In this document: positions 1 to 64,000 of the stretch, one piece after another
Layout of the letters: each line of letters begins with the position of its first letter
Numbering within the stretch: position 1 is the stretch's first letter
The notes under the pieces: model-generated
What the model was told of the DNA's origin: nothing
What the model saw: only the letters and a program-made list of their open reading frames with translations
Databases searched by the model: none
Translations under genes and position numbers: made by a program
DNA from: Lunularia cruciata
Taxonomy: Eukaryota; Streptophyta; Marchantiopsida; Lunulariales; Lunulariaceae
Assembly: GCA_948567375.1 (NCBI GenBank)
Contig: OX419762.1
Coordinates: 873,001 to 937,000, forward strand
Reading direction: 5' to 3'
Length of the DNA stretch: 64,000 bases

Positions 1-1079
1 TGAAGGAGCATCGGAGAGTCATTCCCCAAGATCGCAGGAAGAGGATGAAAGAATTCCAGATGGTGAAGTGTTCGTTGAGTGAAGTGAAGGAGTTGTAGGA
101 GCAACAAGTCCAAAGAAGCGAGGAAGTGGAAGAACTTCGGAGGGAGGAAGGCTTGATGAAGAAAAATCTGACCATGCTACAAGGAAGTTGTGCAGAAAAG
201 GAAAAGGAACTGCAAAGACTAGCCGAAGAATTCAAGGAACAAGCGATGTGGCTCAATAAGATGAAGGAAGAAGTGAGTGATGTGCGCATCAAGAATGTTC
301 ATTTGAAGGCGATGAACATCGTAATGGAGCAGGAGTTGGACAGTTTAAAGAAAAGTGCAACAGCAAAAGATCAAGCATGGCAAAGAGAGTTGGCAGCCAG
401 GCAAGAAGAAGAAGAACGATTACAAGAACTCGTTAGGAGCGCAAAAGGGTAGAGCATGCAATATGTAGAGGAGAAGAAGATGCTCACTGCAGAATACAAA
501 GATGAGTTGAAGATGTATCGTGAGGAGTTGAAGGTGGAGCACTCTCGAGGATATGCATCGGAATCAGTAGGGGAAGTTGCAAGAAAGTTAAGAGCAATCT
601 TGAGGACGGAGGCTGAAGGGAGATTGGAGGAAGCTTGCCTACATGAGTTGAAGTTACTTGTGCAGGAAACGCGGAAGAGAAAGGCCAAGGATGTGGACAT
701 GAACACCTTATTGATTTGATTGAGTGAGCGTGTAGATAGGAAAATGTTAGATGTAGAGAACAATGTTAGTCTTAGACTAGATTTAGTCAATTCGGAATTA
801 GAGAAGATTCGGAATAGTGTGACAGTGGAGAAGAAACCCGATGTCGCAGAAGTAGGAGTACAGGTGTCATCGGACTTGATGATTGACACATTAGAGGAGA
901 GTGGGTCAGGAGATAAGGATGTAGATAGATTACCCATGAGCTCAATTGTAGATTGTAGTGTAGAAGTAGTAGAAGTAGTGAAGGAATTAGTAGAATTAGC
1001 TATACCCGAAGAGGGAGAAGTGATAAGAAGATTATCGGGTTTGGAAGCCGATGATGTGGTAGACATCGGATCGGGATAA
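1..1079 (+). pseudogene. Coiled-coil protein remnant (retroelement-associated ORF)
   Basis: One reading frame runs from the window edge to 1,079 and is broken by in-frame stops at 97-99, 450-452 and 717-719. Between stops the translation is rich in Glu, Lys, Leu and Arg with heptad-like spacing, for example the segments EELRREEGLMKKNLTML and LHELKLLVQETRKRKAK, so a long coiled coil is likely. The C-terminal third is acidic and ends in DVVDIGSG. That C-terminal third recurs, antisense, inside the two S2 LTR copies at 12,758-13,066 and 33,228-33,443, so the frame belongs to a repeat family and is not a single-copy gene. I recognise no catalytic domain. It could be an accessory or Gag-like protein of the S2 element, or a captured host coiled-coil gene. 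Confidence 0.5.
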
Positions 1080-1082
1080 GTA

Positions 1083-1879
1083 TCAATTTTGAGATAGGAA
1101 AAGGTAGATATGAAGAGATAGACTGTCACTTAGGATCTGCAGGTAGGAAAGGATGTTAGGAAGCAGTGCCTAGGTAGGCAGGTCTGCCATTTGCTTCAGT
1201 ATTTAAGTGGAGCATTTGCAGTACAATGTTATTCAATATTCATATTTTTTGAAGATAGATAAAGCGAAGTGCTGTTCTTAGTGCTTGTTGCTTAAGCTTA
1301 ATTCTGATTGTCAATTTTGTGTTTGTAATTGTGAGTGTGTGGAGAATTCCAAAGAGCAAGTCAGTGTGTCTGTGGATGTTGGAATCTACAACCTTGATCT
1401 TCATTCTATGTGTTTGATCTTGAGTGAAGTGCATCAGAGCAATGCCTTGACAGATCTGAGAGGAATTGTAGTGTTGGTAGTATTTTGCATTGGTGAATGC
1501 AACACAAAGTTGATGTGAAGTAATTTTGATCAAGGAAGTTGTGCCTTCAGTGGAGTGGTGGAACACAATTTTGAGGCAAAATCGTTCTTCGCAGTGAAGT
1601 GCCATCTTTGGGAGAATCTGAATCATCACAATCAAGAGTTGTTTGGACAGAATTTACTATGTTGTGATTATGTGTGTGTATTCGTGACAAGTTGTCAAGA
1701 TTGTGAGCTTGTTACTCTCTTCTGGGTGTAGTTTCTACCTGAGAGATTAAAGAAGCAATCAAGAAGAACTGCACTTGTGACTGTTGACTTTGTATTTGGA
1801 CATTTCTGCATAGTATCTCTGCGGGAACAAACTTTACTTACCCGATTACTGCAAAAGTGATATTTGTCGGATTGTCATA
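1083..1879 (+). repeat. S2-family LTR, 3' part, plus orientation
   Basis: This stretch matches, in the opposite orientation, the ends of the S2 LTR copies at 11,959-13,895 and 32,432-34,120. Shared landmarks include a TATA-like tatttaag near 1,200, the block around the string ttgcttaagcttaattctga, and the terminus near 1,872-1,879, where ggttgtcaca in the other copies reads gattgtcata. The coding sequence upstream continues directly into it, as in the other copies. The 5' boundary is not visible. Confidence 0.6.
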
Positions 1880-4070
1880 CTTGATTCAGACTTATTTTGT
1901 TACTCTTCTACAAGTTTAATCAATGCTCTTATTCCTAACTTTACCTCCATTCTAATTGCAATCATGCACCCTTCATACAACAAAGTTATCAAAATTTCAA
2001 AGAGAAGGATGAAGAAGAAGATCCGAACACATCCATGAAGGAATTTGAGGCAATATCTATAGCTAATAGGGAAGATGAGGATGCTGATAGATGAGGATGC
2101 TGATATGTTTTAGACTCCAAATATTTCCAAGCTTACCAAGAAAGAAGGTCAAAAATTGTTACAAGCATGTAAGTCAAAATCTTGATAAGGTGGTGGACTT
2201 GCTAACCCATTAAGAGCCAATTCCTTGAACAATTCCAAGAGCTAGACTACAAGTCAAATGTGTTCACAATCCTCAATAGCTTAAAACAAAAAAGGAATGA
2301 GAAACTATGTGACTACACAACAAGGTTTCAAAACCTTTGGAGCAAGGTGTCATCCTAGGATATTTGGATGCACAAGCAGTGGCATGGTTCTTAAGAGCAC
2401 TATCAGCAGAGCTTTGGATCATTGTTAAAAAACAAGAACATGATACACTAGTTAAGGAATTGAAGTTTGCAAAGTTGTATGAGTTGGCTTAGTTGAACTT
2501 TTTTGATAAGTAGCACCAAGGCCACAATACAAAGGAGCCAAGGAAAAAATCAATCTAAAGGTCACCTTGTTTGTCTTTGGAGTCTTCCATTACAACATCT
2601 CATTTAGAGTCATCTTTGTCCAAAGATTAGAAAGAAAAAGAGGTGCTCAAAGAAAAAGTGCAGTTGCCACTCCAAAGACCTAGCTGCATCTAGGTATGAA
2701 GTTGGAGGAGCTTATTAAGAAGTTTTCCAACTTCAAGGTACAACTGGTTGGGGCAAAGGAAAGCCAAAAACTTAGTGCACACTTTGTGGTAAGTTGTGAC
2801 ATGCTAACACTAAATGTATGCTACTCATTCCTCTTCTTTGGTGCTTCATGTTGAATTTATTCGTGGGTGAGAAGAGTAAGAGTGTTAATTGGAGGAAGAT
2901 GAATAGGTCTTTATAGTGCAATAAGTTCCTACAAACATGACCACAATTCCTCCCCTCACCATTCCCAAGTATGTGGTCAAGGAGTATGCTACCAATGAAC
3001 CTCAAAAGAGAATTCTACCTCCATGGTAGAATGATAACCCATATACATGTTATAATTATAGAGCTCCCAACCATTGATCTTTAAATTTTCCAAAGCATAG
3101 GAAACAAATTTTTTATACTCCATTATCTGATCATTGTAAAACATCCAATCATGTAGTGGCTAATTGTCCCTAGCCACCTACCCCAAAGCCATTAGTTAGG
3201 TTTACTTTATCACCACCTTCTACAAATGTGGACATAAAATTTCACTACATTACACTAGAAGAGTTAAGAGAACAAGGCAATATTCTCTTTGAAAAAATCG
3301 GATGGCTTGATCTAGAGGTAAATTGAGTAGACATCCAATCCGGCAAGAAGGAGATGAGCAATACAACTTCTTTGAAGTCATTTGACTCTTTGCAGTCAAA
3401 GAGAAGCAAGGGCATCTATGCAAGATCCTATCCAAGAAGGAGCTAACATTATTGGCAAGGATCAAATCAAAAGAAAGCAAGAAGGAACCTCTAAGCAAGA
3501 TACCTTTGACCACAAAGGAGATACCTTCTACTCCAAATGGAGTTGAACAAGTTGTGACAAACAAGAATGCTTAATCAACTCCCTGATAGACATTGGGAAG
3601 GAATTATAGGAGCTGTTGTTGGATAAAATAAGAGAGGTGCAAAAAAATGTTGGGAACATGGGACGAATTGAGAAGCAAATATCAATGATCACCATTTTAC
3701 AACAAGAGTCAGATTTCAAGTTTAAAAGATACAACCGTTTAAAAGGTTTGACTCCAAAGGATACCTACCCAAAGGGGTCTTCCCTAAAGGCAGATATGGC
3801 CAAAGATACAACTCCAAAGTCCTCCACTCCAAAGGTTTCTATTACAAAGAAGGCCATGTGAGAGAAAAATGAAAAAAAGTTGTACACTTTTGGATATCAC
3901 CAAGTATTGCGTTGTTGTAGATTTTGCATCCTCCAAGGTAGATGTCAAGTTCAAGCAATTGTTTGAAAAAGCTAAAGATAAAAATGCCAATTTTCCATGG
4001 CACTCCAAAGGGTACAAAAAAGGAAGCACACTGATCTACCTACTTAATTTACACAACATAGCTAGAAGAT

Positions 4071-4286
4071 TTGAGTGCCCTAGAGGTAGAAGTAGAAATT
4101 AACAGTTGCATGATTCAATCAATCTCCATAGATTTTGGATCAAGAGTTATTGTGATGATTGAGGAGATAGTACATAAGTTAGGATACATCACTTTCAAGC
4201 CTACTCCTTGTATCCTACAATTTGGGGATCAAACTCCAAAGGAGAACTTTGGGGATGTTGTCAAATGTTTAGACTATTATAGGTAG
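4071..4286 (+). pseudogene. Retropepsin-like protease remnant
   Basis: The 71-residue frame contains ISIDFGSRVIVM. This resembles the hydrophobic-D-[ST]-G-[AS] active-site loop of LTR-retrotransposon aspartic proteases, with the Ser/Thr replaced by Phe. It lies between the gag-like and reverse-transcriptase-like parts of the decayed plus-strand gypsy element, as expected. The altered active site and the surrounding stops make it inactive. Confidence 0.4.
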
Positions 4287-5539
4287 TGTGTCATTTTCAT
4301 CCCAACTAAGTCACTCTTCATCCCATAACCAATACATGCTACCCATTACTAATAGGAAGATCTTGGTACTTGATTGTATACTAGTATCAATAGAAGCTTA
4401 GATTCTAAGATCCCTAGTCTTCAAATCCTAAATTGGTTACAATGTGCTTGAAGAAAAGCATGCACTTAGGAGAGACCTTCTCATTAGATGAGAAATACGT
4501 TGAGGACACATATGAAAACTCCAAAAGCTCATCAAAGGAAGATGTAGTCACTACTTGGAGTGCTACAAAAGTGGAAGAAAATGCCAAAAGAAGTGACGAC
4601 TTTGAAGGTCAAGAGGATATTGCAGCATTACTTCAGGTAAGTCAAGTCAATTATTTGGAGTCCATGGTTATCCCAATGATTTTCAAGATTTGATTGTAGC
4701 TAAAGGGAAGATCTTGAAGATATCCAAGCATATGTCTTAAGCTAAGTACAAAGAATGCACAACATTGTCTTGGGAGTACCAAGACATCTTCACCTCAAAG
4801 ATCAGTAGATGTTGGATATCTTGCAACCATTTTGGGAGCATTAGATCAACCAAGAAGAAGATCCAGTCCCTATATGGCAATGAAAATATTGGTTGAACCC
4901 AAAATACTTTTTTCTAATAAAAGATAAAATAGACAAATACCTTTGAGCAAGTATCATCTTCCTTGTCTAAAATAATGAACAGGTTTGCCTATTGTAGTAC
5001 TACCAAAGGAGAAGACTTGGAAGATCTAAGTGTGTCAAGACTTCCAAAATTTGCAACCACCAAGAATTATCACCATCCTTTGCAATTCACTAATGTCATT
5101 TTAGATCAAGTTATAGGACACCTGTGCTATAGTTTTTAGATGGAATTTTAGGTACAACCAAGTCTCCATTTGGAAGAAAGATAGGGTTAAGGCTACCTTC
5201 AATAACTAGAGTACTTATGCTTATACTAATTATGCTCATACTATACTTATACTTGATGGGGTCTTCCCATCCTTCATTTTTTCTATGCGGTTGTCCTTTC
5301 TTATACTTATACTAATAGAATACTATTTGACCTAATCAATGAATCTGCAACCTTCTAGAGAATGATGATAGCACTATTTAAAGACTACCTTGGAAGTTCA
5401 TGGGAATTTTGTGTCCTTGCTAAAGAGAAGATCATCTCTCTTTTCTTAGGAAAATTTTTCAGCAATGTTGTGTGACAAGATTTTCCTTATACCTAGAGAA
5501 GTGCTTCCTCCTAATGACCAAAGGCATCCTACTTGGACA

Positions 5540-6110
5540 TTGAGTCTCAAAGAGGGGCATGGAGGTGGATGTAGGAAAGGTAAAGGTGATCCATGCTCTT
5601 GAAGCTCCTAAAAATCAAAGAGAACTAAAAACCTTTCTAGGCCACATGGGGTACTAAACAAGGTTCATTGCTTGTTATGTAATTCTGCTACACTCCTCAC
5701 AAAATTTCTCAAGAAGTCCAAAGATTATATGTGGGTAAAGGAGAAAAAGGAAGCTTTCGTTGTGTGGAAGACCAAATTAGTAGAAGCCCTAGTAATGCAA
5801 GCTGCCAATTGGAAAAGTGTGTTCTACATATACATGGATACCTAATAGGTAGCCATAAGAGTAGTGCTAAATCAAAAAGATGATAGCAAGAAGGACTACC
5901 CAATATACTTTGCTAGCATGTAATTATAAGAGATGGAAAACAAGTGTACCACTACCAAAAAAAAGCATTAGGAATGGTATATGCTTACAAGAAGTTTCAT
6001 CATTACCCATTAGGGTACAAATTTACCTTCTATGTAGACCAAATTACCTATTAGGATACTTCTCTTGCAAGAGTCCACTGACACTATGTAGGTAAGGAAG
6101 TGAATGCATC
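5540..6110 (+). pseudogene. Reverse transcriptase thumb and RNase H remnant
   Basis: Around 5,560-5,670 the translation reads close to KVKVIHALEAPKNQRELKTF followed by LGHMGY. This is the typical Ty3/gypsy thumb motif that precedes RNase H. Downstream fragments such as YPIYFAS and LGMVYAYKKFHHYPLGYKF match the RNase H region of the same class. Several stops and frame changes interrupt it. The catalytic YxDD of the palm is not recognisable upstream. Confidence 0.5.
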
Positions 6111-6399
6111 ATGAGAATGCAGTATTTCTATCCTAATTCAAGACCAAAGATCACATTGAAGACCTAGATAAAAACTTCTTTGATGAAGAGTTGTTCAATA
6201 TTTTAGTATGCATCATTAAACAAAGTATAGATACCTTTACACCCCTATAGTATCTTGAAGGGATGAATTTGGAGCAAAGATCAATCTTCCTTCACAAGAT
6301 TAGTATGTATGAATTGAAGTGGAATTTTCTATTCAAGATGGGAGAGGATAAGGTTCTTTGATGCTATCTTGAATTTTATGAAGAAGGAATAGTAATTTA

Positions 6400-7150
6400 A
6401 TTTGTGTATATGGAAGCCATAAAAGGTCATTATGCCTTGAAAAAATATAGTGAAGAAGATCTTGGCAACTAACTATTGGTGGTTGATCATATTCAAGGAT
6501 GCATATAAATATGTCAAGAAGTATAGGTCTAAGATAAGGCAAATCATATCTATATCATGCATGCCGACAAACTAAAAGACCCACTCCAACCACTCAATGG
6601 CCCTTGAGATCCATCCTCCCCTTAGCACCATTTGAGAAATGGGGAATAGTCTTCATAGGTCCAATAAAGCATGCTAAAGAAACCACATAAAAAGGTATAT
6701 TCTAGCCTACACCAAATATACCACAAAGATAGTAGAAGCCAAAGCTACTTGGAGAGATGATGTTGAAATGGTAACAAAGTTCTTCTTTTGCAATGTCATT
6801 TCTCAATATATGTGTCTCTTAGAATTGGTCAATAATAGGGAAGTGCATTTCTTGAATAGTTTGGTAGAATCCCTCACAAAGTTCTTTCAAATTAAGCATC
6901 AAAAGACCACCTTCTAGAACCCGAAGGCAAATGGGCTAACGCAGATGGCTAATGGCCTCTTGTGTAAGATCCTAAACAAGAAAACCATCAATTATGCATA
7001 TGATTGGGATACTAAGTTTTGGTAGCCTTGTGGGCCTATTGACCATTAAGAAGACCACATCAAAGCAAAATTCCTACTTCTTAACATATGAGTTACATTC
7101 AATATTACCAATGGAATTTTAGGTACCTACTTATAGGATCTTCTCCAAAG
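6400..7150 (+). pseudogene. Integrase remnant of the plus-strand gypsy element
   Basis: Fragments in shifting frames resemble a retroviral-type integrase core: one around KYTTKIVEAKATWRDDVEMV near 6,710-6,770, then a segment near 6,900-6,990 corresponding to the region that normally carries the last catalytic Glu (fragments KANGLTQMANGLL and KILNKKTINYAYDW). Stops are frequent. The position after RNase H fits a Ty3/gypsy order. Confidence 0.45.
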
Positions 7151-7299
7151 AACAATTGTCCAAAGAAGAGATTTAGGACTTTTGGTTGCAATAGCTAATG
7201 TTCTTGGAAGAGAAGAGAGACAAATCACACAAGCATACAAACAATAATCAATTCCAAAGGAAAGAAGACAAGAAGATCATGACAAGAAGATCAAATGTG

Positions 7300-8330
7300 T
7301 AATGGTTGTAAAAGGAGAGTTAGTTTTATTATATGATAGTTGTCACAAACTCTTCTCCAAAAATTTGTACCTCCAATAAATGGGAGCATGCCAAGTAGTC
7401 AAGATCTATGATAATAGGTTTCTTACAACTATTTGATCTAAAATAGAATCTATTTGCCACTTGAGTGAATGGTTGGAGAGTCCAAAGATATAATGATGAA
7501 GCCCACAAAGGAAGATAATCCTTGTTTTTGGAGGTCTTACATTTGAGAATGAGGGGTATGTGGTACCCAAATTTTTACAAAAACAAAAATCTTTAAATTT
7601 CACTCTTGTTCACAAAGATAAGGCTAAGTAATTTCTTGTTCATGAAGATGAATTTCTTAGTTGATTTTCCTTTTGAGTTTGTACATACTATAACATGAAG
7701 AGGATAAGAATGAAGGAAAGTGGTCAAAGCCAAAGGGCTCAAGTATAAAGACCTTATATGCAAAGACCTTTGGCCCAAACATCATTTCATCCAAAGGATA
7801 TATATCAATTTGAATGCACCACCACTTGGATAAAGAACTACTACCAAAGACCACTTGCATTTAGTGAAGGTCTTGCATGTAGAGAGTGACCTCCCACCCA
7901 CTACTCAATAACTAAATGCTGATGACTGAAAGATTTTGACTCTAAATTCAAGTGCCCTTACTTAATTTCACTTTCTACAATCAATTTCAATTGCAAGCCA
8001 AAGATAGAAATTCCAATCCTTTGTAGTTCTTTGTGTGCCTTTTTACTTGTCCCAACCTTTGCATTTGAGCTCAAACCTTCATGTTAGTCTTTCTACCCTT
8101 ACCATCTTTGATAAGAAACATGGTGTTTACACCTAAGTAGTGGAAAAGAGTCCCTAAAGTAATCCTTTGTGCTATGGCATCAACAAGTATGCAATGTATT
8201 GTAGGACTAAGGTCATCTAGAGCAAACACCTTGCTTTCTTGCTTTGGGAATTGAGTGATGTTGCTATTATTAAAGAGATAAGACATTGGGAGAGAAGGAA
8301 TCAAGAAACCTTTGAAGCAATTTTTTTGCA
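7300..8330. other. No recognisable gene; decayed repeat sequence
   Basis: I see no protein family, RNA gene or clear terminal repeat here. It probably contains the end of the decayed plus-strand element and its flank, into which copy A of MT-gypsy inserted at 8,334. Confidence 0.4.
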
Positions 8331-8334
8331 TGGA

Positions 8335-9006
8335 TGTTTTGCATATATACATCACTAAACAACATACATCATTATCAACATCATACACTGAAGAAACATA
8401 ACTCACACATAAGTCATACATGGACTCTAAAGTACCACAATTAGTCAATTTGTTTCTGCAACTCAAATCACACTCAATTAGATCAATACTTGATTTGTGA
8501 CTCAATTATCTACCAACACTAGGCATTGATTACAGTCAAGTCACACCCACTCTAGCTAAGAGAATCCATGTGATGTTCTCCGGCCTCTATCTACTATTGC
8601 CAGGAACTCAAAAGCTCAACATCAAAGAAGTGAGCTCTCTTGAGTTGCACTTCAAAACTATACTCCATGGACTTAAGCTAGGTCTCAAACCCTAATGGTC
8701 CCGTTGATGGCACACCCAATGGTCCAAAGGGTGCAAGTGACGATGGGCCCCACCATGTGGTCAGTACCCCAAAGAGGAAATCTGTCTGTCAACAAGTAAT
8801 CTATGAGTAACTACCAAATACTCTTGACTACCAACACTACTACTCCAGAGTCCAAGCAATCTAGGTGTGATGCTATGAATGGCATGACAACTCTTGTGCA
8901 TATATACATCGCTACATAATATGCATTTTTGTCAACATCACATACTATAGAAAACAACTCACACATAAGTTGTACATGGACTCTAAAGTACCATAATTGC
9001 CCCCCA
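8335..9006 (-). repeat. Copy A 3' end: two R1 repeats around a 450-bp U3-like block
   Basis: A 105-bp sequence, R1, occurs at 8,335-8,439 and again at about 8,890-8,995. Between the two lies 8,440-8,889, which matches the first ~430 bp of the 5' leader or LTR (start TGTCATGCC on the minus strand). A G-run on the minus strand (8,996-9,006) directly precedes the inner R1 and looks like a polypurine tract. R1 reads TG...CA or nearly so. Copy B has the same arrangement with the same junctions. Confidence 0.6.
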
Positions 9007-9236
9007 GTTGGCCATTAGGTCCCTCTAACTCCAGATAGCCATCTATTCCAAGTATATGGTATACCCTATGGTGGGCAAAAGATCAGGAAGTTGTGTGCTA
9101 TCAAGCCTCATCATTAGTCACCTACCTACAATCTATACCATATAAAGGATGAACTAGCTATAGGTTAAGTACATCTAGGACATAATCTCTATCCCGGAGG
9201 AACCACCATGAGGAGAGGAGTCATACATGGCATATG

Positions 9237-9491
9237 CTATCCTCTCAAATAGTTATCACACATTAATATAGTAACAACTCCACCAAAAGAACCGCATAAC
9301 ATACACCTTGAACCTACTCGTACAAGTGCCAAGCTTAGGTCCATAGTACCATCAATGTTTGGGAGGTGGCATGGCGCACAATTGTGCACATGATCCTTCC
9401 AAACAACACCATCATGTCCTTCCAACACAAGGACTCCAGATGGAAAAACCTCACGCACGTTCAAGAGAGTGCGTCCTATAGAAATATTCAA
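9237..9491 (-). pseudogene. MT-gypsy A integrase C-terminus with broken PHD finger
   Basis: The frame ends in RCMLCGSFGGVVTILMC and then a stop. It corresponds to the integrase tail and the first zinc ligands of the PHD finger that is intact in copy E (50,521-50,658). The upstream part (GRTLLNVREVFPSGVLVLEG, HDGVVWKDHV) is the integrase C-terminal domain. Later PHD ligands are lost through mutation or lie beyond the stop. Confidence 0.65.
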
Positions 9492-9723
9492 GTGTCATTG
9501 GTGTTGTCTACTCTATATATATATAGTCATCTGGATGAAATCAACAGATCAAGGGTCAATAACCTCCTCCTCAAATGGTAGTACAGTATAAGCTATCCCT
9601 ATGCTGAGCAATTGCCAAGTTCTTAAAGGCCATTGGCATCACTTTCCAAAAGGTCTTTGCCCATTGAGGACATGTGCTCATCCATACATTTGGATCATCC
9701 AAGTCCAAAACTACAATAGTATC

Positions 9724-10305
9724 TCAATGAATAGCTATAGGTAAATCTGGATCTCCTCCATAAGGAAAGAAGTAAGGAGAGAAGGATGTTAAGGAAACTT
9801 GCCAACTGAACCAATAGCCCATGGCCAACCAAGGTAATTGGAGATCCCAATCTCCCAAGTGGCCTCTCTGCAAACCATACTTTTGCAATCCTCTCTTCAT
9901 TGTCTGAACAACTCTCTCTACTAAGCCATCTGGTTTAGGGTGATCTTGGGAGGTAGTACAATGATCAATCAAAGCCTTGTCACACAAGACTTGAAACTCT
10001 CCCAATAACTCTGCACCCTGATCAGTCAAAACCTCAACTGGTGCACCAAAATGATTGAGAACCCGATCTAGGAACAAGTCAGCCTTCCCTTCATTGGACT
10101 TGTCAAGAAGTGACACCAACTCAATCCACTTAGAGAAGTGCTCAAACATCACAAAAAAATACCGATGATGTCTCACAATCAATGATAAGGGTCCAACAAA
10201 GTCTAAACTCCAATGATAACTCAATTCTATGATAGGTAATGGGTGTAATTGTTGTATAGGAGCAATTAATGATGCTCTAACTTTATCACAAACCACACAT
10301 CTCAC
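9724..10305 (-). pseudogene. MT-gypsy A integrase core
   Basis: This 193-residue open stretch is an rve-type integrase core. It starts at the CVVC half of the zinc-binding domain. It keeps the catalytic triad: Asp35 in SLDFVGP, Asp95 in LTDQGAELLGEF and Glu130 in PDGLVERVVQTMK, a D-D(34)E spacing. Its role in the family is strand transfer of cDNA into the genome. Neighbours are RNase H and linker remnants upstream and the C-terminal PHD part downstream. It is open only because stops happen to be absent here; the rest of the polyprotein is broken. Confidence 0.8.
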
Positions 10306-11470
10306 AACAAATTTTTGTACATTGGTTTGTATACCGTGCCACCAATAATAACTCTAGAGTAAGCTATATGTATGCTTTACTCTAAAATGTCCTAGCTCCT
10401 TATGAGCATGACGGACCAACTCTGGTCTTTGAGATGGAAGTGGTACTACTTGCACTCTACCATCTTCTCATACACAAAGAATATGTTCGCATTCCAATCT
10501 AAATTGCTTGCCTCATTGGAGAACATGGTTTCTTTCCTTGGCCCCAATTGTGCCACCCACAACACCAATGCAAAGATTGTCCATCACTAAGACATCATCA
10601 TGAATGTCTTGCTGAAATGTACCACAATCTCCACTCTCTAGATCTATGACCTCAATAACTCCTCTTATATGCACTGAGGAAGATTCCACCAAAGCCTCTA
10701 AAAATATACAAACAAAGGCAGATGCATGCCAACATGGCACCATCTCCTCATATGTCTCACCATGCCAATGTGCTTCAGTCTAATCCTACTAACTAGGACA
10801 TGGGTTTTTACTCAACCTATTTGCATCACGGTTCACCACTCTAAGTCTGTGAATAATTATGAAATCATACTCCTGTAAAATCAGAGCCCATTGTGCAAGC
10901 TTCCTTGAAGCTTATTAGACTCCATCAACCACTTCAATGGCTAATGATCAATGATGAGAGTAAAGGGGTTACCAAATAGGTACTATTCAATCTATTGCCA
11001 AGCACTCTTCCTCATGTGAACTATACTTCACCTCTACTGAATTGTTGGAGCAACTAGCATAGGCTACCACAAACTCCTTCCCCTCATTATCATGTTGGGT
11101 GAGCATTGCTCCAAGCTCCAACATACTCAAATTAGTGTGAATCTAAAATGGTCGTCCTTTGATCGATCTTCTCAAAATAGGAGCAAATGTCAACCTCCTT
11201 GAGATCTACAAAAGCTCTCTCCTACCCATCTTCCCAATACCACTCATGTGTAAGCTTGGTCAGCTTTGTCAAGGCCTTGGCAATTATACTAAATCCTCTA
11301 ACATAATGGCAATAGAAGTTTTTCAACCCAAGGAATGCTCACACTGTGCTCACATCTATAGGCCAAGGAATATGCGTAATAGCCTCCACCTTGGTTTGTT
11401 GAACACCAAGTATTCCATGGTAGATAGTGTGACCCAAATACTCAACCTGCTTGTAGAAGAACCTAGAGTC
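10306..11470 (-). pseudogene. MT-gypsy A RNase H and linker, with reverse transcriptase core deleted
   Basis: By alignment with copy E, this stretch holds the integrase zinc region, the RNase H to integrase linker, RNase H and the connection part of the reverse transcriptase. At about 11,462 the sequence jumps from the part matching E at ~62,035 to the part matching E at ~62,865. About 0.8 kb is missing, including the palm motifs and YIDD. The copy therefore cannot encode a reverse transcriptase. Confidence 0.6.
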
Positions 11471-11958
11471 ATGCTCCCAACCTCAGTGTGAAAACTCCCT
11501 CCGATCTTAGTGCAAGCTCTATATGTCCTCTAGTTGCATCCCAAGTAGAACAAGGTTGTAATCCAAGTAGCCCACGCTCATTTGGATGGACTCCAAGTAG
11601 ACCACTCTCCCTAGTAGCCATTGGTTGTGTCCTAAGAATACCATGTCCACTCGGTCCGTCACCCCCAACATGTGCTTGAGTCGTCTTGATAGGCACAAAG
11701 CTCACAAGTGTTTGAGTAGTGATGCCTATCAAGCACATCTTATGCTGCTCTACCAAGCCAAGGCTCACAATTCAAGTCAAACAGTTCAGATCCATAGCTT
11801 GACCTAACACCTGACGCCTAGATGCATCTAACACTACTAAAACAATGGTAATACCGGTGCAAAAACCCATTGCTCGCTCTCTCTCTTATTGGCATTGGGC
11901 TCCATCAATTGCTGTAACTATGAGTCCTAAACTAATCCAAGACCTTCCTCTCAAAAAG
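11470..11958 (-). pseudogene. MT-gypsy A variable region and methyltransferase C-terminus
   Basis: The minus-strand translation 11,469-11,768 (GHGILRTQPMATRESGLLG, and repeats of LLGxxP) matches the linker between methyltransferase and reverse transcriptase in copy E. From about 11,740 to 11,958 it matches the methyltransferase C-terminal motifs IX/X of E. The solo S2 LTR inserted at 11,958 separates it from the rest of the methyltransferase. Confidence 0.55.
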
Positions 11959-13895
11959 TGTGACAACCCGGCAAATATCACTTTTGCGGTAATCGGGTCA
12001 GTAAAGTTTGTTCCCGTAGAGATACTACACAGAATTGGTCAAATACAAAGTCAAAAGTCACAATTGCAGTTCTTCTTGATTGCTTCTTTAATCTCTCAGG
12101 TAGAAACTACACCCAGAAGAGAGTAACAAGCTCACAATCTTGACAACTTGTCACGAATACACACACATAATCACAACATAGTCAATTCTGTCCAAACAAC
12201 TCTTGATTGTGATGATTCAGATTCTCCCGAAGATGGCACTTCACTGCAAAGACCAATTTCCCCTTAGAATTGTGTTCCACCCCTCCACTGAAGGCACAAC
12301 TTTCTTGATCGAAATTGCTTCACACCAACTTCATGCTGCAATCACAAGTGCAGAATACTAACAACACTACAATTCCTCTCAGATCTGTCAAGGCATTGCT
12401 CCGATGTACTTCACTTAGGATCAAACACACAGAATGAAGATCAAGGCTGTAGATTCCAACATTCACAAGCACATTGAATTGCTCTTTGGAATTCTCCACA
12501 CACTCACAAACACAAACACAAAATTGACAATCGGAATTAAGCTTAAGCAACGAGTACTGAAACCAGCACTTCGCTTTATTTATCTTCAGAAATGTGAATA
12601 CTGAATAACATCGTACTGCGAATGCTCCCCTTAAATACTAAAGCAAACGCCATACTTGCCTTCCTAGGCACCGCTTCCTAACATCTATTCCTACCAATAG
12701 ATCCTAAGTGACAATCTATCTCTTCATATCTGCCCTTTCCTATCTTAGAATTGACTTCTATCCCGATCCGATGTCGACCTTATCATCGGCTTCCAAACCT
12801 GATGATCTTCTTACTACTTCTCCTTCTTTGGGTATGACTGATTCTACTAATTTCTTTACTAATTCTACAACTTCTTCACTACAATTTGTAATTGAACTCC
12901 GGGTTACTCCATCTATTGCTTTATCTCCTGACCCACTTTTCTCTAAAGTGCCAATTATCAAGTCCGATGACCCTTGTATTCCTACTTCTGCGACATCGGG
13001 TCTAATTACAATCAATTCCTTTGCTAATTCTACTATATCCTCATCACAAATTGTAATTGAAAGCATGGGTATACTATCTACGCCTTCAATTTGTAACCCA
13101 CTTTCCCCTAATCACTCATGTTACTGACCCGAAGACACTTACAATCTGATCTTGCACTTTGAGTTTATTCACTACTGCTACTTCTCCTTCAATTCCTATT
13201 CCATCTTGAATCGGAACTAAAATTGAAGTTACGGGTATCCTAACTATCTATTCTTTCTCTATCCTAAATCTCTCTAATGCCTCTGGCAAGATTCCCAAAT
13301 TCATCTTCATTGCACTCCGAGGTCCAACTATCTCAGATACAGTCGTCTTCGTCTTGAGTCAAAGAAGCTTCTAACTCGAAGTTGTGTAAACCTGAAGTCC
13401 AACATCCGAAGACCAAAGTCTGAAGTCAGAAGTCCAAAGATCCACCCCGAAGTCCAAAGATGCCAATCCGAAGTCCGAAGATCCAACCCGAAGACCAAAG
13501 ATCCAACCCGAAGACACTAAACTACTTTATACAGTTACTCCCAAAACTTTAAATACTTGTAACTTCTTCTACAGACATCCAAACTTTGCGATTTTGAAAT
13601 CAACAGAAAGCCCTGAACGAGACGCTTCCAACAAGATATAGCACGTTTGATTTGGACTTGTGAACATTGAGATATAGCCCCCGCAAGAATCTCAACCTAT
13701 AACTTCCATTCCTCCTTCGGGTCTGCCCTCTTTCAATCTTGGCTGAGTCCGTCTTCATTTGACACAAAGTCGACTTCTTCGGGCTTGATCAAAATACAAA
13801 TTTCCTCTCATTTCTTCTCCATTTGGTTTCAATTTGGTTTTAGCAAGGCACTTCTTCTTCAAAACTCGTCCAAAATGAAAAATGTGGGTACCACA
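11959..13895 (-). repeat. Solo S2 LTR inside copy A's methyltransferase
   Basis: The element begins tgtgacaaccc and ends gggtaccaca, giving TG...CA termini, and is flanked by the direct repeat aaaag (11,954-11,958 and 13,896-13,900). The empty site is visible in copy E near 63,359. It is 1,937 bp long. Inside it lies coding-like sequence matching the plus-strand frame at 770-1,079 (antisense at 12,758-13,066), plus a short tandem array of about 20-bp units near 13,395-13,520 (ccgaagaccaaagatccaac type). Orientation on the minus strand is inferred from the plus-strand copy at the window start. Confidence 0.85.
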
Positions 13896-14914
13896 AAAAG
13901 CATGGGAAACTCATAAGTGTGGGAAAAGTGGCTCTAGGCTATCCAACTAGGTTCACCCCTACCATAGATGACCTATCAACCACTACTACCATCTGAGACT
14001 AACGCCCAACATCCAAGATGTCATCAACAATGATGTGGTCTAGTCTTTGAATCACGTCATAAGCACATTGTAGAACCTCTCTGGGTAAGAGGTTCATCCA
14101 CCAAAGACAAAGACGATGAGCTTGTGATCCCACTCTAGCTGCATCTAAAAATATGGTAGGTCCCATCCAAGAATGGACCTAATGTGTACTCGCCACCACC
14201 CGGGTGCAAGAATCACCCATCAAAGGGATGTTCTCCAAAAGGTAAGCTAGAGAAACAGACTAATGAACCTAGAGATATAGTAGTATCCGTAACATCTCCC
14301 AAAACACACCAAAACAAAGATTCTAAAGACCCAAAACTTGACCAGCACGTGTATGTCCCTTACATGGCCATCCAAAATTGCCAAATTAATAGGCCCATGT
14401 CTCTCTAAATCATGCACCTCTAGCAAGGAAATGTCTGTTGGTAGGACCTCTAGTAACCCTTGGCTGTTGATATCGGTAATAACTCAAGATACCTATAAGC
14501 CAAGTGTGACACATGATGAAGAGAGACTCATCTAGTAGTCTCATCTCTCTCCATATACAAGTACCTTTGTACTCATATACCCACCTATAGTATCGCAACT
14601 AGTCTAGTGCCAATCCCACCAAACAACTCTAATAGACATACTCCCTCTACTAAATACTGCCAAGTAATAAGTATGGTATCCAGAGGTGTCAAGGTAATCC
14701 ACTTTGGAGGCTCATCCTCACATTGGTTGCCTAATGGTACAAAGGCTCCACTCCAAGCCTGTTGCACCAGTTGATCTAAACGTTGTTGCAATGCATCCTC
14801 TGAACTCCCCAAAGGAACATCCAAGGTGGATGGAATGATCCCACTCATACTCCAAATCCGAGTGATCTCCTCTAGTAATAGAGTATCATTTGCATGGGTG
14901 TTTGTCTCCAACAA
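13896..14914 (-). pseudogene. MT-gypsy A DNMT3-like DNA methyltransferase, N-terminal part and motifs I-VIII
   Basis: This is a cytosine-5 DNA methyltransferase domain lying between protease and reverse transcriptase. Motif I is CLLELFGGIGTRLVAIL at about 14,590-14,640, the S-adenosylmethionine-binding loop. After two stops a motif II-like YLYMERDE follows, then HLAYRYLELLP. The motif IV region near 14,330 retains the codons for Trp-Pro-Cys, but a one-base deletion just before them shifts the frame, and a stop follows. About 90 residues upstream of motif I form an extension of unknown function. Several stops plus the S2 insertion make this copy inactive. Its value is that it shows motif I, which lies outside the window in E. 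Confidence 0.75.
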
Positions 14915-15289
14915 GTCACCAGGCTAAGTAACAAAACCATTGAAAGCTAAAACTAATGCTTCCATGGTCATGGACTATAGTGAGCCAAGACTGCCACTAC
15001 TAAAGCATACAGGTAGATGACATACCCGTCTCTCACCTAACTGCCAACCTGGTCTATAGGAAGCTATCTCCTCCCATTATTCAATACTGATACCCATGGG
15101 GTATAACACTACTCCTCCAACTAACATATCATATGACTCAGCCACTATTGCAATGGCCTAAGCTCTCACCATAGAGTTATCAATTGGATGATCAGGCTGA
15201 AGCTGAACAACAAGCTCTCCACATGTGATGTACTATGTAGAACCACCACCTAGAGATGTTTGGACTTGAAATGGACACCTCTCGACATC

Positions 15290-15370
15290 AAACTTCCGTA
15301 ACTCTAGACCAACAACTACATCCTTCCCCAATATAAGGAGTTGCATGCCAGAGTCTAGTAAGACCCTCTA
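15290..15370 (-). pseudogene. MT-gypsy A protease active-site region
   Basis: The complement of 15,348-15,366 encodes LLDSG followed by Met-Gln-Leu, matching the LLDSGAQPLML retropepsin loop seen intact in copy C at 50,184-50,215. Surrounding frames are broken. It lies between the gag zinc knuckles and the methyltransferase. Confidence 0.6.
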
Positions 15371-15829
15371 CTATGTATAGACCTTCCTTGAAAGTCCTAC
15401 CAAACAAAACTTCCCTTCTAGTTATCCAATAGGACAACCCCAAGTGTAAACCACGCTCGCTCAAAGGCCATTCTAGTTGGTAACTCCTACAATCTAGCCA
15501 TTGCTGCCTGCCATAATCCACTAGTCACTTAGCAAATCCCATGCTCCTCAACCAAGTCAACTCCACTATCAGCCACCTCTACTTTAGTAGTAGGAACCAC
15601 ATCATCCATACTCTCACAAAGTGCGGTAGCCAATTGGAACACCTGGGATGGGTCAACTCCCAATGTACACATGTCATTGGTTAAGAATAATAGAAAGCAC
15701 ATAATCAACTAAGCCACCTCCAACATTATGCTAGACTCAATTTGTGTAGTAGCAAATGGCTGACTAGTAGGTAGTTCATCATGCACCCCATCACCACCTA
15801 CCACACTTGCACTAAGACGTCTAGGAGCC

Positions 15830-17330
15830 ATGGATCACATTTGTAGGGCCTCAAAGAGCATGGAAGATTGGGGAAGTCTAATTTGTCTCCCAACCTCTCC
15901 TCTTTGTGGGTCCAGCTCCATTGATGCTCCTCTAAGCTCTAGAGCATGTACTACACTCCTAATCATTGTGGCAAATGTATCCACTTGTGCTGCTCTGCAC
16001 ATGAAATCCAAGATGTCTCTATCACCAACATATGAGGTGGAAGTCTCAGCACCTAAATCTGATCTCCTTTGAGCTATGGCCATGCTAGCCAATCTTTGCT
16101 TCAACTACTCAATCCGAGTAGCCATAGATGTATTACAAGTAAGGGTAGGTACTACACCCCTACTAGGTGTGGATCCTCTACCACCTCGTCTTGAGGTGCT
16201 CCATGACATAGAGCCCCTCTACTACTTGCCATAGCAGCTCTACCACTTGGTAACTGTGGGTGTAGGTCAAAGCATTGGTCATTGGTGTGACCAAATTAAT
16301 GGTAATGCTCATATTTTCTCTATGCTGGTTGTGATGCACCAAGGGTATTAGGTCCATTGCCTTGAGTGCACTCTCTTTTATGATGAGGTCCACCACAAGT
16401 CCAACAAGCAATACCATGACTCACTAGCTACTGCTGACCTAAAAATGAATGTAAGGATCTAACTATAGTAGGCCTTCCACTCGCTCTATAGGACCTAGGC
16501 TATCCACGCTATCTTCAAAAACCAACATGGCGTGGTGCACTTTGTTGCACTCTAGAAGAAGTAACTATTATGGATGAGATCTCCCTACCAAATGCAAATG
16601 TCACCACTCTCTTCCACCATGTTGAGCTCAATATGCTCAATCAAACCAAAGACCATTGCCACAGTAGGCAAAGTAGCTTGTAACAATGTAGCATCACGCA
16701 CTCTATGTTGCAACTCCTTGTCTAATATCCCATACCAAAATTGGATTTCCTGGGCCTCAGTAACTCATTGAGTAAAATTCATCAGTCATCTTATGCAAGT
16801 GAATGCCTTGTGTAGGCTCTCTCTAACCTTCCATTGGAACTCCTACAAGCTCTTCAGCTTATCAATCTGCACTCCTTGGTAGTTCCACCTCAAATATTGG
16901 AAGAACTCTACCATGGGATTAAACCCTGGTACTACACCACTTCTTGTCATCATACCCCCACTTGTAATAGCACCATCTCTAAGAGATCCACCAATGCTAC
17001 TAGAGCTAGAACTTGTGGGTATAGCCAATCTACCCCTAGAAATGAGCTTGAAATGATAGAGATATAGTTTGGAGATCAATATTGTCTCCATAGCTCAATC
17101 TCCTCCAAGTGAGCTCTCTTAAAATCATGGCAGTTGTCCATCGGCGGACCCGCCAAATGCTAAAAGAACCCCTTCTATGCCATGAAGTGTGTGAACAAAG
17201 TTGGGTTCCGCATCTGTGGTAGACCACACCAACTATCAAACTCCTAGAAGAAGTCATGCAACTCAATGTACCTACCATACTAGAGTAACGCTTGGGACCT
17301 TTGGAGGCCCCATAAATCTCATCCACGTCC
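15830..17330 (-). pseudogene. MT-gypsy A gag remnant
   Basis: Fragments match the gag of copy C. The capsid-like region is at 16,843-17,326 (MDEIYGASKGPKRYSSMVGT and LISRG near its ends). Zinc-knuckle remnants lie around 16,170-16,420, and a post-knuckle segment at 15,835-16,104 (RLASMAIAQRRSDLGAETST) is well conserved with copy C. Gag would form the particle and bind element RNA. Frameshifts are numerous. Confidence 0.6.
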
Positions 17331-17902
17331 TATAACAACAATGCAGACACACCAAGTGCACTCTCAATTGAGTCAGCTCTTGTGTTAAACTCCAACTTAG
17401 AGTCAATCTCCTCTCTCATTAGGACCTAAGATATAGGGTGATATTGAGCACCACTCCGAGTAAACCCACTATGTATTGCAGTGTTATCTCCTCCAAAATC
17501 CCCAAAGAACTCTCTTGTGACAAAGTAACCAAAAATTGCAACCCACAACCCGGACCTGCACAAGTATCCCACCAAGTACCAACACCACCAACTGAACATC
17601 CTCCACTAATGTAGCTCTAACTATGACAACTACACTAGGGGAAAAGGAAACCTATAACCTGCCATCACAACACGCACTCTCATGGTCTGCATGTCATCAC
17701 TTCATGCCTCATTGAAGAGAAATATAGGTCATTTGATTGGTCATCACTCCAACTTCACTACCAAGAGTACACCAAAGCACCAACGCTTCAAAGTCAAGGC
17801 ACCTCACACAAATGTGGTGCACAAATAGGAAGCATAGAATGAAGGGGTTCAAATCACAAGAAATATAAACAAAAACCCTCCATCTCATAAATCAATGATA
17901 GA

Positions 17903-17916
17903 ATGAATCTGCCATC
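17903..17916 (-). promoter_or_regulatory. Primer-binding-like site, MT-gypsy A
   Basis: The minus strand reads gatggcagattcat. This corresponds to tggtagcagagtca at 47,584 in copy C, itself close to the plant initiator-tRNA-Met primer site TGGTATCAGAGC. It is degenerate here. Confidence 0.4.
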
Positions 17917-17919
17917 ATC

Positions 17920-19623
17920 TAGTATTTGACATAATATGAGTTATCTACTTCTTAAACTACCAAGATCACCAAGAATGGAATCAAATTGTCTCTCCTAGCC
18001 AAAGCTACAAGTGTATAGACAATAGTGGAACATTCACTCAGATAATAAGTGATTGTGGACCAGTTGGCTAGGGCACCAATCTAGGAACCAAAGATCTAGG
18101 GGTCAAACCTTGTTGCATACAATCTAGAAGGATGTGTAGATTTTGCCAAACAATGATCAAAATCTACTCTAAACTAGCTAGCCTCACACTAGCAAGTTGG
18201 CCCTTCTAGGCCCTCATAGACTCTCATAGCCCACAGCCCTATGGCTCCAAACACCAAAATTTAGCAAAATTAGGCCTTTCTTCTTGCCACTTTGAATCCT
18301 TGCCAAATTTGGCAAAACTCTAGCAAAAATTTGACATAAATCTCTAAAGTTGGCTGATTGTCGAATCCTCTTCTAACTCTCTACTTGAGCTAAATTGAAA
18401 TGATGGGTTTCTCCAAATCACAATTTCACAAGGATGGGTTCTCAACTCCACCTTCAATTTCACTTTATGAGCACAACTTTCACCAGATTGGTTCTACTTT
18501 CACCTCTTGAGCTCAAAATCACAACCACTACTTAAAAATTGCTTCTCTTTGCTCAAAATTTTGCCAATTATTCTGCAAAACCGTTTGCCTCATTACCAAA
18601 TCTACATCAATCAAATAAGCTTTTGCACACTAGGGAAAACATAAATTCCAATTGAGCTACTAACGATCAATGAGTCTTGGAGATACCACCAACAGTATCT
18701 TCTTGCACTGATTTTCCCTTGACCTCACTTCTCAGATGTAATCAATTTGTTGACACAACTCAAATCACACTCAATCAAATCAGTAATTGATATTTCACTT
18801 AATGATCTGCCAATACTAGGCATTGATTACAATCAAGCCACACCACACTAGGGAAAACCTGAACTTTGGTCAAGCTATCAATGAGTCTTGGAGATACTAC
18901 CAACACTCTTAGTTCTTATGCCCAATTTCCCCTAACCTCACGTCTATGATATAATCAATTTGTTTACACAACTTGAATCACACTCAATCATATCAATACT
19001 TGATCTATCACTCAATGATCTGCCAACAACTAGGCACTGATTACAATCAAACCAAACCACACTAAAGAAAATTTGAACTCAGATTGAGTTACTAATGATC
19101 AACAAGTCTTGGAGATACCACCATACTCTTAGTTCCTGCACCTGATTTCCCTTTGACCTCACTTCTTTGATGTAATTGGTTCATTTACACAACTTGAATC
19201 ACACTTAGTCAGATCAGTACTTGATTTATCACTTAATGATCTACCCACAACTAGATACAGATTATAGTCAAGCCATACCCACTCTAGCTAAGAGAATCCA
19301 GGTGACGCTTGTCGGACTCTATCCACCATTGCCAAGAACTCAAAGACTCAACATTAGAGAAGTGAGCTCTTTAGAGCTGCACTTTGAAATTATACCCCTT
19401 GGATTCAAGCTAGGTCTCAAACCCTAACAGTCCCGCTGACGCCACACTTGATGGTCCAAACGGTGTAAGTGATGATGGGCCCCACCATGTAGTCAGTACC
19501 CCAAACACACAAATCTGTCAGTCAACAAGTATTCTATGAGTAACTACCAAAATACTCCTGACTACCAACATTACTACTCCAGAGTCCAAGAAATCTAGGT
19601 GTGATGCTACAAATGGCATGACA
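17920..19623 (-). repeat. 5' LTR or leader of MT-gypsy A with internal triplication
   Basis: It starts TGTCATGCC at 19,623 on the minus strand and is homologous to 46,224-47,580 of copy C. It is about 350 bp longer because a segment of 211-221 bp is present three times. The string agtcttggagatac recurs near 18,673, 18,884 and 19,104, each time with the same downstream block containing tgatctgccaa. Confidence 0.6.
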
Positions 19624-20100
19624 TGGACAAAGGAGAACTAGAGGAATATTTTAGGCCTGGAGAACTCATAGCTTGGAGCAATGAAAATTTATACATAGTA
19701 CACCAAGCTAGACATTAAACTAGATAAGATCCTCATTGCTTCCTTCCATAAAACAAGGACCAACAATGGATGGAAGATGGTGTTACAATGACCCATCTCA
19801 AAGGACAATGGTGGAATGAAGATGAAGTTATTCAACCCAAAATGAAAACATACTTGAATAATAGTCAAACTATCATCTCCAAATACATATGGCATAGACA
19901 ACTAGTGAATTGAACCCATATATTTTATGTGAAAAAAATGAGCCTACTCAAAGAATTAGAGTAATATGGTAGAGTGACATACCTTGCACCCTTTGCAATA
20001 CACTTGTACATGGGAACCCCATGTAGAAGTGTATTGCATGACCAAGTCAAAGAGGAAGAAGTTCCCTGGCTACTAGCACCCACTGTGCCAATTCACTTCA

Positions 20101-21225
20101 CAATAATAAAGTAAGGCACTCATTTAGAAATATCAACTTGTAGATGAGAAGTAAAAGAAGACATAGAAATTTGTGAAAGTGGACAAAGAGGGAACATACT
20201 TGGTGAAAAAGAACAGGTCAGTGTCTATAACATAGAAAGTACTAGAAAAGAGACCAAGGAAGAACCTACAATTCATTGATGTATCTTTGGAGGAGGAAGC
20301 CAAAGACACGGAGGAAGAAGGGAAGGATGAAGAGAACTCCTTTACCCTACAAAATTCAATAACCAGGTCCAATGAAGCAAACCTTTACATATAATTTTAG
20401 CCCATTCTAGAGGAAGAAGTGCAGAATGCCCAAGAAGACAAACCAACCAAAGACCAAGAGGAGCAAGAAGGTTTTTGCACCAAAAGAGTGACTAACTCTG
20501 AAGATACATTTCAGGTCAAAGGACACCACAACAACAAGAAGAAGAAGAAGAAGAAGAAGAAGAAGGACACCACAACAACAACAACAACAACAACAACAAG
20601 AAGAGGGATCTAAGTTAGGGATTAAGGCAAAGTAGACCAAGGTGAGGAGGAGATGAGGAAAAGGTAGAACTTATACAAGGAGGAAAATAAGAAAACTTTG
20701 AGGCAAAAACATAGACTACTTTGCTTTTGCAGATAAAAGGAAGAAGGAAGAAGAAATCAAGAAACTACAAGGGGACTTGAGAGCACTTTGGCTCAAGGCC
20801 AAAGGTAAGCAGTATGGGTGCAAAGAGCAATTGAAGGCCAGGGATGAGAAAGTGGAGAGCATCCAAGGGGAGTTGAAGAAGGCAAGATTTGTTTAGTGAT
20901 CCTAGATGTGTATATTTTGTCAAAATGTAGGAGCAAAGTGGTTGAAGAGATGGTTTCCAAGCTAAAGAAGGAAAAGGAGAAGAGTGCAACAAATCAACCT
21001 CAATTCGTGGAGGAGAAAGCAAAGAACTTGATAGAAGTCCAAGCAATGAGTGATCATTTGGAGGAGGAGAAGGAAAAGATCCTTAAGCAATTGGATGATA
21101 TTTGGGATCAATTTTTTGAGATATTGAAGGAAGCGGCTCAAGGGAAGATGGCAAAGACAAAGATATATAAACTTAAGCAACAGATCCAAAGCTTGGAAGG
21201 GAAGTTCTACAATTTGAGAAGCTAG
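20101..21225 (+). pseudogene. Coiled-coil, Gag-like remnant
   Basis: The best open part is 20,896-21,225 (109 residues), with the segment EEMVSKLKKEKEKSATNQPQ and, further on, LEEEKEKILKQLDDIW, which is strongly coiled-coil-like. Upstream frames at 20,400-20,880 are Lys/Glu-rich with stops. No catalytic motif or zinc knuckle is visible. It ends just before the S1 LTR at 21,312 and may be the gag or accessory part of an unidentified retroelement. Confidence 0.35.
20534..20601. repeat. Microsatellites (aag)n and (aca)n
   Basis: A run of about nine aag triplets is followed by gacacc and then about nine aca triplets. It creates artefactual polyLys/polyThr and polyCys/polyLeu frames on the two strands. 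Confidence 0.95.
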
Positions 21226-21311
21226 ATAGATTAGCAATTAAGCTTAAAGAGCATGTTGATTATAAGTTCACCAAATCCACCAACTTCCTCGTCTTACAAT
21301 TTGTAGAATAT

Positions 21312-22061
21312 TGTAATACCAATAGCTAGACACACAATCTAGAGATGAAATTTGGTTTGGTAACATCTGGGAGGATGTTATACATGATGGAATAAGTAGC
21401 TCAGACAGAGATATCACCAAAAGAGTACTTCTACTAATAGACTAGAAATCAAAACATGCTTGAAGACTTTAGAATCAATAGATATACACATGATCTAGAG
21501 ATGAAATTTAGTTTGGTAACATCTAGGAGGATGTTATACATGATAGACTAAGTAGATCAGATAAAGGTATCACCAAAAGAGTACTTCTACTAATAGGGCA
21601 AAAACCAAAATAGATCTAAACTTCTGAGGCAATTTTGGAGGCCTAAATAGTTGAATTAGGCCTCAAAAATATGCAAATTATCCTCCCACACCCCACCCCC
21701 CACACAATCGAGGAAAGGTTAGCCTGGTTTGTCTAACCAAGAGCTTTCCAACGGTAACTCACCCACATGATTTTGAGATTCCTACAAGAAGATTCCCTAA
21801 AAGGTTCCCTCTGGTCAAAGCCTATTTGACCAACCAGATAGGACCAGGACAAACATGTCACCTATCCAAGCAGGTAATCTAAGGGTGGAGCTTGCTGACA
21901 TGTCACCTATCCATCTACCTAATCCTATGGTGGAGCTTCCTTGGAGGGGATCTTCCTTGGCTATATAATAAAGAGAAGGTGCTCCTTTGGGGCATCAAAG
22001 GATTGAGTGTGAAATCTGTGTTTTCTCTATTGAAGAATTCTCTTGTACTCAAAGTATTACA
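21312..22061 (+). repeat. Solo S1 LTR (a)
   Basis: It begins tgtaatacc and ends agtattaca, flanked by the 5-bp direct repeat aatat (21,307-21,311 and 22,062-22,066). A TATA-like tctatataataaagag lies about 90 bp before the 3' end. The first ~165 bp is duplicated internally, the second copy starting near 21,470. No internal region follows, so it is a solo LTR of 750 bp. Confidence 0.9.
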
Positions 22062-25000
22062 AATATAAGGAGTAGATCAACCTCCTTATCAAAATTTATA
22101 GAGGCAAAAGTAATTCTTTGCAAAAGACACATCACTAAAAGAAGTTCTTTATAGTTGTAGGAAGTTACATACAGGCATTCATAGTTGTACCTCTTTGTAG
22201 TTGAATATGTAACCTTTGGAGTATATACATATGCATATTCAAATCTCTTTGGGGAAGAAGTGATACTTGCTTTAATACATGTAAGGCGTCAAATTAACGT
22301 GTTTGTGCATAGGATAGGATAGGACAAGAATCAAATTATATAGCCTAGATGTAGGTAGGAGATCTTTGGAGTACTACCATTGTTAGATCTCTTTGGAGTT
22401 GAGCCAAAACAAGTATTTAAAGCTAAAGCCCAATGTAAATCAAGTTCATTCTTTTGTAATCAAAGCTTAGCAAAAGATCTCTAAGTTCTTTATCATTGTT
22501 TACCTACAACCTAGGTATTGGTGAATATCTTTGTTGAGTAGTGATGAAGAATCTTTGTAGTAGGAGCACAAGTGCTTAAATGTAGAGAGATGCTCATACT
22601 TGACTAGGATATGTCATCCCTAGGGTTTTGAAGGTACAAAGCACTATATTAAAGGGTCATAGATGAGCCAAAGCAATGAAAGTACCATAGAATTGAAAAG
22701 CAAGATATTTGGCCAATGGGTAGATTCCTTCAGAATGGTGCCTTTTGGGAACGGTAGCACATCCTTCCAAGTTGATGTCTTTTGGGTGCAAGGTCTTTGG
22801 AGTGGAGTGAATCATCATCTTCAAGATTAACTTGGAATTTACTTGTAGTGAGAGTGATCTTTATTTTTCCATTTGCTATAGTATGCCACACAAGAAGCGA
22901 CACTACATTCTTCTTAGAGTGGTTTTTGCCCAAGAGGTTTAATGCATAATACTTAATGAATTGTAAGATAGTGACACTTCTCTTCAATTTTACCATTTCA
23001 AACTTGTATCCTTGAGAGAAAAACCTATTACTTACCAACATATCACTTTAGGTCAACATTGGTTATCAAAAAATATTAAAAATATTACATAGCTTATCAT
23101 CAAATTTTATAGAATATACTAGCTCATTGCATGGATGTTGCATGGACATGCAACTAAGCTGCACCTTACTAGAGTAATCAAAGTTGAGTACATATTTGCT
23201 AGATTTGATCAAATTAAGGATGAAAGAAAGAAGCCTTAGCCCACCAATTTTTAATATTTATATTCTTGTATACCTTACCTATCCAAGGTAAAACTAACCA
23301 TAACAAACGTAGATAAAATTGAGTTTCGTCCATTATAGGTAAAGTGATGCAATCTGTATTCATGAACTCATAAAAGTTACTGAAAAAAATACAAATATAA
23401 ATATTCTCCTTGCTTTCTTGGCATCATTATTACTCTACAAATTTAGTTGCATTAGATTTTTAAATCACAAAATATCTTGAAACATAATTTTTAATCAGCT
23501 CCCAATTTTTAATGAGAAATCACAAGAAGATAAATTTTGGAGCTTTCCAATCAACAATATAGCATCATCTATCATATTTTCATAAATAATATTCATGAGA
23601 CAATGATGATAAAATTTTGGATATAATATGTATAGAAGTGTAATTTAGTTATTTTTTTTTAAATAAATAAATAATAAATAAATAATAAACAAATATAAAT
23701 TATATTGAAAATTTTGAGTATTAAGTATTACCTAAGAGGGATATCCAAATTTTGGTAAATTACTATAATTTTTATTTTTACATATAGATAAATAATATAC
23801 TAAAAAACATATACACAGTTAAAGGTTTAAAATAAAGTGTATATATATATAATTTCTTTAAAAAAATTAATACTTCCAATACTAGAGTAAGTGATGAAAA
23901 ATGTTACCTAAGTTAATGCTGCAATTTACTGCAATTCATTTTTGAAAGAATAAAAAATTCAAGCTTAAATTTTAAATCTTTAAGTATATATGCATTTAAA
24001 TTGTACCTCATTTTCTATTTTAGATCTCTTTTAGATTTCATTCTCATATAACTGATTCAAGTTACTCAAAATAGCAAATTACAGATTTTACATAAAAGTT
24101 TTTTTTAATATTAAAAAACTGTATATACACATCTATAAATTAAATTGTTGTTAAATAAATATGATAGGTAAAATATAAAATACCTAGCATATATAAACAC
24201 TAAAATTATATTTAACAAGAGTTTGTATGACAAGCATCTAAGATTTCTACAAGACGTTAATAACATAGGCTCTAAAACTAATCAATTATAATCTCTGCTT
24301 AAAACCATAAAATATCATGATTTATCAAATTTAACTATGCAAAAAAATTCATTTTCAATTCATCAAATGAAAAATAAAAATATCTAAAATTTAGAGAGCA
24401 AATCTAATCAAAGATATATTTTACTAAAAGTAAACTTATCTATTTATTTGAACTTTTAATATTTATGATTTTTAGTAAATAACATCCCATCAGTAGAGTA
24501 AATATGCTTCAATATACTTCAAATTAAATATGACCTTATAACTATATATGAGTCAAATATATTATTAATGACTACTGTGTTTCTAAAAGTTATCATTTAT
24601 CTCCATACATCTTATCATGGTCGAAGAAATTTGGTTGTCGATCAAATTTGGATATGAAAATGAGTGAATCTTATACATACGACTCTCTCTCTCTCTCTAG
24701 AAGTTAGTTTTAAAATCGTCCTAATCTATAATAGTTGCAAATTTTAGTAGTCTGTCATCCAGAACAAAAAGACATCGCTAAAACTTTTCGGTCTTCGAGG
24801 AATGTTTCCGGTCTCCGAGGAAATTCTATCTCCTAGAATTACTAATATTTCACAATGTAAATATCTACATGATCAGAAGTAACTGTTTTCGAACACTAAA
24901 GTTTTTGAAGATACCGTCCTTAATGTTGCGATCCTAACGTTTCCGTTTCATTTAACCATGATGTGAACCAGATAAAATTTTATTTCTTATGCATGGAAAT

Positions 25001-25454
25001 ATATGTGGATGATATGAAGTATATAGTTAAATGTTTTAAGTAATACGAACCAATGAAAATGCGTGTGCGCCTTGGTCAAGTTGAAGAGAATGGAATTTAT
25101 GGATATTCATTTTGTATGACCCTCGAAACGACTCAATATCACGTAAAGTGAACTTCTCAATTAGTAAATATCAAATTCATTATCAAATGAGTTGAATACA
25201 TCACCTACCCATAAAATAATAGCGACTACAACTCTTACTTGACATGATACAGAACATTTTTGAGAGAATACTCATATAATAATAATCACGTAAATAGTCA
25301 ATTTCTATTCCGAAAATAGTTTCATCCACGAGTAAGTTAGCTATTACAATAGTGCACTACGACGATCAAGAGTATGGAATTAATAGGATTATTAAACACA
25401 TCCATGAAGTTTCAATAAAGTTCTCAGGAAGAGGCTGTATTTGAGGATAAACAC

Positions 25455-25852
25455 TTATTCACTTTGATTAAATGTTATTTTGCATAATGATTTAAGGGCG
25501 AGCCTAGGCGGACACCCCACCTTACTCGGCAGAAACACCCTCCCATAGTAGTGATGCGTTGGAGCAGCGATTAGCGTCTTCCAGTTTCGGTTTTGGGTCT
25601 TCTTTAACGCGTCTTCGAAACCGAGAACAGCAGCAGGGCACGGTACAGCCGCCTTCTTGCTTTTCTTGGAGCGTCGTCTATACCCCTGTGTATAGGTCAA
25701 AGCGTGAGTGTCGGCCTCAGGCGGAGCATAAACGCGATGATTTGGTAGTGTTTCGAGCATTGTTAGGGGACAAGAAAAACAAGCAAAATGACATTCGAGA
25801 TAGAATGCGACGGGCTCACCCTTATTTAATTAGATTACTCCCGGAGCACTAA
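25455..25852 (-). other. GC-richer island with overlapping open frames, function unknown
   Basis: Composition changes sharply against the AT-rich flanks. The minus frame 25,455-25,760 (101 residues) contains YAPPEADTHALTYTQGYRRR and a basic RRSKKSKK segment. The plus frame 25,559-25,852 (97 residues) ends GDKKNKQNDIRDRMRRAHPY and so on. Only one, at most, can be coding. I recognise neither. It could be a host exon, an organelle-derived insertion or a fragment of an unknown element. No splice sites or start context settle it. Confidence 0.25.
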
Positions 25853-26192
25853 CAATTAGAGAGAGTCGACTGTATATCCTCATGAGGCAATTGATTCGGT
25901 GGTCCAAATTAAGTTAAATTTAGCCAATTCCCTAAAATATAGTCGCTAATTGTAAAGGGGACATGCCAGATATTCGAAGGAATATAACATAAATAGCTCA
26001 CTCTAACGGCACACTACGAATGAACAAAATAATATAATAAACGAAGATTTTATGCGCGAAATGACATTGACATACCATTGCGAGAATCGTACGTCCTTCT
26101 TAAGTTAGAAGATACGGCTACGTCTATCCAGTTCTCATTGTAATAGTTCCTTTTCTTTCCTACGTAGAGGATCTTGTAAGATATATTCTCTC

Positions 26193-26390
26193 TTGGTTTT
26201 ACTACCTATATTATTAACGGAAAACGAAGTGTGCGGAAACCAAAGGAGAAGAGGCAGGACCTACTGTCCTGGTTCTTTTCCTTTGGTTCCTATGAATCCA
26301 TCGAATCTAGTTAAATTTGGATTAATATATGCAGTAATCAGAATACTCGGGTATAGTATAGAACAAATTTTTGGATTAATTGTAAAATAA
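26193..26390 (+). other. Small open frame, 65 residues, unknown
   Basis: The frame ends with a hydrophobic stretch (LVKFGLIYAVIRILGYSIEQ) that could be a single membrane segment. I do not recognise the protein. It lies 340 bp downstream of the GC-richer island and may be chance. Confidence 0.15.
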
Positions 26391-28629
26391 TTTATCTCCA
26401 ATAAATTGATAGTATTAATATAATACATGGCATGGGCACACTCAATTCATATGGTATCTCTTTGAATGACATGCGCAATCAACTATGATGGAATCCCTAT
26501 GCCTCAACCACTATGCATTCATATATTTGGTGACAATCTAATAGTTCAATAAATTTGGAACCGGATATCATTGAATTCAAGACCATATAGACATATGAGT
26601 TGATAAGTTGATGGGTGAGAGCGCTGCTTGGTGTGGAGGAGGTTTGCTGTGGCTGAATAGAGTGGACCTGTCTCATTTCACTCAATAACTGAATTGATTT
26701 TACGAATACTACATTTCATAAGATCTATTTTATAAAAAATTTAATAAATAGTTATTTTTTATTCGAACAAGTCTTTAAGAGAAAAGAAAAGAAAGGTAAT
26801 GAAATGTTGAATATCATAAGGGAAGTATAGTTTAAGTTTCTTACTTCTTGAATTACGCAGATTCATATAGATTAACATAAGCATTATATGTTAAGGTTTG
26901 ACAACAAGTGTTAGTCTAACAGTAGATATTCAAAATTCTATAGTTATCTATGGAATTATATCAGCTCTTGAAAATATAATAACACTTCAAGTAGTAAAAA
27001 TATATGTTTTATAATATAACCCAAAATAGATGTTAACCTACTGATTAGTTCATAGAGATAAAGGATGCAACTATCAATTTAATCTAGAATTCAAGTCTTT
27101 TTAAAAAATTTAATTTTTACTAGTAATTTCTCAAGTGACTAAAAATTGTAACCTTATATTAGTACTTAAATCAAATTAAGAATAAAATAGCTTAAGATAA
27201 AAGAATTATTCTTTCAAATAAAAGAATTATTCTTTCAAATAAAATAATTTTCTTTCACAATATGTTTATTTTCTACATTAGAAATAAAATAACCTTATAC
27301 CTATTTGATATAAAGATTACAAACTTTCTCTTAGCAACTTTGCAAAAATTTCAAAAAATATAATATTGCAAGTAATTATTCTATACAATTCTTAACAAGA
27401 GTCTAGATGGCAAGCACTCCATATCCTCAATGAAATGTTAAAAAAATGAATTTTGGAATGAATAAATTTTGAAGTGTGTTCAAGTTCATAAAATTTATTT
27501 TTACTGAATTATTTTTATAGAATGATGTTGCAGAAAAAATTATAAAATATATTAATTATATTAAAAGTGAAGATTTCCAAGAGGTGGTAAATTATAAAAT
27601 ATATTTTCTTGATAGGAATTGCAACCTCATATGTATATTCTACCTTTTAATATTGATCATTTTTAGTGAATACAATATCTCATTAAAATTTTACATGTTA
27701 ATACCTGTGAAATGAAATGCACCTCTATGAAGCGGGTGTATCATAAGATATACATTTAGCTTTGATCGTGATGGTGACTTAATAATATTCAATGAAGCTT
27801 TTCTAAAAGTACAATGTTTATGAACTTTGATTGGATATATCACCAAGATTTATTAGCCTATGCATGGACACAGCTATATATATATATATATATACTTAAT
27901 GTGATGAGTTTGAACTTAGAGTTTAATTTCTTTTTTCTAAGAGACTGAATAAAAATTTGAACAGAAATTTGCAAGATAGAATTTTTGATAAAAATTCATA
28001 AACTGGCCTTGAAATTTTAGCCTTTGAAAATTATATCCTACATATTTTGAAAGGATTTTGATATGCTTTTTATTATTTTTGAAATTTTCTAATATTCTTA
28101 AAATAATTTAGAGACATTCTAACCTTTCTATTATTATCTTTTAAAGATTATAAAATTACAAGATAAATAATAGAAGTATAATAAATCATAGAACATTCAA
28201 AGAATTAAAAAAATCTTTTCCAAACAAAGAATATTGAATTCTACCCTAACAATTTTTTATGTCCTAATTTTTTCATGAGGCCTTGATTAGTATTGACCAT
28301 ACTAATTAGGGAAAAGATTGTACTTGTAGTATAAAAAGATTACAGAATAATCAAGAAAGTTCACCGTATGGTCATACTCTTCACTAGACTTTCACTCAAG
28401 ACTACAAGTTGATACTCTTAGTGTGGTCTAATCATTGGCATTTAATCACTTGACAATGATCTTGCTCCCTTCTTCTCAGTTTTGAAGTGTTTGTCTGGCT
28501 TCTATTTGTCTTCTATTTCCAATAGGTCTTACTTTGAGTAACAATACCCATGGTTTTCTAATATGCAATTTACAATTTTCTACCATAGTAAAGGAAATAA
28601 AGAGCACAAGGCTCAATAGTCTCAAGTGG

Positions 28630-29214
28630 TGTCATATTAGGAAGACAAGAGAGCCCCAACAAAAACACAAGAGAGAAAATAAAAAGCTTCAATACTCTAT
28701 ACTCTGATGCCCCAAAGGAGCACCTTGTCTTTATTATATAGCAAAGAGTGTCCCCTAAAAGGAAGCTCTACCCTTGGATTAGATATAGATGGATTGGTGA
28801 CATGTCAACAAGCTCTACCTTTAGATTAGTTTCATGGATGGGTGGTGACATGTTGGTCCTTGTTCTATTTGGTTGGTCAAACAAGTTTGACCACAAGGAA
28901 TCACATGAGTGAGGTATCACTGGAAAACTCTCAATGAGACGAATTTTTTGGAAGGGTGGGGGGTAGGGAAGGAGGGGGTCTTGTTCCCTTGAGGATTAGG
29001 ATATTATTTATTTTTGAGGTCTAATTCATCTATTTAGGCCTCCAAAATTGGCTCTAAAGCTTTTAGGGTGTTTTTGGCTCCTGCCATATTAGTGGAAGTA
29101 CTCTTTTGGTGATACCTCTATTTGATCTACTTAGTCCATCATATATAATATCCTTCCAGATGTTACCAAGCAAATCTCCACCTCTAGATAATATATCTAG
29201 CTATTGGTATTACA
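28630..29214 (-). repeat. S1 LTR (b), minus orientation, diverged
   Basis: The complement starts TGTAATACCAATAGCTAG at 29,214 and carries the S1 landmarks in order: the ggtatcaccaaaagagtactt block, the paired gacatgtcacc segments and a TATA-like tatataataaaga. The low end is diverged, and I find no clear target duplication. Confidence 0.7.
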
Positions 29215-29564
29215 AACCTCTACCCTTAGAGACACAACTTCCTCGTTGCAAATTTGTTGCTAAAAAAATTGCACTAAAATTGGTGCATAGGTAAAGTTGG
29301 CTATTGGCTCCCATGTTGCCTTATACAATAAGTACCCATTTAAATTGTACAAGATAATTTACATGCGGATAGTGGGTACAATAGATGCATTTTTGGAGAA
29401 TACATTTGACTTCATATCCCTCCGTGCCATCAATGTGTGTTAGATAAGGTCTAATTTCTTATATGGAAGGAAAGTGGTGCAATTGTGGTACATATCTATG
29501 TTGTAAGGAAACATGAAACACAAGATGGATCATCATGTGTGACGGTAGTTCAAGGTGATTTTCA

Positions 29565-30220
29565 TGAGTATATACATTGCTACATAACATACATTGCTAT
29601 CAACATCACACACTATAGAAGCACAACCCACACATAAGTCATACATGGACTCTAAAGTCCCACAATAATCAATTCATTCACAATCTAAATCACAATCAAT
29701 CAGATCAATACTTGATCTATCACTCAACAATCTGCCAACAATTGGACACTAATTATAATCAAGCCACACCCACTCTAGCCAAGAGACTTCAAGTGATGCT
29801 CATTGGCTTTCTATCCACTCTAGCCAGGAGCTCAAAGGCTCAACATTAGAGAAGTGAGCTCTTTGGAGTGGCACTTCTAGGGTGTATATTTGATTTTGAC
29901 CTGGATCTTTAATTTTAATGGTCTCATTTATGTGACACCCAACGGTGTGAACGGTGCAAGTGACAATAGGCCCCACCATGTAGTTAGTACCCCAAATAGA
30001 AAATCTGACCGTCAACAAGTAGTCTATGAGTAACTGCCAAAATACCTCTAACTACTAATACTACTACTCCAGAGTTTAAGCGATCTAGGTGCGATGCTAC
30101 AAATGGTGTGACAATTGTTGTGCATATATACATCACTACACAACATACATTGCTATCAACATCACACATTATAGAAGCAAAACTCACACATAAGTCATAC
30201 ATGGACTCTAAAGTGCTACA
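29565..30220 (-). repeat. Copy B 3' end: R1, U3-like block, R1
   Basis: R1 copies lie at 29,565-29,664 and 30,116-30,220, with a U3-like block at 29,665-30,113 between them. The junction of inner R1 and U3 block reads CACAACA-AT-TGTCACACC on the minus strand, that is, CA, two bases, then TG. The layout is the same as in copy A. Confidence 0.6.
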
Positions 30221-30419
30221 TCACCTTCACCTAGCTGACACATAGGTCCCTCTAACTCCAAATAGCCATCTACTCCAAGTATATGGTATACTCTATGGTG
30301 GGCAAAAGATCAAGAGGCTAGGTGCTATTGAGCTCCATCATTAGTTGCTTGTTTGCAACCTATACCATATAAAGAATGGACTAGCTATAAGTCAAGTACA
30401 TCTAGGACATAACCATTGT

Positions 30420-31560
30420 GAAGGGAGGAGTCAAACATGCTATATGCCATCCTCTCAAACAACTATCAAACACTAACATAGTAGTAGCTCCACTAGAAGA
30501 GCCACATAACATACACCTCAAGCTTGCACATACAAGTGCCAAGCTTGGGTCCATAGTACCATCAATGTTTCAGAGGTGGCATGGCACACAATTGCACATG
30601 ATCCTTCCAAACAACACCATCATGACCTTCCAACACAAGGACTCTAGATGGCAAAACCTCATGCACTCTCAAGATAGTGTGGCCTATAGAACCATCAAGT
30701 GTTGTTTGTGTTATCTATTGTAGATATACATAGTCACCTAGATGAAATCTACAATTTTAAGGGTCTATAATCTCCTCCTTGAATGGTAACATAGTGTAAG
30801 GTATCCCTATGCTGAGCAATTGCTAAGTTCTCAAAGGCCATTGGCATCACTCTCCAAAAGGTCTCTACCCATTGAGAACATGCACTCATCCATACATCTG
30901 GATCATCCAAGTCCACCACTACAATAACATCTTGACAAATGGTTGCAAGTAAATTTGGATCTTGTCCAAAGAGTAGAAAGTAAGGAGAGAAGGATGCTAA
31001 GGAGGCTTGCCGGCTGAACTGATAGCCAAAGGCCAGCCAAGGTAATTGGAGATCCAAATCTCCCAAGTGGCCTCTTTGCAAACCATATTCTTGCAATCCT
31101 CTCTTCATTGTTTGAACCACTCTCTTTGCTAAGCCATCTGCCTTAGGGTGATCTCAAGAAGTAGTACAATGATCAATCAAAGCCTTGTCACACAAGACCT
31201 GAAACTCCCCCAAGAACTATGTACCCTGATCAGTCAAAACCTCAGTGCACCAAAATGTTTGAGAACCCAATCCAAGAATGAGTAAGCCATCCCTTCACTA
31301 GACATGTCAAGAAGTGCCACCAACTCAATCCACTTGGAAAAGTGCTTCACCATCACCAAAACATACCGATGATGTCTCACAATCAATAATAAAAATCCAA
31401 CAAAGTCCAAACTCCAATGGTAGCCCAATCCCATGGTAGGTAATGGGTATAACTGTGGCATATGAGCATTGCGTGATGCTCTAACTTGGTCACAAACCAC
31501 ACATCTAGAAACAAATTGATGTACAATGGTCTGCATACTGCACCACCAATAATGACTCTA
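30420..31560 (-). pseudogene. MT-gypsy B integrase with PHD remnant
   Basis: The zinc-binding CVVC and the first catalytic Asp (SLDFVG) lie in the open frame 31,234-31,536. The region of the second Asp is frameshifted near 31,240. The frame 30,749-31,120 contains QTMKRGLQEYGLQRGHLGDL, following the catalytic Glu. The C-terminal and PHD codons lie near 30,420-30,720 but in broken frames. Confidence 0.65.
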
Positions 31561-31599
31561 GAGTAAGCTATATGTTTGCTTTACTCCAAAATGTCCTAG

Positions 31600-32431
31600 C
31601 TCTTCATGAGCATGACATACCAATTGTGGTTTCTAAGATGGAAGTGGTACTACTCTCACTCTACCATCCTTCCATACACAAAGAAGGTATTTTGCCCTCC
31701 AATCTGAACTGTCTAGCTCGCTGATGAACATGATTTCTCTCCTTGGTTCAAACTATGCAACCCACAACACCAGGCAAAGATAGTCCATCACTAAGATATC
31801 ATCATGAATGTCTCATTGAATTGTACAAATATCTCCACTCTTTGGATCTGTGAATCAATAACTCCTCCTATATGCACTAAGAGAGATACCACCAAAGCCT
31901 CAAAAAATATACAAAGAAAAGTAGATGCATGCCAACCTGGCACCATCTCCTCATCTGTCTCACCATGCCAACATGCTCCAATTTGATCCTTCCGGATGGG
32001 ATATGGATTTTTACTTAACCCATCCATATCATGGTTCACCATTCAAAGTCTATGAAGAATTGTGAAATCATACTCTTGTAAAATCAAGGCCCATCGTGCA
32101 AGTTACTTGAAAGCTTAGCAAACTCTATCAACCACTTTGATGGCTAATGATCAATGATGAGAGTAAAGGGGTTACCAAATAGGTAACATTGGAAATGTAC
32201 TATTGCCTTAACTACTGCCAAGCACTCTCCCTCATATGAATTATACTTTGCCTCTACTGAATTGTTGGAGTGACTAGCATAAGCCACCACAAACTCGTTC
32301 CCCTCGTCATCATGTTAGGTGACCACTACTCCAAGCTCCAACATAATCCAATCAATGTTAACCTGAGATGATTGTCCTTTGATTGGTCTCCTCAAAATAG
32401 GAGTAGATATCAACCATTCCTTGAGCTTTGT
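31600..32431 (-). pseudogene. MT-gypsy B RNase H and linker remnant
   Basis: The frame 31,791-32,042 begins MVNHDMDGLSKNPYPIRKDQ, the DADGLSRNP end of RNase H followed by the family-specific linker (WHGETDEEMVPGWHAS). RNase H proper lies between there and the S2 insertion at 32,432. Confidence 0.6.
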
Positions 32432-34120
32432 TGTGACAACCCATCAAGTATCACTTTTGCGGTAATCAAGTAAGTAGAGTTTGTTTTGTTAAAGATACAA
32501 TTTAGAAATGGTTGAATAAAAAGTCAAATGTTACAAACACGGTTCTTCTTAATTGCACCTTTAGTCTCTTAGGTAGAAACCACACCCAGAAGAGAGTAAC
32601 AAGTGCTCAACAACAATTCTTGTCACAATTTACACACTCATAACCACAACTTAGTCAATTTTGTCCAAATAAATCTTAATTGTGATGATTTAGTCTCTCC
32701 CAAAGAAGTTTACTTCACTAAAAAGCGACTTCATCTCAAAATTGTGTTCTACCCTTCCACTAAAGGCATAACTTCCATGATCAAACTTTGCATCAATCCC
32801 AAAATCTAATCACAAGTGTAGAATACTACCAACACTACAATTCCTCTCAGATCTGTCAAGGCATTGCTTAGATTGCTATTCCACTCAAGATCAAACACAC
32901 AGAATGGACATCAAGTTTGTGGAATCCACCATCCAACAGTCACTTATTTGCACTTTGAATTTCTCCAAACACTCACAAACACAACCACAAAATTGATACT
33001 TGGAATTAAGCTTAAGCGACGAGCATTGAGATCAACACTTTGCTTTATCTATCTTCAAAAATTATGAATATTGAACAACATAAGACTCCAAATGCCTCCT
33101 TTAAATAGGTAAAGCACTTTGATAGTTATCTAACTAATATATTGTTCCCTAACAACTTTACCAACCTGTAGGTCTGAAATGACAATACACCTCTTCATAT
33201 CTACCTCTTCAAATATCAAAATTGTTACTATTCTAATCCAATGTCAACCTCAACTTTTGCTTCCAAACCCAATTCTATTTCAAGTATTTCCTCTTCTTTG
33301 GGTCTACCTAATACTACTTCTTCATTCATAATTTCTACTACCTCTACTATCCAAATTGAAATTGGAACGATAGCTAATCTATCGACTTCCTCAATTGCTA
33401 ACCCACTCTTCTCTACTGTCTCAAGTAACTGATCCAAAGACACTTATTGTCTGATCTTGCACTTTATTAATTAATGTTACATTCATTAATGCTACTTCTT
33501 CTTGAATTTCTATCATATCTTCAATTTGAACTGAAATTAAAGTCATGGGTATCCTCACTATCTCTTCTTTTTTTATCCTAACTATTTTTTATGCTTTAGA
33601 TATCTAACCCAAAGACTCCTTTATCCAATTTTTGACTACCTTGGATTGGGTCACCTTTGTCTTGAGGCAAAATCTCTTGACCCAAAGTCATATAAGTCTG
33701 AGTCATATAGACCTGAAGAATCCAACTCAAAGTCACTCAACTACCCCATACATCTACTATAGAAACTTCAAATGCTTGGAACTTCTACTACAAAGATCCA
33801 AACTTAACGGTTTTGGTGGCAACTGAAAGCCTTGAAGAAGATGCTTCAAATGAGATATAGCATGAAAAATTTGAACATGTGATCACTAAGATACCATCCT
33901 TGCAGTAATCCTGCCCTCCAACTTTCATTCCTCGGTGAAGTATCCTTACTGTCCTTCCAATTCAATCCAAGTCCTTCTTCCTTTTGACACAAAGTCAACC
34001 TCCTCTAGTCAAATCAAAACATATGGTTCTCTTTATTTTTTCTCCATTTGGGTTTAATTTGGTTTCAACAATGCACTTTTTCTTTAAAACTTGTCAAAAA
34101 TGAAAAATGTGGGTATTTCA
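32432..34120 (-). repeat. Solo S2 LTR inside copy B
   Basis: It begins tgtgacaaccc and ends gggtatttca. Copy E near 61,780 shows the uninterrupted site. The flanking 5-mers (tttgt and tctac) differ only by transitions, so a decayed target duplication is possible. Coding-like sequence matching the frame at the window start lies antisense at 33,228-33,443. It is 1,689 bp, shorter than the copy in A. Confidence 0.75.
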
Positions 34121-34900
34121 TCTACAAAAGCTCTCTCTTGCTCATCTCCCTAACACCACTCATGTGTAAGCTTGGTTAGCTTTGTCAAGGCCTTGGCAAT
34201 AACACTAAATCCTTTGACATAATGGCAATAGAAGTTTGCCAACCCAAGGAATGCTTGCACTTTGCTCACATCCATATGCCAAGGAATGCATGGAATAGCC
34301 TCTACCTTGGTCTGCTCAAAATTAAGTCCTCCAAGGTAGATAGTATGACCCAAATACTCAACCTGCTTGTGGAAGAACCTACACTTCTTATGATGTAATT
34401 TGAGTCCATGAGATCTCAACCTCTCAAATACCTCCAACAAATGTCTCTCATGCTCCTCCACAGTAGTGCTATAGACCAAAATGTCATCAATATAGCAATG
34501 AGCAAAATCCAATCCAGCTAGGATCCTATCCATGACCCTCTAGATCTTGGTAGGAGCAATCTTTAACCAAAATGGTAAGAACCTCCACTAATGTAACACA
34601 TCCTTGCCGAGGATCAATAGTTAGACCTACCTTGGACTTATCCTCCTCTTTGATTGGCAACTAATGATATCCTATTCAAAGATCTAGAGTATTGAAGACC
34701 TTTACATTCCCAATCACATCAAAGATCTCCTTTGATGTAGGAATGGCATACCAATTAGCCCTGGTTTGTTGGTTGATAGGACTGAAATCTTCACACATAT
34801 GCCTATTTGTGTAGTTGCTATGCATATCCTTCTTGGTTGGCATCATTGTAGCTAATGCATACTCTCTATCTGGAATCTCCACAAGACCGACCTCAAAAAG
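34121..34900 (-). pseudogene. MT-gypsy B reverse transcriptase remnant
   Basis: The open frame 34,150-34,533 contains CYIDDILVYSTTVEEHER, the catalytic YIDD of the Ty3/gypsy palm, and then the thumb motif with AFLGLANFYCHYVKGFS. The upstream frame 34,676-34,882 carries the fingers region (HMCEDFSPINQQTRANWYAI). Frameshifts and stops lie between them. Confidence 0.75.
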
Positions 34901-35559
34901 ATCTCTACTCTAGCTTTGAATCAATGCTGTCTCCATGTCATTATATCTATAGGGACGTAAGAAACATAATGTATCTAGTAAGCTCAATCCAAATACCAGG
35001 TCCCTTGAGAGCACCCAAATCCTTCATATTGAAGGCAAAACAACTAGTGTAGCTCCTCAAAAACCTCCAAAATATCTGTCTTTCTCCTCCTATAAGCTTG
35101 GGTCCTAGATTTGGCTCCCAAGTATCCTTTATAACTGATGTAGAAGTGGAAGACCTATTGATTGGCTACTACATTGGGCCCTTGGGAGCAATAGTGTCAT
35201 GCCCTCAATCACTAGAGGTCCCAACCTTAGTATGAAAAACTCCCTCCAATTTGGCTGCAAGCTCCATATGTCCTCTAGCTACATCCCTAGTAGACCAAGA
35301 GTGTAATCCAAGTAGCCCATGCTCACCAGGATGGACTCCAATTAGACCACTCTCTCTAGTAGCCATTGGTTGTGTCCCAAGAATACCATGTCCACTTGTT
35401 CCATCACCTCCAGCATGTACCTAAATTGTCTTGATATGCATAGAGCTCACAAGTGTCTCAAGTGGTGATGCCTATCAAGCGCATCCTACTTTGCTCTAGC
35501 ATGACAAGGCTAACAATCTAGGTCAAACAGTTCAGGTCCATAACCTGACCTAACACCTA

Positions 35560-36440
35560 GATGCCTCTCACACTACTAGAACAATGGTAATATTGGTGCA
35601 AAAACCCATCGCCCTCTCTTTCTCATTGGCATTAGGCTCCACCTACTGTTGTAATTGTGTCTCAAACAAGTCCAAGACCTCCCTCTTGAAAAGCATGGGA
35701 GACTCATAAGTGAGGGGAAAATGGCTTGGGGCTGTCCAACTAGGTTCACCATTGCCATAGGTGACCTATTAGCTACTACCACCATCTAAGACTTGTGCCC
35801 AACATCCAAAATCTCATCAACAGTAAGGTGGTTATGTTGTTGAATCCCATGAAAAGCATACTGTAGAACCTCTCTAGGTAAGAGGTTTGTCCACCAAAGA
35901 TGAAGATGATGAGCCTATGATCCCACTTTGGCTACATATGATAACATGGCATATCCTATCTAAGAATAGACCTAATGTGTACTCACCACCACCTAGGGTG
36001 CAACAATCACCCATCAAAGGGACGTTCTCAAAAATGTTGGATGGGGAAATAGACTAATGAACTTGGAGATATCATAGTATTTTTAACATCTCCAAAAACA
36101 CACCAAAATGAGGATCATGAAGACCTATAACTCAACTAGCACATGTATGTCTTTGATATGGCCATCTAGAAATCACCAAATGATATGGGACCATGTCTCT
36201 CCAAATCCTACGCCCCTAATAAAGAAACATATGCGGGTAGGGTCTTTAGATAACCCTTGACTACCAACATTGATAATAACTCAGGATATTGATAGGCCAA
36301 GTGTGCTACATGATGTAGAGAGATTTTCCTAGTAGTCTCATCTCTCTCTCTCTACATACAAGTACCTTTGTACTTGTATATTTGCATGTAAAGCCTAAGC
36401 TAGTCTAGTGCTAATCCCACCAAACAACTCCAATAGACAT
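35560..36440 (-). pseudogene. MT-gypsy B DNMT3-like methyltransferase, catalytic Cys lost
   Basis: Motif I survives as LLELFGGISTRL at about 36,396-36,440. In motif IV (near 36,150) the Pro-Cys codons read cca tat, so the catalytic Cys is replaced by Tyr. The open frame 35,576-35,785 covers the segment after motif VIII (VVVANRSPMAMVNLVGQPQA). The 8-bp difference from E shifts the frame just after it, so the C-terminal motif is out of frame. This copy cannot methylate DNA. Confidence 0.7.
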
Positions 36441-37061
36441 ACTCCCTCTATTGGATACTACCAAGCAATGAGTGTGGTATCTAGAGGTATCAAGGTAATT
36501 GAATCTAGAGGCTCATTCTCACATTGGTCTCATGGTGGTACAAAGCCTCTACTTCAAGCTTGTTGCACCAGCTGATTTGCATGCCACTTTAATGCCTTCT
36601 CTAAACTCCACAATGGAACATCCAAGGTGGATGGAACAATCCCACTTGAACTCTAAATCCAAGTGATCTACTCTGGTATTAGAGTATCTTCTACATGGGC
36701 CTTCCCCTCCAATAAGTCACCAGGCCAAGTAACAAAACCTAGTGGTTTTATTACTTGGCTAAAATGGATGTTGCCATGGTCCCAAACTGTAGTGAACCAA
36801 GACTACCACTATTGAAGCATACTAGTAGGCAATCTACTTGTCCCTCACTTGACTGCCAACTTGGTCTATGAGGGGTTGTCTCCTCTTAATATTCAATACT
36901 AAAACCCATGGGATATAACACTACTCCCCCAACCAACACATCATATGACTCAACTACGGTTGCAATGGCTTGAGCTCTCACCACAAAGCTACTAGTTGGA
37001 TGAGCGGGTTGAATTTGAATAACAAGCTCTCCACATGTGATGTATTATGTAGAACCACCTC

Positions 37062-37930
37062 CTAGAGATGTTTGGATCTGAAATAGACACCTCTTGAAAT
37101 GGACACCTCTTCCTTTTGAAATGGACACCTCCTCCTTCTAAGAAGGACACCTTTGAAATGATCCACCTGTCTCTTCTCCCATAGTTGCGCTACATTGATT
37201 TTGAGGTCTGCATGTTGTTTTGTGATGGTTTGAAATGGAAATTTTAATAGAGGTGCAAGAACCGGAGCAACTACTACTTGTGGTGCAACCCTTGCCACCA
37301 AAGTATCAGAAATTCCACCATACTTGTAACCTTGAGGAGGATGCATAACCTCCTTCATCACCAAATCACTCTCATCCCCTTCCAAACTCTCCTCCATACA
37401 AATTGCAGTCTTGATAGATTTAACCTTGGAAGAGGGTTTCTTATATCTCACCTTACTTCTAATATGAGTTCTCACCTCCCTCAAAATTCTTTGTGAGCAT
37501 GGCTCCTATGCTAATCATAGTAGCCCCCACCTCATCTCCACTCTTCCTCAACATTGCAAAATTTGGACTCTAACTTCTCCACTCTTTCTACATAGACTCT
37601 CACTTTCTCTCCATCTAATTGTTTGAGGAAGGTAACCTCACTCATCAATCTCATATAACTCTCATCTGGAAGAAATTTCTCAATGAGTGCTGAAGTTAAA
37701 CTCTCTCTAAACTCTTCTTGCCCATCTCTCCTCTCTCTCTTTTGGTGTTGTGACTCATACCATGTAAGTGTTGCATACTCAAAGAAACCCAATAATAATG
37801 AAGTCTACTCATTCTTCATCCTCTTATTGTTTCCTATGCAATCTCTCTTGAAGTGTCTCACAAAGGCTTCCACATCTTCTCCATCCTTGCCAAAGAACAC
37901 CGGAAGTTTCCCCATCTTAGCTCCTCACTA
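37062..37930 (-). pseudogene. Gag fragment of a different Ty3/gypsy element
   Basis: The complement near 37,920-37,840 encodes MGKLPVFFGKDGEDVEAFV, a typical start of a plant Ty3/gypsy gag. The frame 37,532-37,792 continues with FFEYATLTWYESQHQKRERR and FLKQLDGEKVRVYVERVEKL, the capsid core (retrotrans_gag-like). The frame 37,062-37,484 may be the gag C-terminal part. It resembles neither the MT-gypsy gag nor the decayed elements nearby. It is fused head-on to copy B at about 37,080. Confidence 0.65.
37079..37160. repeat. Short tandem repeat at the copy B/foreign gag junction
   Basis: The string gaaatggacacctc or a close variant occurs three to four times between 37,079 and 37,160. A single copy is present at the matching place in copy A (15,270). 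Confidence 0.7.
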
Positions 37931-39394
37931 TCTTTCTCTTTTCTCTCAATTTTTCTCTTTCTATAACTAATAGAGTATATACATGACTACCACCACATGA
38001 GAGTAATCCACCCTGGGAAACACAGAAGGTTCAAGTTGCTCCAAGATTTATATAGTAACATCAAATCCTAAAGTGCATATTAGTCAAACCATTATGGATA
38101 GTTTATCCATAAGTTGAAAGATTATCTCCATCACTAATCTTGAGAACTAGCTGATGAAGGTGGTAGTTTCTTTGTAGCTATAGAAAATTTATTTCCAAGT
38201 ATCTATCACCAAAAGTCTTCAAAAGTGCTATTACTCCACTACACTCATGTCCTTTTGGAAATCCTTCCACTCCATAAACCTCACATAACTCCTTGGTCTC
38301 AGATCTCCTCCATCCCAATCTTGGTGAAGATGGTCCAACATGCAATCTCAAGTCAAGTTAGCCTTTCCTTTCACTCAATCTCTTGCTCTCAAATGTCAAT
38401 GGATATGAACTTGCCTTGTGTTCCTTCTCTCCACATAAAAAGCACTTAGAATCACTCTTTCTTCCAAGTAGTGTATGTTTTTGGATCCTCTCAACATTCT
38501 TTTCAATTCTATTCTAAACTCTATTTTCCTCAAAATCACCCTTACAATCACCTCAAACCCTTTGAAAACCTTGCATAGCCTTAACTTCCACTCTTGGTGA
38601 CCCTCCATGTTCCCAAGATGAGTTTAAACACTCAAACATGCTTTTGATTGCTCTCACACTCCTCATGCATGAGATCTCACTTCCAAAATTGACCCCTCCT
38701 CACAATGTCACTAAATTCTCTCAATTTCTATGTTATAGTCCTCTGAAATTTTTCACACTTGGATCATAAATCTAGGCATCTTCATCTAAAAAATTTCAGA
38801 TCTTTTCATCTAGCCATTTGGCTTAGGCTTTTCTTTTCATCACACATATTTCAAATTTGGTCTAAAAACCAACCCTCTTCACTTTAAAAACTCATCACTT
38901 CTTGTGAAAAAATGATCTCTCCCTAATTCTTAGACTGGAAGTTAGAATACTAAACACTAAATTTTCTTGGAAAGTTTCAATCATCCAATGAAAAATGAAG
39001 AAATAGCAAACTCTATACAAAATTCTAGAGAGCATGCAATTTGCGAGAATAGTTTACCCTACCACCTTCCAAACATTCTATCTCAATACTTGTAGCAATA
39101 TAATCCAAGCTAACCTTTGTGAAAATTTTAAGTCCAGATCTCAAACTTAAGATTTTGCCCAAAATCAACAAAATCCCCAAAATCTGCAATACACCTCACA
39201 CAATCTCTCCAAATCCTCTCATGTGTATAATATGTACAATATCACCTCAAAAAAATCATAATAATCTATTGGGTATAAAAATGGGTCCAAGTTCTCTAAC
39301 ATTAGTTCAACACTCTACTCCCTTAATATTCTCTTCAATTGAGCTCTCATAGCCTCCTTTTGTTTAATATAGAATTGTACATATTGAGAAACAT
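37931..39394. other. Probable LTR or leader of the foreign gag element; no gene seen
   Basis: This lies immediately upstream (minus strand) of the gag start, so it should hold that element's leader and LTR. I could not define TG/CA ends or a primer site. It contains no coding motif. Confidence 0.3.
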
Positions 39395-39510
39395 GCCAAC
39401 TCACTTTTTGGTTTTATTAAGGAGGCCTTTCTAGAAAACAAGATAATGTACATAAAACATTATCTTGTTTCTAGAAAGGCCTTGTTAATAGAACCAAAAA
39501 GTGAGCTGGC
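39395..39510. repeat. Long foldback (inverted repeat)
   Basis: Arms of about 54 bases (39,395-39,449 and 39,457-39,510) are inverted repeats with only about four or five mismatches and one indel. They flank a loop of about 7 bases (acataaa). Central palindromic strings include ctagaaa/tttctag and gataatgt/acattatc. It could be a small foldback transposon or produce hairpin RNA. Confidence 0.85.
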
Positions 39511-40116
39511 CTGTCTCTCACTCAAGATGAACCTCTGATGGTTATTATGGTTGTGCACCATGGACTATGAAGGCAAGGAATCCAAACTCCATCATACTCC
39601 AATAAGGCTAACACTCCAAAACTCAAACCATTGCTCACTAGAGAACTCAATGAGAGAAAGATAGTTGCAAATAAAAGGATGATGAGTACCTTCTCACCCC
39701 TAGTTTATATACTTGTGAAATAATTATGCACCAAAGTTACTAAGTACTTGAATAACTCAAGTTACTAGGCTAAAACTCAAATAAAATCAAAAGTCTAAAA
39801 GAATACATATACTCATGGGAATAATCTCTTAAGCATGTGGTCTTATTTTGACCCAACCACTAAGTCAGATATTTCTTCATATGGACTATCCTTGGAGTAT
39901 AAAAGAATCCAAAACAAAAAGCTTGTGGGTCTATATATATTCTCAAGTCTTTTTCAAAGCTAAACACTTGGGAATAATACCAAGTCAATACAATAGAATC
40001 CAAAATAATGGTACTAATATTTTTCATTTCCTCTAAATTAAGGTCACCTCTATTTTAGCTATGACTAACTTAGCAAATCATGACTATTATAGAACCATCC
40101 TTTATCTCTATATAAA
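39511..40116. other. No recognisable feature
   Basis: AT-rich sequence between the foldback and an S1 solo LTR. I see no gene or known repeat. Confidence 0.4.
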
Positions 40117-40121
40117 TAAGA

Positions 40122-40856
40122 TGTAATACCAAGAGCTAGCCATATGATCTAGATGTGAAATTTGGTTTGGTAACATCAAGAATGATGTTATACATGATGG
40201 TCAAAATAGATAAGATATAAGTATCACCAAAAGAGTACTTCTACTAATAGGGCAGAAACCAAAATAGACTTGAGAACCTTAGAACCAATAGCTAAACATA
40301 TGATTTAAAGGTGAGAATTGGTTTGGTAACATCTGGAAGGATGTTACACATGATGGACTAAACAGATCAGAAAGAGGTATCACCAAAAGGGGACTTCTAT
40401 TAATAGAGTATGAACCAAAATATGCCTAAAATCTTTTAAGGCAATTTCGGAAGCCTAAACGGATGAATTAGGCCTCAAAAATGTGCAGATTCCCCCCCTA
40501 ATGAAGGAAAAGCTGGTCTTCCCTCCCCCCTACTTTGTCTTGTCGAGAGCTTTCCAATGGTACCTTACGTGATTCTGAGATTCCTATAGGAAGATTCTCT
40601 AAAAGATTCCCTTTGGTCAAAGCTTGTTTGACCAACCAGATAGGACCTAGACCAGACATGTCACCCATCCAAGTAAGTAATCCAAGGGTGGAGCTTGCTG
40701 ACATGTCACCTATCTGTGTCCCTAATCCTATGGTGGAGCTTCCTTGGCGGAGATCCTCTTTGTCTATATAATAAAGAGAAGGTGCTTCCTTGGGGCATTG
40801 ATTGTTTGAGTGTGCAATTTGTGTTTTCTCTCTTCTCTTGTCCTCGGAGTATTACA
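40122..40856 (+). repeat. Solo S1 LTR (c)
   Basis: It begins tgtaatacc and ends gagtattaca, with the 5-bp target duplication taaga on both sides (40,117-40,121 and 40,857-40,861). A TATA-like tctatataataaagag lies near 40,763. The first ~175 bp is duplicated internally (second copy near 40,297). It is 735 bp long. Confidence 0.9.
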
Positions 40857-41135
40857 TAAGATCTCTCAAGTACTTATAAGACCAAACTAAATATCACAAT
40901 AACACATACATGCACAAATAGGTGTTATAGGCCATGGTGAGAAAAGATTGTAGTTAAGTATAATTGAGCTAAGTGTGGAGTAATTATATCATTGGTGGTA
41001 GGATGCACATCAATCATTTTGCTGAGTTTGTCAACAAAGACTATGATGGAGTCAAACCTTGAGGTTGTCTTGGGTAATTTACAAACTAGATCCATGCTTA
41101 CTTATTCTCAATGTTGTGTAGGAATAGGGAGGTGG

Positions 41136-41336
41136 TTAAAGGAGTCCTATGGGAGCTTGATTAGAAGCTTTATTTTGTTGAAATATGAGGCAGCTTTGAA
41201 CATACTTTGTCACATTGTTGTTCATCTTGGGCCAATAGTAATAGCATTTGATTGCATTTAAGGTCTTGTCCATTCCAATGTGACCTACAATGGCAAAATC
41301 ATGACATTCAACTATGATGGTGGTTCTTATGTCCAT
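41136..41336 (-). pseudogene. Integrase zinc-binding domain remnant
   Basis: The frame contains ECHDFAIVGHIGMDKTLNAI and, about 10 residues later, YYWPKMNNNVTKYVQSCLIF. This is the HHCC domain of a Ty3/gypsy integrase (H-x4-H ... C-x2-C, with the last Cys changed to Phe). The core domain downstream is not recognisable. Confidence 0.7.
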
Positions 41337-42353
41337 GGCATCTAGAATCTATCACTTCCTATCATAAAAGGTGAGTCCTTGTGTACTAGTTATTCCTTAA
41401 GATGATTGAGCTCCTACAATATGTGGGTCAAGTTTTGTAGCAACAAGAATCCTTGGCCAGAATTTTAGGTTCATCTTGACCACAACCACCAGATTGTTTT
41501 CCATAGGCATTTGAGTAAATGCATGTGCAAGTTGCTTCTTTCCTTCCACAAATGTGATTTTCATGTTGAGCCATTATCTCCACTCTACCCATCAAATCTA
41601 TTTTCAACATAAATCTTTTTGTATCTCAAGGTAGATTGGAGGTTTGTGGTCTATCTCCACTACAAATGCCTTCTTGCTAAGATAGTGCTTCAAATGATTG
41701 GTTGTAAGGACAATGACCAACTCTCCTTGTTTGGTAGTGTGATAGTTGCATTTTCCAATTGCAACTTTCAAGAGAAATATATAACTATGTGCTATTCATT
41801 ATTCCATTTTTGTTGTAAGATTGCTCCTATTGCAATGCTAGATGCATCCATTTTCAACTTACTTGGACATTTTGGGTCATAGTATTTCAAAATTGGTGCA
41901 TTTAATAATGTATCTTTCAATTCTTGAAAGGTGAATTCTTGTGTAGTTCTCTATATCCACTTCTTTCCCTTGTCAAATAGTGCCATTAGAGGTTGTGTGA
42001 CCTTGGAGAAGTCCTTGAAAAATAAAAAATTTAACCCCATCAAATCCAAGAAACTCTTGAGTTGAGTCTAATTTTCTTGAGCACTCTCTTTTTGAATTAC
42101 CTCTATTTTATTTATTAACACTTGGATACCTTCTACACTTACTCTATACCCCAAGTAGTCTACTTCAAACTTGCCAAACTCACACTCTGAGATTTTGGCA
42201 TACAATTGATTTTATTGCAAAATCTAGAGAACTTCTTGTAGTTGCTGCTTGTGCTCCATCATCATGTTGTAGACTAAGATTTCATCTAAGAAATGATAAC
42301 AAATTTATCCAATTATGGACAAAATTTGTCATTGATCAAACTCATGAAAGTGA

Positions 42354-42590
42354 CTAGTGCGTTGTGAGGCCAAATGGTATCACCAAGTACTCAAAGTAAC
42401 CATACCTTGTTTGAAAGGTAGTTTTATGTACATCTTCCGTCGTAATCCTAATTTGGTTATAAATGCTCCACAGATCAAGTATGGTGAAGTGCTTTGCACC
42501 ATTGAGTTGATCAAATAGGTCATCTATGTAAGGTAATAGATATTTTTTCTTCACTATTTTTTTATTTAGTGTTTGATAGTCAATGCACAT
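42354..42590 (-). pseudogene. Reverse transcriptase fingers/palm remnant
   Basis: The frame starts [20 protein letters not shown] and continues with the FTILDL and VIPFGL motifs of Ty3/gypsy reverse transcriptase. The palm YxDD part downstream is decayed; a possible remnant lies near 42,290. One Asp of the active site is visible in ILDLWS. Confidence 0.75.
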
Positions 42591-43139
42591 GTGTATTGTT
42601 CCTTCTCCTTCACTAACAAGATAAGAACCCCATATAGTGATAAGTTAGGTTGGATAAACCTTTTCTGTAGCATATCCTCAATTTGAGCCTTACAAACCTC
42701 CAACTCATGAGGGTAAATTATTTAGAAAGACATCTTAAAACTAATTGACCACATCTTTCAATTTCTCAAGAATTTTTCCATTGAGTTTTGTATTATGGAC
42801 TTTTCTTATTAGACCTATGAATATCTATCTATCTTATTGATAGATGTTATCCTTATGACATGGAGAGGCAGTTCTTGCCTTTGTGATCTTTAACCCCAAG
42901 GATCTTCCATTGGCTAGTTCTCATTACTATCTCTCTCCAATTGACCATGGGGATGTAATGCTCCATCCATGGTTTGCCTAAGATTGCATCATAATGAGCT
43001 AACCCTATCATTCACCACTCAATTAGTTCTTGATAATCTCCTATAAAGAGTATTATCTTTCTAAGTAACAAGTCAACCCTCTCTATTTGACCATTAAGAA
43101 ACTCTATTTCATCATTCTCATCCTTCTTCAGTTCCATCA

Positions 43140-43265
43140 TGTAATACCAAGAGCTAGACATATGATTTAGAGGTTAAATTTGGTTTTTAAACATCTAGAA
43201 AGATGATATACATGATTGACTAAATAGATCAAATAGAGGTATCACCAAAAGAGTACTTCCAAACG
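43140..43265 (+). repeat. Truncated S1 LTR (d)
   Basis: Only the first ~125 bp of S1 is present, from tgtaataccaagagctag to caaaagagtacttcc. It follows a stretch of the decayed gypsy element that recurs at 44,390-44,470 and 44,870-44,929, where it again precedes an S1 LTR. Confidence 0.75.
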
Positions 43266-43294
43266 ACCTATAGTGACTTTGGCTCAATCCTTTG

Positions 43295-43495
43295 CTACGT
43301 TGCACCAGAGATTTTTGATTCCACCATGATAGAGAGTTTTGATTGATCTCTAATAAATCTTGTTAGTTCATATGTTTTACTCATCCTCTCCCTTTCTGAA
43401 CCTATTCCGTTCTTCTTTATTTCAACGGAGTTAAAAGTAGGTGAACCCTTCTTAAAAGTGAAGAGTGACCCTTTTGATGCCATCTTAAATGACAT
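43295..43495 (-). other. Short open frame in an unknown insertion
   Basis: This 66-residue frame has an internal start MASKGSLFTFKKG and a Ser/Lys-rich composition. It lies in a 1.1-kb segment (43,266-44,390) that interrupts the decayed gypsy element and has no recognised family. A promoter-like block lies upstream on the same strand at 44,545-44,815, but a gypsy fragment separates them. It could be a first exon carried by a mobile element, or chance. Confidence 0.2.
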
Positions 43496-44544
43496 GTCTT
43501 TGTTTATGTTTTGGATTAGAACAAACTACCATGATTTGTGCTCTACGACAAACTAATCTAAAATGTTCACAAATTTAGGTTGAAAAAGATGCAGAATACT
43601 AACGTAAAAGCACCACGTCCTCAAGTAATATAAGTCTATCATTTAGCCCTAAATAGGCAAATTTCCAAGGGCTCATATGATGCTCTTAACGTTAAATTTT
43701 GGGATGTGAATCTATGCCCATGTAGGTCTTTTAACTCCAATTTTCACAACATAGAATACTTTATATCTGTTTTGTTTCTGTATGTTTCTATCTTCACTCT
43801 ACTTTACATAGCTCTCTAGTTGTAGTTCAAGTTTGATCTTTGATCATTTCAATCCGTTTACATTCTAGTAACAAGATATACCAGAAAAATCTGTGCAGTT
43901 TTTGAGTCCACTGTCGGACCTACTCATTTGTTTTCTTTCCTTGGGCTTGATCTATTATATTATTTTATTTTGACACTTCTTCAAATCAAATACTGAAACT
44001 TTTATAATGACTCAAAGTAATTTTTATCCACTAAGTTTAACAGTTTGTATCTGTTTGAATCTAGAAAGAGTATTTAAGTTAATATGAAATACCCTCTTTG
44101 TAATTCAAATACAAAAGTTGAAAAAATGAGAATAATTTGTGCTTTTTATTGTTTCTAAGTTACACAATCTCCGTACGTATGGTAGACACATGCACAACTA
44201 ACACAGTACCAAGTGGTGCTTTTCTTCGGTCCTTAGAGCATTTGTAGAAATCCAAGAGTTTCACCTATAATTTTCTTTAGTGCTACTCATTTGACTGGAC
44301 ATCAATTAGAAAAAGGTTAATTTTCTTTCAGAAGATTTACTTTCCTCAATAGGGAATGTGGAATCTAATGACAGTAAAAGAAAATAACTTTTGGAGAGTG
44401 TTATCCTTCTAAGTAACGAGTCAACACTCTCTGTTTGACCATTAAGAAACTCTATTTCATCATTCTCATTCTAAAAGACCAAATCCGAGGAGAGAAATAG
44501 GAGAATGGAAACTCACATTGGGACACTTGAATGAGGGAAAACTC

Positions 44545-44815
44545 CGAATGCCTAGCATGAGCTTTGGCTTTGGTATTTATGGGTAGCATACAAGGCCCTT
44601 GAGAAGCTTCTCAAGAAGCTTCCTCAAGCCGCTTTCTTAGAGTGCAAGCTAAGTTAACTAGGAAGCTTTCTCAAGAAGCTTCCTTCTAAAAGCCGCCTAC
44701 TTGGCGTGCAAGCTAAGCTAGTTGGAAGCTTCTAGAAGCTTCCTTCCAGAAGCTACTTACTTAAGGTGCAAGCTAAGCTAACCGGGAAGCTTCCCAAGAA
44801 GCTTCCTAGATACTT
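44545..44815 (-). promoter_or_regulatory. Promoter-like block with tandem heat-shock elements
   Basis: On the minus strand, a roughly 60-bp unit carrying GAAGCTTC palindromes is repeated three and a half times (agaagctt at 44,614, 44,674, 44,734 and 44,797). Around 44,727-44,745 the units form a perfect four-box heat-shock element, GAAnnTTCnnGAAnnTTC. Immediately downstream on minus is a TATA-like CCATAAATACC (about 44,570). This is the arrangement expected of a heat-inducible plant promoter or LTR. No binding data exist here; the call is from motif and order only. Confidence 0.5.
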
Positions 44816-44929
44816 CAAGAATATTCTAGGCTACTTTGTCTTATGTGCTACTTTGTAAGCCCGACTAACTTCATCGCTGAACTCCATATTGTTACACTCA
44901 TCCTTCTCCAATTCAATCATGTAATACCA

Positions 44930-45656
44930 AGAGCTAAACATACGATCTAGCAGCTAAATTTGGTTTGGTAACATCTAGAAAGATGATATACATGATTGAC
45001 TAAATAGATCAAATAGAGGTATCACCAAAAGAGTACTTCTACTAATAGTGCAGAAACAAAAACAAACTTGAAAACCTTAGAACCAGTAGCTAGACATATG
45101 ATTTAGAAGTGAAATTTCTTCTGGTAACACATGGAAAAATGTCATACATGATGGACTAAATAGATCAGAAGGAGGTATCATCAAAAAGTTACTTCTACTA
45201 ATAGGGAAAAAACCAAAATATGCCTAAAATCTTTAGTGTAATTTTGAGAGCCCAAACAGATGAATTGGGCCTCAAAAATGTGCAAATTACCCCCCATAAG
45301 AGAAAAACTAGCCTTCTGTCCTCCCTATTTGTCTCATCAAGAGCTTTCCAATGGTACTTCATCCATACAATTTGGAAATTCCTACAAGAAGATTCCTTAT
45401 AGATTTCCTCTGGTCAACATTAGTTTGACCAACTAGATAGGACTAGATCCAACATGTCATCCATGCATGCATCTAATCTGAGGATGGAGGTCAATGAAAT
45501 GTCACAATTCTGTATATCTAATCCAAGGGTTATGCTTCCATTGAGTTTTCTACTTTTCTATATAATAAAACCAAGGTGCTCCTTTGGGGCATTGGAGTTT
45601 GAGTGTGAAACTTATGTTTTCTCTTTTGTGTTTCTTTACTATCCTTGGATATTATA
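44930..45656 (+). repeat. S1 LTR (e)
   Basis: It begins tgtaataccaagagctaa and carries the S1 internal duplication (second unit near 45,083) and the TATA-like tctatataataaaacc near 45,556. The end reads ttggatattata instead of agtattaca. The flanks aatca and atccc are not a clean duplication. It is inserted between protease and reverse transcriptase of the decayed minus-strand gypsy element. Confidence 0.8.
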
Positions 45657-45799
45657 ATCCCCAACCTTATTGTAATAGAGTGAGACAAGAAATTCTCTAT
45701 TGCTCCAAGGTCTATCAATACTCTCACATGATTATTTTTTAGGACTCCATTTACAATAATTAGTTGTGCATTTGTCTTCCTCCATCTTTGCACACTCAT
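45657..45799 (-). pseudogene. Retropepsin-like protease remnant (minus-strand gypsy)
   Basis: The frame contains VRVLIDLGAIENFLSHSITI. This matches the LIDxGAxxxFI/LS loop of Ty3/gypsy proteases, with the usual Ser replaced by Leu. A gag zinc-knuckle-like stretch (YNCG..GHIAINC with a stop) lies upstream near 45,985. The S1 LTR (e) truncates it. Confidence 0.6.
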
Positions 45800-46223
45800 C
45801 CTCTTCTTCTCCTAGCTTTTACTCCATTGAGTCAGTAAGGCTACAAGATACATTTACTAGCAATCTTTATTTTACAATATGATTTCAACATCCTCCTCTT
45901 CAATTTATCTCTCTATGTTGTTCAAAGGTTGCATGTATGGAGGTCAAGGGCCTATAGGAAGACAAGCATAACAATTGATGGCTATGTGCCCAACTCAGCC
46001 ACAATTGTAAAAACATCATTGTTTTGCTTGAGCCCTTCTCCTCATGGGACTCCATTTCTCCTTTCTTTGACCTATTCCCATTCTCCTTAAAGTGGTCGTG
46101 CTCCTCGATCTTGGAACTAAATGTTGCCATGTAAGAATTCTATAGGAATTTTTCCACCAAAGTGTGGCATTTTAGCTTGCTAGTGTTGAGTCAAGACTTA
46201 CCCTTCACCTCCTCCAAGTGCAT

Positions 46224-47580
46224 TGTCACGCCATTTGTAGTGTTGCATCTAGATTGCTCGGACTCTAGAGTTGCAGTGATAGTAGTTAGAGTTATTTTAG
46301 TAGTTTCTCAAAGACTACATTCCAACGGTCAGATTTTGTGTTCAAGGTACTGACTTCACGGTGGAGCCCATCGTCACTTTGCACCGTTCGCACCGTCAAG
46401 TGTGCCATCAGCAAGACCGATAGGGTTTTAGATCTAGCTCAAGTCCAAGGGGTATACTTTCAAAGTGCAGCTCCAGAGCGCTCACTTCTTTGATGTTGAG
46501 CCTTTGAGTTCTTGGCTATGGTGGATAGAGGCCGGTAAGTGTCACCTGGATTCTCTTAGCTAGAGTGGGTGTGGCTTGATTGTAATTAGTGCCCAGCTGT
46601 TGGTAGTTTATAGAGTGACAGATCAAGTATTGATCCAAGTTGAGTGGATTCAAAAGTTGTAAACAATCTGATTACATCAAAGAAGTGAAATCATGGGGGA
46701 AATTAAGTGCAAGAACTTTGAGTGTTGGTGGTATCTCCAAGCTTGGTGGATCGTTGGTAGCTCGATTGAAGTTCAATTTTTCCCTAATGTGCAGAAGTTT
46801 GTTGCTTGATGGAGATTTGGCAGTAAGGCAGACGGTGTGCGGAAGTGCTGGCCAATTTTTGAGCATAAAAGGAGCAAATTTCAAGCAATGGTTGTAATTT
46901 TGAGCTTAAAAGGTGAAGGTAAGACCAATTTGTTGTGATTTGGGCTTTGAAAGTCAAATTGAAGGTGGAGTTGGGAAGCTATTCTCATGAATTTGTGATT
47001 TGGAAAAACACGTGTTTTCAATTTGGCTCGAGTGAAGAGTTAGCAAGGGATTTGGCGGTCAGCCAACTTTAGGGTTTATGTCAGATTTGCCTAGATTTGG
47101 AGGAGTTTTGCTGTTTGGCCATATTTGGAGGAGTTTCACTAGTTTGGAGGACTTTTGCAAGTTTGAAGGACTTTTGCCAAATTTTGGAAGAGGTTCGAAG
47201 TGGCAAGAAGAAAGGCCTCATTTGGCTGAATTTTGGCACTTAGAGGCTTCAAGCTGTGGGCGATGAGAGGCTACAAAGTCCTAGAAGGGCTAGCAAGCTA
47301 GCTTGCTGGCGTGAGGCTAGCTAGTTTAGAGTAGATCTTGGTCATTGGTTGACAAAATCTGCCTTTCCTGCTAGATTGTGCACAATAGGTTTTGACCTCT
47401 AGATCTCTTGTTCCTAGATTGCTGCCCTAGCTAACTGGTCCACCCTCACTTGTTGTCCCAGTGACTGTGCCATTGTTATCTAAACACTTGTAGCTTTGGC
47501 TATGAGAGGCAGTCTGATCCCATTCTTGGTGATCTTGGTAGCTTAGGACTTAGATATGAACTTCTCTTATGTCAAATGCC
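46224..47580 (+). repeat. 5' LTR or leader of copy C
   Basis: It begins TGTCACGCCATTTG and runs about 1.36 kb to ...atgcca, two bases before the primer-like site. It is homologous to 17,920-19,623 of copy A. It lacks both the R1 segment found at the 3' ends of A, B and E and the triplication seen in A. Confidence 0.6.
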
Positions 47581-47583
47581 AAA

Positions 47584-47597
47584 TGGTAGCAGAGTCA
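47584..47597 (+). promoter_or_regulatory. Primer-binding site, tRNA-Met-like
   Basis: The sequence tggtagcagagtca is close to TGGTATCAGAGC, the initiator-tRNA-Met complement used by many plant LTR elements. It sits directly after the presumed LTR end. Confidence 0.6.
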
Positions 47598-48060
47598 GTC
47601 TCATGTTGTTTTATGAGATGGAGGGTTTTTGTCTAGATTTCTTGTGAATGGACCCCCTCTATTCTTTGCTTCTTGTTTGTGCACCACATTTGTGTGAGGT
47701 GCCTTGACTTTTGAGAGTTGGTGCTTTGGTGTGTTCTCGGTAGTGAGGCTGGGATGATAACCAGTCAGACTATCTTTGTTTCTCTCCAATGAGGCAGGAA
47801 GTGATGACCTATAGACCATGAGAGTGCATGTTGTGATGGTAGGTTATAGGTTGCCCTTTCCCCTAGTGTAGTTATCTTGGTTAGAGTTACATTAGTGGGT
47901 GGTGCTTAGTTGGTATCGGCACTTGGTGGTGTTTGCACTTGGTGGGGTACTTGAGGTTGTAGTTTGTGGTTCCGGTTTGCTGTTGCAGTTTGCGGTTGCG
48001 GTTACTTTGTCACGATGGAGTTCTTCGGGGATTCCAAAGGAGATAGCCCTGTAGTATGCA

Positions 48061-49330
48061 ATGGGTTTACTGGGAGTGGTACTCAAGTATAAGCTTGTAT
48101 CTCAAGTCTCAATGAGGAAGGAGATTGACTCTAAGTTGGAGTTTGACATAGGAGTTGATTCAGTTGAGAGTGCACTTGGTGTGTCTGCACCATTGTTGTG
48201 GGACATGGACGAGATTAATGGGGCCTCCAAAGGTCCTAGGCGTTACTCTGGTACAGTGGGTACCATTGAGTTGGATGACTTCATCCAAGAGTTTGATAGT
48301 TGGTGTGATCTGCAACAGATGCGGAACCGGACTCTGTTTACACCCTTCATGGCATGAAAGGGGTTGTTTCAGTATCTAGAGGGTCCACGGATGGATGACT
48401 ACCATGAGTTTAGGAGAGCTCATTTGGAGGAGATCAAGTTATGGAGATAGTATTGGTCTCCAAACTATGTCTCTATCACTTCAAGTTCAGTGGCCAAGAG
48501 TAGATTGGTTGTACCTACGAGTTCTAGCGCGAGTATGTGGTGGTGGAGCTAGTGGAGGTGCACTAGTTGGAGATAGTGTTACTGCGAGTGGAGGTACTAC
48601 TACAAGAGATGATGGTACCGAGGTTTAACCCCATGGTGGGGTTCTTCTTGTGTTTGAGGCAGAACTACCAGGGAGTGTGGATTGACAAGCTGAGGAGCTT
48701 GCAAGAGTTCCAATGAAAGGCTAGAGAGAGCCTATGCAAGGCATAAACTTGCATGAGGCGGCTGATCAATTTCACTCAAAGAGTTACTAAGGCCTTTGTA
48801 GTCCAGTTTTGGTATGGAATACTGGACAAGGAGTTGCGACGTAGAGTTTGTGATGCTACATTGTTATAGGCTACTTTGCCTACTTTGGCAGTGGTCTTTG
48901 GTTTGGCTGAGTGTATTGAGCTCAACATGGTGGAGGAGAGAGTGGTGACATCTGGATTTGGTAGGGAGACCTCATCCACAATTGTTACTTCTTCTAGAGT
49001 GCAATAGAGTGCACCACGTCCAGTTGGTTTTTGAGGACAGGGTGGACAGCCTAGATCCTATGGCGCAAATGGAGGGCCTAGTGGAGTTAGACCCTTACAT
49101 TCATTTTTGGGTCAGAAATAGCTAGTGAGTAGTGGTGTTGCTTGTTGGACTTGTGGTGGACCTCACCATCAGAGAGAGTGTATTTAGGGCAGTGGACTTG
49201 ATACCTTGGATGTATCATAGCCAACACGGAGGCAGTGTGAACATTGCTACAGATTTGGTCATTGTAGTGACCAATGTTTTGACCTACACCCAAAGTTACA
49301 GAGTGGTAGGGCTACTATGGTAGGTAGTAA
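48061..49330 (+). pseudogene. MT-gypsy C gag
   Basis: The capsid-like part starts near 48,200 with segments such as TIELDDFIQEFDSWCDLQQM and, in other frames, LDKELRRRVCDATLL. Two Cys/His zinc knuckles follow: 49,143-49,181 (CWTCGGPHHQREC) and 49,236-49,277 (CEHCYRFGHCSDQC, a canonical CX2CX4HX4C). These bind RNA during packaging. A stop separates the two knuckles, and at least two frameshifts lie upstream. Confidence 0.7.
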
Positions 49331-49427
49331 AGGAGTTCCATGTCATGGAGGATGAGGTGGTAGAGGTGGTGATAGAGGATCTACACCTAGTAGGGGTGCA
49401 ATACCTGCTATTACTTTTGATACAACT

Positions 49428-50243
49428 ATGGCTTCTTGGATTGAGCAGTTGAAACAGAGATTGGCTAGTATGGCCATTGCTCAAAGGAGATCAGATTTGG
49501 GTGCGGAGGCTTCCACCTCATATGCTGGTGATAAAGATGCTTTGGACTTCATGTGCGGAGTAGCACAGGTAGATGCATCTATAGCAGTGACTAGGAGTGC
49601 AATACGTGCTCGAGAGCCTAGAGGAGCATCACTGGAGTTGGACCTATAGAGAGGAGAAGTTGGGAGACATGCCAGACTTCCCCAGTCTTTCATGCTTTTT
49701 GAGGCATTACAGACAATATCCATGGTTCTTAGACGTCCCAGTGTAGGTGTTGATGGAGTGCATGATAGACTACTTGCTAGTCAGCCACCTACTACTACAC
49801 AGTCTGAGTCTAGCATGATGTTGGGGGCGGTTCAGCTGATTATGTGGCATCCCTTGTTTTGGGCCAATGATATGTTTACATTGGGAGTTGACCCAGCCCC
49901 AGTGTTCTGGTTGGCTGCTACATTGTGTGAGAGTAGGGATGATGCGGTTCCTACTACTAGAGTAGAGGTGATTGGTAGTGGAGCTGACTTGGTTGAGGAG
50001 CATGAGATCCATTCAGTGACCAATGGTTTAGGGCAGGCAACAACGGCTAGACTGGAGGAGTTGCCAGCTAGACCGGCCTTTGAGAGAGCGCGGTTCACAC
50101 CTGGTGTTGTCCTATTGGATAACCAAAGGGGGATTTTCCGTTCGGTGGGACCTTTAGGGAAGGTTTATATACCACAAAGAGTCTTGTTAGACTCTGGTGC
50201 GCAACCCCTTATGTTGGAGAAAGCTGAAGTTGTTGGTCTGGAG
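49428..50243 (+). pseudogene. MT-gypsy C protease and preceding linker
   Basis: The frame 49,428-49,649 and, after one stop, 49,692-50,243 make a well-conserved linker followed by the retropepsin loop VLLDSGAQPLMLEKAEVVGL (active-site Asp codon at 50,190-50,192). The protease would cleave the polyprotein. Only the N-terminal half of the domain is present; homology ends at the junction with copy E at 50,243. The bases after it are the reverse complement of R1, so the last 25 or so residues of the open frame are not protease. Confidence 0.7.
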
Positions 50244-50360
50244 TGTCGTGCGTATATACATCGCTACACAACATACATCGCTGTCAACATCATACACTAT
50301 AAAAGCACAACTCACACATAAGTCATACATAGACTCTAAAGTGCCACAATCGCCCCCCTA
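50244..50360 (-). repeat. R1 terminal repeat and polypurine tract of copy E
   Basis: On minus, AGGGGGGCGAT (50,359-50,349) is a polypurine-like tract. It is followed directly by R1, TGTGGCACTTTAGAGTC to GCACGACA (50,348-50,244), 105 bp with TG...CA ends. This fits a short LTR or the start of a longer one. No U3-like 430-bp block follows, unlike copies A and B; copy C begins instead, in inverse orientation. Confidence 0.6.
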
Positions 50361-50517
50361 GCTGGCGGTTAGGTCCCTCTAACTCCAGATAGCCATCTAC
50401 TCTAAGTATATGGTATACCCTCTAATGGGCAAAAATCAGGAGGCCGGGTGCTATAGAGCCCCATCGTTAGTCGCTTGTCTGCAATCTATACCATATAAAG
50501 AATGAACTAGCTATAGG

Positions 50518-50994
50518 TCAAGTACATCTAGGACATAACCACTGTCCCTGAGGAACCACCGTGAGGGGAGGAGTCATACATGCCATATGCCATCCTCTCG
50601 AACAGCTATGACACACTAACATAGTAGCAGCTCCACCAGAAGAGCCACATAACATACACCTCAAGCCTGCACGTACAAGTGCCAAGCTTGGGTCCATAGT
50701 ACCATCAATGTTTGGAAGGTGGAATGGTGCACAATTGCGCACATGATCCTTCCAAACAACACCATCACGTCCTTCTAACACAAGGACTCCAGATGGCAAA
50801 ACCTCGTGCACTCTCAAGATAGTGCGGCCTGTAGAAACATCAAGTGTCGTCGGTGCTGTCTGCTGTAGATATACATAGTCGCATGGATGAAATCGACGGA
50901 TCAAGGGTCTATAACCTCCTCCTCGAATGGTAGCATAGCGTAAAGTATCTCTATGCTGAGCAATCGCCAAGTTCTCAAAGGCCATCGGCATCAC
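50518..50994 (-). CDS. MT-gypsy E integrase C-terminal region with PHD finger
   Basis: This is the 158-residue end of the polyprotein, starting after a Trp-to-stop change (TGG to TGA). Residues 1-110 form the integrase C-terminal domain (GRTILRVHEVLPSGVLVLEG). Residues 113-157 form a complete PHD finger with all eight zinc ligands in C4HC3 order: C113, C116, C128, C131, H136, C139, C154 and C157, the Trp152 two residues before C154, and the typical PPLTxxPxGxW stretch. PHD fingers generally bind histone H3 tails, so it may steer integration to particular chromatin; that is inference. In most plant Ty3/gypsy elements with a reader, a chromodomain occupies this position. The polyprotein ends two codons after the last Cys. 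Confidence 0.85.
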   Translation of the reverse strand: MMPMAFENLAIAQHRDTLRYATIRGGGYRPLIRRFHPCDYVYLQQTAPTTLDVSTGRTILRVHEVLPSGVLVLEGRDGVVWKDHVRNCAPFHLPNIDGTMDPSLALVRAGLRCMLCGSSGGAATMLVCHSCSRGWHMACMTPPLTVVPQGQWLCPRCT

Positions 50995-51589
50995 TCTTCA
51001 AAAAATCTCTGCCCGTTGAGAACATGCGCTCATCCATACATCGGGGTCATCCAAGTCCAAAACTACAGTAGCATCTTGACAAATGGCTGTAGGTAAATCT
51101 GGATCTCGTCCATAGAGTAGAAAGTATGGAGAGAAGGATGCTAAGGAGGCTTGCCGGTGTCGTCGGGAAAAAAGCCCACGTGTACCCTTGAGGCTTTTGG
51201 TGTGATAAATTTTCTTTTCTCTTTTATTTGTTGTAAGAAACAGGGATTTATGATAATATGTCTCGGGTGTGGTTTTGCTACTTGGTTTTGGGAGAAAGTG
51301 AGGAGACAGAGAAGGGCTGAGGGTTTTCACAAAATGCCAAAAGATTTTGAGAGGGTTTGGCAGAGGATTTCGAGAGGAGTGGCAGAAATTTTCAGGAGAA
51401 GAAAGGAGTAGGGTTTTTTTTTTTGAAAAGGGACAGAGGAGTGTCGAGAGAGCAAGGGGTTTTTTTTTTTTTTTTCAAGAATGACAGGAGGAGTTTGGGG
51501 GCAGAGGACAGAAGGTGGGCAGGAAGGAAGGGAATCGAAAGGGATTGGAATGATCATGAAGGAGTAGTCAGGAAGGCTTTTTAGGGACA

Positions 51590-53140
51590 GAGGAAATTTC
51601 GAGTTGGACAGGAGAGGGTTTGGCAGGAGGAGAAATTCTCGAGAGGCTGGAGGGTTTGGACAGAGGAACACACACACAGAGGAAATTTCGAGTTGGACAG
51701 GAGAGGGTTTGGCAGGAGGAGAAATTCTCGAGAAGCTAGAGGGTTTGGACAGAGGAACACACACAGGAGAGAAATTTTCGAGTTGGACAAGAGAGGGTTT
51801 GGCAGGAGGAGAAATTCTCGAGAAGCTGGAGGGTTTGGACAGAGGAACACACACAGGAGAGAAATTTTCGAGTTGGACAGGAGAGGGTTTGGCAGGAGGA
51901 GAAATTCTCGAGAAGCTGGAGGGTTTGGACAGAGGAACACACACAGGAGAGAAAATTTCAAGTTGGACAGGAGAGGGTTTGGCAAGAGGAGAAATTCTCG
52001 AGAGGCTGGAGGGTTTGGACAGAGGAACACACACACAGAGGAAATTTCGAGTTGGACAGGAGAGGGTTTGGCAGGAGGAGAAATTCTCGAGAGGCTGGAG
52101 GGTTTGGACAGAGGAACACACACACAGAGGAAATTTCGAGTTGGACAGGAGAGGGTTTGGCAGGAGGAGAAATTCTCGAGAAGCTAGAGGGTTTGGACAG
52201 AGGAACACACACAGGAGAGAAATTTTCGAGTTGGACAAGAGAGGGTTTGGCAGGAGGAGAAATTCTCGAGAAGCTGGAGGGTTTGGACAGAGGAACACAC
52301 ACAGGAGAGAAATTTTCGAGTTGGACAGGAGAGGGTTTGGCAGGAGGAGAAATTCTCGAGAAGCTGGAGGGTTTGGACAGAGGAACACACACAGGAGAGA
52401 AAATTTCAAGTTGGACAGGAGAGGGTTTGGCAAGAGGAGAAATTCTTGAGAAGCTGGAGGGTTTGGACAGAGGAACACACACACAGAGGAAATTTCGAGT
52501 TGGACAGGAGAGGGTTTGGCAGGAGGAGAAATTCTCAAGAAGCTAGAGGGTTTGGACAGAGGAACACACACAGGAGAGAAATTTTCGAGTTGGACAGGAG
52601 AGGGTTTGGCAGGAGGAGAAATTCTCGAGAAGCTGGAGGGTTTGGACAGAGGAACACACATAGGAGAGAAATTTTCGAGTTGGACAGGAGGGGGTTTGGC
52701 AGGAGGAGAAATTCTCGAGAAGTTGGAGGGTTTGGACAGAGGAACACACACACAGAGGAAATTTCGAGTTGGACAGGAGAGGGTTTGGCAGGAGGAGAAA
52801 TTCTCAAGAAGCTGGAGGGTTTGGACAGAGGAACACACACAGGAGAGAAATTTTCGAGTTGGACAGGAGAGGGTTTGGCAGGAGGAGAAATTCTCGAGAA
52901 GCTGGAGGGTTTGGACAGAGGAACACACATAGGAGAGAAATTTTCGAGTTGGACAGGAGGGGGTTTGGCAGGAGGAGAAATTCTCGAGAAGCTGGAGGGT
53001 TTGGACAGAGGAACACACACAGGAGAGAAATTTTCGAGTTGGACAGGAGGGGGTTTGGCAGGAGGAGAAATTCTCGAGAAGCTGGAGGGTTTGGACAGAG
53101 GAACACACACAGAGGAGAGGAATTTTCGAGTTGGATAGGA
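51590..53140 (+). repeat. 89/90-bp minisatellite in F 5' LTR
   Basis: About 17 units begin near gagttggaca (51,601, 51,690, 51,780, 51,870, 51,960, 52,049 and so on). Units are 89 or 90 bp depending on whether acacacacag or acacaggaga precedes the junction. A higher-order period of 448 bp is visible in the first half. The units lack stops in several frames on both strands, which produces long artefactual open frames (up to 635 and 709 residues). Confidence 0.9.
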
Positions 53141-53144
53141 AGGG

Positions 53145-53560
53145 GCTTGAAAGTGCAGGGCTGTGCTTGGACCAGGAGAGCAATTTCGAAATGTGAGAGT
53201 GCAGGCTGTGTTTGGACCAGGAGAGCAATTTCAAAATGTGAGAGTGCAGGCTGTGTTTGGACCAGGAGAGGAATTTTGAAATGTGAGAGTGCAGGGCTGT
53301 GCTTGGACCAGGAGAGCAATTTCAAAATGTGAGAGTGCAGGCTGTGTTTGGACCAGGAGAGGAATTCTGAAATGTGAGAGTGCAGGGCTGTGTTTGGACC
53401 AGGAGAGGAATTCTGAAATGTGAGAGTGCAGGGCTGTGCTTGGACCAGGAGAGGAATTCTGAAATGTGAGAGTGCAGGGCTGTGCTTGGACCAAGAGAGA
53501 AATTTTGAAATGTGAGAGTGCAAGGCTGTGTTTGGACAGGATAGGAATTTTCGAAATGTG
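53145..53560 (+). repeat. 46-bp tandem array in F 5' LTR
   Basis: The unit contains gtgcagggctgtgcttggac and gaaatgtgaga and is repeated about eight to nine times. The 3' LTR has exactly one more unit (46 bp longer between the same landmarks). Confidence 0.9.
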
Positions 53561-53970
53561 AAATGAGTCTTGGAAGCAGATTTGTGTTATGAATTGTGAC
53601 TAGAGTTGAGGAAACTCCATTCTAGGATCTCTCAGTCTGGTCCAGGTGAAAAGCATAATTAAATGATCTGAGTGCCGGATTTATGTTCAGTTAGATCACT
53701 CAGTTGTTGTTTATTTTATTTTATCAAAGGGCCACCGGACCTAGGTCTATGAACTGCCAGATCCCGAACCATAGCTTGAACCTGACGAGAAAATAGGATA
53801 TGAGACCAAGCAGAGGTAGAAACCATAACACCAACCTCGCATGACAAGATTGGTTTTACGAAAGTTAAGGATAAAACAAAACCTTCAGGGTGAGTCAACC
53901 TCAGAAAACTAAGCACAAGCAGCCATGTGCTCGGCGCACTCTCAAGACCGAACGTTCCCCACGACATAAG

Positions 53971-53988
53971 TGGCGACCATGCTGGGGA
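53971..53988 (+). promoter_or_regulatory. Primer-binding site of element F
   Basis: The sequence tggcgaccatgctgggga begins with TGG, as needed to pair with a tRNA CCA end, and lies four bases after the LTR. It differs from the tRNA-Met-like site of MT-gypsy. I cannot assign the tRNA with certainty. Confidence 0.7.
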
Positions 53989-54021
53989 ATCTCGAGGCTT
54001 GTGCTTAGACGTTACGACTAG

Positions 54022-55350
54022 TTGGAGTTGGGGAAGGGAACAGGGACAGATTGGACTGATCTAAGTGGAGAGGAGGTGAGTTGTGCTGAGGTAGAGATGG
54101 GCCCAGAGGCTTCATCTGCAGCTATGACAAGGGAACAGGAGATCTCACTGATTGTCATGGCAACCATGAGAGCCATGAAGGATCAGGATGAGGAAAGAGA
54201 CAAGGTGAAGGTGCAGTCTTTGCAAGTCACAAAATGTTTGCGTGCTGTGGTGGACCAGCGGGGGGAATTTGATGGTAAGGACGTGACTAAGTACCTGAAG
54301 GTCTACTGGAGAGAGGTTAAGCTTCATGGTCTTGATGAGAAGGTTGCCATTGCAAGGTTCCCTAAGCTGGTGGAGCTTGAAATCAAGAAGGTGGTTGAGG
54401 GCTTGGTGAGAGGGGCAGAGACATGGGAGGAGTTCTCCCAGATGATGAAGGAGGAATTCTTGCTGCAGGATGCAGATCGGGTCACCCAGGCCATGTTCTT
54501 GGATTGGGTGAATGATAGGAGTAAAAACTTGGGGCCTCAAGATCTCCTAAGAGAGTTTAACAAGAGACTGGGGCATCTATCAGCTTGTGAAGCTGAGGCC
54601 ATTAGACTACAGAGGTCTAACTACTTTCTGTGAGCTGCAGATAGTCGTTTGCGGGATGAGTTGGAGTATGCACTTGATTTGCTCCAACCTGATCGGTTGG
54701 GAACGGTAGAGTGGGGAAAGATTGAGGAGGCGGTTGTCTGGGTAAGCCGCAAGCGGAGGCAGAGAGAGCTGGATGAAGAAGCAATAGCCAAAGCGCCTAT
54801 TTGGAGTAGCATGGTTGGGTCCGGGAGAGAGAAGATGGAACAGCAAGTGAGCGAGGTGGCTAAGGAAGGAGCTGTTGACAAGATATCACGACTAATGGAG
54901 GGGCTGAAAGCTCTGACCACCAAGGTCGACCAGCTGCAGAGTGGGAGTAGTACTGCAAGAACAATCGGAGAGAAGAGACAGCTCTATGGGTGCATGTGGT
55001 GTGATAGTAAAAGTCATGCCAAGAGAGATTGCCATGAGCTATCAGAAGCGCTGCATAAGCAGCTGGTGAAATTTGTGGGAGAGCCCGGAATGAAGAAGGT
55101 TGCCTTCTTTGACACTGGGGAGCCAATACCGCTGAACTGGAACAGAGGAGGCATGAAGGCACTGCTGGAGAGACACTTGGGCACACGTGAAGTAGGTATG
55201 GCAATTGCTACTTTTGGGCCTAGTGTGTATAGTGCAGTGGGTGAGATGAAACAAAGTACAGATTTAGATGAGATGGAAAAGAAGAAGAACAAATATCAAG
55301 GAGGAGAAACAAAGAGGCAGGGACAAGATGGACCTCTAGTGGGAGATGCT
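54022..55350 (+). CDS. Element F Gag
   Basis: The frame opens at 54,022 and continues past a single TGA (54,631-54,633) in the same frame. The capsid-like part (residues ~70-200) contains FDGKDVTKYLKVYWREVKLH and FPKLVELEIKKVVEGLVRGA. After the stop, a zinc knuckle CMWCDSKSHAKRDC (54,991-55,032, CX2CX4HX4C) is followed by KVAFFDTGEPIPLNWNRGGM, a segment I associate with gag proteins of large plant LTR elements. The same frame runs on into the captured segments. The single TGA can be explained by a CGA-to-TGA change; readthrough is an alternative. Confidence 0.75.
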
Positions 55351-55389
55351 CAGGTTTCTCAAGTTCACCATGACCCGCAATTTCAAAGA

Positions 55390-56100
55390 TTGCCCAAGAA
55401 AGAAAGCAAGGTTGGTATAAATTCTTGGTACGCTCATAAGTTTCATGATACAGGGTTTGCTGTAAAGGAGTCGGGGGTGGAATGGCCACCAAAAGCAAAG
55501 GTAGGGAAAGCTCTTACCATTGACAAGAAGAGTGTGCAACATTTTATTGGAGGAATAGAGGCAGATAAATTTGAGAAGAGATTGAAGAAGAAAACTGAAG
55601 AACATGGTGCTGATTTTATCTTGCACGACTGTCTAAGGGGAGAATGGAGGTTTCAAGGGAATCACTTCAGCAGAAACAGGTTGGATGACTCTGACAAGGA
55701 AGAAACTCCTCAACAAGGGTCTAGCAAGGAGCTAGTTCTTTTAGGAAAAGATGTGACGGAAGGTGTGGAGGAGAATTCTGAAGATCTCTCACCAAAAGGT
55801 CCTGACATTGGTAAGGAAGCTGTGGAAGTTGACAAAGATGAGGAAAGGTATGACCAGATTCATAGTGTTGCTTCTCAAGCAGCATTGCTTCACTTGTTAC
55901 CTTCTGAACTGAGACAAGATCCACTTAAAATGCATCAAATGAGGGATTTGTTTTTCCCTTTGGGTGAAGAAGAAGAAGGATCAGGACTTTATGAAGATGC
56001 AGAGGAGGAAGAAGAGTCATGCTCGTTGTCATCATCTTCAGATAGTGACAGTGATGCCAAAAAGATAGCAAAGGAAGCAATGCAAGGACCTCAAGGTACT
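55390..56100 (+). CDS. Element F unassigned acidic segment
   Basis: This is part of the same frame between Gag and the ESF1-like piece. It contains GINSWYAHKFHDTGFAVKES, then a basic patch, then a strongly acidic Ser/Asp/Glu-rich stretch (EEEEGSGLYEDAEEEEESCS). I do not recognise the first part. The acidic stretch could belong to the ESF1-like protein, whose family has long acidic low-complexity regions, or to a third captured gene. Confidence 0.4.
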
Positions 56101-56125
56101 TACAGCCACAACGACAACAAAATTG

Positions 56126-56692
56126 ATGATGAAGTTGATCCTAAGAAGCTGCAGGAGTATGAGAAAGCTTTGAGGCAGAAGTTCAATCTTGACCAACTGA
56201 ATGAACAAGACTTCAAAGGCTATGTGGCATCAAGTTCTGACTCTGAGCAAGAAGGCGGTAGAGTCAAAGAGGATGGGAATAGCAATATTGAGAAGGTTAT
56301 TGGTAAGGAGAAAGATAAGTTGCAAGCAAAGTATCTGTTCTTGTTGTCTAAGACAGGAGGATTGGACGAGGAAAAGGTGGTGGGCAAGAAATCAGAGAAA
56401 GGAAACATTGAGAGAAAGTTTCACACAGGACTAGGTGAGCTTAGTGAGGAACTTATGGAGAAGATGAGGAAGACCAAGAGTGGTGAAATGGTATTGGAAG
56501 CCTACCTGCGCAAGAGAAGAAGAAGAAGAAGGAAGAGGCAGCCTTCCAAAAGAAGGAAGAGAAGAAGAGGAAGGCAGAGCTTGAGTTGCTGCTCATGGAT
56601 GCCGATATGGTGCGAAATGGCCAGACCGAATCAAAGCCACAAAAGGACTTGTCAAAGAAGGAAGAACAGAAGAAAAGGCAAATTGGTTGATG
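56126..56692 (+). CDS. Captured ESF1-like segment (pre-rRNA processing factor C-terminus)
   Basis: The frame reads LRQKFNLDQLNEQDFKGYVA followed by an acidic SSSDSE run, then FHTGLGELSEELMEKMRKTK and MVLEAYLRKRR. As I know the family, this order (KRKFNxDQLxExxxKxxLAS, acidic gap, FxxGLxxLSxxxxEK, TVWEAYLxKR) is that of the C-terminal half of ESF1/NUC153 proteins, nucleolar factors in 18S rRNA maturation. Around 56,515 the frame turns Arg-rich and unlike the family. The +1 frame instead continues plausibly (FQKKEEKKRKAELELLLMDA), so an indel has moved the reading frame. The absence of introns suggests capture from mRNA. Confidence 0.6.
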
Positions 56693-56729
56693 TACAAGAA
56701 GATGTTTTGGAGGAAAAGGAAATGTTGGC

Positions 56730-57345
56730 TGAAGGGACAAGTACATTCAAGCTATTGGATCAGAAGAGAGTACAGCTTGCCAACAAAAGGAAGGAGTTTT
56801 TGTCAACAATTAGTCTACTCATGAACGATATCAACACTCTCAAAGGGTCAGATCAGGAGCTAGTAATACTTGCTGAAGAGAAGATGCAGCTTTTGGATAA
56901 AACCACTGCTTTGACCGATATCGGTGCACTGAAGCAATTGAGTGAAGGGCACGCACAGTTGTACAAATTGCAGAAAGAAGAGTTGGGGCTAGAAATGGAA
57001 CAAAGAATGGTGAGCATTGAACTTCAGCTCCAGGAGTCCAAGAACAAATATTGTGCTTTGGGGACCAGTTCAAAGGCAGCTGCCAAGATTTTGCAAGAGG
57101 AGCAGGGGTCCTTCAAGAACAGCCTGCAAAGTTTTCTCAAGAAGCTAAAGAATCTCCAAGTTGCATCACGAAATAGTAGACTTTTGGTTGTGGGGTTCCA
57201 TAATGCATGGCATGACTCTGTTGCAGATGTTTGTATTAGAATCCAAGAGCCTACCAAAGCAGCAACAAGAGGATATCAGAAGTTACTTGTGAGAAACCAT
57301 AAGCTCTACAACAAAGTGCAAGATTTGAAAGAGAACAAGAGAGAT
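56730..57345 (+). CDS. Captured kinesin-14-like stalk/neck segment
   Basis: The last 230 residues of the frame are coiled-coil-rich and end with YQKLLVRNHKLYNKVQDLKE. In plant kinesin-14 motors the sequence just before the motor domain reads YHKVLxENRxLYNxVQDLKG and is followed by NIRVYCRVRP. Here the match stops at the neck, and the motor domain is absent (LKENKRDTFQ instead). So only the stalk and neck were captured, or the motor was lost. The family assignment rests on this neck motif and the coiled coil before it. The frame closes at 57,432. Confidence 0.55.
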
Positions 57346-57484
57346 ACGTTCCAACACAATATTGGAGTTGCAGAAGGAGGTAACAGAAAAGAAGCAACTT
57401 GGAAGAAGTACCTGATCATGTTTTGGAGGTAGGTTTGCACTAGATTTCTAGAGGCTTGATGGTGCAGACCGGAGGCTGCACAGG

Positions 57485-57499
57485 ATTGGTGGGGGTGAA
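57485..57499 (+). promoter_or_regulatory. Polypurine tract of element F
   Basis: The sequence attggtgggggtgaa lies immediately before the 3' LTR and is purine-rich, as expected for the primer of plus-strand synthesis. Confidence 0.65.
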
Positions 57500-60355
57500 T
57501 GTTGTCGGGAGAAAAGCCCACGTGTACCCTTGAGGCTTTTGGTGTGATAAATTTTCTTTTCTCTTTTATTTGTTGTAAGAAACAGGGATTTATGATAATA
57601 TGTCTCGGGTGTGGTTTTGCTACTTGGTTTTGGGAGAAAGTGAGGAGACAGAGAAGGGCTGAGGGTTTTCACAAAATGCCAAAAGATTTTGAGAGGGTTT
57701 GGCAGAGGATTTCGAGAGGAGTGGCAGAAATTTTCAGGAGAAGAAAGGAGTAGGGTTTTTTTTTTTGAAAAGGGACAGAGGAGTGTCGAGAGAGCAAGGG
57801 GTTTTTTTTTTTTTTTTTCAAGAATGACAGGAGGAGTTTGGGGGCAGAGGACAGAAGGTGGGCAGGAAGGAAGGGAATCGAAAGGGATTGGAATGATCAT
57901 GAAGGAGTAGTCAGGAAGGCTTTTTAGGGACAGAGGAAATTTCGAGTTGGACAGGAGAGGGTTTGGCAGGAGGAGAAATTCTCGAGAGGCTGGAGGGTTT
58001 GGACAGAGGAACACACACACAGAGGAAATTTCGAGTTGGACAAGAGAGGGTTTGGCAGGAGGAGAAATTCTCGAGAAGCTAGAGGGTTTGGACAGAGGAA
58101 CACACACAGGAGAGAAATTTTCGAGTTGGACAAGAGAGGGTTTGGCAGGAGGAGAAATTCTCGAGAAGCTGGAGGGTTTGGACAGAGGAACACACACAGG
58201 AGAGAAATTTTCGAGTTGGACAGGAGAGGGTTTGGCAGGAGGAGAAATTCTCGAGAAGCTGGAGGGTTTGGACAGAGGAACACACACAGGAGAGAAAATT
58301 TCAAGTTGGACAGGAGAGGGTTTGGCAAGAGGAGAAATTCTCGAGAGGCTGGAGGGTTTGGACAGAGGAACACACACACAGAGGAAATTTCGAGTTGGAC
58401 AGGAGAGGGTTTGGCAGGAGGAGAAATTCTCGAGAGGCTGGAGGGTTTGGACAGAGGAACACACACACAGAGGAAATTTCGAGTTGGACAAGAGAGGGTT
58501 TGGCAGGAGGAGAAATTCTCGAGAAGCTAGAGGGTTTGGACAGAGGAACACACACAGGAGAGAAATTTTCGAGTTGGACAAGAGAGGGTTTGGCAGGAGG
58601 AGAAATTCTCGAGAAGCTGGAGGGTTTGGACAGAGGAACACACACAGGAGAGAAATTTTTGAGTTGGACAGGAGAGGGTTTGGCAGGAGGAGAAATTCTC
58701 GAGAAGCTGGAGGGTTTGGACAGAGGAACACACACAGGAGAGAAAATTTCAAGTTGGACAGGAGAGGGTTTGGCAAGAGGAGAAATTCTCGAGAGGCTGG
58801 AGGGTTTGGACAGAGGAACACACACACAGAGGAAATTTTGAGTTGGACAGGAGAGGGTTTGGCAGGAGGAGAAATTCTCAAGAAGCTGGAGGGTTTGGAC
58901 AGAGGAACACACACAGGAGAGAAATTTTTGAGTTGGACAGGAGAGGGTTTGGCAGGAGGAGAAATTCTCGAGAAGCTGGAGGGTTTGGACAGAGGAACAC
59001 ACATAGGAGAGAAATTTTCGAGTTGGACAGGAGGGGGTTTGGCAGGAGGAGAAATTCTCGAGAAGCTGGAGGGTTTGGACAGAGGAACACACACACAGAG
59101 GAAATTTCGAGTTGGACAGGAGAGGGTTTGGCAGGAGGAGAAATTCTCAAGAAGCTGGAGGGTTTGGACAGAGGAACACACACAGGAGAGAAATTTTCGA
59201 GTTGGACAGGAGAGGGTTTGGCAGGAGGAGAAATTCTCGAGAAGCTGGAGGGTTTGGACAGAGGAACACACATAGGAGAGAAATTTTCGAGTTGGACAGG
59301 AGGGGGTTTGGCAGGAGGAGAAATTCTCGAGAAGCTGGAGGGTTTGGACAGAGGAACACACACAGGAGAGAAATTTTTGAGTTGGACAGGAGGGGGTTTG
59401 GCAGGAGGAGAAATTCTTGAGAAGCTGGAGGGTTTGGACAGAGGAACACACACAGAGGAGAGGAATTTTCGAGTTGGATAGGAAGGGGCTTGAAAGTGCA
59501 GGGCTGTGCTTGGACCAGGAGAGCAATTTCGAAATGTGAGAGTGCAGGCTGTGTTTGGACCAGGAGAGCAATTTCAAAATGTGAGAGTGCAGGGCTGTGC
59601 TTGGACCAGGAGAGCAATTTCAAAATGTGAGAGTGCAGGCTGTGTTTGGACCAGGAGAGGAATTTTGAAATGTGAGAGTGCAGGGCTGTGCTTGGACCAG
59701 GAGAGCAATTTCAAAATGTGAGAGTGCAGGCTGTGTTTGGACCAGGAGAGGAATTCTGAAATGTGAGAGTGCAGGGCTGTGTTTGGACCAGGAGAGGAAT
59801 TCTGAAATGTGAGAGTGCAGGGCTGTGCTTGGACCAGGAGAGGAATTCTGAAATGTGAGAGTGCAGGGCTGTGCTTGGACCAAGAGAGAAATTTTGAAAT
59901 GTGAGAGTGCAAGGCTGTGTTTGGACAGGATAGGAATTTTCGAAATGTGAAATGAGTCTTGGAAGCAGATTTGTGTTATGAATTGTGACTAGAGTTGAGG
60001 AAACTCCATTCTAGGATCTCTCAGTCTGGTCCAGGTGAAAAGCATAATTAAATGATCTGAGTGCCGGATTTATGTTCAGTTAGATCACTCAGTTGTTGTT
60101 TATTTTATTTTATCAAAGGGCCACCGGACCTAGGTCTATGAACTGCCAGATCCCGAACCATAGCTTGAACCTGACGAGAAAATAGGATATGAGACCAAGC
60201 AGAGGTAGAAACCATAACACCAACCTCGCATGACAAGATTGGTTTTACGAAAGTTAAGGATAAAACAAAACCTTCAGGGTGAGTCAACCTCAGAAAACTA
60301 AGCACAAGCAGCCATGTGCTCGGCGCACTCTCAAGACCGAACGTTCCCCACGACA
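57500..60355 (+). repeat. 3' LTR of element F
   Basis: 2,856 bp, starting TGTTGTCGGGA and ending ccccacgaca. It carries the same minisatellite (57,944-59,471, the same 1,527-bp span between first and last landmark as the 5' LTR) and a 46-bp array with one additional unit. A few substitutions and a one-base poly-T difference separate the two LTRs. Confidence 0.9.
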
Positions 60356-61483
60356 CCGGCTGAACCGATAGCCCATGGCCAACCAAGGTAATTGGAGATC
60401 CCAATCTCCCAAGTGGCCTCTCTGCAAACCATACTTTCGCAATCCTCTCTTCACCGTCTGAACCACTCTCTCCGCTAAGCCATTTGCCTCAGGGTGATCT
60501 CAGGATGTAGTATGATGATCAATCAAAGCCTTGTCACACAAGACCTAAAACTCTCCCAAGAACTCTGTACCCTGATCAGTCAAAACCTCAGCTGGTGCAC
60601 CAAAATGACTAAGAACTTGATCCAGGAACGAGTAAGCTGTCCCTTCACTAGACTTGTCAGGAAGTGCCACCAACTCAATCCACTTGGAGAAGTGCTCCAC
60701 CATCACCAAAACATACCGATGATGTCTCACAATCAGCGGTAAAGGTTTGGCAAAGTCCAAACTCCAACGGTAACCCAATCCCATGATAGGTAATGGGTGT
60801 AACTGTGGCATAGGAGCATTGAATGATGCTCTAACTCGGTCACAAACCACACATCTGGCAACAAACTGCTGTACCTCAGTCTGCATACCGCGCCACCAAT
60901 AATGACTCTGGAGTAAGCTATATGTACGCTTTACTCCAAAATGTCCTAGCTCCTCATGAGCATGACGGACCAACTGTGGTCTCTGTGATGGAAGTGGTAC
61001 TACTCGCACTCTACCATCCTCCCATACACGCAAAAGGTGTCTACCCTCCAATCTGAACCGTCTGGCTTGCTGAAGAACACGGTCTCTCTCCTTGGCCCCA
61101 ACTGTGCCACCCACAACACCAGTGCAAAGATAGTCCATCACTAAGACATCATCATGAATGTCTCGCTGAACTGTACCAATATCTTCACTCTCTGGATCTG
61201 TGACCTCAATAACTCCTCCTGTATGCGCTGAGAGAGATACCACCAAAGTCTCTACAAATATACACAGAAAGGCCGATGCATGCCAACCTGGCACCATCTC
61301 CTCATCTGTCTCACCATGCCAACGTGCTCCGGTCTGATCCTGCTGGCTGGGACATGGGTTTCTACTCAACCCATCTGCATCACGGTTCACCACTCCAGGT
61401 CTGTGAACAACCGTGAAATCATACTCCTGTAAAATCAGAGCCCATCGTGCAAGCTTCCCTGAAAGCTTGTCGGACTCCATCAA
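60356..61483 (-). CDS. MT-gypsy E RNase H end, linker, integrase zinc domain and core
   Basis: The open part 60,545-61,483 has 312 residues. Residues 12-41 end RNase H (HRPGVVNRDADGLSRNP). Residues ~42-165 form a family-specific linker without a recognised domain. Residues 174-214 form the HHCC zinc domain (HEELGHFGVKRTYSLLQSHY, then CVVC). The integrase core has Asp243 (SLDFAKP) and Asp303 (LTDQGTEFLGEF). A CAG-to-TAG stop follows at 60,545. Downstream to 60,356 the frame continues with the catalytic Glu (NGLAERVVQTVKRG) and is then cut by element F. Confidence 0.85.
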
Positions 61484-61540
61484 CCACTTCAGCGGCTGAT
61501 GATCAGTGATGAGAGTGAAGGGGTTACCAAATAGGTAACA

Positions 61541-62830
61541 TCAGAAATGTGCTACTGCCCAAACTGCTGCCAAGCACTCTCCCTCATATGAACTATACTT
61601 CGCCTCCGCTGAATTGTTGGAGCGACTAGCATAGGCCACCACAAACTCCTTCTCCTCATCATCATGTTGGGTGAGCACCGCTCCAAGCCCCAACATACTC
61701 CAATCAATGTGAACCTGAAATGGTCGTCCCCTGATCGGTCTCCTCAAAATAGGAGCAGATGTCAACCTCTCCTTGAGCTCTACAAAAGCTCTCTCCTGCT
61801 CATCTCCCCAACACCACTCATGTGTAAGCTTGGTCAGCTTTGTCAAGGCCTTGGCAATGGCGCTAAATCCTCTAACATAGCGGCAATAGAAGTTCGCCAA
61901 CCCAAGGAATGCTTGCACTCTGCTCACATCCGTAGGCCAAGGAATACGTGCAATAGCCTCCACCTTGGTCTGCTGGACACCAAGTCCTCTGGGGTAGATA
62001 GTGTGACCCAAATACTCAACCTGCTCGTGGAAGAACCTACACTTCCCAGGATGTAGTTTGAGTCCATGAGATCTCAACCTCTCAAACACCTCCAACAACT
62101 GTCTCTCATGCTCCTCCACAGTAGTGCTATAAACCAAAATGTCATCAATATAGCACCAAGCAAAATCCAATCCAGCTAGGATCCTATCCATGATCCTCTG
62201 GAACTCAGCAGGAGCGTTCTTTAACCCAAATGGTAAGAACCTCCACTGATATAACACATCCTTGCCGTGAGGATCAATAGCCCAAAATGCTGTCTTGGAC
62301 TTATCCTCCTCCCTGATCGGCAACTGATGATATCCCGCTCGAAGATCCAAAGTATTGAAGACCTTTGCATGCCCAATCGCATCAAAAATCTCCTCCGGTG
62401 TAGGCATGGCATACCGATCAGCCCTGGTCTATCGGTTGATAGGACGGTAATCTCCACACATCCGCCTATTTGTATAGTTGCCATGCATATCCTTCTTGGC
62501 TGGCATCACTGTCGCTGATGCATACTCTCCATGTGAAATCTCCACCAAACCAACCTCAAAAAGGTCACTACTTCGGCTCTGAATCAATGTCCTCTCCATA
62601 TCACTATATCAATAAGGACGTCAGAAAACAGGTGTGTCGCTAGTCAGCTCAATCCGTATACCAGGTCCCTTCAGAGCACCCAAATCCTTCATACTGAAGG
62701 CAAAACAACTTGTGTGACTCCTCAAGAACCTCCAAACCCTCCGTCTTTCCTCTCCAGTAAGCTTGGGTCCAAGATCTGGCTCCCAAGTATCCTCTGTAAC
62801 TGTAGTAGGAGTGGAAGACGTACTGACTGG
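61541..62830 (-). CDS. MT-gypsy E reverse transcriptase and RNase H
   Basis: The open 288-residue part (61,541-62,407) contains the palm motifs FNTLDLRAGYHQLPI, LPFGLKNAPAEFQ and YIDDILVYS (residues 86-89 are the catalytic YIDD, near 62,150), the thumb motif FLGLANFYCRYVRGFS, and RNase H starting FQVHIDWSMLGLGAVLTQ. The N-terminal fingers (RRMCGDYRPINR) precede it in the same frame after one CAG-to-TAG stop. Two more CGA-to-TGA stops lie near 62,610-62,630. Motifs and order are Ty3/gypsy. Conservation is high compared with copies A and B. Confidence 0.85.
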
Positions 62831-62833
62831 CTG

Positions 62834-63150
62834 CTACACTGGGCCCTTGGGAGCAATAGTGTCATGCTCCCGACCACTAGAGGTCCCAACCTCCGTGTGA
62901 AAAACTCCCTCCACTCTGGCTGCAAGCTCCACACGTCCTCTAGCTACATCCCATGTGGACCAAGGGTGTAATCCAAGTAGCCCACGCTCACCTGGATGGA
63001 CTCCAAGTAGACCACTCTCCCTAGTAGCTACTGGATGTGTCCCAAGAATACCATGTCCACTCGGTCCATCGCCCCCAGCATGTGCCTGAATCGTCTCGAT
63101 AGGCACAAGGCTCACAAGTGTCCGAGTGGTGATGCCTATCAAGCGCATCC
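62834..63150 (-). CDS. MT-gypsy E linker between methyltransferase and reverse transcriptase
   Basis: Gly/Pro/Arg-rich translation with short repeats of GLLGxHP. It is in frame with both neighbours, conserved in copies A and B, and matches no domain I know. It may be a flexible linker holding a protease cleavage site. Confidence 0.5.
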
Positions 63151-64000
63151 TACGCTGCTCTACCAAACCAAGGCTCACAATCCAGGTCAAACAGTTCAGG
63201 TCCATAGCCTAACCTAACACCTGACGCCTGGATGCCTCTAACACTACTAGAACAGCGGTAATACCGGTGCAAAAACCCATCGCCCGCTCTCTCTCATCAG
63301 CATTGGGCTCCACCAACTGCTGTAACTGTGAGTCCCAAACAAGTCCAGGTCCTCCCTCTCAAAAAGCATGAGAGCCCGGGAAACTCATGAGTGTGGGAAA
63401 TGCAGCTCTAGGCTGTCCAACTAGGTTCACCACTGCCATAGGTGACCTATCAGCCACTACCACTGTCTGAGACTGACGTCCAGCATCCAAGATATCATCA
63501 ACAAGAATGTGGTCTAGTCGTTGAATCCCATCATAACTACGCTGTAGAACCTCTCTGGGTAAAAGGTTCGTCCACCAAAGACGAAGACGATGAGCCCGTG
63601 ATCCCACTCTGGCTGCATCTAACAATACAGCAGGTCCCATCCAAGAATGGACCTGATGTGTACTCGCCACCACTCTAGTGCGAGAATCACCCAACAAAGG
63701 AACGTTCTCCAAAAGGTAAGCTGGAGAAACAGACTGATGAACCTGGAGATGTCATAATATCCGTAACATCTCCCAAAACACACCAGAACAAGGATCCTGA
63801 AGACCCAAACCATGGCCCGCATGTGTATGTCCCTGACATGGCCATCCAGAAATCACCAAGTGAACAGGCCCATGTCTCTCTAGGTCATGCGCCCCCAGTA
63901 AGGAAATGTCTCCTGGTAAGGCCTTTTGGTAACCTCTAACTGCTGACATCGGTAATAACTCCGGATACCGATAGGCCAAGTGTGCCACATGATGTAGAGA
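63150..64000 (-). CDS. MT-gypsy E DNMT3-like cytosine-5 DNA methyltransferase (partial)
   Basis: The product would transfer methyl groups to cytosine C5 in DNA. Visible motifs in order: HLVISGWPCQGHTHAGHGLG (motif IV with the Pro-Cys nucleophile, about 63,815-63,875), FWEMLRIL, YLLENVPLLGDS (motif VI, ENV), VLLDAARVGSRAHRLRLWWT followed by Asn-Leu (motif VIII, like the DNMT3 pattern DAxxxSxxHRxRxFWxNLP), a target-recognition-like stretch, then ERERAMGFCTGIT and LG(stop)AMDLNCLTWIV (motifs IX/X). Motif I lies outside the window, but copy A shows it (LELFGGIG). Three in-frame stops (near 63,752, 63,360 and 63,207) interrupt it, each explainable by CGA-to-TGA or CAG-to-TAG. It is in frame with the reverse transcriptase. 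DNMT3 is the closest match from memory; CMT or DRM are less likely from motif order and spacing. Confidence 0.85.

What the first reader, a model, noticed from the sequence alone, without database searches (positions are those of the whole stretch)
63150..64000. A Ty3/gypsy retrotransposon that encodes a DNMT3-like cytosine DNA methyltransferase
In three copies (A 11,740-14,640, B 35,560-36,440, E 63,150-64,000), motifs I, IV, VI, VIII and IX/X of a C5 methyltransferase lie between protease and reverse transcriptase. In E the domain shares the reading frame of the reverse transcriptase. The Pro-Cys nucleophile is intact in E. From memory, retroelement-borne cytosine methyltransferases have been described in dinoflagellates and a charophyte alga (de Mendoza et al. 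2018). I do not know of a well-described land-plant case. An element that methylates DNA could modify its own copies or the host target.
Basis: partly seen in the sequence, partly recalled or inferred. Interest (0 to 1): 0.93.

Follow-up and report, generated by a model that had tools for sequence, protein, structure and literature searches.

The report
Liverwort retrotransposon carrying a DNA methyltransferase
A jumping gene present in thousands of copies in a genome that looks like a liverwort's carries its own DNA-methylating enzyme and a histone-reading module, so a genomic parasite may write the mark that plants normally use to silence parasites.

Summary
The window (C12 of a 566-Mb genome; the host's own DRM gene is closest to the liverwort Riccia) carries Ty3/gypsy copies with a DNMT3-type C5 methyltransferase between protease and reverse transcriptase. 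Profile, fold and motif order point to DNMT3. The catalytic Pro-Cys is kept in 35 of 35 copies aligned. Genome-wide, a methyltransferase 34-mer occurs 4,928 times and a reverse-transcriptase 34-mer 5,112 times, so the domain looks like a constant part of the family. Copy E itself is dead: three stops in the domain, nested insertions, and motif I outside the window. (1) A UAG separates Gag-protease-methyltransferase from RT-RNaseH-integrase in 37 of 37 junctions, followed in 33 by CAR YYA, the tobamovirus readthrough signal. (2) The integrase ends in a PHD finger. (3) The ends are DIRS-like split repeats (A-coding-B-A-B), yet 3 of 4 insertions examined carry 4-bp target duplications. (4) Relatives occur in Marchantia, Sphagnum, green algae and many unnamed records. 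The one published gypsy parallel found is KnitGypsy-Dnmt3 of a charophyte (2018); I found no printed land-plant case. Self-methylation of cDNA is the likeliest role, but inferred. Within-genome purifying selection on the domain is only moderate.

The parts
50244..64000 (-). Copy E, nested in copy C; runs on to C12:941840 (window-equivalent about 68840). Decayed and split by a 9.2-kb insert
   Evidence: tblastn; repeat A at L009:6391-6841 and repeat B in window; 4-bp target duplication GGAG on both sides
63131..64000 (-). DNMT3-type methyltransferase domain of E (motifs IV, VI, VIII, IX/X; motif I lies beyond the window)
63836..63841 (-). Pro-Cys catalytic dipeptide of motif IV, intact
   Evidence: P and C in 35 of 35 copies aligned
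62834..62836 (-). UAG between the methyltransferase frame and the RT frame, followed by CAG CCA
60356..62620 (-). RT, RNase H, integrase zinc-binding and core domains of E (several stops)
50524..50658 (-). PHD finger at the C-terminus of the integrase frame of E
   Evidence: PF00628 7.6e-11; PHD fingers of CHD4, KMT2D and KDM5 among the PDB hits
50244..50350 (-). Repeat B, the 3' end of E (here without A2-B2)
50240..50243 (.). Target-site duplication GGAG of E inside copy C
   Evidence: read from the strings printed
46224..50243 (+). Copy C, 5' part (repeat A, gag, protease); continues beyond E in L009 with methyltransferase, TAG and RT
29562..37110 (-). Copy B, old and decayed; methyltransferase about 35466-36493, junction TAG 35169-35171, repeats B-A-B 29562-30220; its 5' end was not found
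8340..19623 (-). Copy A, old and decayed; methyltransferase 11721-14692 interrupted by an insert; repeats B-A-B 8340-8997, repeat A 19209-19623

Best explanation
An abundant Ty3/gypsy retrotransposon of what is most likely a complex-thalloid liverwort, carrying a DNMT3-type de novo methyltransferase. Its main translation product is Gag-protease-methyltransferase. Some ribosomes read through a conserved UAG in the tobamovirus-type context and add RT-RNase H-integrase-PHD. The methyltransferase is thus made at Gag stoichiometry, packaged in the particles, and most likely methylates the newly made double-stranded cDNA (probably at CG) before or during integration, while the PHD finger tethers the integrase to histone H3 tails. 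Shown: domains, order, catalytic residues, UAG and its context, PHD, split repeats, 4-bp duplications, abundance. Inferred: readthrough, packaging, enzymatic activity, cDNA as substrate, PHD tethering, host identity.
For: DNMT3 assignment by profile, by fold (AlphaFold model of the relative P0001; the 50 matches listed are all chains of DNMT3 entries, TM up to 0.79 on the DNMT3A domain) and by unpermuted motif order. The MT 34-mer is about as frequent as the RT 34-mer (4,928 vs 5,112). Pro-Cys, Glu-Asn-Val and the motif X Met-Gly-Phe unchanged in 35 of 35 copies, the reference copy included. MT is the best conserved of the ORF1 regions compared: 72% to Marchantia P0002 against 61-63% for gag and protease, and 50-53% to unnamed P0012, P0013, P0015, P0017-P0019 against 24-29% and 39-44%. 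MT and RT trees both separate the two layouts. UAG in 37 of 37 distinct junctions, CAR YYA in 33 of 37 (the search pattern itself held the CCA, up to 6 mismatches allowed); of the 100 listed of 3,386 genome matches, 97 have TAG, 2 TAA, 1 TTG (hand count; the listed ones are zero-mismatch matches on C1). CAR YYA is stated to be essential for TMV readthrough (PMC2754532 passages). No special downstream structure in the one sequence folded (z +0.93), as expected of a sequence-type signal. PHD finger at the integrase end and in 93 of the 108 relatives with an integrase match. A1/A2 repeat divergence 0.9%, 2.0% and 11% in three copies.
Against: No activity, transcript or methylome was measured. Within this genome pooled pN/pS of MT is 0.44 against a neutral expectation of about 0.71 under the observed mutation spectrum, weaker than RT (0.31 against 0.65-0.70); stop density in MT (4.7 per 1000 codons) is near the neutral 5.5-5.7 and higher than in RT (2.4, neutral 4.7-5.1). 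46 of the 117 best-scoring MT copies contain stops (hand count). C-to-T differences from L010 are CG 6.9%, CHG 5.8%, CHH 1.2%, as host CG/CHG methylation would give. Some relatives (P0048, P0142, P0143) have MT and RT in one frame without a stop. In de Mendoza 2018 the isolated KnitGypsy methyltransferase showed no activity in yeast, which the authors call inconclusive.
Confidence: 0.6

Rival explanations
1. The methyltransferase acts on host chromatin at or near the insertion site: the PHD finger brings the integrase complex to histone tails and the enzyme seeds methylation of the target, shielding the host from the insertion and the element from removal.
For: Reader (PHD) and writer (MT) would sit in one readthrough polyprotein, and a PHD match is found in 93 of the 108 relatives with an integrase match. 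PHD pN/pS is the lowest of the regions measured (0.20; only 10 copies).
Against: MT is mainly made without the PHD, as part of the Gag-length product, if the UAG terminates most ribosomes. No target-site or methylome data.
Confidence: 0.2
2. The domain is kept for a non-catalytic or RNA role (binding nucleic acid in the particle, or methylating element RNA) rather than for DNA methylation.
For: The position next to Gag would suit nucleic-acid binding. A crude motif scan found Glu-Cys instead of Pro-Cys in motif IV in 35 of 144 relatives and no clear motif in 32.
Against: Pro-Cys and Glu-Asn-Val are unchanged in 35 of 35 copies here, which a scaffold role would not require.
Confidence: 0.12
3. 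The domain is a passenger now decaying in this genome, retained mainly because recent masters still carried it, and the UAG is a nonsense mutation fixed in a recent master.
For: Stop density in MT is near the neutral expectation; much of the difference between copies looks like post-insertion decay.
Against: Conservation across Marchantia, Sphagnum and unnamed relatives; proteins of ten distant relatives also end 79-162 residues after MT (P0012, P0013, P0015, P0017-P0019, P0098, P0106, P0107, P0134); UAG also in the older copies B and C.
Confidence: 0.08

Closest known systems
KnitGypsy-Dnmt3 of Klebsormidium nitens (de Mendoza et al. 2018, PMC5890265)
   Same: Ty3/gypsy domain composition; DNMT3-type, non-rearranged methyltransferase; DIRS-like repeat layout; catalytic residues kept
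   Different: There described as lying in the Pol ORF of a charophyte, in fewer copies than the dinoflagellate elements; here in a liverwort-like host, in thousands of copies, in the Gag-protease frame, separated from RT by a UAG in readthrough context, with a PHD finger on the integrase. The words PHD, Marchantia and liverwort do not occur in that paper's main text
SymbioDIRS-Dnmt3 and SymbioLINE-Dnmt of dinoflagellates (same paper)
   Same: Retroelement-borne C5 methyltransferase in many copies; split repeats in the DIRS type
   Different: Other retroelement classes (tyrosine recombinase, LINE) in dinoflagellates; described as hundreds of DNMTs
DNMT3A/3B, plant DNMT3 and DRM
   Same: Catalytic fold and motifs; DNMT3 motif order
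   Different: Only 19-23% identity in the listed fold matches; no PWWP or ADD domain found; the host's own DNMT3-like exon and DRM, used as outgroup, lie far away
Chromoviruses (chromodomain Ty3/gypsy; recalled)
   Same: Integrase with a C-terminal histone-reader module
   Different: PHD finger instead of chromodomain
Tobamovirus replicase UAG readthrough (PMC2754532)
   Same: UAG followed by CAR YYA
   Different: Here between Gag-protease-methyltransferase and RT in a retroelement; readthrough not measured

Membership tests
Ty3/gypsy LTR retrotransposons | Protease, RT, RNase H, integrase (rve) in this order | tested here: met
   Pfam of L010 ORF2 and window pieces; protease motif LLDSGA in ORF1 read from the sequence (no Pfam protease family passed)
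Ty3/gypsy LTR retrotransposons | Short target-site duplication and TG...CA ends | tested here: met
   4-bp duplication in 3 of 4 insertions examined (GAGG, ACTC, GGAG), read from printed strings; none seen in the oldest
Ty3/gypsy LTR retrotransposons | Identical LTRs at both ends | tested here: not met
   Split repeats A-coding-B-A-B in L010, L012, L016 and by the repeat scan in L013, L015, L017, L020 and, without A1 in view, L018; A-coding-B in E and apparently L019. The gypsy assignment rests on the domains
DIRS retrotransposons | Split direct repeats | tested here: met
DIRS retrotransposons | Tyrosine recombinase; no target-site duplication | tested here: not met
   rve integrase found, no phage-integrase family in ORF1 or ORF2 at E 0.1; 4-bp duplications. 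Not filed as DIRS
DNMT3 methyltransferases | Best match to DNMT3 with motifs in order I, IV, VI, VIII, X (not permuted as in DRM) | tested here: met
   fold of the relative P0001
DNMT3 methyltransferases | De novo CG methylation activity | not testable with these tools
   needs expression of the domain
DNMT3 methyltransferases (animal type) | PWWP and ADD domains | tested here: not met
   Pfam found neither in ORF1 at E 0.1; a PHD finger lies in ORF2 instead
KnitGypsy-Dnmt3 | DIRS-like repeat layout with gypsy domains and a DNMT3-type domain | tested here: met
   paper parts 1-4 of 7 read
KnitGypsy-Dnmt3 | Methyltransferase within the Pol ORF | tested here: inconclusive
   Here it is in the Gag-protease frame and would join RT only by readthrough; the ORF map of the K. 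nitens element (a figure) was not available
KnitGypsy-Dnmt3 | Direct sequence kinship with the K. nitens element | tested here: inconclusive
   No Klebsormidium-named protein among the 144 hits of two protein searches; length limits, scoring caps and missing names may hide it
Tobamovirus-type (type I) UAG readthrough | UAG followed by CAR YYA | tested here: met
   33 of 37 distinct junctions; rule from PMC2754532 passages
Tobamovirus-type (type I) UAG readthrough | Measured readthrough | not testable with these tools
   needs a reporter assay

The most novel reading that the evidence does not exclude
The element carries a complete reader-writer epigenetic kit: a Gag-stoichiometric, particle-packaged de novo cytosine methyltransferase and an integrase-borne PHD finger. 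It marks its own cDNA before integration and thereby tunes its own silencing, and it expanded to about 5,000 copies in a land-plant genome. Such gypsy elements are an old lineage running through green algae and bryophytes rather than a charophyte oddity.
Probability: 0.35. Interest if true: 0.9.

Novelty: new variant of a known kind. Interest (0 to 1): 0.74.

Why it matters
DNA methylation silences transposons, so a transposon that encodes a DNMT3-type enzyme and keeps it across bryophytes and algae is a puzzle that the 2018 paper left open. Relatives at up to 72% identity in the domain lie in annotated Marchantia polymorpha records, so the question becomes testable in a tractable land plant. 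[quoted passage not shown] the named Marchantia and Sphagnum records and this genome show that this does not extend to bryophytes. The UAG context gives a concrete hypothesis for how Gag and Pol levels are set, and the two positions of the domain (before RT, or between RNase H and integrase) show that it is a durable part of these elements.

Tried and rejected
Chance match: rejected. Bacterial-type methyltransferase or DRM: rejected as best class. Frame shared with RT without a break: rejected, the TAG is constant. The shared TGA at one codon (13 of 35 copies; CGA in 20, CAA in 2) as an inherited defective subfamily: not supported; it is scattered on the copy tree (9 changes, shuffled mean 10.7, as low in 88 of 500 shuffles), fitting a CpG hot spot; that tree has no strongly supported branch. 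Structure-type readthrough: not supported (z +0.93, one sequence). CpG depletion as proof of self-methylation: not usable, host methylation gives the same pattern. Exact genome-wide counts of TAG against other codons at the junction: asked for, not answered. Gag 34-mer count: not answered. DNA of distant relatives to test their stop context: the viral collection gave one weak match (33% identity) and none; the genome collection none. Rooting with true DNMT3 genes: not done; the third protein search listed 120 of 984 hits, those with names being DRM-type or unnamed methyltransferases. The structure model is of the relative P0001: mean pLDDT 53.5 overall, much of the domain 70-93 with a low stretch at 766-806.

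Print searches for a land-plant or bryophyte case; split repeats in gypsy; PHD on integrase; readthrough in plant gypsy, (20 of 817 listed). Only openly licensed PMC papers are covered. Papers seen: PMC5890265 parts 1-4 of 7 plus passages; PMC6338049, PMC12344493, PMC6317226, PMC2754532 and PMC9985172 passages only; all others as search listings.

Full report
WHERE. The window is C12:873001-937000 of an unnamed 566-Mb genome in 74 contigs; eight contigs of 60 Mb or more seen sum to about 558 Mb. Its own DRM gene (L002; PDB best DRM2, 1.6e-103) is closest to Riccia sorocarpa (63% over 92%, another protein 74% over 73%), then Calypogeia 55%, Sphagnum 54%, Ceratodon 51%. The host is therefore most likely a complex-thalloid liverwort. 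Lunularia cruciata is a candidate by inference only: a 2023 paper gives it an assembly of 580 Mb and bursts of Ty3/gypsy elements, and does not hold the word methyltransferase (PMC9985172, passages). The host also has a DNMT3-like and a DNMT1/CMT-like (that its best chains are maize ZMET2 is recalled) gene piece.

ANATOMY. One natural copy (L010) has ORF1 of 1428 codons: gag, two zinc knuckles, aspartic protease, then the methyltransferase (about residues 985-1330). A TAG follows, and the same frame goes on (in L010 with one further stop before RT) through RT, RNase H, integrase zinc-binding and core domains to a PHD finger at the last residues. In copies such as L012 and L016 the frame after the TAG runs on for 1037 codons without that stop. 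Motifs: I LLELFGGISTGL, IV GWPCQGH, VI LLENV, VIII AHRLRLWW, X ERERAMGF. In 35 aligned copies, the reference included, Pro-Cys, Glu-Asn-Val and the motif X Met-Gly-Phe are unchanged. Motif names, and the reading of gag, knuckles and protease by eye, are from general knowledge; Pfam gave only a sub-threshold gag match in ORF1 besides PF00145.

CLASS OF ENZYME. phmmer of ORF1 against PDB gives DNMT3A 8.5e-9 first. A profile of 17 relatives gives DNMT3A/B/C chains at 5e-17 to 1.7e-13, then DRM 2.6e-7, HaeIII 3e-6, HhaI 3e-5, tRNA-type DNMT2 3e-5 (60 of 106 hits shown). Foldseek of a model of the relative P0001 returns chains of DNMT3 entries in all 50 listed matches (157 at E 0.001 or better), TM up to 0.79 on the target.

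COPY NUMBER. 34-mers with up to 3 mismatches: MT 4,928, RT 5,112, MT-RT junction 3,386, reversed controls 0. The near-equal numbers speak against abundant MT-less derivatives; co-occurrence at each place was not checked genome-wide. Of the 117 MT copies scored (of 13,823 first-look candidates), identity to L010 is 96-100%; 71 have no stop in the domain and 46 do (hand count).

THE UAG. In the sequence held after, 38 junctions were found by a pattern that left the three codons around the stop free but held the following CCA and flanks (up to 6 mismatches); 37 are distinct. All have TAG; CAR YYA follows in 33. Of 3,386 genome-wide matches, the 100 listed (zero mismatches, all on C1) have 97 TAG, 2 TAA, 1 TTG (hand count), while the codon before it varies (GTG, GTA, ATG, ATA and others). 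The older copies B and C also have TAG. CAR YYA after UAG is given as essential for TMV readthrough (PMC2754532). The 129 nt after the stop in L010 do not fold better than shuffles. Among 144 relatives, 24 are protease-MT proteins without an RT match. Ten unnamed ones (P0012, P0013, P0015, P0017, P0018, P0019, P0098, P0106, P0107, P0134) end 79-162 residues after MT, and six of the Marchantia group (P0001, P0002, P0003, P0005, P0007, P0010) 69-73 residues after it. Whether these too use UAG cannot be seen from protein records. Three relatives (P0048, P0142, P0143) have MT and RT in one frame, and a Closterium product (P0045) and some Marchantia gene models also join them, so the stop is not universal or is spliced over in annotation.

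ENDS. Three copies with flanks show A1 (about 450) - coding - B1 (about 100-110) - A2 - B2; the repeat scan shows the same B-A-B end in L013, L015, L016, L017, L018 and L020. E itself is A1-coding-B, inserted in copy C with a 4-bp duplication GGAG, and L019 looks alike. Ends are TGTCACGCC...CGACA with 4-bp duplications in 3 of 4 cases, read from the printed strings. Both forms could come from circles carrying two or one repeat pair, opened at the B/A junction by the integrase. That is inference. De Mendoza et al. reported a DIRS-like repeat layout for KnitGypsy-Dnmt3.

RELATIVES. Two protein searches gave 48 hits (among the 8000 candidates scored) and 112 hits (144 distinct). Two layouts exist: protease-MT-RT (this genome, bryophytes, some unnamed) and RT-RNase H-MT-integrase-PHD (75 proteins with all five domains). 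The MT tree (138 rows) and the RT-RNase H tree (89 rows, of which only 6 of the first layout) both separate the layouts. In the RT tree the second layout is one side of a branch (99). In the MT tree the first layout needs 3 changes, one second-layout row (P0043) falls beside it, and there are long branches. Both are quick trees with weak outgroups. In the MT tree this genome, P0001, Marchantia and Sphagnum form a group of 14 rows with support 100.

SELECTION. Across species MT is the best conserved of the ORF1 regions compared. Within the genome pooled pN/pS is gag 0.28, protease 0.34, MT 0.44, tail 0.78, linker 0.81, RT 0.31, RNase H 0.28, integrase 0.53, PHD 0.20 (10 copies for gag, RNase H, integrase, PHD). 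Under the observed mutation spectrum the neutral value is about 0.6-0.7, not 1, so the within-genome signal for MT is moderate and that for integrase slight. The copies were picked by PF00145 score or long frames and are not a random sample. C-to-T differences relative to L010 are CG 6.9%, CHG 5.8%, CHH 1.2%, T-to-C 1.8% (L010 is not the ancestor), which suggests CG and CHG methylation of the copies by whatever enzyme.

AGE. A1/A2 divergence is 0.9%, 2.0% and 11% in three copies.

VERDICT. The finding is real, and more interesting than stated in four respects: the UAG, the PHD finger, the split ends and the abundance. It is a new variant of a known kind because DNMT3-bearing gypsy elements were published in 2018. 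Identity of the parts is about 0.97 certain; readthrough about 0.75; DNA-methylating activity about 0.75; cDNA as main substrate about 0.55. These are my estimates.

Noticed in passing
window 51166-60355: A 9.2-kb insert in copy E: two long arrays of 90-nt tandem repeats about 6.34 kb apart, closely alike, flank frames of 203 and 932 codons without an RT match; looks like a non-autonomous retroelement with tandem-repeat ends.
   Followed up: partly
P0024, P0027 (unnamed relatives), after the PHD finger: The C-terminal stretch resembles a second SAM-dependent methyltransferase (DPWAGTGTI ... TSPWF in P0027), not recognised by Pfam; possibly an amino-methyltransferase. Read by eye only.
   Followed up: no
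relatives with layout RT-RNase H-MT-integrase, and Closterium P0045: A crude scan found Glu-Cys in 35 of 144 relatives, and Asp-Cys or Ser-Cys in a few, instead of Pro-Cys in motif IV of the methyltransferase.
   Followed up: no
window 50240-50350 and L009:6391-6844: Copy E is inserted in opposite orientation into copy C with a 4-bp duplication, showing an integrated form without the A2-B2 end.
   Followed up: yes
tree: Elements of this genome, Marchantia and Sphagnum are unusually close for hosts that split in the Palaeozoic (dating recalled); slow evolution or horizontal transfer could be tested.
   Followed up: no
Marchantia gene models (for example P0002, P0004, P0006): Public records name these element proteins hypothetical proteins; P0004 and P0006 join MT and RT while lacking the residues around the junction, as if spliced over it (inferred from the protein alone).
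   Followed up: no
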